Shown: piece by piece, positions 1 to 40,064 of the stretch
Numbering within the stretch: position 1 is the first letter of the stretch
How the letters are laid out: the number at the start of each line of letters is the position of its first letter
Assembly: GCA_023954255.1 (NCBI GenBank)
Contig: JAMLIH010000024.1
Coordinates: forward strand, 1-40,064
DNA: 40,064 bases
Direction of reading: 5' to 3'
Origin: Phyllobacteriaceae bacterium
GTDB lineage: Bacteria; Pseudomonadota; Alphaproteobacteria; Rhizobiales; Rhizobiaceae
The notes under the pieces: generated by a model
Told to the model about the DNA's origin: nothing
Database searches by the model: none
What the model saw: only the letters and a program-made list of their open reading frames with translations
Position numbers and translations under genes: made by a program

Positions 1-1162
1 AGCCGGCGGCGGCCAGGATTGCGAAAGTGCCAAGCAGCACGACCGGCACTGCCAGCGTGGGTATGAGGGTGGCGCGCAGGTTCTGCAGGAAAAGCAGCAT
101 CACCAGAAAAACGAGACCGATCGCCTCGAGCAGCGTCGTGATCACCTCATTGATCGACTTCTCGACGAAGGGCGCAGTGTCGTAGGGAATGACATAGCTG
201 ACATTGGGCGGGAAGAAGGCCGAATACTCCTCGATCTTCTGCTTGATGAGTTCGGCCGTATCGAGCGCATTGGCGCCGGCTGCAAGACGAATGGCCATGC
301 CGGCAGACGGCCGGCCGTTGTAGCGGGCGATTGTGCTGTAATTTTCCGCGCCGACCTCGACGCGGGCGACATCCTTGAGCAGCACCAGCCCGCCATCGGT
401 TTCAGCCCGCAGCACGATCTGCTCGAAATCCTGCGGCGTGGTCAGCAGCGACTGGGCGGTGATTGTCGCGTTGAGCTGCTGCCCCCCGATCGTCGGCAGC
501 GTGCCGAAGGCGCCCGCCGAAATCTGGGCGTTCTCCTCCGAAACCGCGCTCACCACATCGGCCGGGGTGAGCTCGAACGCCGCCAGCTTCGACGGATCGA
601 GCCATATCCGCATGGCATATTTGGCACCGAAGACCTGAACCTCGCCAACCCCTTCGAGACGGCTGAATTCGTCGACCAGATTGGTGTTCATGTAGTCGGC
701 GAGATCGACCTGTTCGAGCGAACCGTCATCGGAGATGAGAGCAACGACCATGAGAAAGCTGGCGGCGGACTTGCGGACGGTCACCCCTTGGCGCTGCACC
801 ACCTCCGGCAACAGGGCGGTAGCCTGCGCCAGCTTGTTCTGCACCTGCACCTGGGCGATGTCGGGATCGGTTCCCGTTTCAAAGGTCAGCGTGATGGAGG
901 ATGTTCCGGCCGAGGTGGAACTGGAGGAAAAGTATCGCAGGCCGTCCAGCCCCGTCATCTGCTGTTCGATGATCTGGGTCACGGTGTTGGCAACGGTTTG
1001 TGCCGATGCGCCGGGATAGTTCGCCCGCACGCTAACCGTCGGCGGCGCGATCTGGGGATATTGCGCCACCGGCAGCGCCGTAATCGACAGAATGCCCGTG
1101 CCCATGATGAAAATCGCAATCACCCAGGCGAAGATCGGACGGTTTATGAAAAAGCGTGCCAT
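1..1162 (-). CDS. RND efflux inner-membrane permease (AcrB/MexB type), C-terminus cut by window edge
   Basis: This is the proton-driven inner-membrane pump of a tripartite RND multidrug exporter. Only the first 387 codons are present, of about 1,040 in the family; the rest lies left of base 1. The start is typical of the family, [14 protein letters not shown], followed by the first transmembrane helix (about residues 10-28). The periplasmic porter region then shows the hallmark stretches [11 protein letters not shown] (about 31-41) and [12 protein letters not shown]. The visible part ends in the next membrane segment ([14 protein letters not shown]). The ATG at 1162 is 31 bases after the stop of the membrane fusion protein, so the two are surely co-transcribed. 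Substrates cannot be told from sequence. The TetR gene on the other side of the fusion protein is the obvious local regulator. Confidence 0.95.
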
Positions 1163-1193
1163 CACGGCCTCCGCTGAAAACTGGTCACAAGAC

Positions 1194-2348
1194 TCAGTTC
1201 TGGGTTTCTTCCATCTGGGTTTCTTCGGCCGGCTTTTCCTCCGGCTGGACCGGGGCACCGACACCAATCTTCTGGAACCCCTCGACGATCAGCCGGTCGC
1301 CCTCTTCAAGGCCATCACTGACGATCCAGTCGGCGCCCCTGTCGCCGAGTACCGTCAGTTCACGCTGCTCGACGATGTTCGCCGCATTGACGACCATCGC
1401 CACGGGATTTCCCCGCCGGTCACGCGACACGGCTCCCTGTGGGGCAAGGATGATGTCCTCCACCACGCCTTGCGGCATTTCCACCTGCACATACATGCCC
1501 GGCAGCAGCAGTTCGTCGGGATTTGGAAATTCAAGACGCAACAAGACGACGCCCGTCTGCTCATCGACATGCGGTTCGGCCGCCGTCAGTTCACCGGTGT
1601 GCTCATAGGTCTGACGGTCGGCAAGCGTCAGCCTGACCGTGGTGCTTCCTTCCTGCCGGGCGCCATTGCGCCGCCAGCGGATCAGTTCGGCAGCCGATTG
1701 GGTGACATCGACATAGACCGGATCGAGCTTGCGGATCACCGATAGCGGTTCAGACTGGCCGGCGGTAACAAGCGCGCCCTGGGTGGTCAGCGTGCGTCCG
1801 ATCGAACCGCTCAACTGCGCCCTGATGGTGGTCCGGTCGAGATTGATCCGGGCGGCAAGAAGCTGCGCCTCGGCAACCTGTACCGCTGCTGCGGCCGTCT
1901 CGCGTTTCGAGACCGCGTCGTCGACGGACTGCTCGCTGACCACGTTGCGCGAACTGAGCGCGCTTATCCGCTCGGCATCCCGCTTGGCCGCATCGAAGGC
2001 AACCCGGGCCTGGGAGACCGCGGCTTCTGCTGCCGCAACCTGCGCCTCATAGGTTGCCGGGTCGATGCGGTAGAGCACATCGCCTTCCCTGACGCGCGAA
2101 CCCTCCTCGAACAGCCGTTCGATGATGATGCCGTTTACCTGCGGGCGGACCTCGGCGACGCCGGAAGCGACAACGCGTCCGGGCAATCTGGCCGTTACCG
2201 TCACCGCCTGCTTGTGAAGCGTGACAACGGTAACCGCCGAGGGCGGGCGTTCCTGCTGGGCAAGCGCTGCCGAAGGCTGGAATGCCGTGACAGCAAGTCC
2301 CGCAAGCAGACAGAACAGGAGCGCTCCACGCGCAAACCGTGAAAACAT
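1194..2348 (-). CDS. RND efflux periplasmic membrane fusion protein (AcrA/MexA type)
   Basis: This is the periplasmic adaptor that joins the RND pump to an outer-membrane channel. It has 384 residues, normal for the family. A signal peptide covers about residues 1-31, ending near AALAQ. The lipoyl half-motifs follow ([21 protein letters not shown] and [24 protein letters not shown]), then an alpha-helical hairpin (about 105-170), a beta-barrel with [15 protein letters not shown], and a membrane-proximal domain. I see no lipobox cysteine, so it is probably not a lipoprotein. The gene precedes the permease by 31 bases and is divergent from the TetR gene. No outer-membrane TolC partner is visible. 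The end of the protein is rich in Glu ([15 protein letters not shown]). Confidence 0.95.
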
Positions 2349-2409
2349 TCAATTGTCTCCCGAAAACGGAACCCGCCTCTTGGCAAAGAAAGCAACCGGC
2401 GGTAAATAA

Positions 2410-2427
2410 GAAAACCGATGGGTTTCC
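2410..2427. promoter_or_regulatory. Inverted repeat between the efflux operon and tetR, candidate TetR operator
   Basis: In the divergent gap between the fusion protein gene and the TetR gene, GAAAACC (2410-2416) and GGTTTCC (2421-2427) form an inverted repeat around GATG, with six of seven pairs matching. TetR-family repressors of RND pumps usually bind such a palindrome between the two genes. Position and symmetry are seen; binding is inferred. Confidence 0.35.
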
Positions 2428-2488
2428 ATATGTGAGCCTGATGCCGATTGCAAGCATCTTGTGGCAGGTTTGATGCGGGGGGCAAGCC

Positions 2489-3136
2489 ATTTCGCAGGTA
2501 CAGGAGCAGGGAGCGGGCCGAGGCCCCGGCAGGCCGCAGCAACTCGATGCCGCCGAGCGCGAGACGCTGATTCTCGATGCTGCGGAACGGGTGATCGTCC
2601 GCGACGGCCTTGAAGGCGCTTCCATGTCCGCCATTGCGGTTGAAGCCGGCATGTCAAAGCGCACCCTCTATGAGGTCTTCGGCAACCGCGCGGATCTGTT
2701 CGCGGCCATCGTGCGGCGCATTCGCAACACCGTGACTCATGAGCTGGATGAATCGGAGCGCCTTCTGCCACTGGAGCAGAGGCTCCGTCTTCTTTTGCTG
2801 CCTTCCATCGACAAACAACCGGACAGTGTACCCGCAGCCATTCTGCGCGCCGTCGTGGCCGAGGCCAAGCGGCAGCCGGAGCTTGCCAAGGAGTTCCTCC
2901 AGGAAGGCCCCAAGGCGCTTCGCAACATCATCCGGGACGAACTCGACCGGGCGGTTGAATGCGGCGAAACCCGGATAGCCGACACCGCCATGGCCGCCGA
3001 ACTGCTGGCCAGCATGGCTTTCGGTGACCCTTTGACGCACCTGATCGACCCGTCTGCCGGGCATATATCCCCGAAAGAACGCAAAAAGCGGCTTGATAAG
3101 GCCATCGATATCTTCCTGCATGGCGTTGGTGGCTGA
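2489..3136 (+). CDS. TetR/AcrR-family transcriptional regulator, probable ATT start
   Basis: This is a dimeric DNA-binding repressor. The helix-turn-helix is clear: SMSAIAVEAGMSKRTLYEVF followed by GNRADLFAAIV. The first ordinary start codon in frame is GTG at 2591 (181 codons), but it falls inside the first helix of the DNA-binding domain. The frame stays open and family-like upstream to a TGA at 2471 (RPQQLDAAERETLILDAAERV). The region between that stop and the GTG holds no ATG, GTG or TTG in frame that would give a complete domain. An ATT at 2489, six bases after a run of G, gives a normal 215-residue TetR. Either ATT is used, as in infC, or the start codon has mutated. The gene is divergent from the RND operon, its likely target, and also lies 146 bases upstream of the acyl-carrier cluster, which it might control too. 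Confidence 0.85.
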   Translation: MSQVQEQGAGRGPGRPQQLDAAERETLILDAAERVIVRDGLEGASMSAIAVEAGMSKRTLYEVFGNRADLFAAIVRRIRNTVTHELDESERLLPLEQRLRLLLLPSIDKQPDSVPAAILRAVVAEAKRQPELAKEFLQEGPKALRNIIRDELDRAVECGETRIADTAMAAELLASMAFGDPLTHLIDPSAGHISPKERKKRLDKAIDIFLHGVGG

Positions 3137-3282
3137 TGTAGGTAGCCTTGCGGATTGGCATTGCCGGCCGGACGTGGCACAAGCGCCGTGGGAAGCAGTA
3201 GCAAACCAAGCCGGAACCTGTTTGGTCGGAACACTTCGCTGAAACCTGATATTGATGGTCTACCGTCATCGCCGGAGGGGAA

Positions 3283-3558
3283 ATGGCAGATGAGAACGCG
3301 GGAATCCGCGAAACACTTCGGGCATTGATCGTCAAGGAATCCTTCGTCGACGAAAACAAGCTCGTCGAGGATGCCACGCTCGAATCCCTGAGCATCGATT
3401 CCCTCGACATGTCGATGATCATGATGGCGATCGAGGAAAAATTCGACATATACCTTTCCGTCGATACAGAGCTCGACGGTATCGTCACCTTTGGCGAACT
3501 GGTTGCATTACTCGAGAAGAAGGTGTCCCAGGGCATTGCCGAACAACCGGCAAAATGA
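3283..3558 (+). CDS. Acyl carrier protein (dedicated, NodF-like size)
   Basis: This is a small carrier that holds acyl chains on a phosphopantetheine arm. It has 91 residues and is acidic. The attachment site is Ser40 in LSIDSLDMS, followed by the usual recognition helix MIMMAIEEKFDIYL and a final helix VTFGELVALLEKKV. A strong ribosome site (GGAGGGG) lies just before the ATG. It heads a run of four plus-strand genes spaced 21, 14 and 13 bases apart. It is not the housekeeping acpP: that protein has a DSLDTVELVMALEE-type core and normally sits between fabG and fabF, which this one does not. Its pairing with the next gene, a ketosynthase of 401 residues, resembles nodF-nodE, but no other nod gene is present. 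Confidence 0.93.
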   Translation: MADENAGIRETLRALIVKESFVDENKLVEDATLESLSIDSLDMSMIMMAIEEKFDIYLSVDTELDGIVTFGELVALLEKKVSQGIAEQPAK

Positions 3559-3579
3559 CGTTTTCTGGGCAACATTGAG

Positions 3580-4785
3580 ATGGCTGCACGTGTTGCCATA
3601 ACGGGAATGGGAGCGATAAGCGCTGCGGGCAATGGCGCGCAGGCGCTGTGGCGGGCAGCGCGCGACGGCAGCCCCTGCATCTCCCAACTGGATGAAACGC
3701 GGTTTCCCAGGGCGCGCATCAAGCATGCAGCGCTCATCCGTGAAGATATCACCCAGTTGCTCGGCGATGCGGCAACGAAACTCGACCGTTTTGCACAACT
3801 GGCCCTGCTGGCTGCCCGGGAAGCGGTGGAACAGGCGGATGCCGAAGCCCGGCTCGCCGGCATGAAGACCGCCGTGATCGTCGGGTCGGGCCTTGGCGGC
3901 GCGGAAACCATCAACCGGCTTACCGATGCCCACAGCGCCGGCGAAGTCCGGGTCGACCCGCTGACGGTGCCGAAGGTGATGGCGAGTGCCGCCGCCTCGG
4001 CCATTGCAACCCGGTATGGCGTTCACGGGCCGGTCTTCTGCATCAGCAGTGCATGCGCCTCCGGTTCCCAGGCCGTCGGCATCGGCATGCAGATGATTCG
4101 TTCCGGTGCCGTGGACAGGGCCATTGTCGGCGGGTCGGAAGCACTGATAACGCCAGCTGTTCTGCGGGGGTGGGAGGTAATGCGCGTTCTGACGCCCGAT
4201 CGCAACCGCCCGTTTTCAGCCGACCGCAATGGCATGATGCTGGGTGAAGGCGCAGGCATTGTGGTGCTGGAAAGCGCTGCCCTTGCCAAGGCGCAGGGAA
4301 AACGGCCGATAGCGTGGCTTTCCGGCTATGGCACGGCCTGTGACGCGGGCGACCTGCTGAAACCGGATGCCCAATGGGCTGCCGAGGCGATGAAGCGCGC
4401 GCTCTCGGATGCAGCGCTGAAGCCTGCAGATGTCGGCTATGTCAACGCCCACGGCACCGGGACCGTGCTCAACGACGTTGCAGAGGCGGCAGCCCTCGGC
4501 GACACGTTCGGCGATCATCTGGATGGACTTCCCGTTTCCTCAACCAAACCGGTTCACGGCCACACCATCGCCGCAGCCGGGGCGATCGAATTGATCATCA
4601 CCGTCAATGCCCTGCGCGAGCAGTTTGTACCGCCGACGATCAACTGGACGGCAGAGGATCCCAGATGCCGGATGGATGTCGTCGCCAACACCGGGCGGCC
4701 GCACGGATTCAGCGCCGCCATGTCGAACTCGTTCGCCTTTGGCGGCATCAACACCAGCCTTCTCGTTGAGATGGCTGCCGAATAG
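3580..4785 (+). CDS. Beta-ketoacyl-ACP synthase (FabF/NodE-like KAS II family)
   Basis: This is a condensing enzyme that extends an acyl chain by decarboxylative Claisen condensation on an ACP. It has 401 residues, the size of NodE. The full catalytic set is present: Cys159 in SSACASGS, His291 in VNAHGTGT, Lys323 and His328 in STKPVHGHTIAAAG. The C-terminal glycine-rich SNSFAFGGINTSL, typical of the FabF group, is also intact. It is therefore an active ketosynthase and not a chain-length factor. The PPTINW and RCRMDV segments resemble both NodE and FabF. It sits between the ACP and the acyltransferase and is probably translated from the same message. Chain length and substrate are unknown. 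Confidence 0.95.
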   Translation: MAARVAITGMGAISAAGNGAQALWRAARDGSPCISQLDETRFPRARIKHAALIREDITQLLGDAATKLDRFAQLALLAAREAVEQADAEARLAGMKTAVIVGSGLGGAETINRLTDAHSAGEVRVDPLTVPKVMASAAASAIATRYGVHGPVFCISSACASGSQAVGIGMQMIRSGAVDRAIVGGSEALITPAVLRGWEVMRVLTPDRNRPFSADRNGMMLGEGAGIVVLESAALAKAQGKRPIAWLSGYGTACDAGDLLKPDAQWAAEAMKRALSDAALKPADVGYVNAHGTGTVLNDVAEAAALGDTFGDHLDGLPVSSTKPVHGHTIAAAGAIELIITVNALREQFVPPTINWTAEDPRCRMDVVANTGRPHGFSAAMSNSFAFGGINTSLLVEMAAE

Positions 4786-4799
4786 GAGTGGAAGCCGGA

Positions 4800-5777
4800 A
4801 TGTCGAAGGCAGCGGGCAAAACCCTGTTTCTGTTTCCCGGGCTCGACGCCGTGCTCGACGCAGAAAAAATCCGCCGCTGGCTGGACGTGCCGTCTGTCAG
4901 GCAGACGCTTGAATCGGCTTCTGAAAGCCTGTCCGAGGCAACGGGAAGAGAGCATTCCCTTGTCGACCTGTTCGCGGAAATGCGGCGGCCGCAGGATGTG
5001 GACGAAGACCTCATCCATATCGGCCTGATCGCCATTCAATATGCCATTGCGCTGGAGTCGGAGAAGCGGGTGATCCCCGACATTCTGACAGGATGCAGCC
5101 ATGGCGACCTCGGGCGCATGGCCTTCGCAGGCTGCCTGCCGCTGTGGGATACCATCCGCATGGCCTGGGCTTCGGCGCAATTGCGGACGCGATGTGTACC
5201 GGGCGTCAACGCAAGCGCGCGCTCCGTCAGCGGACGCCTGACCACAGAGCAACTGGACTGGCTGCGCAAACAGGATGTCGTCGTCAGCCAGTGGACCCAC
5301 CACCATGCGACGGCAGCAGGTTCTCTGGAGACCATTCGCGACCTGCGCGAGCGCGCCATCAGGCATGGCCTGAAAATGCATATCCTGCTGCGCGTGCCGG
5401 TGCATTCGCCCCTGATGCGGCCGGTTGTCGACGAAGCCTTGCGGATATCCCAGCAGTTCCATCTCGAGCCGCCGCGCTATCCCATTTTTTCCAGCGTCTA
5501 TGTACGCCGGATCGGGGACGTGACGGAGCTCAAACAGGAAGCCGTCGATGCATCGTTGTCGGAAATCCGATGGATGGAAACACTGACCAGGCTGATCGAA
5601 GAGGAAGGCGTTCGCCGCATTGTCTGTATCGGCCCGAGCTCGACGCTCGCCAACTGGATCATGGATGATGACGACATCAAAGGCGTCGAGGTCATCGATG
5701 CCTGGGATTTGTGCCGCACACAGGCAAGACCAGCGGGGTCCCTGCCTTCCCGCCCGGATGCAAGCCCGTCAGCCTGA
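4800..5777 (+). CDS. FabD-like acyltransferase, malonyl-binding Arg replaced
   Basis: This is a divergent member of the malonyl-CoA:ACP transacylase/PKS acyltransferase fold, 325 residues. The start FLFPGLDAVL matches the FVFPGQGSQ region. The nucleophile is Ser100 in GCSHGDLG (family GHSxG), and the catalytic histidine is His202 in VPVHSPLM. The C-terminal VCIGPSSTLANWI matches the family VGPGxVL. The arginine that holds the malonyl carboxylate (Arg117 of E. coli FabD, 25 residues after the serine) is Ser125 here by gap-free hand alignment, which suggests a monocarboxylic acyl group. A GTG at 4788 is in frame but touches the upstream stop. The ATG at 4800, behind AGGAG (4784-4788), is a better start. 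The C-terminal tail (about 305-325) is low in complexity. Confidence 0.82.
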   Translation: MSKAAGKTLFLFPGLDAVLDAEKIRRWLDVPSVRQTLESASESLSEATGREHSLVDLFAEMRRPQDVDEDLIHIGLIAIQYAIALESEKRVIPDILTGCSHGDLGRMAFAGCLPLWDTIRMAWASAQLRTRCVPGVNASARSVSGRLTTEQLDWLRKQDVVVSQWTHHHATAAGSLETIRDLRERAIRHGLKMHILLRVPVHSPLMRPVVDEALRISQQFHLEPPRYPIFSSVYVRRIGDVTELKQEAVDASLSEIRWMETLTRLIEEEGVRRIVCIGPSSTLANWIMDDDDIKGVEVIDAWDLCRTQARPAGSLPSRPDASPSA

Positions 5778-5790
5778 AACGGAGAAACGA

Positions 5791-6858
5791 ATGACGTTCA
5801 ATCATCTCCGCTTCCTCGCCTTCCCGCTGCTGCAAACCTGGACAGTTCTCTGCCTGGCAATCGGCGGCCCGATGATCTTCGCCGGCTACCAGACGATCCT
5901 CGTTGCGCTGCTGATCGGTGATCAGTTTCTCGGCCGTTACGAATTTGCAGATGAAGAGGAAAGCCGCCTGCTCCGCTCGCTGCCAGCCGTCTCGCTTGCC
6001 CTGCATGCCGTCGTGCTGGTCCAGACCATGCACCTTGTCGGCGTAACCGATCTGACAAATGCCCACGGCATTTTCCTGACCGGCTATCTGATACTGCAGC
6101 TTGCCGGCATGAGTGCCCACAATGCGGTGATCAACAGTCATGAACTGGTGCATCAGCCGACACGGCTGGATTTCTTTCTAGGACAATTGCTGGCTGCCTT
6201 CGCCTTTCGTTCTTCCGGTGCAATCGATCATGTCTACGGACACCATCGCTATGTGGGGCTGCGGGAAGACAATGCCACGGCCCGGCCGGGCGAAAGCTTC
6301 TGGCGCTTCCTGCCGCGAACCGTCATCGGCATCGAAGTGTTCAGCCACGGTTTCGAGAAAGAGCGGCTGGCACGGCGAGGATTGCCTGCCTGGCACTGGC
6401 AGAACCGGCATCTTCAGGGTTTTGCCTGCGCGGCCGCGATTTGCGTTGCCGCTTTCCTGACCGGCGGTGCGCAGGGTTTTGCGGCCTTTCTGGTTTCCGC
6501 CGTGCTGGCATCGGCAACCATGGAGGCCGGCAACTACATCGCCCATTACGGTCTGGTGCGTGCACCCGGAACACGCGCTGCAGAACACCACTCCTGGAAC
6601 AACCTCAACACGCTTTCGACCAGCCTGTTATTGAACCTGCCGCGCCATTCCGATCATCATTCGCGCCCCGATGCCGACTACTGGAAACTCACCTTGCCCG
6701 ACCGGGTGCCGCAACATCCCTTCGGCTTCATGAACATGACGCTGTTCGCATTCTTTCCGCCGCTGTTTTTCGCCGTTACAAGGCGCACGCTGCAGCACTG
6801 GCTGAGGCATCTCGCGACACCGCAGGAACGGGAACTGTACGAGTCCTACCGGAAATGA
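5791..6858 (+). CDS. AlkB-type membrane di-iron hydroxylase
   Basis: This is an integral-membrane non-haem di-iron monooxygenase of the alkane hydroxylase group, 355 residues, with several hydrophobic segments. All nine histidines of the AlkB pattern are present: NSHELVH (117, 121), HVYGHHRYV (147, 151, 152), NYIAHYGL (252) and LPRHSDHH (286, 289, 290). The 30-residue step from the first to the second motif is the same as in Pseudomonas AlkB. The NYxxHYGL element marks it as AlkB-like and not a plain fatty acid desaturase. The start at 5791 follows GGAG; the open frame reaching back to 5620 only overlaps the upstream gene. No rubredoxin or reductase is adjacent, so electrons must come from elsewhere. 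Being last in the ACP-ketosynthase-acyltransferase operon suggests it oxidises the acyl product of those enzymes. Confidence 0.9.
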   Translation: MTFNHLRFLAFPLLQTWTVLCLAIGGPMIFAGYQTILVALLIGDQFLGRYEFADEEESRLLRSLPAVSLALHAVVLVQTMHLVGVTDLTNAHGIFLTGYLILQLAGMSAHNAVINSHELVHQPTRLDFFLGQLLAAFAFRSSGAIDHVYGHHRYVGLREDNATARPGESFWRFLPRTVIGIEVFSHGFEKERLARRGLPAWHWQNRHLQGFACAAAICVAAFLTGGAQGFAAFLVSAVLASATMEAGNYIAHYGLVRAPGTRAAEHHSWNNLNTLSTSLLLNLPRHSDHHSRPDADYWKLTLPDRVPQHPFGFMNMTLFAFFPPLFFAVTRRTLQHWLRHLATPQERELYESYRK

Positions 6859-7058
6859 CGAAACTGCCCTGAAAAATCCGGTTTGCAGCGGGCTGCCACC
6901 AAACTGTATTGAAACGGTGCTCTGTGAAACGGAGCGGCCGTCATGGCCACACCGGCAGGTTCCGGCATGTCATGATGCCGCCGGACCTTTGCGATACTGA
7001 CCCGGCCCACTGGCTTGAAGGCAAGCGGCAGTTTTGAAGCGACAGAAAGAAATCCAAA

Positions 7059-9776
7059 GTGACGATCCGGAATCTCGATCTTGCCTTTGCACCGAAATCC
7101 GTCGCGCTGATCGGCGCCAGCCCGCAGCCCGGCTCCGTGGGACAGACAATCACCGAAAACCTCAGGACCGGCGGCTTTGCCGGGCCGGTATGGCTGGTAA
7201 ACCCGTCGCACAAGGAGATTGCCGGACAGGCCTGCTACCCGAATGTCGGCGCCCTGCCTGAAGCGCCGGATCTCGCCGTCATCGCCACACCGCCTGCCAC
7301 GGTAGCCGGCCTGATCGGCGAACTGGGTCACAAGGGTACCCGTGCCGCGATCGTCATTACCGCAGGCCTCAGCAAGGAACAGCGCCAGGCGATGCTCAGC
7401 GCCGCACAGCCCTACTGCCTGAGAATCATCGGAAACAATTGCCTTGGCATGTGCCTGCCCAATATCGGCCTTAATGCCAGCTTCGCGCATCTTTCCCCGG
7501 CGCCCGGCAAACTTGCCATGATCTCCCAGTCGGGCGCGCTGATGAGCGCCATCCTCGGCTGGGCTAAAACCCACCATGTCGGATTTTCGGCCGTGGTGTC
7601 GATGGGCGACATGGCCGATGTCGATGCCGGAGACCTGCTGGAGTTTCTTGCCGCAGACATCTCGACACGCGCCATCCTGCTTTACCTTGAATCCGTGCCC
7701 GCCACGCGCAAGTTCATGTCGGCTGCGCGTGCCGCTGCCCGCGCCAAGCCGGTGATCGCCATCAAGTCGGGGCGCTTTCCCGCATCGGCGCAGGCGGCAG
7801 CCACCCATACCGGCGCACTGGCAGGCGCCGACAATGTGGTCGATGTCGCCTTTGCCCGCGCCGGCATCGTCCGCGTCTACGAACTGGAATCCCTGTTCGT
7901 CGCGGCGGAAGCGCTGACCCGGTTGAAGCCGATATCGGGCAACCGGCTCGGCATTCTGACCAATGGAGGCGGTGCCGGCGTTCTCGCCGTCGACCAGTTC
8001 ATGGCGCTGGGCGGCGAACTGGCGCCGCTCGGCGAAGCCTCGAAGAAGGCGCTCGATGCCGTGTTGCCCGCTACATGGTCGCATGCAAACCCCGTCGACA
8101 TCATCGGCGATGCCGATGCGGCGCGCTATGGCAACGCCATGGAGGTTCTGCTCGACAGCGACGACAGCGATGCCCTGCTCGTCCTCAACTGCCCGACCGC
8201 ACTCACCTCTTCAACGGAAGCAGCGCAAGCCGTCGTCAAAGCAGTCGAGCACCACCGCGAGCGCGGGCCAACTAAACCCGTCCTGTGCACCTGGCTGGGG
8301 GGCGACGAGACACGGGAAGCGCGCAGCCTTTTCGCCGAAGCCGGCATTCCGAGCTATGACAGTCCGGCCGATGGCGTGCGCGCCTTCCACTATCTGCGTA
8401 CCTACACCCGCCGTCAGGAGGAACTGATGCGGGTTCCCAAAAGCCGCTCGTCTTCCGTTACCATCGACAGCGATGCCATACGCGAAGTTCTGGAGAAAGC
8501 CTCGGCATCGGGCCGCGACATGCTCAATGCGGCAGAGTCGGCAATGGTCCTCGATGCCTGCGGCATTCCCGTTGTCATGGCGCAACGGGTGCAGGATGCT
8601 GCCGGTGCGCAAGAGGCTGCGGCCGGATTGCTGCGCGAACACGCGGCCGTCGCCATCAAGATCGCGTCAAAGGATATCTCGCACAAGTCCGATGCGGGTG
8701 GCGTGGCACTCGACATCGCGACGCCCGGGGAGGCGCGCGAAGCTGCCGAAACGATGGAAGCGCGGGTGCGCAAGGCGATGCCCTCCGCCCGGCTGGAGGG
8801 CTTTTCCGTCGAGCCGATGATCGTGCGGCCGCAGGCGCATGAACTGATCGTCGGCATTGGCGACGATGCGCTGTTCGGCCCGGTCATCCTGTTCGGAGCC
8901 GGCGGCACGGGAACCGAAGTCATCGCAGACACCGCCGTTGCCCTTCCGCCGCTCGACCCGAAGTTTGCGCAGGACCTCATCGGGCGGACGGAAATCCAAA
9001 AGCTGCTGAAGGGCTACCGGAACCGCCCGGCAGCCGATATCGCCGCCATTGCCGATACGCTGATGCGTATTTCGCAGCTCATCATCGATCATCCGGGGAT
9101 ACGCGAACTCGACATCAACCCGCTTCTGGCCGACGAGAACGGCATCTTCGCCCTCGATGCCCGCATCCGTTTCGAACCATCGCAAGCCAGCCTGAAGGGA
9201 CCCAATACGCGCCTTGCCATCCGGCCCTATCCGAGCCAGTGGGAAAAGCGCGTCTCAACACCTGCCGGAAGCGAAATCCTCATCCGGCCGATCCGCCCTG
9301 AAGACGAGCATCTCTATGAGACCTTCATTGCCAACCTGGCACCGGCCGACATCCGTTTTCGATTCCTGGCACCGAGAAAGGAATTCTCGCACGCCTTCAT
9401 CGCCCGGCTGACCCAGATCGACTACAACCGGACAATGGCCTTCGTGGCGCTTGATCCCGCCGACAACACCCTGCTTGGCGTGGCGCGGCTTCATGCCGAT
9501 CCCGATTACGAGCGGGCCGAATACGCCGTCATCGTACGCAGCGACCGCAAGGGACAAGGCCTCGGCTGGGCGCTGATGCATCACCTGATCGACTATGCCA
9601 ACGCGGAAGGGCTGAAGGAACTGAACGGTGACGTGCTGACGGAAAACACCGGCATGCTGAGGATGTGCCACGAACTGGGCTTCAGCATCGAGCAGGACCC
9701 TGACGACCCGGTTGTCTGCCGGGTTGCGCTGAAGCTTCCCGTCGAACGGCTGGCGAGCGGCAGTTTGCCGGGTTGA
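7059..9776 (+). CDS. Bifunctional ADP-forming acyl-CoA synthetase / GNAT acetyltransferase (PatZ/Pat-like)
   Basis: This is a 905-residue fusion. Residues about 1-130 form a CoA-binding Rossmann domain (PKSVALIGASPQPGSVG). Succinyl-CoA-ligase-like domains follow (about 140-460), then an ATP-grasp domain (about 475-710), then a C-terminal GNAT domain (about 740-890) with the acetyl-CoA loop RKGQGLGWAL. Proteins of this layout acetylate lysines, notably of acetyl-CoA synthetase, so the cell can tune acetate activation. His250 in THTGALAG matches the phospho-histidine of true ADP-forming acetyl-CoA synthetases. The synthetase part could therefore still be active, whereas in enterobacterial Pat it is regarded as inactive. 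The start is GTG at 7059, with only a weak ribosome site. It lies 200 bases after the AlkB-like gene and is probably a separate unit. A strong hairpin follows at 9801. Confidence 0.92.
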   Translation: MTIRNLDLAFAPKSVALIGASPQPGSVGQTITENLRTGGFAGPVWLVNPSHKEIAGQACYPNVGALPEAPDLAVIATPPATVAGLIGELGHKGTRAAIVITAGLSKEQRQAMLSAAQPYCLRIIGNNCLGMCLPNIGLNASFAHLSPAPGKLAMISQSGALMSAILGWAKTHHVGFSAVVSMGDMADVDAGDLLEFLAADISTRAILLYLESVPATRKFMSAARAAARAKPVIAIKSGRFPASAQAAATHTGALAGADNVVDVAFARAGIVRVYELESLFVAAEALTRLKPISGNRLGILTNGGGAGVLAVDQFMALGGELAPLGEASKKALDAVLPATWSHANPVDIIGDADAARYGNAMEVLLDSDDSDALLVLNCPTALTSSTEAAQAVVKAVEHHRERGPTKPVLCTWLGGDETREARSLFAEAGIPSYDSPADGVRAFHYLRTYTRRQEELMRVPKSRSSSVTIDSDAIREVLEKASASGRDMLNAAESAMVLDACGIPVVMAQRVQDAAGAQEAAAGLLREHAAVAIKIASKDISHKSDAGGVALDIATPGEAREAAETMEARVRKAMPSARLEGFSVEPMIVRPQAHELIVGIGDDALFGPVILFGAGGTGTEVIADTAVALPPLDPKFAQDLIGRTEIQKLLKGYRNRPAADIAAIADTLMRISQLIIDHPGIRELDINPLLADENGIFALDARIRFEPSQASLKGPNTRLAIRPYPSQWEKRVSTPAGSEILIRPIRPEDEHLYETFIANLAPADIRFRFLAPRKEFSHAFIARLTQIDYNRTMAFVALDPADNTLLGVARLHADPDYERAEYAVIVRSDRKGQGLGWALMHHLIDYANAEGLKELNGDVLTENTGMLRMCHELGFSIEQDPDDPVVCRVALKLPVERLASGSLPG

Positions 9777-9800
9777 CCCGAATTGCGGGCACAAAATGAA

Positions 9801-9824
9801 AATGCCGCGCGAGGGCGCGGCATT
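9801..9824. terminator. Hairpin terminator between convergent genes
   Basis: AATGCCGCGC (9801-9810) and GCGCGGCATT (9815-9824) make a perfect 10-bp stem with a four-base loop. It lies in the 73-base gap between the plus-strand acyl-CoA synthetase gene and the minus-strand dctP gene and can serve both. The T-runs are short (TTCATTTTG on the minus side). Confidence 0.8.
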
Positions 9825-9849
9825 TCCGGTTTGTTTCGGGCAGGGCCGC

Positions 9850-10941
9850 CTAGCGGTAGGGATACCCGGCCTTTTCCATGTTCGAGGCATATTTCTTGAA
9901 CGCCTCGACCACCTTGCCGGCGCGCGGGCTGGAAGCGGCCACCTCGTCCCAGAAGCCTTCGGCATCCTTGACGACCTGTCCCCATTCCTCGGCAGGAAGG
10001 CTGGTAAGTTCCATCTTCTCGCCTTCGACGCGCAGCTTCGCCTCGCCGCCCCAGTACCAGACGTCGCGGTAGTAGTGCGACTGGTCGATGGTGATCTTGA
10101 ACAGTTCCTGCAGATGCGGCGGGACTTTTTCCCAGCTTTGCGTGTTGGCGAAGTAGCTGCCGAACCAGGCGCCGGTGACGGAGTTGGACAATGCGTATTT
10201 GCAGACATCGGCCCAGCCGACCTCATAGGCCTCGGTGAAGCCGCACCAGGCAACGCCGTCGAGTTCACCCGTCTGCATGGCAACTTCCACGTTGTCCCAC
10301 GGGATGGTGACCGGCACGAGGCCGTATTTCGACAGGAAGCGTCCGGCGGTCGGCACGCCGAACACGCGCAGGCCGTTCATGTCCGCAAGGCTGCGGATCG
10401 GCTTGTCGACGGTGAAGATGTGCAGCGGATCCCAGGCGCCCGACGAAAGCCAGGTCACGTTGTCGACTTCCGAGTAGGCCTCCGCCCAGATTTCGTTGAG
10501 GCCGTAATAGTTGAACAGGGCCGGCACATCGAGGCTGTAGCGGGTGGCAAACGGGAAGTAGCCGCCGAACACGGCGATGTCGACAGGCGATGCCATGGTG
10601 GCCTCGTCTGACTGCACGGCATCGATCGTGCCGTTCTGCAGCGCGCGGAAGAGGTCGGCCGTGGGGACGAGCTGGTCGGCATAATAGAGTTCGATCTCCA
10701 TCTCGCCGTTTGCCGCCTTGTTGAAAGCCTCGATCTGCGGCTTGATGACGTGGGCACCCCGCGGCGCGCCGGAATAGGTCTGGAGGCGCCACTTGATCGG
10801 GCCGCTCTGGGCATTGACATAGGGTGCGGCGAGCGTCGTGGCTGCCGCCGCACCGGCGCCAACACCGGCCGTCTTGAGGAATTTCCGGCGGGTGGACAAT
10901 ATCCGCTCGGACGGACTGTCCTGCTTGGTCTTATTGGTCAT
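9850..10941 (-). CDS. dctP: TRAP transporter periplasmic solute-binding protein (DctP family), Tat-exported
   Basis: This is the extracytoplasmic binding protein of a TRAP transporter, 363 residues. The N-terminus has a twin-arginine signal: STRRKFLKTAG with Arg18-Arg19, a hydrophobic stretch, and likely cleavage near residue 45 (APYVNAQ). Tat export is common for TRAP binding proteins of alphaproteobacteria. The DctP fold is seen in GELDGVAWCGFTEAYEVGWADVCKY and in DKPIRSLADMNGLRVFG. The ATG at 10941 was chosen because a near-perfect ribosome site (AAAGGAGG, 10947-10954) lies five bases upstream. A longer open frame to 11010 runs into the dctM gene. It is last in the regulator-dctQ-dctM-dctP order. 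The ligand is unknown; the divergent dehydrogenase/kinase genes make a polyol or related compound likely. Confidence 0.93.
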   Translation of the reverse strand: MTNKTKQDSPSERILSTRRKFLKTAGVGAGAAAATTLAAPYVNAQSGPIKWRLQTYSGAPRGAHVIKPQIEAFNKAANGEMEIELYYADQLVPTADLFRALQNGTIDAVQSDEATMASPVDIAVFGGYFPFATRYSLDVPALFNYYGLNEIWAEAYSEVDNVTWLSSGAWDPLHIFTVDKPIRSLADMNGLRVFGVPTAGRFLSKYGLVPVTIPWDNVEVAMQTGELDGVAWCGFTEAYEVGWADVCKYALSNSVTGAWFGSYFANTQSWEKVPPHLQELFKITIDQSHYYRDVWYWGGEAKLRVEGEKMELTSLPAEEWGQVVKDAEGFWDEVAASSPRAGKVVEAFKKYASNMEKAGYPYR

Positions 10942-10976
10942 GTGAACCTCCTTTGGTTGGTATGCCGCAAATTGCG

Positions 10977-12314
10977 TTATCCCCGTACGTTCATGTGCTC
11001 CGGCAGCCACAGGGCAAGCTGGGGAAAGAGCATTACGAGAATGATGGTAAGTGCCATCATCACCACGAACGGCCAGATCGACCGGTAGATGTCGACCAGG
11101 GTGATTTCCTTCGGCGCGAGCGAGCGCATCAGGAACAGGTTGTAGCCGAAGGGCGGGGTGATGTAGGCGATCTGGCAGGTGATCGTGTAGAGCACGCCGA
11201 ACCAGATCAGCTGATTGTCGAAACCCAGATCAAGTGTCTTGACGAGCGGCACGTAGAGCGGCGCGACGATGACCAGCATCGCGGTATCGTCGAGGAACAT
11301 GCCCATCAGAATGAAGCTGAGCTGCATCATGATGATGATGGCCCAGGGCGAAAGTTCCCATTGCTGGACGAAGATGTTTTCGATTGCCCGCACGGCGCCA
11401 AGGCCGTCGAACACCGCGCCAAAGGCGAGCGCCGCCAGAATGAGCCACAGGAACATGCAGGAAACCGCCAGCGTCTTCATCGAGGTTTCGCGGATCAGCT
11501 TCCAGGTGAAGCGGCGCTTGAGGATGGCGGCCAGGGTAGCGCAGGTCGCGCCGACGGCGGAGCTTTCCACCAGGCTCGTATAGCCGAAGACGAACAGGCC
11601 GGTCATGAAGAAGAAGATCGCGAAGGGGATGATGCCGGCGCGCGCCAGCGCCAGCTTCTCGCGAAACGGCATGTTGAGTTCCTCCTTGGGAACCACCGGC
11701 GCCAGTTCCGGATTCATGCGGGCGCGAATCAGGATGTAGATGACGAACAGACCGGCCATGATCAGGCCCGGAACGAGGCCGGCGAACCACAGCTTGGAGA
11801 CAGGCTGTCTTGCGATCATGCCGAACAGCACGAGCACGACCGATGGCGGGATCAGGATGCCAAGCGACGATCCGCCCTGGACAACGCCGGTGATCAGCAC
11901 CTTGTCATAGCCGCGCCGCAACATCTCCGGCAGCGCGATGGTGGCACCGATGGCCATGCCGGCGACCGAAAGGCCGTTCATGGCGGAGATGATGACCATG
12001 AGAAAAATCGTTCCGACGGCAAGGCCGCCGCGCAGCGAGCCGAACCAGACATGGAGCATCTTGTAGAGGTCTTCGGCGATGCCTGATTCCGACAGGATGT
12101 AGCCCATGTAGATGAACATCGGCAGGGTCAGCATCGGGTACCAGTTGAACAGCTTGAACACCTGGTTGAAGGGCAGTTCGATGGACCCCTGACCGTAGAG
12201 AAGGACTGCCGCGCCGGCTGCGACGAAACCGATGGCGGCAAACACCCGCTGCCCGGTGGTCAGAAGCACGACCATCGAGGCAAACATCAGCAGTGCGATC
12301 ATTTCATAGCTCAT
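10977..12314 (-). CDS. dctM: TRAP transporter large permease (DctM family)
   Basis: This is the main membrane subunit of a TRAP transporter, 445 residues with about a dozen hydrophobic segments, carrying solute with a sodium ion gradient. Family features include GGSSLGILIPPSVVLVLFGMIA and, near the end, TPPFGYNLFLMRSLAP. Its start overlaps the stop of the dctQ gene by four bases, so translation is probably coupled. The dctP gene begins 35 bases after its stop. Confidence 0.95.
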   Translation of the reverse strand: MSYEMIALLMFASMVVLLTTGQRVFAAIGFVAAGAAVLLYGQGSIELPFNQVFKLFNWYPMLTLPMFIYMGYILSESGIAEDLYKMLHVWFGSLRGGLAVGTIFLMVIISAMNGLSVAGMAIGATIALPEMLRRGYDKVLITGVVQGGSSLGILIPPSVVLVLFGMIARQPVSKLWFAGLVPGLIMAGLFVIYILIRARMNPELAPVVPKEELNMPFREKLALARAGIIPFAIFFFMTGLFVFGYTSLVESSAVGATCATLAAILKRRFTWKLIRETSMKTLAVSCMFLWLILAALAFGAVFDGLGAVRAIENIFVQQWELSPWAIIIMMQLSFILMGMFLDDTAMLVIVAPLYVPLVKTLDLGFDNQLIWFGVLYTITCQIAYITPPFGYNLFLMRSLAPKEITLVDIYRSIWPFVVMMALTIILVMLFPQLALWLPEHMNVRG

Positions 12315-12823
12315 TCGATCGCCTCCCCGCGAAGCGTCGCAATGTGCTTGAAGACCAGCGAGACTGCCTGCATCAGCATGAGCACGAGACAGGCGACCAT
12401 CAGCGTCTTGATCGGTATCACGGAGGGATTCCAGATCGAGAAGCGCCTCTCGCCGGTCTCGATCGCGTATTGCAGGCTGGATATCGCGCCGAGCAGCATG
12501 ATGCTCAGATAGAAGATGAGGCAGCCGACGGTCAGGAGGTCCAGCCTGGCCTTGCCGCGTTCCGTCAGGTTTGCGTAGAACAGATCCATACGGACATGGT
12601 CATTGTTCTTCAGCGTAATCGCTCCACCCATGAAATAGTAGGCTGCAAGGGTGAACTGGGTCAGCTCGATGGCCCAGTGCACCGGCATGTTGATGACGTT
12701 GCGGGTAAAGGCGTCGAACATCAAAACCGCGCCCATGAAGAAGATCAGCGTGGCGGCCAGGTAGCCGACATAGTCGGAGATGCGATCGATGAATTTCACA
12801 TATTGTCGAATTACGCCCGGCAC
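12311..12823 (-). CDS. dctQ: TRAP transporter small permease (DctQ family)
   Basis: This is the four-helix small membrane subunit of the TRAP transporter, 170 residues. Hydrophobic segments are at about 17-37, 50-70, 93-113 and 135-158. Typical elements are MGAVLMFDAFTRNV and MGGAITLKNNDHVRMDLFYANL. It lies 31 bases downstream of the DeoR-family gene on the same strand and overlaps dctM by four bases. The regulator and transporter genes thus form one likely operon. A small perfect hairpin, CATGGT/ACCATG, lies in the 31-base gap at 12838-12852. Confidence 0.93.
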   Translation of the reverse strand: MPGVIRQYVKFIDRISDYVGYLAATLIFFMGAVLMFDAFTRNVINMPVHWAIELTQFTLAAYYFMGGAITLKNNDHVRMDLFYANLTERGKARLDLLTVGCLIFYLSIMLLGAISSLQYAIETGERRFSIWNPSVIPIKTLMVACLVLMLMQAVSLVFKHIATLRGEAIE

Positions 12824-12854
12824 GCCGTCCCCCCGGGCATGGTGAGACCATGTC

Positions 12855-13622
12855 TCAATGCCATACTTCCACTCCCCTCTCCCGCATTGCGGTGATGTCC
12901 ATTGCCTTTGCCTGCGAATCGCTGATCAGCAGGTCGATCTCGTCCGGGTCGCAGACCTTGAAGGCCGCCTGTCTGCCGAATTTGGAACTGTCTGCCAGCA
13001 CGATGAGAAAATGCGTGTTGCCGATCATCGCCCGGGCGATCTGTGCCTCTTCATAGCTGGCATCCCAGCCGCCTGCATCCGGAGAAATCGCCGCCACGGA
13101 AATTACCGCCTTGTCGGCACTGTAGGCTGATATCTGTCTGATGGTATCGGGTCCCACGGTTTCCGCATTGTCTCCCTGATAGCGGCCTCCGAGCAGAAAT
13201 ATCGCTGCATCCGAGCCGCTTTTGGCAAGTCTCTCCGCCATTCTTGTGGAATTGGTCACAATGGTCAGCCCCGGAATCGCCGCCAGGAATTCCGCTGCCG
13301 CCAGTGTGGTCGAGCCGGTGTCGACGAAAAGGGTCTCCCCCGGTTCCACGGCCTGGGCCAAAAGCCGGCCGATATGCGTCTTGGCCACTGCCTCGGTGCC
13401 AAGGCGCTCGTCGAAACTGCCCTCCGTGATCAGCCGCGGGCGCTTGGCGCCGCCGTGAACTTTCTGTGCCCTGCCGCTTTCTACAAGCTGTGCCAGATCG
13501 CGACGTATGGTTTCGGTCGAAACACCGAATGAATCTGCGAGCATCTCGACCGTCACTTCGCCTTCGCGGCGTATCTTCTCATCTATCAGCCGCTGTCGTT
13601 CGTGAGGCTTCATTCTCGTCAC
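12855..13622 (-). CDS. DeoR/GlpR-family transcriptional regulator
   Basis: This is a sugar-phosphate-sensing repressor, 255 residues. The N-terminal helix-turn-helix is VEMLADSFGVSTETIRRDLAQL, followed by the family's KVHGGA turn. The C-terminal sensor domain contains FVDTGSTTLAAAEFL, the phosphosugar-binding type loop. GlpR of this family senses glycerol 3-phosphate, which fits the divergent GlpA-like genes. The gene lies first in the TRAP operon and 96 bases from the divergent dehydrogenase gene, so it probably controls both sides. The start at 13622 could instead be the Met three codons later. Confidence 0.92.
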   Translation of the reverse strand: MTRMKPHERQRLIDEKIRREGEVTVEMLADSFGVSTETIRRDLAQLVESGRAQKVHGGAKRPRLITEGSFDERLGTEAVAKTHIGRLLAQAVEPGETLFVDTGSTTLAAAEFLAAIPGLTIVTNSTRMAERLAKSGSDAAIFLLGGRYQGDNAETVGPDTIRQISAYSADKAVISVAAISPDAGGWDASYEEAQIARAMIGNTHFLIVLADSSKFGRQAAFKVCDPDEIDLLISDSQAKAMDITAMRERGVEVWH

Positions 13623-13669
13623 ATCCCTCGCCGCCGGTCAAGGCCATCGCGCAATACACTTTACACAAA

Positions 13670-13683
13670 TGACCAAATAGTCA
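13670..13683. promoter_or_regulatory. Small inverted repeat in the deoR/dehydrogenase divergent promoter
   Basis: TGAC (13670-13673) and GTCA (13680-13683) flank an AT-rich centre in the 96-base gap between the divergent regulator and dehydrogenase genes. The whole gap is AT-rich compared with its surroundings, as expected for back-to-back promoters. It is a candidate operator only; the arms are short. Confidence 0.25.
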
Positions 13684-13718
13684 ATATATGAACAAAACCA
13701 CATTTGCGTTTTGGGGAT

Positions 13719-15101
13719 ATGTCAGACGCCGGGCAGGAGAGTTTTGACGTAGCGATTGTCGGGGCCGGTGTCGTTGGATGCGCACTTGCCCGGCAATTCA
13801 CTCTTGATGGCGCCCGCGTGGCAATCCTCGAAAAGGCGGCAGACGTTCTGGACGGCGCCTCGAAGGGAAACAGCGCCATTCTGCATACCGGGTTCGACGC
13901 GCCGGAAGGCTCGCTCGAAGTCCAGTGCATGCGGGAAGGATACCGGCTCTATCTCGAAATCCATGAGCGGCTGGGCCTGCCGCTGATCCGCTCCGGCGCG
14001 CTCGTGCTTGCCTGGAACGAGGCCCAGCAGGCGGAACTGCCCGGCCTGATCGAGCGTGCGCATGCCAACGGGGTAAGCAATGTCGGACCCCTGACCCGGC
14101 AGGAAATCCTCGATCTCGAGCCGCATCTGTCGCAAGGCGTTACCGGCGGCTTCCGGGTGCCGGGCGAATACCTGATCGATCCCTGGTCGGCAGCCCACGC
14201 CTATCTGCTGCAGGCAATCGAAAACGGCGCGCGGCTCTATCGGGGCAGCGAGGTACTGTCCGGCAGCCGGAGCGGCGGGCGCTGGCATCTCGAAACATCG
14301 TCGGGCAGGTTGAGCGCCAGCCTGGTCATCAACGCCGCCGGCCTTTTCGGCGACATCGTCGACAAGCGCATCACCGGCGAAAGCTGGTTCACCATCCGCC
14401 CGCGCAAAGGCCAGTTCGTGGTTTACGACAAACCGGCTTCGGCACTTGCCGGTCACATTCTGCTGCCCGTTCCCACCAAGACGACCAAGGGCATCGTGGT
14501 CTGCCGCACCGCGTTCGGAAACCTGCTGGTCGGCCCGACGGCGGAAGAGCAGGAAGACCGGGAGCATGCACTGCTGGACACGGAGACGATGACGGCGCTT
14601 GCCGCAAAGGCGGAGGAAATCCTGCCCGAGCTGCGCCACCATCAGGTGAACGCGATCTATGCGGGTTTGCGCCCCGCTACCGAGGAAAAGGACTATCGCA
14701 TCCGCACCGATCTTGCCGAGGATTACATCTGTGTCGGCGGCATTCGTTCCACCGGACTTTCGGCAGCGCTGGGGATTGCCGCCCATGTCGCCCGCCTGGC
14801 GGCGCGCAAGGACACACCGCTCGAAAGTCCCGTCTGGCCGAAAATGCCGATGATTTCGGAATACGGAAAGCGCGACTGGTGCGAACCGGGCAATGGCGGC
14901 ATCGTCTGCCTTTGCGAGATGGTGACGCGCCGCGAGATCGACAACGCGCTGATCGGACCGCTGGCTGCCTGCTCGATGGGCGGGCTGAAGCGCCGCACCC
15001 GCGTCACCATGGGCCGTTGCCAGGGCTTTTACTGTTCGGCTGAACTTGCCCGCATAACCTACGGCCGGCTGGCCGAGCCGATGCTGGCCGGAGACGATTG
15101 A
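13719..15101 (+). CDS. GlpA-like FAD-dependent dehydrogenase with C-terminal BFD-type iron-sulphur domain
   Basis: This is a 460-residue flavoenzyme. The FAD-binding Rossmann motif is at the N-terminus (DVAIVGAGVVGCALARQF), followed by a DAO-type oxidase body (SKGNSAILHTGFDAPEGS, INAAGLFGD). A BFD-like [2Fe-2S] domain ends it, with Cys397, Cys399, Cys434 and Cys439. This layout is that of GlpA, the anaerobic glycerol-3-phosphate dehydrogenase large subunit, and of related enzymes acting on hydroxy compounds. The ATG at 13719 is preferred to a TTG at 13704. It is followed after one base by the next flavoprotein gene, its likely partner subunit. Substrate assignment to glycerol 3-phosphate is inference from family and neighbours. 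Confidence 0.88.
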   Translation: MSDAGQESFDVAIVGAGVVGCALARQFTLDGARVAILEKAADVLDGASKGNSAILHTGFDAPEGSLEVQCMREGYRLYLEIHERLGLPLIRSGALVLAWNEAQQAELPGLIERAHANGVSNVGPLTRQEILDLEPHLSQGVTGGFRVPGEYLIDPWSAAHAYLLQAIENGARLYRGSEVLSGSRSGGRWHLETSSGRLSASLVINAAGLFGDIVDKRITGESWFTIRPRKGQFVVYDKPASALAGHILLPVPTKTTKGIVVCRTAFGNLLVGPTAEEQEDREHALLDTETMTALAAKAEEILPELRHHQVNAIYAGLRPATEEKDYRIRTDLAEDYICVGGIRSTGLSAALGIAAHVARLAARKDTPLESPVWPKMPMISEYGKRDWCEPGNGGIVCLCEMVTRREIDNALIGPLAACSMGGLKRRTRVTMGRCQGFYCSAELARITYGRLAEPMLAGDD

Positions 15102-15102
15102 G

Positions 15103-16377
15103 ATGGCCGTGCGTGAAGAGGAGGCTGATGTCGTCATCGTCGGCGGCGGGCCATCGGGGCTTGCGGCTGCAACCGAGTTGCGGCGGCTTGGCGCCGGGCG
15201 GGTCATCATTCTCGATCGTGACAGGCAGGCAGGCGGCATTCCGCGCCATTGCGGCCATTATCCCTTCGGCATGCGCGAGTTCCACCAGATGCTGCGCGGC
15301 CCAGACTACGCCCGCCGTCTTGCAGAACAGGCGCAACAGGCCGGGGTGGAAATCCGCACACTATGCACTGTCGTCAAGCTTCACCCCGGCGGCCTGGTCG
15401 AGATGACCACCCCGGAGGGACTTGCCCGGTTGCGCGGCAAGGCGGTTCTGCTGGCGACAGGCGTGCGCGAAACCAGCCGCGCGGGCCGCATGATCGGCGG
15501 CGAAAAACCGGGCGGCATTCTGCCAACCGGCGCGCTTCAGGGCATGGTCTACCTCAATGGCCGACGGCCGTTCCGGCGCCCTGTCATTCTGGGCTCCGAA
15601 CTCGTCTCCTTTTCAGCGCTGCTGACCTGCCGCCATGCCGGCATCAGGCCGCTGGCAATGATCGAGGCAGGGCCGAGACCTGTCGCCTATGCGCCCTCGC
15701 GGCTGCTGGCCATGGCAATGGGCGTGCCGTTTCATGCCAATACCCGGGTGGAGGCCATTCTCGGCCGGCATCGTGTCGAGCAGGTTTCCCTGTCCGGGCC
15801 GAAAGGCACGCGCGTGATCGAGACCGATGGCGTCATCGTCACCGGCGGTTTCCGTCCCGAGGCAAGCCTGCTCACAGCAAGTCACATGGATACGGACCCG
15901 CGCTCGGGAGGGCCCGCGATCGACCAGTATGGCAGATTGTCCGACCCGGCCTATTTTGCCAGCGGCAATGTGCTGCGCGGCGTCGAAACAGCCGGCTGGA
16001 GCTGGGCTGAAGGCAAACAGGTTGCCCATTCGATTGTGGCTTCGCTTGACGGCAAACTGGCACCCCGGGAGGAGGCCCTGACCATTGCCATCGAGGGCGC
16101 CATCGAGGGCGCCCCTGAAAGCGCCCATGACGGCGATGCACTGAAACTCGTCCTGCCACAGGTGCTGGTCTGCGGATACCGGGTCATGGCAGCGCACCGG
16201 CATCTTCAACTCAGGCTCAACCGGCCCGCCCGCGGCAGGCTGATCCTGAAACAGGCGGGAAAGGTGCTGACGGAAAAAAGAATCGCAAGCCGGCCTGAAC
16301 GGCGTATCCTTCTTGCGCTGCCCGAGGTGTTTTCCGTCGAGGATGGCGAATTGCGCCTTTTGTTCGATGAGGAATGA
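15103..16377 (+). CDS. FAD/NAD(P)-binding oxidoreductase, GlpB/HcnB-like partner subunit
   Basis: This is a 424-residue pyridine-nucleotide-disulphide-type flavoprotein. The FAD loop is DVVIVGGGPSGLAAATELRR, and a second nucleotide-binding region includes LATGVRETSRAGRMIGG and FRPEASLLTAS. In many bacteria such a protein is encoded between a GlpA/GlpD-like dehydrogenase and a glycerol kinase and probably passes electrons from the first flavoprotein. The last 90 residues or so have no cysteine cluster, so the DUF1667 domain often found in this gene order is not obvious here. The start is one base after the upstream stop, and the kinase ATG follows directly after this stop. All three were clearly one operon. 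Confidence 0.85.
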   Translation: MAVREEEADVVIVGGGPSGLAAATELRRLGAGRVIILDRDRQAGGIPRHCGHYPFGMREFHQMLRGPDYARRLAEQAQQAGVEIRTLCTVVKLHPGGLVEMTTPEGLARLRGKAVLLATGVRETSRAGRMIGGEKPGGILPTGALQGMVYLNGRRPFRRPVILGSELVSFSALLTCRHAGIRPLAMIEAGPRPVAYAPSRLLAMAMGVPFHANTRVEAILGRHRVEQVSLSGPKGTRVIETDGVIVTGGFRPEASLLTASHMDTDPRSGGPAIDQYGRLSDPAYFASGNVLRGVETAGWSWAEGKQVAHSIVASLDGKLAPREEALTIAIEGAIEGAPESAHDGDALKLVLPQVLVCGYRVMAAHRHLQLRLNRPARGRLILKQAGKVLTEKRIASRPERRILLALPEVFSVEDGELRLLFDEE

Positions 16378-17824
16378 ATGACGATTGCTGCCATCGACCA
16401 GGGAACGACCAGTTCCCGCATTCTCTTTCTTGGCGACAACGCCGACGACGGCAGGCGCAGGCTCGTTCATGCTCTTTCCTGCCCCACCGCAGAACTATCG
16501 AAGCAGGGCTGGGTCGAGCATGACGGCAACGAGTTGCTCGGCAATGTGAAGTGCTGTCTCGAAGGTGGAAGGCCTTGCGGCGGTGGGGCTCGCCAATCAG
16601 GGCGAAAGCTGCCTTGCCTGGGATGCCGCAGATGGCAGCCCGCTCGGGCCGGTCATCGTCTGGCAGGACGAGCGGACGGCGGATGTGACGGCAGCCATGG
16701 AACGGGAAGGCTGCGGGCCGGAGGTGATGCAGCGGGCAGGCCTGCCGCTCGATCCGTACTTCTCCGCTTCAAAGCTCGGCTGGATCGTTCGCAACATTCC
16801 ACGCGCAGGCGAATTGGCTTCGGCGGGAAGGCTGCGGCTTGGAACCACCGATGCCTTCTTCCGCCAGCACCTGACGGGCCGCTTCGAAACCGATATCGCG
16901 ACGGCGTCCAGAACCTCGCTGATGAACATCGAAACCGGCGAATGGGACGAGGAGTTATGCCGCCTGTTCGGCGTTCCCGTCGACGCCCTGCCGCCGATCG
17001 GACCAACCTCCGGCGCGCTTGGCGATCTGCCGGGCGGGGCAAGGCTTGCCGCCAGCATCGTCGACCAGCAGGCGGCGCTTTACGGGCATGGCTGCCGCAA
17101 GGCCGGGGATGCGAAGATCACCTTCGGTACCGGTGCCTTCGCCCAGTGCGTCACCGATGGCCTGCGCCGCCCCGGCAAACCCGGTCCCCTGCCAACGGTT
17201 GCATGGCAGCAAGTGGGTGCGCCCGTTACCTATGCGCTGGACGGCGGGGTCTATGCGGCGGCGGCGGCCATCAACTGGGCGCAGGGTATCGGCCTGTTTG
17301 CCGGTTACGGCGAGATCGATGCCTTTGACGCACCGCCTGCAATCGACCGGGGCTTGGTCTTCATGCCGGCGCTCGCCGGCCTCGGCTGCCCGCACTGGGA
17401 CCGACGGGTGAAGGGAAGCTGGCTCGGGCTCGAACTGTCGACGGGACCGCTCGACATGATGCAGGCCATTCTCGAAGGCATTGCCATGCGGAGCGCAGAG
17501 GTCATCGCCTCCATGGAGGCCGAGCAGCCGATCGCCGGGGCGATATCCATCGACGGCGGATTATCGAAGAACCGATATTTCACCCGCTTTCTGGCAGAGG
17601 CCTGCGAAAGGCAGCTGAAGATTTCCGACGAACCGGAACTGACAGCGGCGGGGCTGATCGAAATGGCGGCAGAGGCTGTTGGCAAGCATGTCCCGCAGGC
17701 CGATGCCGGCAGGATCATCGATGTTGCCGCAACCGGCAAGGAGGCTTCCCGCAGGACGCGCTTTGCGGCTGCGCGGCAGGCGCTGCGTCTGTATGCGGGG
17801 AGCGGCGAAGCGCCTGATGCATGA
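16378..17824 (+). pseudogene. FGGY-family carbohydrate kinase (glycerol kinase-like), frameshifted
   Basis: The first part (from 16378) reads AIDQGTTSSRILFLGD and GWVEHDGNELLGNVKCCLE. Near 16560 the frame is lost. The rest of the kinase continues in the next frame from VEGLAAVGLANQGES through VIVWQDERTAD, DPYFSASKLGWI, VDQQAALYG and DGGLSKNRYFTRFLAEAC. Compared with E. coli GlpK, about nine or ten residues are missing at the join, so the lesion looks like a deletion of about 29 bases (net +1). The sequence at the join is GAAGGTGGAAGG, a short direct repeat. The glycerol-binding Arg83 of E. coli GlpK (NQRET) is Gly here (NQGES), so the original substrate may not have been glycerol. Both halves otherwise look well preserved, which argues for recent damage. 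Confidence 0.85.
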
Positions 17825-17939
17825 AGCCTGCAATTCGTCATTGCAAATCACCGAAAATGTTCTCAAACGCTTTCTTGACCCGGCTCCCCTGGGCCATTAG
17901 GCGCTCGCAATTCATCATCTTCCAAAACCGGAAACGATT

Positions 17940-19181
17940 ATGGCCTTTACCGACCAACTGCTCGACACGATCAGGTCCAAGTTCGCCCATGTGGACAACT
18001 GCCCTTTCCAGGGCAAGCGCATCTTCTTCGAAAATGCCGGCGGCGCGCTGACGCTCAACAGCGTGGTGGAAACCTCCACCGAATACGCAGCCATTCCCGA
18101 CAATCAGGGCCGCGACAACATCGCCTCCAGGGCACTGGTCGCCGCGATCGAGCAGGCACGTCAGGATGCCCGTACCCTGTTCAACGCTTCTTCCGGCCAG
18201 ATGTTCGTCGGCGAGAGCGGGACGGAACTGCTGTTCCGCCTGATCCGCTCAGCCTGCACGGCAGCGCAAGGCGGAAGTGTCCTGGGTTCCACCGTGGAGC
18301 ATCCCGCCTCGCGCAGCGCTGCACGCCACTGGGCAGCAGAGACCGGCAAGCCCTATGTCAGCGTTACCCATGACGATGCCGCAGGCTCGGTCAGCGCAGA
18401 AGCCTATGCCGCAAAGGTTACCCCCGATACGCGGGTTGCCACCATTCTGCATTGTTCGCCGGTCACCGGCGTCGGCAACGATGTGAAGGCGATTGCCGCC
18501 GCCATCCGTGCGAAAGCGCCGGACTGCTTCATCATCGTCGACGGCATCCAGTTTGCCGCCCATGGCGCCATCGACATCGACGGCTACGGCATCGACGGCT
18601 ATGTGATCTCGCCCTACAAGGCCTTCTCCCGGCACGGCTACGGCATCGCCTGGCTTTCCGACCGGCTGGGTGCCGCCAAACACGAATGCCTGATCGACGG
18701 GCCGTCGCTCAACTGGGAGTTCGGCACGCGCGATACCGGCGCCTACGCGACCTTCTCCCGGGTGGTCGAATATCTCGACTGGCTGGGATCGAACTTCACC
18801 GGTTCCGATGACCGGCGCACGCGCATCGAGGCCGCTGCCAAAGCGATCCAGGAACAGGAACACGACCTTTGCGAACTGATGCTGCATGGCGAAGGCAATC
18901 TGACAGGCCTTGCCGACCTGCAGGGTATCAACATCATCGCCGGCACCGGCAATGAAGGCCGCAAGGGCCTCGTCTCCTTCTGGAAGGAAGGCGTTCCTTC
19001 AGCCGAAATCGTGAGCGTGCTCAACGAAAATGGCGTGCGCACCCACACCCGCAAGGCCGACCACTATTCCGGCAACATCCTCAAGCCGCTCGGCCGGGAG
19101 GATTGCGTGCGGGTTTCCGTCTGCCACTACAACTCACGCGCCGAGGTCAAGGAACTGCTCAAGGTCCTCAACGAGATGTGA
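17940..19181 (+). CDS. Aminotransferase class V-fold PLP enzyme (cysteine desulfurase-like)
   Basis: This is a 413-residue PLP enzyme of fold type I. The PLP lysine is Lys227 in VISPYKAFSRHGYGIAWLS. The Asp that holds the pyridine nitrogen lies in CFIIVDGIQFAAHG, and the N-terminal FENAGGALTLNSV is typical of the class V group that includes cysteine desulfurases, kynureninase-like and isopenicillin N epimerase-like enzymes. No NifS/IscS catalytic cysteine loop (SGHK or SSGSAC) is evident. It starts 115 bases after the kinase pseudogene on the same strand and may belong to the same unit. The actual reaction cannot be named. Confidence 0.85.
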   Translation: MAFTDQLLDTIRSKFAHVDNCPFQGKRIFFENAGGALTLNSVVETSTEYAAIPDNQGRDNIASRALVAAIEQARQDARTLFNASSGQMFVGESGTELLFRLIRSACTAAQGGSVLGSTVEHPASRSAARHWAAETGKPYVSVTHDDAAGSVSAEAYAAKVTPDTRVATILHCSPVTGVGNDVKAIAAAIRAKAPDCFIIVDGIQFAAHGAIDIDGYGIDGYVISPYKAFSRHGYGIAWLSDRLGAAKHECLIDGPSLNWEFGTRDTGAYATFSRVVEYLDWLGSNFTGSDDRRTRIEAAAKAIQEQEHDLCELMLHGEGNLTGLADLQGINIIAGTGNEGRKGLVSFWKEGVPSAEIVSVLNENGVRTHTRKADHYSGNILKPLGREDCVRVSVCHYNSRAEVKELLKVLNEM

Positions 19182-19267
19182 CGGCACAACCGTTCGCGGC
19201 CGATCAGAGCGCCACAAAACCGGCCGCATGGTTGGCCTGTTCACAAATCGGGGAATCGAAGACTGGG

Positions 19268-19344
19268 TGGTACGGTTGGGTGGATTCGAACCACCGACCT
19301 CTAGAGCCACAATCTAGCGCTCTAACCAACTGAGCTACAACCGC
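19268..19344 (-). tRNA. tRNA-His (GTG anticodon), alphaproteobacterial type without G-1
   Basis: The minus strand folds as a full cloverleaf. The acceptor arms are GCGGTTG and CAACCGT, the D stem GCTC/GAGC, the anticodon stem CTAGA/TCTAG with loop TTGTGGC (anticodon GTG), and the T stem GGTGG/CCACC with TTCGAAT. CCA is encoded. The first pair is G1:U72, the discriminator is A73, and the base before G1 is T. The usual G-1:C73 of tRNA-His is therefore absent, as known for a large alphaproteobacterial group. Confidence 0.97.
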
Positions 19345-19597
19345 ATGGGGCCGTGGCACAGGGCCCGGCGCAACCGGTGCTGAAATACGGTCCCCTTGCA
19401 TCATTTGCAAGCCTCTTTTGCCGCCATCTCCGCTTTTCGCTGCAGCAGGGCCGGCGGGATGGGGCAGACGGCGAGCGGTTTCGCCGATCCGGCGGCGCAG
19501 CGCACCGGCGAAAGCCCCGGAGGCTGCATTAACCGTCTTGAGCATTTCCCGGCGCTTACGGCCCGGGGCTGCTGGACCGGCCCGGTCAAAGCCGATA

Positions 19598-19613
19598 TTA
19601 ATTTTTTCTTAAC
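19598..19613. promoter_or_regulatory. Exact CtrA box upstream of the PdhS-like kinase gene
   Basis: TTAA (19598-19601), seven bases, then TTAAC (19609-19613) match the full CtrA consensus TTAA-N7-TTAAC of alphaproteobacteria. The site ends 18 bases before the kinase start codon, at or just downstream of where a promoter would lie. The surrounding 150 bases are GC-rich, so the AT-rich site stands out. Binding is inferred from the motif. Confidence 0.65.
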
Positions 19614-19631
19614 TATCAGGGTCAGGACCCA

Positions 19632-22600
19632 ATGCGGGGAACGGGTCGGTCACGGGCGAAGCCAATGGGTTATTCCGACTATTCATATCTCGACCTCACC
19701 GTCATGGCTTTTCTGCGCAAGCGGGTGATTTCGCAGGATGCAGCGGTGCTGTTTTCGCCCGAACTCGACCGTGTCCTGTGGGCCAATGCGTTCGGCGCCA
19801 GACTGTTTTCAGGCAGCGGGCTTGCCGAACTGCTCAATGTCCGGCTTTCTACGGCCCATCCGCTGATCCGCCAGATCGCCAACGCGCTGCGCCAGGCCGA
19901 GGAGGACGAGCCGGTTGTCCGGCAGTTGCGGGTCAACCACGGCCTCAACTCCGAACTGGTTCTCAGCGAGATCAGCAAAAGCGTGCTGCCCGACGGCGAT
20001 GAGGCCATCCTGCTCGTCTGCCCGCATGACAGCAGCGAAAGACGGCTGCGCGAGCATCAGCTTGCCCTGGAGGCAGTGCACTCGCTCGAGGATTTTGCCG
20101 CGGCTTCCGCCGTGCTCGATGAATTCGGCCTGGTACTGGCTGCCTCCGAAACCTTCGAGGATTACGAGGTCGACGCCGCCGTGCTCGAGGAACTGGTGCG
20201 CGAAGTGGACGAAGAAGCCGACCGGCTGGTCAAGCGGCCCGTTCCGGCGAGCGGCGGCAGGATGCTGCCGGCAGGTGTCGGCAAGATCCGCGATCATCCG
20301 GCCCGCTTCCTGATCGTGCTGGCCGACGATGCCGATGACGGCATCGAAGCGGATGACGGGGTGCCGGACGCAACCCTGCCGGAAACCGGTTTTGCCGCCG
20401 ACGAGGCAAGCCATGCCCATCAGGGCGGTCTGCCACCATGGCTGGAGCCGGTTGCCGAAACGGAGGATGCCGTTGAAGGCAGCCTCGAAACGGAGACGGC
20501 TGAATACGGCACCGAACCGCAGGACGAAGAGTACGATGCCGGCGAACCGGCACTGGAGGGGACCCTCGGAGAGCCGGCCGAAGCTGAAGCCGATGAAAGT
20601 GCACCTGCCGCCCCGGCAAGCCGGTCGCTGCTCGACCGCTGGTATTTCGGCAGCAATCGCGGCGATGCCCCTGCAGACAGCGAGGACGGCGACGAAGAGC
20701 AGGAATCAGACAGCGAGCCGGCATTGGCCACCAGCGAACAGGCCGACGAGGAGCAGGCACCTCGTGAAACGGCAGCAGTGGAAACCGTCGCTGAGACGAC
20801 AACAAAGGCCGAACCCGTTTCTTCCCGGTTTGCCTTTGTGATCGACCGCGAACAGATCATACGTTCGGTCAGCGACGGGCTGGCGGCCGCGGTCGGCGAG
20901 CGTTCGGCCGACATCGTCGGCAAGCACTGGAAAACGGTTGCCGCAGAGCGCGGGTTTGACGAGGACGGCGCGATCCTCAACCTGCTGTCGAAATCCGATA
21001 CCTGGTCTGGCCGCAGCGTGCTGTGGCCGATCGAGGGAACCGACATGAGCGTTCCGGTCGATCTGGCAGCCCTGCCCGCATATGACCGCGAGCGCACCTT
21101 CGACGGGTACCGGGGTTTCGGCGTGATCCGCTTGGCCGACACGATGGTCGATCCCGAGGCGCGCGGCATGCGTCTGGGCGATCTTGCCGACGATGACGGG
21201 GCCATGCCCGGTGACGAGATGCCGGAGGAACCCGATTTCAGGACCGGCTGGTCCACCGACATCGCCTCCGAAGACCGGATTGCGGACGGAACGCCGGAAG
21301 AAGAAGACGGCGAAGCGCTTTCAGACAGCCCCGCCGCAAGAGACCCCGGAAGAGACAATGTCTACCGCCTGCCCGACCGCCATGCCACGCGTTCGGAGGA
21401 AGGGGAGGATACGGAAGAAGAGGATTACGGCACCGGCGACGGCAGCCTGTCAGGCAGGGAAAAGCGGAACTTTTCAGAGATTCGCCGTTCGCTATCGCCG
21501 GTGGATGAAGAAACCGGCGGGGAAGAAATGCAGGAAGCCGATGAGGCGGAAGGCGTTGCAGATGATGACCTGGCAGCCTTCAGCGGCGCATCGGACGAAG
21601 CGGCGGAGCACGATCCTGCCACGGATTTCGAACCGCCCCTGGGCGCAAGCGGCCTGACCGACGCCGCCATCATCTTTCAGGGCGGCAGGACGCTGCACGC
21701 AAGCGAGGCGCTGCTGGCTCTGACGGGCTATGACGATGTCGAGGACCTGAAGGCGGCAGGCGGGCTCGAAGCCCTGCTCACCGGCTGGGAGGACGATGAG
21801 CCGCAGGAGGGGCACAGCCGGGAAAGCGGCATGCAAATCCGCCGCCGCGACGGCGCAGCCGTCAATGTGCGCTGCCGGCTGCACCGGCTGAAATGGGCAG
21901 ACGGCAATGCGCTGGCAATGTCGTTCAGCGAGGCCCAGCCTTCGAAAGGCGAAGAGAAAATCGCGCTCGATATGGTTCGGGTCAGCGAGTTGGAGAACAT
22001 TCTCGACACCGCAGCCGACGGCATCGTCACGCTGGATGTCAACGGCCTTGTCCAGTCGCTCAATCCGTCCGGCGAGGCGCTTTTCGGCATCAGCCAGGCG
22101 CAGGTTGTCGGCGAACCGTTCGTCGACCTGTTTTCAAGCGAAAGCCACCACCAGATTCTGACCTATATGGAGTCGATCTCCCGCAATGGCGATGAGAGCG
22201 AAGTCCAGCGCATGATGCAGCAGGGCTTCGAGGCGACCGGCCGTGAAGCCAATGGCGGCTCGATCCCGCTGTTCCTGACGCTTGGCAAGGTCGGCCGCGA
22301 AGGCAATCTCTGCGCCGTGCTGCGCGATCTTACCGACTGGAAGAAGACCGAGCAGGAACTGGTCAAGGCGCGCAAGCAGGCCGAGGATTCAAGCGAGCAC
22401 AAGACTCGTTTCCTTTCCCAGGTAAGCCATGAAATCCGCGAGCCGCTGACCGCCATTATCGGCTTTTCCGACATCATGCTGGAAGAGCGCTTCGGCCCCG
22501 TCGGCAACGAGCGCTACCGGGATTATCTCAGGGACATCAACCGTTCCGGCGGGCATGTGCTCGATCTGGTCAACGATCTGCTGAACATCTCGAAGATCGA

Positions 22601-23168
22601 AAGCGGCAAGCTGGAGCTTGAATTCGAGGCGGTCGACCTCAACCGGCTGGTATCGGAAACCGTGTCACTGCTGCAGCCGCAGGCCAACCGGCGCCGCATC
22701 ATCACCCGAACCTCGCTTTCCCAGGCAGTGCCGAAAGTGGTGGCTGATGCCCGCAGCATCCGACAGGTGATCCTCAATCTGGTCGGCAATGCGATCAATC
22801 ATTCGCCGGAGAACACCCAGGTCATCGTCTCGACGACGCTGGAGGAAAACGGCGAGGTGGCATTGCGGGTCCGCGACAATGGTGACGGCATGTCGCCCGG
22901 CCAGGTGGAGCAGGTGTTGCAGGCGGGCAAGCCGTTCGACCTTGAAACCGTTGCCCGAAGCGATCAGGCGCGTCAGGGCCGCGACCAGACCATGGCCGGC
23001 GCCGCTGTACCGCCCGCCGGCGGCGCATTCGTCCGCCACGGCCTGGGGCTGCCGCTGACCAAGGCGCTGGTGGAGGCGAACCGGGCCTATTTCGAGCTTG
23101 AAAGCACACTTGGCGAGGGAACGGTGGTGCACGTCCTGTTTCCCTCCCAGCGCGTTCTTGCCGACTGA
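19632..23168 (+). CDS. Large cytosolic PAS sensor histidine kinase of the PdhS/DivJ/PleC type
   Basis: This 1,178-residue kinase has no convincing membrane segment. The N-terminal domain (about 1-170) is conserved-looking (YSYLDLTVMAFLRKRVISQDAAVLF). A long acidic, low-complexity region with many Glu/Asp follows, broken by PAS-like segments at about 398-470 and 674-760. A clear PAS domain is at about 785-900 (LENILDTAADGIVTLDVNG). The phospho-acceptor is His933 in SHEIREPLTAIIGFSDIMLEE. The ATPase boxes are N (LNLVGNAINHSPEN, about 1048), G1 (RDNGDGMS, about 1080) and G2 (HGLGLPLTKALVE, about 1136). The H-box and ERFGPVGNERYRDYL are close to PdhS of Brucella and Sinorhizobium, which act on DivK upstream of CtrA. 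Met at 19665 is an alternative start. Confidence 0.9.
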   Translation: MRGTGRSRAKPMGYSDYSYLDLTVMAFLRKRVISQDAAVLFSPELDRVLWANAFGARLFSGSGLAELLNVRLSTAHPLIRQIANALRQAEEDEPVVRQLRVNHGLNSELVLSEISKSVLPDGDEAILLVCPHDSSERRLREHQLALEAVHSLEDFAAASAVLDEFGLVLAASETFEDYEVDAAVLEELVREVDEEADRLVKRPVPASGGRMLPAGVGKIRDHPARFLIVLADDADDGIEADDGVPDATLPETGFAADEASHAHQGGLPPWLEPVAETEDAVEGSLETETAEYGTEPQDEEYDAGEPALEGTLGEPAEAEADESAPAAPASRSLLDRWYFGSNRGDAPADSEDGDEEQESDSEPALATSEQADEEQAPRETAAVETVAETTTKAEPVSSRFAFVIDREQIIRSVSDGLAAAVGERSADIVGKHWKTVAAERGFDEDGAILNLLSKSDTWSGRSVLWPIEGTDMSVPVDLAALPAYDRERTFDGYRGFGVIRLADTMVDPEARGMRLGDLADDDGAMPGDEMPEEPDFRTGWSTDIASEDRIADGTPEEEDGEALSDSPAARDPGRDNVYRLPDRHATRSEEGEDTEEEDYGTGDGSLSGREKRNFSEIRRSLSPVDEETGGEEMQEADEAEGVADDDLAAFSGASDEAAEHDPATDFEPPLGASGLTDAAIIFQGGRTLHASEALLALTGYDDVEDLKAAGGLEALLTGWEDDEPQEGHSRESGMQIRRRDGAAVNVRCRLHRLKWADGNALAMSFSEAQPSKGEEKIALDMVRVSELENILDTAADGIVTLDVNGLVQSLNPSGEALFGISQAQVVGEPFVDLFSSESHHQILTYMESISRNGDESEVQRMMQQGFEATGREANGGSIPLFLTLGKVGREGNLCAVLRDLTDWKKTEQELVKARKQAEDSSEHKTRFLSQVSHEIREPLTAIIGFSDIMLEERFGPVGNERYRDYLRDINRSGGHVLDLVNDLLNISKIESGKLELEFEAVDLNRLVSETVSLLQPQANRRRIITRTSLSQAVPKVVADARSIRQVILNLVGNAINHSPENTQVIVSTTLEENGEVALRVRDNGDGMSPGQVEQVLQAGKPFDLETVARSDQARQGRDQTMAGAAVPPAGGAFVRHGLGLPLTKALVEANRAYFELESTLGEGTVVHVLFPSQRVLAD

Positions 23169-23250
23169 ACAGAGGCCGGCACCCGCGGCGGCGAAACGCG
23201 CAGGTGACCGGCTGGCGGTTCTGGGTTAAACGAGCCCGGACGGAAATCCA

Positions 23251-24987
23251 GTGCAGTCAAGCAATGCCATGAGCGGCCAGAACGTACCCATCCATCCGGC
23301 TTTCAGCAGCAAGGACGCCAATGCGGCGATCCTGCCGCTGGGCATTTACGTCATTGCCATTCTGGCGGTGCTGCCGCTTGCCGGGCTGATCTATCAGGCA
23401 AGCGGGGACAGCCGGGATGTCTGGCCTCACCTGATTTCCTTCGTTCTGCCGTCATCCATCACCACCACGCTTGTTCTTCTGGCAGGCGTCGCGCTGGGGA
23501 CGTTTGCCATCGGCGCCACAACCGCATGGCTGGCGAGCCGGTACCGGTTTCCCCTCAGCGGGGTTTTCCAGTGGGCGCTTGTGCTGCCGATTGCTACCCC
23601 AACCTATGTGGCGGCCTATACCTGGATCGAGTTTTCCGACTACACGGGGCCGCTGCAACAACTGGTCCGCAATCTGGGCGGCTACAACAGTTCCACGGAA
23701 TACTGGTTTTTCGAACTGCGCTCGACGGGCGGGGCGATCTTCCTGCTTTCGGTGGTTCTGTTTCCCTATGTCTATCTGCCGGCCCGGCTTTCCTTCCAGT
23801 CTCTGGGTACCTCAATGCTGGATGTCGCCCGTATTCTCGGCGCCGGCCCGGTGCGGCTGTTCCTGCGGGTCGCCCTGCCGGCGGCGCGTCCGGCGATCGC
23901 GATCGGTGTCATCCTGGCGCTGATGGAAACGCTCAACGACATCGGGGCGGTGGAATATCTCGGCGTGCGCACCCTCACCTTCTCGGTTTTCGACACTTGG
24001 CTCAACCGCTCCAGCCTTGCAGGCGCAGCCCAGCTTTCCCTGACCCTGCTGCTGTTCGTCGGCGTGCTGATCGTGCTTGAGCGCCGGCTGAGGGCGCGGC
24101 AGAGCTTCCATGAGGGGCGCCAGAGCCGGCAGGCGATCGAGAAAATCCAGCTAAAAGGGCCGAAGGCGTGGCTTGCGACGCTGGCCTGCGCCCTGCCCGT
24201 CGCCTTCGGCTTTGCCATTCCGCTGATCGAGATGGCCGGCAGCATTCTGCGGCGCCCCGAGCAGATTACCCATCTGGCGCTGCTGCAGGCTTCCGCCAAC
24301 AGCCTGACGGTGGCCATCGCAACGGCCTTGCTGTGCGTGGTGACCGGGTTCGTGCTGGCCCAGGCGCGGCGCCATGCTGCAGGTTCCGCCATCCGCGCGG
24401 CAACGCTTGCCTCGGGCTTCGGCTACGCAGTTCCCGGCACGATCCTGGCCATCGGCGTGCTGACGGCGATGACGGGCATCGACAACCATGTTTCCCGTCT
24501 TGCCTTCTGGCTCACCGGACACAAAACCGGGCTGCTCCTGTCGGGGTCGCTGGCAATCATCGTATTCGCCTGTTCGGTTCGGTTCCTGGCCGTGGCGCTC
24601 GGAAATATCGAGGCCGGCTATGCCCGGATATCGCCCAATCTGTCCGCGGCAGCGCGCACACTTGGCCGCAGCGGCGAACAGGTGGTCTTTCAGGTGGAAT
24701 TGCCGCTGCTTTTCAAGACCCTGAGCGTCGCAGCCCTCCTGGTGATCGTTGAAACGATGAAGGAATTGTCGGCAACCATGCTGCTTCGGCCCTTCAATTT
24801 CGACACGCTGGCCACCTTTGTCTACAGCCACGCCTCCCGGGCCATGTTCGAACAGGCAGCTTTCGCGGCCCTGCTGATCGTACTGATCGGCCTGGTTCCC
24901 GTATATCTGTTAACGCGGGTGTTCATAACGGGACAGGAACAAGCGGAAGGGCAAAAAAAAATGCGGACCAGGACGGTCCGCAGTTAG
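23251..24987 (+). CDS. ABC transporter permease, iron(III) type (fused two-domain, SfuB/FbpB-like)
   Basis: This is a 578-residue membrane protein made of two tandem permease domains of about six helices each. The two cytoplasmic EAA-type loops, which contact the ATPase, are LGTSMLDVARILGAGPVRLFLRVALP and IEAGYARISPNLSAAARTLG. Fused permeases of this type import ferric iron from a periplasmic binding protein. No binding protein or ATPase gene is nearby, so its partners must be encoded elsewhere. The start is GTG at 23251; an ATG at 23269 is possible. The last codons, about 12 residues (QKKMRTRTVRS), are made from a minus-strand terminator hairpin, so the natural end of the protein may once have been earlier. 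Confidence 0.9.
   Translation: MQSSNAMSGQNVPIHPAFSSKDANAAILPLGIYVIAILAVLPLAGLIYQASGDSRDVWPHLISFVLPSSITTTLVLLAGVALGTFAIGATTAWLASRYRFPLSGVFQWALVLPIATPTYVAAYTWIEFSDYTGPLQQLVRNLGGYNSSTEYWFFELRSTGGAIFLLSVVLFPYVYLPARLSFQSLGTSMLDVARILGAGPVRLFLRVALPAARPAIAIGVILALMETLNDIGAVEYLGVRTLTFSVFDTWLNRSSLAGAAQLSLTLLLFVGVLIVLERRLRARQSFHEGRQSRQAIEKIQLKGPKAWLATLACALPVAFGFAIPLIEMAGSILRRPEQITHLALLQASANSLTVAIATALLCVVTGFVLAQARRHAAGSAIRAATLASGFGYAVPGTILAIGVLTAMTGIDNHVSRLAFWLTGHKTGLLLSGSLAIIVFACSVRFLAVALGNIEAGYARISPNLSAAARTLGRSGEQVVFQVELPLLFKTLSVAALLVIVETMKELSATMLLRPFNFDTLATFVYSHASRAMFEQAAFAALLIVLIGLVPVYLLTRVFITGQEQAEGQKKMRTRTVRS
24953..24982 (-). terminator. Rho-independent terminator (minus strand) inside the end of the permease gene
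   Basis: On the minus strand an 8-bp stem TGCGGACC/GGTCCGCA (24982-24962) with a five-base loop is followed by nine T (24961-24953). It is a textbook intrinsic terminator. It lies about 200 bases past the acetoacetyl-CoA synthetase stop and inside the last codons of the plus-strand permease gene. Confidence 0.88.
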
Positions 24988-25060
24988 AATTCAAAGGGCA
25001 CTTCCGGATCTTAGAGAGAGCGATAACGCGAATAATCTGGATGTTGATGCGAGAATGGAC
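24953..25060 (-). ncRNA. Candidate small RNA on the minus strand, 5' end uncertain
   Basis: Between the convergent permease and acetoacetyl-CoA synthetase genes there is a 190-base AT-richer stretch with no open frame. On the minus strand it ends in a strong intrinsic terminator. Before it lie a short GCG-TTAT-CGC hairpin (around 25020-25030) and an unpaired-looking stretch with CCGGAAGTGCCC and TTTGAATTCTAACTGC. Size and layout fit a trans-acting small RNA of about 80-110 bases. It might belong to the alphaproteobacterial suhB/mmgR family, but I cannot confirm that from memory of the family sequence. The alternative is that this is only the 3' UTR of the synthetase message. Confidence 0.45.
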
Positions 25061-25079
25061 CCAAATTCTTACCAACTCC

Positions 25080-25104
25080 TTAACCGGACTTAACAGATTT
25101 TAAC
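25080..25104. repeat. Three TTAAC repeats phased at exactly 10 bp
   Basis: TTAAC occurs at 25080-25084, 25090-25094 and 25100-25104, each separated by five bases. A further TTAAC is at 25153-25157. The repeats lie on one face of the helix just upstream (minus-strand sense) of the candidate small RNA. OmpR-type regulators, CtrA included, bind direct repeats one helical turn apart; the CtrA spacing proper is one base longer. Confidence 0.6.
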
Positions 25105-25178
25105 AAAGCTTGCCCGGATCGCGTTTAGAGTTAATTTTCGTTTCACCAATCGTTAACCATAATTGTTAGGATTTGCCG

Positions 25179-27136
<1,958 letters not shown>

Positions 27137-27433
27137 GCTGGTCTCCAAAAGGATGAAACGATGGTCTCGTGCTGTGGATGAACTGGCCCCTGCTATACAC
27201 GCTTTGGCAGTCCTGTCATGTCCTTCGGCACGCTAAGTTATGGATAATCGGGCCAGTCTCAACCATATGCGGCGAAATGCGTTGAACGGTCCTGTCATAT
27301 GTGAAATTCTCCCGGCGGGGGGAGCAAGGCATTGCTGGCCGGGGCGGCACAGGATTCCCGCAATGGCGAAGAATGCCGGGTATCCGGGTATTCCTCAAAC
27401 ATCGCAGGTCAAAGGACGCCCGGCAGGAACCGA

Positions 27434-29332
27434 ATGAAGAAGACCGCCGCCATTATCATAGCCGCAATCGGGCTTGTTGCGCTTGGCTTCGCCGCCCTGC
27501 CGCTGCTGGTGTCGAGCGAGGCGGTGCGGGCGACGATGCTGGAACGCGCACGCCAGATAACCGGGCGGGAAATGCAGTTTACCGGCACGCCGGAGATTAC
27601 CTTCAGTCCCTTTCTGGGCATCGAACTCAACAACGTCACGTTTCGCGATGCCTATGGCGAAAAGGATGCGCCAGCGCTTCTCCAGATGCCGGTTCTCAGG
27701 GGCAAGCTCAGCATTACGGCAGCCCTGCGCGGATCGATCGAGGTCAGCGAGTTCCACTTCGTCCGGCCAGTGTTCAACCTGGTGGTCTATGAATCCGGCC
27801 GCACAAGCTGGGCGTTTCCCGTCGGCAAGATGTGGCGCGCCCTTTCGACGGCAAAGGAACTGCGTGCCCAACAGGCCGGCAACGAGGCGCTCGACATCAA
27901 CCAGCTCGACAATATCCGGCTCGGCTCATTCGATGTTTCCGACGGCATCATCAACTACAGCAACGAGGCAACCGGGGCGCAGGAAACCGTCACCAGCCTG
28001 AACGGAACCCTCAACTGGCCGAATATCCGTGCAGGCTGGCGTTTCGAGGGCAGTGCCATCTGGCGGGGTGATGCCATTACCGGGCGGATGACGGCTGAAC
28101 TTCCGATCATGCTGCTTGCGGGCGGGATTTCCAAAATCAGCGCGTCGCTGAAGTCGGAGCCGCTCAACCTCGATTTCACCGGTGAAGCGAACCGGCTTTC
28201 CGACCTGTTCGTCTCCGGCAATGTCAACCTGTCCTCGCCGTCGCTGCGCCGCATGGTCACTTTTCTGGGCGGCGAAGTGGAGCCGGGTGCAGGGTTCGAG
28301 AGCTTTGCAGCCAGCGGCACGGTATCGGGAACCATGTCGGACATCCAACTGGCGGATTCGACCATCGGACTGGACGGCAACACCTATATGGGAAACCTGC
28401 GGTTCACGATCAGTGAGACCGGCAAGAACAAGCTGAGCGGCACCCTGGCTGCCGACCGCCTCGACCTGCAGCCCTACGCATTGCTGCTTCTCGACGGCGG
28501 CAACCGCAAGACGCTGTTTACCGTGGTCAACCAGTCGGATGCGGATATCCGAGTATCGGCCAAGACCCTTTCCTTTCCGAGCCTTGAACTGAAGGAGTTT
28601 GCCGGCAGCCTGATCGCCCGGGAAAACGAGATCAAGCTCGATGTCGGCAATGCGGCTTTCGGCAACGGTATTCTGGCAGGCTCGATCTCGGCAACCGGCG
28701 ACAGCGAGCACGCCCTGCTCGGCTTTTCCGTCGACGGTAGCGGGCTCAACCTGGTCAACCTGCCGTTTCTGAAGGACCACAGCCGGCTTCTGCCGGACGG
28801 GCCTTCCACCATCAGGGCCAGACTTACCAGCGGGCTTTCCGAGCAGGGAGCGCTGCTTGAGACGATGAACGGCAATTTCACCATATCGATGGCGTCCGGA
28901 AGCATCGCCGGGCTCGACTTCTCGGAGGTTCTCAAAACCCTGGATCCCAAAAGCAACGATGGCGAGAACGTGATGATTGCCAAGCCGCTGGCGGCAACGC
29001 CGGTCACGCAGTTCGAAATCAACGCGACGATCTCCGACGGAACCGCCTGGGTTCAAAACAGCCGGTTTGAAGTCGAGGGCTACAGCGCAAGGCTATCGGG
29101 CAAGACGGAACTTTCGGGCGGCTCGCTGGCGATGTGGGGCGGGCTGGAAGTGCCAAAGGGCCAGGCGGACAACATCGAGGGCGGCCAGTTCTTCCTCGGT
29201 GGGACATTGCGGCAGCCGCTGCTGGTTCCGCAACTGCGCTCGCCGGAGCGCAACCGCACGGCCATTCCCGACAGCGTGCAGAAAGCCGCTTCCTCGCCGG
29301 CGGCGCAATCCCAAACCGTCATCGGGCAATAG
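27434..29332 (+). CDS. AsmA-family inner-membrane/periplasmic protein
   Basis: This is a 632-residue protein of the AsmA/TamB-like superfamily, which bridges the periplasm and is linked to outer-membrane lipid transport and assembly. One N-terminal membrane anchor (about 4-24, IIIAAIGLVALGFAALPLLV) is followed by a periplasmic body. The AsmA N-terminal pattern is clear: GREMQFTGTPEITFSPFLGIELNNVTF. The C-terminal part contains LLETMNGNFTISMASGSIAGLDFSEVL, the second AsmA signature. The ATG at 27434 follows AGGA and begins the membrane anchor; the open frame extending to 27332 has no such support. It is divergent from the acetoacetyl-CoA synthetase gene across 297 bases in which I see no clear site. 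Confidence 0.9.
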   Translation: MKKTAAIIIAAIGLVALGFAALPLLVSSEAVRATMLERARQITGREMQFTGTPEITFSPFLGIELNNVTFRDAYGEKDAPALLQMPVLRGKLSITAALRGSIEVSEFHFVRPVFNLVVYESGRTSWAFPVGKMWRALSTAKELRAQQAGNEALDINQLDNIRLGSFDVSDGIINYSNEATGAQETVTSLNGTLNWPNIRAGWRFEGSAIWRGDAITGRMTAELPIMLLAGGISKISASLKSEPLNLDFTGEANRLSDLFVSGNVNLSSPSLRRMVTFLGGEVEPGAGFESFAASGTVSGTMSDIQLADSTIGLDGNTYMGNLRFTISETGKNKLSGTLAADRLDLQPYALLLLDGGNRKTLFTVVNQSDADIRVSAKTLSFPSLELKEFAGSLIARENEIKLDVGNAAFGNGILAGSISATGDSEHALLGFSVDGSGLNLVNLPFLKDHSRLLPDGPSTIRARLTSGLSEQGALLETMNGNFTISMASGSIAGLDFSEVLKTLDPKSNDGENVMIAKPLAATPVTQFEINATISDGTAWVQNSRFEVEGYSARLSGKTELSGGSLAMWGGLEVPKGQADNIEGGQFFLGGTLRQPLLVPQLRSPERNRTAIPDSVQKAASSPAAQSQTVIGQ

Positions 29333-29449
29333 CGGCGGGATCCGCTGCTGCACGCCATGCAGTTTGTTGCCTGCTGAAAATGGCATTATAACATCGAGAA
29401 GACGAACCGGTGCGATTCGCCACATCGTGAATCGGGTATCAGGAAGGCA

Positions 29450-29692
29450 ATGCTGAGACTGTTTTCCACCATCACCAAGATCGTTATCGCGTCGCTGCTG
29501 ACCGGTGTGGTCCTTCACAAGCTAGACCTGTCGGCTGAACAGATTCTTCTCGAACTGGGCGTTACACCGGAAAACGTGATCGTCTGGCTCGAGGAGAGCG
29601 TCAACTGGGCAATCCCGCACCTCTTGCTGGGATCGATGGTCATCCTGCCGGTCTGGCTGGTGGTCTTCCTGTTTCGCCCGCCGCGCGGATAA
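29450..29692 (+). CDS. Small two-helix membrane protein (DUF6460-like)
   Basis: This is an 80-residue protein with two hydrophobic segments (about 8-22 and 53-75), a short amphipathic middle (LSAEQILLELGVTPENVIVWLEES) and a basic end (LFRPPRG). It resembles the small membrane proteins grouped as DUF6460 in Hyphomicrobiales, whose function is unknown. It lies 117 bases after the AsmA gene on the same strand and ends 13 bases from the convergent ScfR-like gene. Confidence 0.75.
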   Translation: MLRLFSTITKIVIASLLTGVVLHKLDLSAEQILLELGVTPENVIVWLEESVNWAIPHLLLGSMVILPVWLVVFLFRPPRG

Positions 29693-29705
29693 CGGCTCCC
29701 TCAAA

Positions 29706-31127
29706 CTATCGGAAGTCGAATGCGCTGAGACCGGAGACGAATTCGTCGAGGCCGGCAGGCCGCGTGATCGGCGGTTCGGCGCGCGACAGGCAGCCCTGCC
29801 GCTCGCACAGCCGGCAGGCCTGGCCGATCGGGGTCGGGCGGAGGTTCTCGCCTGCAAGCGATCTGCCATAGACCGTCTCGGCGGCAAGGTCTGCCGGGCA
29901 ACCGAGCAGCACCGCCGTGCGGCGGACGCGCTCGTCGAAGGCGCCCTGCGGCCCTTCCAGCGTGCGGGCAATCACCAGGAAGCGGTTGCCGTCCGGCATT
30001 TCGACATGCTCGACGAGGATTTGGCCCGGTTGCGAGAAGGCCACATGCACCGGCAGTTTCGGGCAGCTGCCGCCGAACTGGGCCTTCGGAAAACCCTGGG
30101 AACCAGCGCTGCGGAAGCGGTTCCCGGCATGGTCGACCTCAAGCATGAAAAAAGGCAGGCCGTGATGGGACGGCTTTTGCAGCATGGTGAGGCGGTTTGC
30201 GACCTGTTCGAAGGAAACGCTGAAACGCGAACGCAGCACGTCGATGTCGTAGCTGGCACGCTGGGCAGCAGGCAGGAAGGCATCATAGGGCAGGATGAGC
30301 GCATGGGCTGCATAGCGGGCGAGTTCGAAACGGGCGATGCGCTTTGCCTCGTCGCTTGCAAGCTGCAGGCGTTCCAGTTCCTGCGCTATCACTTCCGGCA
30401 TGTAGAGCAGGCAGGCCTCCATGGCGACTTCGCGCAACTGGTCGAAAGGTGACAGGCGTTCGGACAGGAAAAGCCGCATCGAATGGCGGTCGAAACGCCG
30501 GCGCCACAGCGGCATGGTGTGGACGGGCAACAGGCGGACGGCGATGTTGTGCTCCTTGCGCAGCCACTCCTTGAGACTGCCGAGAAGCTCGGTGCCGCCT
30601 TCCAGACTGGCAGCAAATTCCGAGGCCTTCTCCTCGATCGGGTCAAAGTAGTTGGGCCGCGATTCGAGCTTCTCGCGAACCTCGTCGGCCGGCAGTCGGG
30701 CAGCGGAAAGCGAGGTCGTGTGCCCTTCCCTTGCAAGAATGTCCTTCAGGTCGCTGAGGCGTTCCTGGGATTCGCGGTAGGCCTTGTAGAGCTTGACGAT
30801 GCCCGAGGCGGCATTGGGCGCGGCCTCGGCCACCTCCAGCAATTCCTGGTTGCCCGGCAGTTCATCGGCCAGCAGCGGGTCGGCGAAGACCTCCTTCAGC
30901 GCATTCTGGGAGCCGGAGGGTTCGCCCTTCAGCTCCTCCAGATTGAGGTCGTAGGCCGAGGCCAGCTTCAGCAGCAGTTGAACCGTCAGCGGCCGCTGGT
31001 TGCGCTCCACCAGATTGAGATAGCTCGGCGAAATGCCCAGTTCCTCTGCCATCGCCGTCTGGGTGAGGCCCTTGGAATTGCGGATACGCCGGATTCGCGG
31101 ACCGGCAAATATCTTGTGTTCGGCCAT
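29706..31127 (-). CDS. XRE-family regulator of the ScfR/RamB type (short-chain fatty acyl regulator)
   Basis: This is a 473-residue regulator. An N-terminal XRE helix-turn-helix (about 8-62, GLTQTAMAEELGISPSYLNLVERNQRPLT) is followed by a long helical middle with an IrrE/DUF955-like part. The C-terminal ScfR (DUF2083) domain has a cysteine cluster, Cys438, Cys441 and Cys446 (ACRLCERQGCL). RamB, PrpC-type regulators and others of this family sense acyl-CoA esters and control acetate, propionate or glyoxylate metabolism. That fits the nearby acetoacetyl-CoA synthetase gene and the PatZ-like gene, but targets are not shown. The region upstream carries repeated TTTAC-type sites and probably allows self-regulation. 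Confidence 0.9.
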   Translation of the reverse strand: MAEHKIFAGPRIRRIRNSKGLTQTAMAEELGISPSYLNLVERNQRPLTVQLLLKLASAYDLNLEELKGEPSGSQNALKEVFADPLLADELPGNQELLEVAEAAPNAASGIVKLYKAYRESQERLSDLKDILAREGHTTSLSAARLPADEVREKLESRPNYFDPIEEKASEFAASLEGGTELLGSLKEWLRKEHNIAVRLLPVHTMPLWRRRFDRHSMRLFLSERLSPFDQLREVAMEACLLYMPEVIAQELERLQLASDEAKRIARFELARYAAHALILPYDAFLPAAQRASYDIDVLRSRFSVSFEQVANRLTMLQKPSHHGLPFFMLEVDHAGNRFRSAGSQGFPKAQFGGSCPKLPVHVAFSQPGQILVEHVEMPDGNRFLVIARTLEGPQGAFDERVRRTAVLLGCPADLAAETVYGRSLAGENLRPTPIGQACRLCERQGCLSRAEPPITRPAGLDEFVSGLSAFDFR

Positions 31128-31158
31128 TGATTTATCGTCCTGTCAATGCCATTCAGAT

Positions 31159-31309
31159 TTTACAATTCTTTACCGAGGCAGCATGGCAACGGTTTTTACA
31201 AGAATTTACAAAATTACAGCGCAATTCTGAAAATCACAAGACAGGCTGACACGAATGTCGCGTTTTCAAGGCGCATTTCATTTGTTAGAAGAGCACAACT
31301 TGTAAATTC
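31159..31309. promoter_or_regulatory. Cluster of TTTAC-N5-TTTAC repeats upstream of the ScfR-like gene
   Basis: TTTAC is found at 31159-31163 and 31169-31173, and again at 31195-31199 and 31205-31209, each pair at a 10-base step. GAATTTACAA (31202-31211) recurs inverted as TTGTAAATTC (31300-31309). The 215-base divergent gap between the ScfR-like gene and the small gene at 31343 is AT-rich. Such repeated sites suggest binding of the adjacent regulator at its own promoter and that of the divergent gene. Confidence 0.5.
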
Positions 31310-31342
31310 TGCAACAGCAGTCATGAACGGGAGAACCACACC

Positions 31343-31579
31343 ATGAGCGCCAAGCCACCGGTCAAGGAACGGACCGAAGAAATGGGATCGACCATGTCGA
31401 TCGACGAGCAAGCAGCCATCCGGATGGTCGCCAACGACCTGCACCGGCTCAACCAGTCGGTGATGAAAGCGGTGGAAGCTGGCGTGTCGGTGGAACTGAT
31501 CCGCTCGGCCCGCCACCATGGCGGCCAGGGCAATTGGGGCGATCTGCTGACCCCGATCATCGTCAAGCAGAGCCGCTGA
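31343..31579 (+). CDS. Small conserved rhizobial-type protein (possibly DUF6437)
   Basis: This is a 78-residue soluble protein with charged N-terminus and a helical middle (IDEQAAIRMVANDLHRLNQSVMKAVEAGVSVELIRSARHHGGQGNWGDLLTPII). No catalytic motif is seen. It resembles short proteins of unknown function in Hyphomicrobiales, possibly DUF6437; that name is from memory. It is divergent from the ScfR-like gene, shares its site-rich promoter region, and is followed by a strong terminator, so it is a monocistronic gene. Confidence 0.7.
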   Translation: MSAKPPVKERTEEMGSTMSIDEQAAIRMVANDLHRLNQSVMKAVEAGVSVELIRSARHHGGQGNWGDLLTPIIVKQSR

Positions 31580-31605
31580 CGCGGCCTGCACATCAGCGAT
31601 CGAGA

Positions 31606-31632
31606 AAAACCCGGCCTTTGCCGGGTTTTTTG
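31606..31632 (+). terminator. Rho-independent terminator
   Basis: AAAACCCGGC (31606-31615) pairs perfectly with GCCGGGTTTT (31620-31629) around a four-base loop, followed by TTG and further T. It ends the small gene at 31343 and can work on the minus strand too. Confidence 0.92.
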
Positions 31633-31733
31633 TTTGGCCGGTTTTCGGGCGGATTTCGCCTGTCTTGTCACGGCCATGTTGCCGGGCGATGATCCAAATT
31701 CCCCATCTTGGGTCATCTGCACTCTTGCATGGT

Positions 31734-31753
31734 TATTTAAATCGATTTAAATA
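31734..31753. promoter_or_regulatory. Perfect 20-bp palindrome in the zwf promoter region, LacI-type operator shape
   Basis: TATTTAAATC and its exact complement GATTTAAATA meet at a central CG, 38 bases before the zwf start. A CG-centred perfect palindrome is the operator shape of LacI/GalR regulators. In Sinorhizobium the LacI-family regulator PckR controls zwf-pgl-edd and gluconeogenic genes, so a PckR-like protein is the best candidate. Symmetry is seen; the regulator is inferred. Confidence 0.7.
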
Positions 31754-31791
31754 CGGGGTGGAAACCCCTGCTGCCGGAAAACCGTGAACCG

Positions 31792-33261
31792 ATGACGAGC
31801 CAGTTCATTCCAGTAGAGCCCTTCGACTATGTGGTGTTCGGCGGCACCGGCGATCTGGCCGAGCGCAAACTGATCCCAGCCCTGTTCCGACGGTTTTGCG
31901 ACGGGCAGATTCCGGAGACATCGCGGATCATCGGCGCGGCGCGCTCGGAGATGGACACCAACGAATACCGCGCCTTTGCCGGCAAGGCGATCGACGAACA
32001 CGCGCCCGGCGGTGATGCCGGGCAGATTTCGGCCTTTCTCGACCTGCTGCACTATGTGGCCGTCGATGCCATGTCGGAACGGGGCTGGGACGCGCTCAGG
32101 ACGCTGCTGGGCGACGAAGACCGGGTCCGTGCCTTCTATCTGGCCGTCGGCCCATCGATCTTCGGCCTGATTGCCGACCGGCTGGACCAGCACGGCATGG
32201 TGCGCGAGCGCTCGCGGCTGGTCATCGAAAAGCCGATCGGCAAGGATCTTGCCAGTGCCCGCCAGCTCAACCAGACCATCGGGCGGCATTTCCGCGAGGA
32301 CCAGATTTTCCGCATCGATCACTATCTCGGCAAGGAGACGGTGCAGAACCTGATGGCGCTGCGCTTTGCCAACACGCTGTATCAGCCGGTGTGGAATGCT
32401 TCCTTCATCGACCATGTGCAGATCACGGTTGCCGAAAGCATCGGCGTCGAAGGCCGCGGCGGCTATTACGACAAGTCGGGCGCCATCCGCGACATGATGC
32501 AGAATCACCTGCTGCAGCTGCTCTGCCTTGTCGCCATGGAACCCCCTGCCTCCATCGATGCCGACGCGGTGCGGGATGAAAAGCTGAAGGTGTTGCGTTC
32601 GCTCAAGCCCATCGATGCCGGCAACGCTGCCCAACTGACGGTGCGCGGCCAGTACAGGGCGGGCGCCTCCGGCGGAGAGGCGGTGCCCGGCTATCTCGAC
32701 GAGATCGAAAACAGCCAGTCGGATACCGAAACCTTCGTCGCCATGAAGGCGGAAATCGAGACCTGGCGCTGGGCAGGCATTCCGTTCTATCTGCGCACCG
32801 GCAAGCGGCTGCCTGCCCGGGTGTCGGAAATCGTCATCGAGTTCAAGCCGGTGCCGCACAACGTGTTCGGCGAAGCAGGACGGGACATGCATGCCAACCG
32901 GCTTATCCTGCGCCTGCAGCCCGATGAGGGTGTCAGCCAGTCGATCATGATCAAGGATCCCGGACCCGGCGGCCTGCGGCTTCGCCAGGTGGCACTCGAC
33001 ATGAGCTTTGCCGACAGTTTCGACGTTCATGCGCCCGATGCCTATGAGCGCCTGCTGCTCGACGTGATCCGCGGCAACCAGACCCTGTTCATGCGCCGCG
33101 ACGAGGTGGAGGCCGCATGGCAGTGGATCGACCCGATTATCGAGGGCTGGTCCGAAGCCGGTGTGAAGACATCGAAATACACTGCCGGTTCATGGGGGCC
33201 AACGGCCTCCATCGCCCTGATCGAGCGCGACGGGCGAACCTGGCATGAAGGGGAAGTCTGA
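31792..33261 (+). CDS. zwf: Glucose-6-phosphate 1-dehydrogenase
   Basis: This enzyme oxidises glucose 6-phosphate to 6-phosphogluconolactone with NADP+, the entry step of the Entner-Doudoroff and oxidative pentose phosphate routes. It has 489 residues, as usual. The nucleotide-binding GGTGDLAERKLIPALF is at residues 17-32. The active-site signature RIDHYLGKETVQNL is at 174-187, with the catalytic histidine His177 in the substrate site, followed by the conserved VEGRGGYYDKSGAIRDMMQNH. It is first in zwf-pgl-edd, the operon order typical of rhizobia. The start ATG at 31792 lies 38 bases after the palindrome. Confidence 0.98.
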   Translation: MTSQFIPVEPFDYVVFGGTGDLAERKLIPALFRRFCDGQIPETSRIIGAARSEMDTNEYRAFAGKAIDEHAPGGDAGQISAFLDLLHYVAVDAMSERGWDALRTLLGDEDRVRAFYLAVGPSIFGLIADRLDQHGMVRERSRLVIEKPIGKDLASARQLNQTIGRHFREDQIFRIDHYLGKETVQNLMALRFANTLYQPVWNASFIDHVQITVAESIGVEGRGGYYDKSGAIRDMMQNHLLQLLCLVAMEPPASIDADAVRDEKLKVLRSLKPIDAGNAAQLTVRGQYRAGASGGEAVPGYLDEIENSQSDTETFVAMKAEIETWRWAGIPFYLRTGKRLPARVSEIVIEFKPVPHNVFGEAGRDMHANRLILRLQPDEGVSQSIMIKDPGPGGLRLRQVALDMSFADSFDVHAPDAYERLLLDVIRGNQTLFMRRDEVEAAWQWIDPIIEGWSEAGVKTSKYTAGSWGPTASIALIERDGRTWHEGEV

Positions 33262-33271
33262 CAGGCAAACC

Positions 33272-33955
33272 ATGCAGTTCACCGCTTTCGACGATGGCAC
33301 GGAATTGGCTCGCTGGCTGGCAAAGGAAGTCGCCGGCAACCTTGCCACAGCCATCGGTGAAAAGGGATCGGCATCGCTTGCCGTATCGGGCGGCACGACG
33401 CCGGTGCAGTTCTTCAGGGAACTTTCGGCCGCCGACATCGACTGGGCAAAGGTTTGCGTGACGCTTGCTGACGAGCGTTTCGTGCCACCGGATTCGGCAC
33501 GATCCAACCAGCGGCTGGTGACGCTGGAACTGCTGCAGAACAAGGCGGCGAGAGCCCGTTTTCTGCCGCTCTACAACGATGAGGACATCGGAGCGTCCGT
33601 GGCGCAGTCAGCCGGCCTGCTGGCCGGGCACCTGCCCCTCGACGTGATCGTGCTCGGCATGGGGGCCGATGGCCACACCGCCTCATTGTTTCCCGGATCG
33701 GAAGGCCTGCGCGAGGCTGCCGACCCGGAGGGAAAACGCCTGCTGATGGCGGTGGATGCGCCGGGCGCTGCCGAGCCGCGCATCACCATGACACTGCCGG
33801 TGATCGCCGGTGCAAAAGCGCAATACCTTCATATCGAGGGCACCGAAAAGCGGGCTGTGTTCGAGGCAGCACAGGAAGCGGCCGATCCGGCACAGACGCC
33901 CATCGGCTTCGTGCTGGAGCATTGCCCCGAGCTCAAGATCGTCTGGGCGAAATGA
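33272..33955 (+). CDS. pgl: 6-phosphogluconolactonase
   Basis: This enzyme hydrolyses 6-phosphogluconolactone to 6-phosphogluconate. It has 227 residues from the ATG at 33272. An in-frame ATG at 33245 would overlap the end of zwf and add nine unlikely residues. Family motifs are LAVSGGTTPVQFFREL, VTLADERFVPPDSARSNQRLV and VIVLGMGADGHTASLFPGSEGL. It lies ten bases after zwf and 54 before edd. Confidence 0.97.
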   Translation: MQFTAFDDGTELARWLAKEVAGNLATAIGEKGSASLAVSGGTTPVQFFRELSAADIDWAKVCVTLADERFVPPDSARSNQRLVTLELLQNKAARARFLPLYNDEDIGASVAQSAGLLAGHLPLDVIVLGMGADGHTASLFPGSEGLREAADPEGKRLLMAVDAPGAAEPRITMTLPVIAGAKAQYLHIEGTEKRAVFEAAQEAADPAQTPIGFVLEHCPELKIVWAK

Positions 33956-34009
33956 ACCGAACCGGCCATGTGCGGCCGGACAAACGACCGATCAGAAACG
34001 GAAACAGCC

Positions 34010-35824
34010 ATGAGCGCCAGAAAAGAGATCGAAGCCGTCACCAACCGGATTCGCGAGCGCAGCCGTGCCAGCCGCGAAAGCTATCTCCAGCAAGTCGAGG
34101 AACTGGCAAGCCGGGGCCCACATCGCAGTGCCCTGTCCTGCAGCAATCTTGCGCATGGCTTTGCCGCCTGCGGCGCAGCGGAAAAAGCCGACCTGTCGGA
34201 CGATGTGAAACCCAATCTGGGGATCATCACCGCCTATAACGACATGCTGTCGGCCCATGCGCCCTACAAGGATTTTCCCGACCTGATCAAGAAGGCGGCG
34301 CGCGAACAGGGCGGCGTGGCGCAGGTGGCAGGCGGCGTGCCTGCCATGTGCGACGGCGTCACCCAGGGCCAGCCGGCCATGGAACTGTCGCTGTTTTCGC
34401 GCGATGTCATCGCCATGGCGGCAGCCGTCGGCCTGTCGCACAACATGTTCGATGCGGCGGTCTTTCTCGGCATCTGCGACAAGATCGTGCCGGGACTGAC
34501 GATTGCCGCGCTGACCTTCGGCCATATCCCGTCCGTCTTCATTCCGGCGGGACCGATGCCATCCGGCCTGCCCAATGACGAGAAGGCGCGCATCCGCCAG
34601 CTCTACGCGGAGGGAAAGGTCGGCCGCGACGAACTGCTGAAGGCGGAATCGGCTTCCTATCATTCGCCGGGCACCTGCACCTTCTACGGCACGGCCAATT
34701 CCAACCAGATGCTGATGGAGGTGATGGGCCTGCACCTGCCCGGCGCCAGCTTCATCAATCCGGGCACGCCACTGCGCGACGCGCTGACGGTAGCCGCCGC
34801 CAAGCGGGCGCTGTCGATTACCGCCATGGGCAATGAGTTTCTGCCTGCGGGCCGGGTCATCGATGAACGCTCCATCGTCAATGCGGTTGCCGGGCTGCAC
34901 GCCACCGGCGGTTCGACCAACCACACCCTGCATCTGGTCGCCATGGCCAAGGCTGCCGGGATCATCCTGACGCCGGACGACATGGCCGAGCTTTCGGAGA
35001 TCGTGCCGCTGCTGGCGCGCGTCTATCCCAACGGTCTTGCCGATGTGAACCATTTCCACGCCGCCGGCGGCATGCCCTTCCTGATCCGCGAGATGATCAG
35101 CGGCGGCTATGTGCACGACGATGCCTGGACGGTGATGGGCCAGGGGCTCGATGCCTACACTAGGGAACCGAAGCTTTCGGGGGGCGAACTCGTTTTCGAA
35201 CCGGCGCCGAAGGAAAGCGGCAACGCGAAAGTCCTCACCACCCATGACGCGCCGTTCTCGCCCAATGGCGGGCTGAAAATGCTGTCGGGCAATCTCGGCA
35301 AGGCGGTTTCGAAAATCTCCGCAGTCAAGCCGGAACGCCACATCATCGAGGCGCCGGCGATCTGCTTTCACGACCAGCACGAGATCATCGACGCCTTCAA
35401 GGCCGGCAAGCTAGACCGGGATTTCATCGCCGTGCTGCGCTTTCAGGGCCCCAGGGCGAACGGCATGCCGGAACTGCACAAGATGACGCCGCCGCTCGGC
35501 GTGCTGCAGGACAGGGGCTTCAAGGTGGCGCTGGTGACCGACGGGCGCATGTCGGGCGCTTCGGGCAAGATACCGTCTGCCATTCATGTGACGCCGGAAG
35601 CGATGGACGGCGGCATGATCTCGAAGATACGCGATGGCGACATGATCCGGCTCGATGCCACCAACGGAACGCTGAATGTGCTGGTGGAGCCGGAAGTGCT
35701 GGCCAAGCGCCGCAAGGCCAGGGCTGATCTTTCGGGCGGTGCTGCAGGCTTCGGCCGCGAACTCTTTGCCGGGTTCCGCGAACGGGTCAGCAGTGCGGAG
35801 ACCGGCGCCTGCGCGGTGCTGTGA
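34010..35824 (+). CDS. edd: Phosphogluconate dehydratase
   Basis: This is the first committed enzyme of the Entner-Doudoroff pathway, converting 6-phosphogluconate to 2-keto-3-deoxy-6-phosphogluconate. It is an iron-sulphur dehydratase of the IlvD/Edd family with 604 residues. Visible motifs include [44 protein letters not shown] and [18 protein letters not shown]; the cysteines in the second and third are cluster ligands. The start [10 protein letters not shown] at 34010 matches the family; the frame is open to 33968. The eda aldolase that would complete the pathway is not in the window. It converges on the next gene with only nine bases between the stops. Confidence 0.97.
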
Positions 35825-35833
35825 ACGGGCAGC

Positions 35834-36940
35834 CTAGTCGCCGGGCGTCAGCCTGAGCAACCTGCCGCCGGGACCATCTTCCAGCACAAAGACAGCGCCA
35901 TTCGGCCCCTGCTCCACTTCGCGGATGCGAGAACCCCATTCGAAGCGCTCGAGTTCGCTTGCGGTTTCCCCTTCGAGGTCCACCAGGATCAGCGCGCGGG
36001 AAGCAAGCCCGCCGATCAGCGCATCGCCCTGCCAGTCTTGAAAGAGATCGCCATCGTAGATGACCAGGCCTGACGGCGCGATGGTCGGCACCCAATAGGC
36101 CTTGGGCGGCGCGAATTGCGGAGCGGTATCGTGGTTGGGAATTTTCGCCCCGGAGTAGTGATTGCCTTCGGAGACCTGCGGCCAGCCATGGTTGGCTCCC
36201 GGCTGGACAAGATTGAGCTCGTCGCCATGGCGCGGGCCCATCTCGTGCTGCCACAACCGGCCCTCAGCATCAAAGGCGATGCCGAGCAGGTTGCGGTGAC
36301 CCATGCTCCAGAAGGACCTGGCGAGTTCGCCCTTGTCCTGCCAGGGATTGTCATCCGGCACGCTGCCGTCGGCGTTGAGGCGGATAATCTTGCCCAGCGC
36401 CATGGTGAAGTCCTGCGCCGGTGTCTGCTTCTGGCGGTCGCCGGAAGTGATGAAGAGATGGCCATCCGGCGAAAAGGCCAAGCGATGGCTGTAGTGGCCG
36501 CTGCCAGTCACCTTGGGTTCCTGGCGCCAGATGATTTCCACGCCTTCAAGCGCGCTGCCGTCTCCGGCGAGTTTCGCACGCGCCACGGCGGCACCCCGGC
36601 TGCCTGCCGCGCCGGGCTCGGCAAAGGAAACATAGACGATACGGTTTTCGGCAAAATCCGGATGCAGAATGACATCGCCAAGACCGCCCTGCCCGCCATA
36701 GGCTATCTGCGGTACGCCGCCGACCTGCGTGATCGTGCCGCCATCGGCGGAAACCAGCGAAAGCTCGCCGACCTTTTCGGTGACCAGCATCCGGCCGTCC
36801 GGAAGAAATGTCATCGCCCAGGGTTCGTCGAAAACTGCCAGTTCCTGCGCTTCGAGGGGTGTGCCCTCATTACCGGTAATCTCGAAGGCCAGCGCCGGTG
36901 CCGGAAAAAGCATTGTTGCCAGAATCAAAAACCGCTTCAT
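35834..36940 (-). CDS. Periplasmic PQQ-type aldose sugar dehydrogenase (YliI/soluble GDH family)
   Basis: This is a 368-residue six-bladed beta-propeller. The signal peptide is residues 1-18 (ending APALA). Family features include [58 protein letters not shown] (catalytic-histidine region), [12 protein letters not shown] and the calcium/PQQ site region [23 protein letters not shown]. Related enzymes oxidise aldoses in the periplasm when PQQ is supplied. It lies next to the zwf-pgl-edd operon but on the other strand, so any link to sugar metabolism is only suggestive. Genes for making PQQ are not in the window. Confidence 0.9.
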
Positions 36941-36991
36941 GGATCATCCTTCGTGCCGGCGTGAACATCCAAGCTTGTGTAGGTCATATAT

Positions 36992-37017
36992 GGGGCGATC
37001 TGGCGGCAGATCACCCC
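36992..37017. terminator. Weak hairpin after oxyR
   Basis: GGGG-C-GATCTG pairs with CAGATC-A-CCCC around a four-base loop, with one mismatch. It lies 20 bases past the oxyR stop on the minus strand, ahead of the sugar dehydrogenase gene. There is no real T-run, so it may only slow transcription or protect the 3' end. Confidence 0.4.
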
Positions 37018-37037
37018 GGACAACCGTGAAGCCAAAC

Positions 37038-37950
37038 TCAGGCTGCTTTCTTTTCCGCACCAGCCGACAACACGGCGGTGATCAACTCGCCCAACGCCTC
37101 ATAGTCGGCCACCCGCTCGCTGCTGCTGCGCCAGATCAGCCCGATGTCGCGCGATGGACACGGCTCGGCGAATTCGACCAGTTCGAGCGCACCGTCCCGG
37201 TTTTCGAACGGCACCGCCATTTCGGGCAGAAGAGTCAATCCCATGCCGCTGGAGACCAGTTGCACCAGCGTAGCCATGGACGTGGCCTCGAAGTTGAAAA
37301 CCTTGCCTTCCTGCCGCAGCCCGCAGACATCCAGCGCCTGATCCCGCAGGCAGTGACCTTCTGCCAGCAGCAGCAGCCGGCTTGCCGGTATGTCGTCGGC
37401 CGCGACAGGTCCGGCCAGCACATCGGTCGCACCGGGTGTCTTGGCAATCACGAACTTGTCGCGCCACAGAAAGCGGCTTTGAAGCCCGCTGCCTGAAACC
37501 GGCAGAGCGGCAACGACCAGATCGATCTCCCGGGCAAGCAGGGCATCGACCAGGCTTCCCGTCAGCCCTTCGCGTATCTCGAATTCCAGCTGCGGATAGC
37601 GCGCAGCCGCGCGCGGCACCAGCGCGGGCAGCACATAGGGCGCGATGGTCGGAATGATGCCGAGCCGCAGCTTTCCGGCCAGAAGACCGGCGCTGCTTTC
37701 TGCCATTTCCTCGACGGCCCTGGTCTCGTTGAGGATGCGCATGACGGCCGGCAACAGGCGCTCGGCAAGCGGCGTTGGATAAACCCCGGAACGGCTGCGG
37801 TCGAACAGTTTGACGCCGAGACGCCGCTCCATTTCCATGATCTGGGCGGACAGCGCGGGCTGGGAAACATGAACCGCCTCCGCTGCGCGGGCAAAATGCC
37901 GCGAGCGGGCCAGCGCCTCAAAATACTGCATTTGCCGGAGGGTCAGTTTC

Positions 37951-37952
<2 letters not shown>
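37038..37952 (-). CDS. oxyR: Hydrogen-peroxide-sensing LysR-type regulator OxyR
   Basis: This is a 304-residue LysR-type activator. The N-terminal helix-turn-helix is HFARAAEAVHVSQPALSAQIMEMERRLGVKLFDR. The peroxide-sensing cysteines are both there, Cys201 and Cys210 in EGHCLRDQALDVC, nine residues apart as in E. coli OxyR (Cys199/Cys208). It is divergent from katG across 312 bases, the classic arrangement in rhizobia and agrobacteria, where OxyR represses or activates katG according to redox state. The end (GAEKKAA) is short and basic. Confidence 0.95.

Positions 37953-40064
<2,112 letters not shown>

Follow-up and report, generated by a model that had tools for sequence, protein, structure and literature searches.

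The window, the whole stretch of 40,064 nucleotides that was analysed, carries a block of genes in the order RND permease, adaptor, then divergently TetR-family regulator, acyl carrier protein (ACP), ketosynthase (KS), acyltransferase-like (AT-like) protein and XylM/AlkB-like membrane oxygenase (Table 1). We consider it about an even chance (probability roughly 0.5) that the genes of this block form a self-contained module, apparently a rare one, by which a small acyl metabolite, fatty-acid or polyketide-like in nature, is made, oxidised and exported. What makes the arrangement notable is the combination of a small fatty-acid assembly line with a membrane enzyme of a hydrocarbon-oxidising type. 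The preliminary description had recognised the four genes from the ACP to the oxygenase as one operon; the open reading frames bear out these genes with gaps of 21, 14 and 13 bases, and a single operon is supported, but the limits were drawn too narrowly, because the TetR gene, the divergent adaptor and the permease also belong to the conserved block.

Table 1. Positions of the genes and of the candidate operator in the window
Feature	Position	Strand	Remarks
RND efflux permease, 3' part of the gene	1-1190	-	truncated by contig start
RND periplasmic adaptor (MFP, AcrA/MexA type)	1194-2348	-	TIGR01730 251.5 bits (cut-off 94.9)
Inverted repeat ATAAGAAAACC-GATG-GGTTTCCATAT, candidate TetR operator	2406-2431		between adaptor and TetR
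TetR-family regulator	about 2489-3136	+	TetR_N 9.9e-10, TetR_C_7 (AefR-like) 2.5e-17 on the 2591-3133 part
Acyl carrier protein (ACP)	3283-3558	+	91 aa; PP-binding 2.4e-6 (Pfam); Ser in SIDSLD
Ketosynthase (KS, beta-ketoacyl-ACP synthase)	3580-4785	+	401 aa; ketoacyl-synt 2.3e-46, Ketoacyl-synt_C 6.8e-33 (Pfam)
FabD-fold acyltransferase-like (AT-like) protein	4800-5777	+	325 aa; Acyl_transf_1 1.3e-9 (Pfam)
AlkB-like membrane di-iron oxygenase, AlkB/XylM superfamily	5791-6858	+	355 aa; FA_desaturase 2.9e-23 (Pfam)

The AT-like and AlkB-like genes are taken to start at the ATG codons given in Table 1; for the former a GTG is also present at 4788, and for the latter the mechanical reading frame begins further upstream, at 5620. 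No ATG, GTG or TTG was found for the TetR gene between the stop at 2471 and position 2591, and its presumed start is an ATT at the position given in Table 1, in a frame open from 2474.

The same gene order is found in a second species, the metagenome-assembled genome Nitratireductor sp. HKST-UBA69 (L013, identical to L019). Six genes were compared between both species, with protein identities of 70-90%: 90% for the adaptor (compared with genome G005), 88% for the AT-like protein (309 of 325 residues aligned), 85% for the ACP, 83% for the KS, 80% for TetR and 70% for the AlkB-like protein, which was compared in pieces of 262 and 70 residues separated by an assembly gap. At the nucleotide level, positions 1-6575 of the window align with positions 13497-6943 of L013 at 81% identity, with the permease part included. 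The dN/dS ratios of 0.09-0.19 for TetR, ACP, KS, AT-like and AlkB-like genes, obtained from this two-species comparison at a dS of 0.7-1.0 (1.9 for the short C-terminal piece of the AlkB-like gene), indicate purifying selection. The four-gene set is thus no chance assemblage, given its identical order and high identity in the second species and these low ratios.

The gene block is apparently rare. The preliminary description had tied its model to the four genes staying together, with or without the efflux genes, and they do so together with the pump: the ACP and the adaptor occur in the identical two of seven genomes of the genus, both with all four genes, in a sample of only two carriers that are drafts (77% and 92% complete, the window's own genome being at 91.8%). 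Beyond the genus no carrier was found in limited searches, whose genome draws overlap; G005 came up in the searches of relatives and of the genus and in no other. With the AlkB-like protein, two of 201 relatives matched at E<=1e-60 (the own genome and G005), three of 385 genomes of the class at E<=1e-50 (the own genome, L004 and L005, with the operon absent from the latter two), and the own genome only among 398 genomes of the phylum at 1e-45; a loose limit of 1e-15 yielded 24 places in 18 of 215 genomes of the class, which served as input for a survey of AlkB-like residues. The AT-like protein matched the own genome only among 397 genomes of the order at 1e-25. A peptide-pattern scan of genome contigs matched 161 stretches, including 19 relatives and one carrier (HKST-UBA69), and could miss distant clusters because only two narrow patterns were used. 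Among plasmids, tblastn returned 45 records for the AlkB-like and 20 for the AT-like protein, all below 60% identity (23-28% for the best 15 of the 20 AT-like matches), and in viral contigs the pair of AT-like patterns matched 81 stretches with no relative among them. With respect to a possible genomic island, a scan of eight genes of the window showed no integrase; two of the eight had no family match. In the open-licence literature, judged by titles and the starts of abstracts, none of the matches listed was recognised as describing this combination, which is weak evidence of absence.

The efflux genes encode an AcrAB-type RND multidrug efflux system: the adaptor of the window passes its curated cut-off, as does the permease in its whole copy on L013 (1647.6 bits for TIGR00915 and 1522.3 bits for NF000282). 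The candidate operator keeps 9 of 11 pairs in the window, as read by eye, with no repeat reported by a repeat-finding tool in the surrounding stretch; in L019 the corresponding repeat is perfect over 11 nt. A sigma-70-like promoter was looked for and none was found, which counts against the module.

The KS contains the motifs CISSACAS, AHGTG and VHGHT, which we take to provide the Cys-His-His catalytic residues, and scores 365.4 bits against the fabF model TIGR03150, below the cut-off of 493.75. The match to NodF-NodE noted in the preliminary description stands for the layout, a small ACP directly upstream of a FabF-family KS of about 400 aa (KS identity 42%), but not for kinship: in a quick tree of 37 rows the KS of the window and of L019 group with rows from other ACP-KS pairs (support 99), whereas the NodE row groups with five rows of its own family (support 100), and NodE membership is therefore rejected. 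NodF can be aligned with the ACP of the window only with insertions, and the block differs further from NodF/NodE by its AT-like and oxygenase genes, pump and TetR; nodA, nodB, nodC or other nod genes were neither present among the window genes scanned nor noticed among the reading frames of L013. The closest KS kin found, at 48-51% identity, belong to ACP-KS pairs of other Pseudomonadota (L068, L070-L072 and L007 of Xanthomonas sacchari). These likewise have a dedicated ACP directly upstream of the KS, but their partners are MaoC (L070, L071, L072), SDR (L070) or other genes, and tblastn gave no match to the AT-like protein or the oxygenase in L007 or in L068-L075. The host of the window has four further ketosynthase matches.

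For the AT-like protein, the label FabD-like is appropriate with respect to the fold but not to clade and active site. Ser100 (in GCSHGD) and His202 (in VPVHSPLM) preserve the Ser-His dyad of FabD, but the position of the malonate-binding Arg (Arg117 in E. coli) is occupied by Ser125 in both copies, and FPGQG is replaced by FPGLD (Gln to Leu). This Arg is present in the host's one further Acyl_transf_1 protein, which has canonical motifs and is taken as the host FabD, and in all three PDB alignments among the matches listed. FabD membership is accordingly rejected, and FabD-style malonyl loading, as proposed in the preliminary description, finds no support because of the Arg to Ser change and the separate putative FabD. 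Judged by its residues, the protein, lacking this Arg, probably handles an uncharged acyl chain, which it perhaps releases. The operon does lack a ketoreductase, a dehydratase and a classical thioesterase, as noted before, but the presumed absence of a release enzyme may be wrong. In PMC11775670 a missing malonate Arg is described as diagnostic of acyl hydrolases, which usually have Gln or His at this position (Ser in the AT-like protein) and in which Gln12 and Phe200 are strictly conserved. The AT-like protein thus shares with the trans-AT acyl hydrolases (PksD, PedC) the FabD fold, the GxSxG Ser, the His and the missing Arg, but differs from a standard acyl hydrolase in having Leu15 in place of Gln12 (oxyanion Gln/His) and Val201 in place of Phe200 (xFHS), which counts against the module. 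According to the same paper, loss of the Arg does not suffice to make a hydrolase, because PedD with Arg changed to Gln allowed acetyl loading without hydrolysis; the acyl hydrolase studied there prefers short chains, a further point against the module. The structure model of the AT-like protein was too poor to use (pLDDT 53).

The oxygenase matches the AlkB structures 8sbb and 8f6t by sequence and by fold, these being the only matches of the fold search at E<=0.001. All nine iron-binding His residues are kept in the window copy (8sbb/8f6t alignment and key columns), and in the L019 copy they are split, six and three, over the two pieces that flank the assembly gap. The label AlkB-type is thus borne out for fold and ligands, though not for clade and active site. 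The position of FtAlkB Glu271, given as the Fe2-ligand glutamate in PMC10113152, is Ala251 in both copies; PMC10110569 leaves the side chain of this Glu unresolved and puts it close to the iron with the other label, as no more than a possible contact. Grouping with canonical AlkB is disfavoured (AU p 0.00877, for 23 chosen rows and a group named after the first tree was seen), and the enzyme falls on the XylM side (support 100/99 in the first tree and 100/100 in the 23-row tree) on a stem of length 1.4, outside the XylM clade itself. Canonical AlkB membership is rejected by the AU test (p 0.009) and by Ala251; a grouping with enzymes acting only on free alkanes, against which the earlier model had been set, is likewise not seen. 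The gene also differs from that of AlkB alkane 1-monooxygenase (FtAlkB; host L014 on C53) in its location in a biosynthetic-looking operon. XylM, with about 29% identity, likewise has no Glu at the Fe2-ligand position, but a Gln (row L102) instead of the Ala. No rubredoxin was found in the own genome at E<=0.01 (draft, 91.8% complete), an argument weakened by the host's canonical AlkB, which has no rubredoxin beside it either. XylA-type reductase genes, which lie beside (L113) or are fused to (L111) relatives on the XylM side, are absent from the conserved block, and the lack of any reductase gene in the operon counts against the module. Elsewhere AlkB-like genes occur near polyketide synthases of type I (L112) and type III (L106), but three of the five neighbourhoods opened contain none (L107, L111, L113), which also counts against the module.

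In a module of this kind, the ACP would carry the chain and the KS would extend it by malonyl-derived units, while the general fatty acid synthesis of the host would take care of reduction and dehydration, if these occur. Oxidation by the membrane enzyme would probably take place at a position distant from the thioester, with a XylA-type ferredoxin reductase acting in trans as the electron donor, and the AT-like protein, rather than loading malonyl groups, would release or transfer an acyl chain that bears no charge. Export of the product would fall to the RND pump, and TetR might sense this product or an intermediate and control both pump and operon. The enzymes might instead remodel membrane lipids: the operon would provide the envelope lipids of the cell with an acyl chain out of the ordinary (longer, hydroxylated or unsaturated), and the pump, under the same TetR, would do no more than remove hydrophobic stressors. 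Toxic hydrophobic compounds are the usual trigger of AcrAB/TetR pairs, the block contains acyl-chain enzymes without an activating or peptide-forming partner gene, and extra acyl systems do exist in the host, as another KS pair on C63 (L077/L078) shows. We nevertheless regard this explanation as somewhat unlikely, as the block has no glycerolipid acyltransferase or lipid-transfer gene and its patchy distribution in two of seven genomes better fits a dispensable metabolite.

The model of the preliminary description, in which the acyltransferase primes the ACP in the manner of FabD, the KS elongates and the AlkB enzyme hydroxylates, agrees with the gene content, the intact KS residues and the FabD fold, but is quite unlikely in view of the changes at the malonate position and in FPGQG and of the other host gene taken as FabD; the ACP may still be primed with a neutral starter. 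That the oxygenase has given up hydroxylation and acts like a desaturase on an ACP-bound chain, having lost the canonical AlkB carboxylate, would be consistent with the Ala in both copies and with the water that SCD1 desaturase has at a similar position, according to PMC10110569. The same paper, however, treats the Glu as a possible iron contact only. We consider this very unlikely, given the Gln of the XylM row. XylM hydroxylates, so loss of the Glu alone does not imply loss of hydroxylation. Highly improbable, finally, is a catabolic locus in which the oxygenase attacks a hydrocarbon or an aromatic methyl group and the ACP and KS genes are passengers: AlkB and XylM are the nearest characterised relatives and an acyl-CoA synthetase-like gene lies downstream (7059-9776), but this gene does not adjoin the block in L013, the ACP, KS and AT-like genes are conserved together with the oxygenase, and the conserved block has neither an alcohol or aldehyde dehydrogenase nor a ring-cleavage gene.

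A more detailed version of the make, oxidise and export module, in which the di-iron enzyme without its carboxylate ligand would introduce a distal hydroxyl group or double bond into the ACP-tethered chain, the FabD-like protein would off-load it and the exported product would be a TetR-sensed signal or antibiotic, appears unlikely to us in all its parts. If the oxygenase does act on an ACP-bound chain, the block would be a compact and genetically tractable means of making acyl chains with a distal oxidation. In that case it would also serve as a natural experiment on whether C-H oxidation requires the AlkB carboxylate ligand, and would show an ACP-KS pair gaining tailoring, release and export parts. 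A dedicated ACP is paired with a membrane di-iron enzyme also in JamABC-type alkyne pathways; compared by description, the block of the window differs from these in having a KS and an AT-like protein instead of a fatty-acyl ligase.

The block most likely makes, oxidises and exports an acyl metabolite. Its core, genes for an acyl carrier protein (ACP), a ketosynthase (KS), a FabD-fold acyltransferase-like protein (AT-like) and a membrane di-iron oxygenase of the AlkB/XylM superfamily (AlkB-like), is present as first described, all on the forward strand with gaps of 21, 14 and 13 bases. The component families are already known one by one; the combination was not recognised among the matches listed from the open-licence literature surveyed, mainly titles and abstract openings. 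Among the NCBIfam matches listed (for the KS, the best 25 of 30), no family exceeded its curated cut-off; for the AlkB-like protein there was no NCBIfam family match.

Genes of the four-gene operon in the window and their Pfam families
Gene	Position	Strand	Pfam family
ACP	3283-3558	+	PP-binding
KS	3580-4785	+	ketoacyl synthase
AT-like	4800-5777	+	Acyl_transf_1
AlkB-like	5791-6858	+	FA_desaturase

The gene set is real, under constraint and tied to an efflux pump. A 17,186-base contig of Nitratireductor sp. HKST-UBA69, which falls in the genus group of the host (3.34 Mb in 139 contigs, 91.8% complete), carries the block too, its RND permease and adaptor genes running divergently from TetR-ACP-KS-AT-like-AlkB-like. 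Identities between the two copies are 90% for the adaptor, 80% for TetR, 85% for ACP, 83% for KS, 88% for AT-like and 70% for AlkB-like. Over the five genes compared, dN/dS was 0.12 for TetR, 0.09 for ACP, 0.13 for KS and 0.10 for AT-like, and for AlkB-like 0.19 upstream and 0.12 downstream of an assembly gap in HKST-UBA69. The preliminary description had asked whether the operon occurs with or without the efflux genes: ACP (E<=1e-10) and adaptor (E<=1e-40) were matched in the identical two of seven genus genomes, the other five being 91-100% complete in four cases and 77% in one, so that in this small sample the efflux genes travel with the operon.

The two loci align over window positions 1-6575, 6632-6848 and 19266-25919, and the window genes within 6859-19265 are thus not adjacent to the block in HKST-UBA69 (locus L013). 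There the block end adjoins a tRNA-His gene (L013 6561-6637, +), with only L013 6639-6667 in the place of window 6859-19266, and in the window about 12.4 kb (6859-19266) separates the operon from the same tRNA-His (19268-19344, -). This suggests that the region 3' of the tRNA-His is variable between the two. The intervening stretch holds an acyl-CoA synthetase-like gene, TRAP transporter parts, a DeoR regulator and an aminotransferase; a scan of eight genes gave no integrase, with two of the eight lacking any family match.

The KS had been called NodE-like, a kinship which a quick tree does not bear out. It is 42% identical to NodE, its best plasmid match (48%) belongs to an ACP-KS pair of Xanthomonas sacchari, and in that tree, of 37 KS rows, both copies group with L068-L072, KS-kin stretches from the phylum draw (support 99), away from the NodE row. 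In that draw, 41 of 378 genomes, the host's own counted, had KS matches at E<=1e-85, the best non-self matches being 47-51% identical. Eight such stretches from seven genomes were opened: an ACP match (tblastn) lies directly upstream of KS in L068, L070, L071 and L072, ACP-like ORFs were called by eye in L073 and L074, and no ACP was shown upstream in L069 and L075. MaoC adjoins KS in L070, L071 and L072, followed by an SDR in L070; the Nitratireductor operon has neither MaoC nor SDR. The small ORF adjoining KS in L068 matched no family.

The AT-like protein was described as FabD-like, which holds for its catalytic dyad and fails at the substrate site. Aligned with three FabD structures and the host's other Acyl_transf_1 protein, taken as FabD, both copies keep the nucleophile Ser100 (GCSHGD) and His202 (VPVHSPLM), and both have Ser125 for the malonate-binding Arg and FPGLD for FPGQG. 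FabD itself was rejected on the Arg replacement. According to PMC11775670, absence of this Arg, usually replaced by Gln or His, is diagnostic for acyl hydrolases in trans-AT systems, in which Gln12 (Gln or His) and Phe200 are strictly conserved; the same paper has PedD with Arg changed to Gln accepting acetyl from ACP without hydrolysis. The AT-like protein differs in having Leu15 and Val201 at these positions, whereby a standard acyl hydrolase was rejected, and these differences together with the PedD result count against simply carrying over the hydrolase reading. An uncharged acyl group is the best-supported candidate substrate from these residues; release is one option for its role and transfer another. 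An AlphaFold model (pLDDT 53, from two sequences) was set aside. Ensifer canadensis plasmid pT173a carries two acyltransferase-domain genes (L008 5785-7768) immediately after its trb conjugation genes.

The designation AlkB-type hydroxylase stands as to fold and not as to clade or active site. The nine histidines are kept; by sequence, the solved structures closest to the protein are 8sbb and 8f6t (E ~1e-35), and these were also the only fold matches at E<=0.001 (model pLDDT 70, input alignment including AlkB rows). In trees of 49 and 23 rows, however, the pair from the two loci lies on the XylM side (100/99 and 100/100), and forcing it into canonical AlkB, including the host's second copy, cost 28.8 log units (AU p 0.009, 23 rows), the pair having a long stem and the canonical group having been named after the first tree was viewed. 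Grouping with canonical AlkB, which would have spoken against the proposed pathway, is thus disfavoured. NYIEHYG has become NYIAHYG. In PMC10113152 this Glu271 is an Fe2 ligand 3.2 A from the substrate methyl; in PMC10110569, where it is numbered E281, its side chain is unresolved and contact only possible, and SCD1 has a water at a similar position. Across 51 rows the position is E in 31 (13 being Pseudomonas copies), Q in 8, A in 4, G in 3, S and F in 2 each and a gap in a wrong-frame fragment, with the G227 rows doubled and one row partial. The XylM row (L102) has Gln. Since Ala occurs in L087 and L096 as well as in our two copies, the change is not unique to the operon.

A search of the draft genome of the host gave no rubredoxin, an absence qualified by the host's canonical AlkB (L014 6309-7454), which would need rubredoxin too. 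In two XylM-side relatives a Fer2/FAD/NAD reductase adjoins the gene (L113) or is fused to it (L111). A XylA-type donor may serve the AlkB-like protein in trans. The L111 fusion (8083-10356) is a natural 757-aa protein of 2Fe-2S/FAD/NAD reductase and AlkB-like domain.

Five neighbourhoods of AlkB-like relatives were opened. L112 (1-9658) has a type I PKS (KS, AT, DH and ADH_N domains), a phosphopantetheinyl transferase and a second hydroxylase (FA_hydroxylase protein) nearby, and in L106 (7508-10092) an Ala-type protein lies beside a type III PKS and an ICMT methyltransferase; L107, L111 and L113 had no KS, AT or ACP tblastn matches and no PKS among the ORFs listed. The PKS neighbours make biosynthetic use of the superfamily elsewhere plausible, which renders the operon layout less surprising and supports its reading. 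Other genes near L106 resemble, by eye, acyl-homoserine-lactone synthases and LuxR regulators.

The adaptor-TetR gap contains an inverted repeat that is perfect in HKST-UBA69 (L019 6095-6120, the same locus as L013). In the window, at 2406-2431, 9 of its 11 pairs are kept as read by eye, although the repeat finder reported none there; the repeat is a candidate operator. A perfect 22-bp palindrome lies upstream of ACP in L019 (6908-6929); the matching window stretch gave no report. A search of window 2300-7100 gave no sigma-70-like promoter; it gave six terminator-like sites, close to the shuffled mean of 4.9, with none in the TetR-ACP gap. The TetR frame contains no ATG, GTG or TTG from the stop at 2471 to 2591, inside the helix-turn-helix, and an ATT at 2489 with a G-rich stretch just upstream is kept in L019; TetR may therefore possibly start at this rare ATT.
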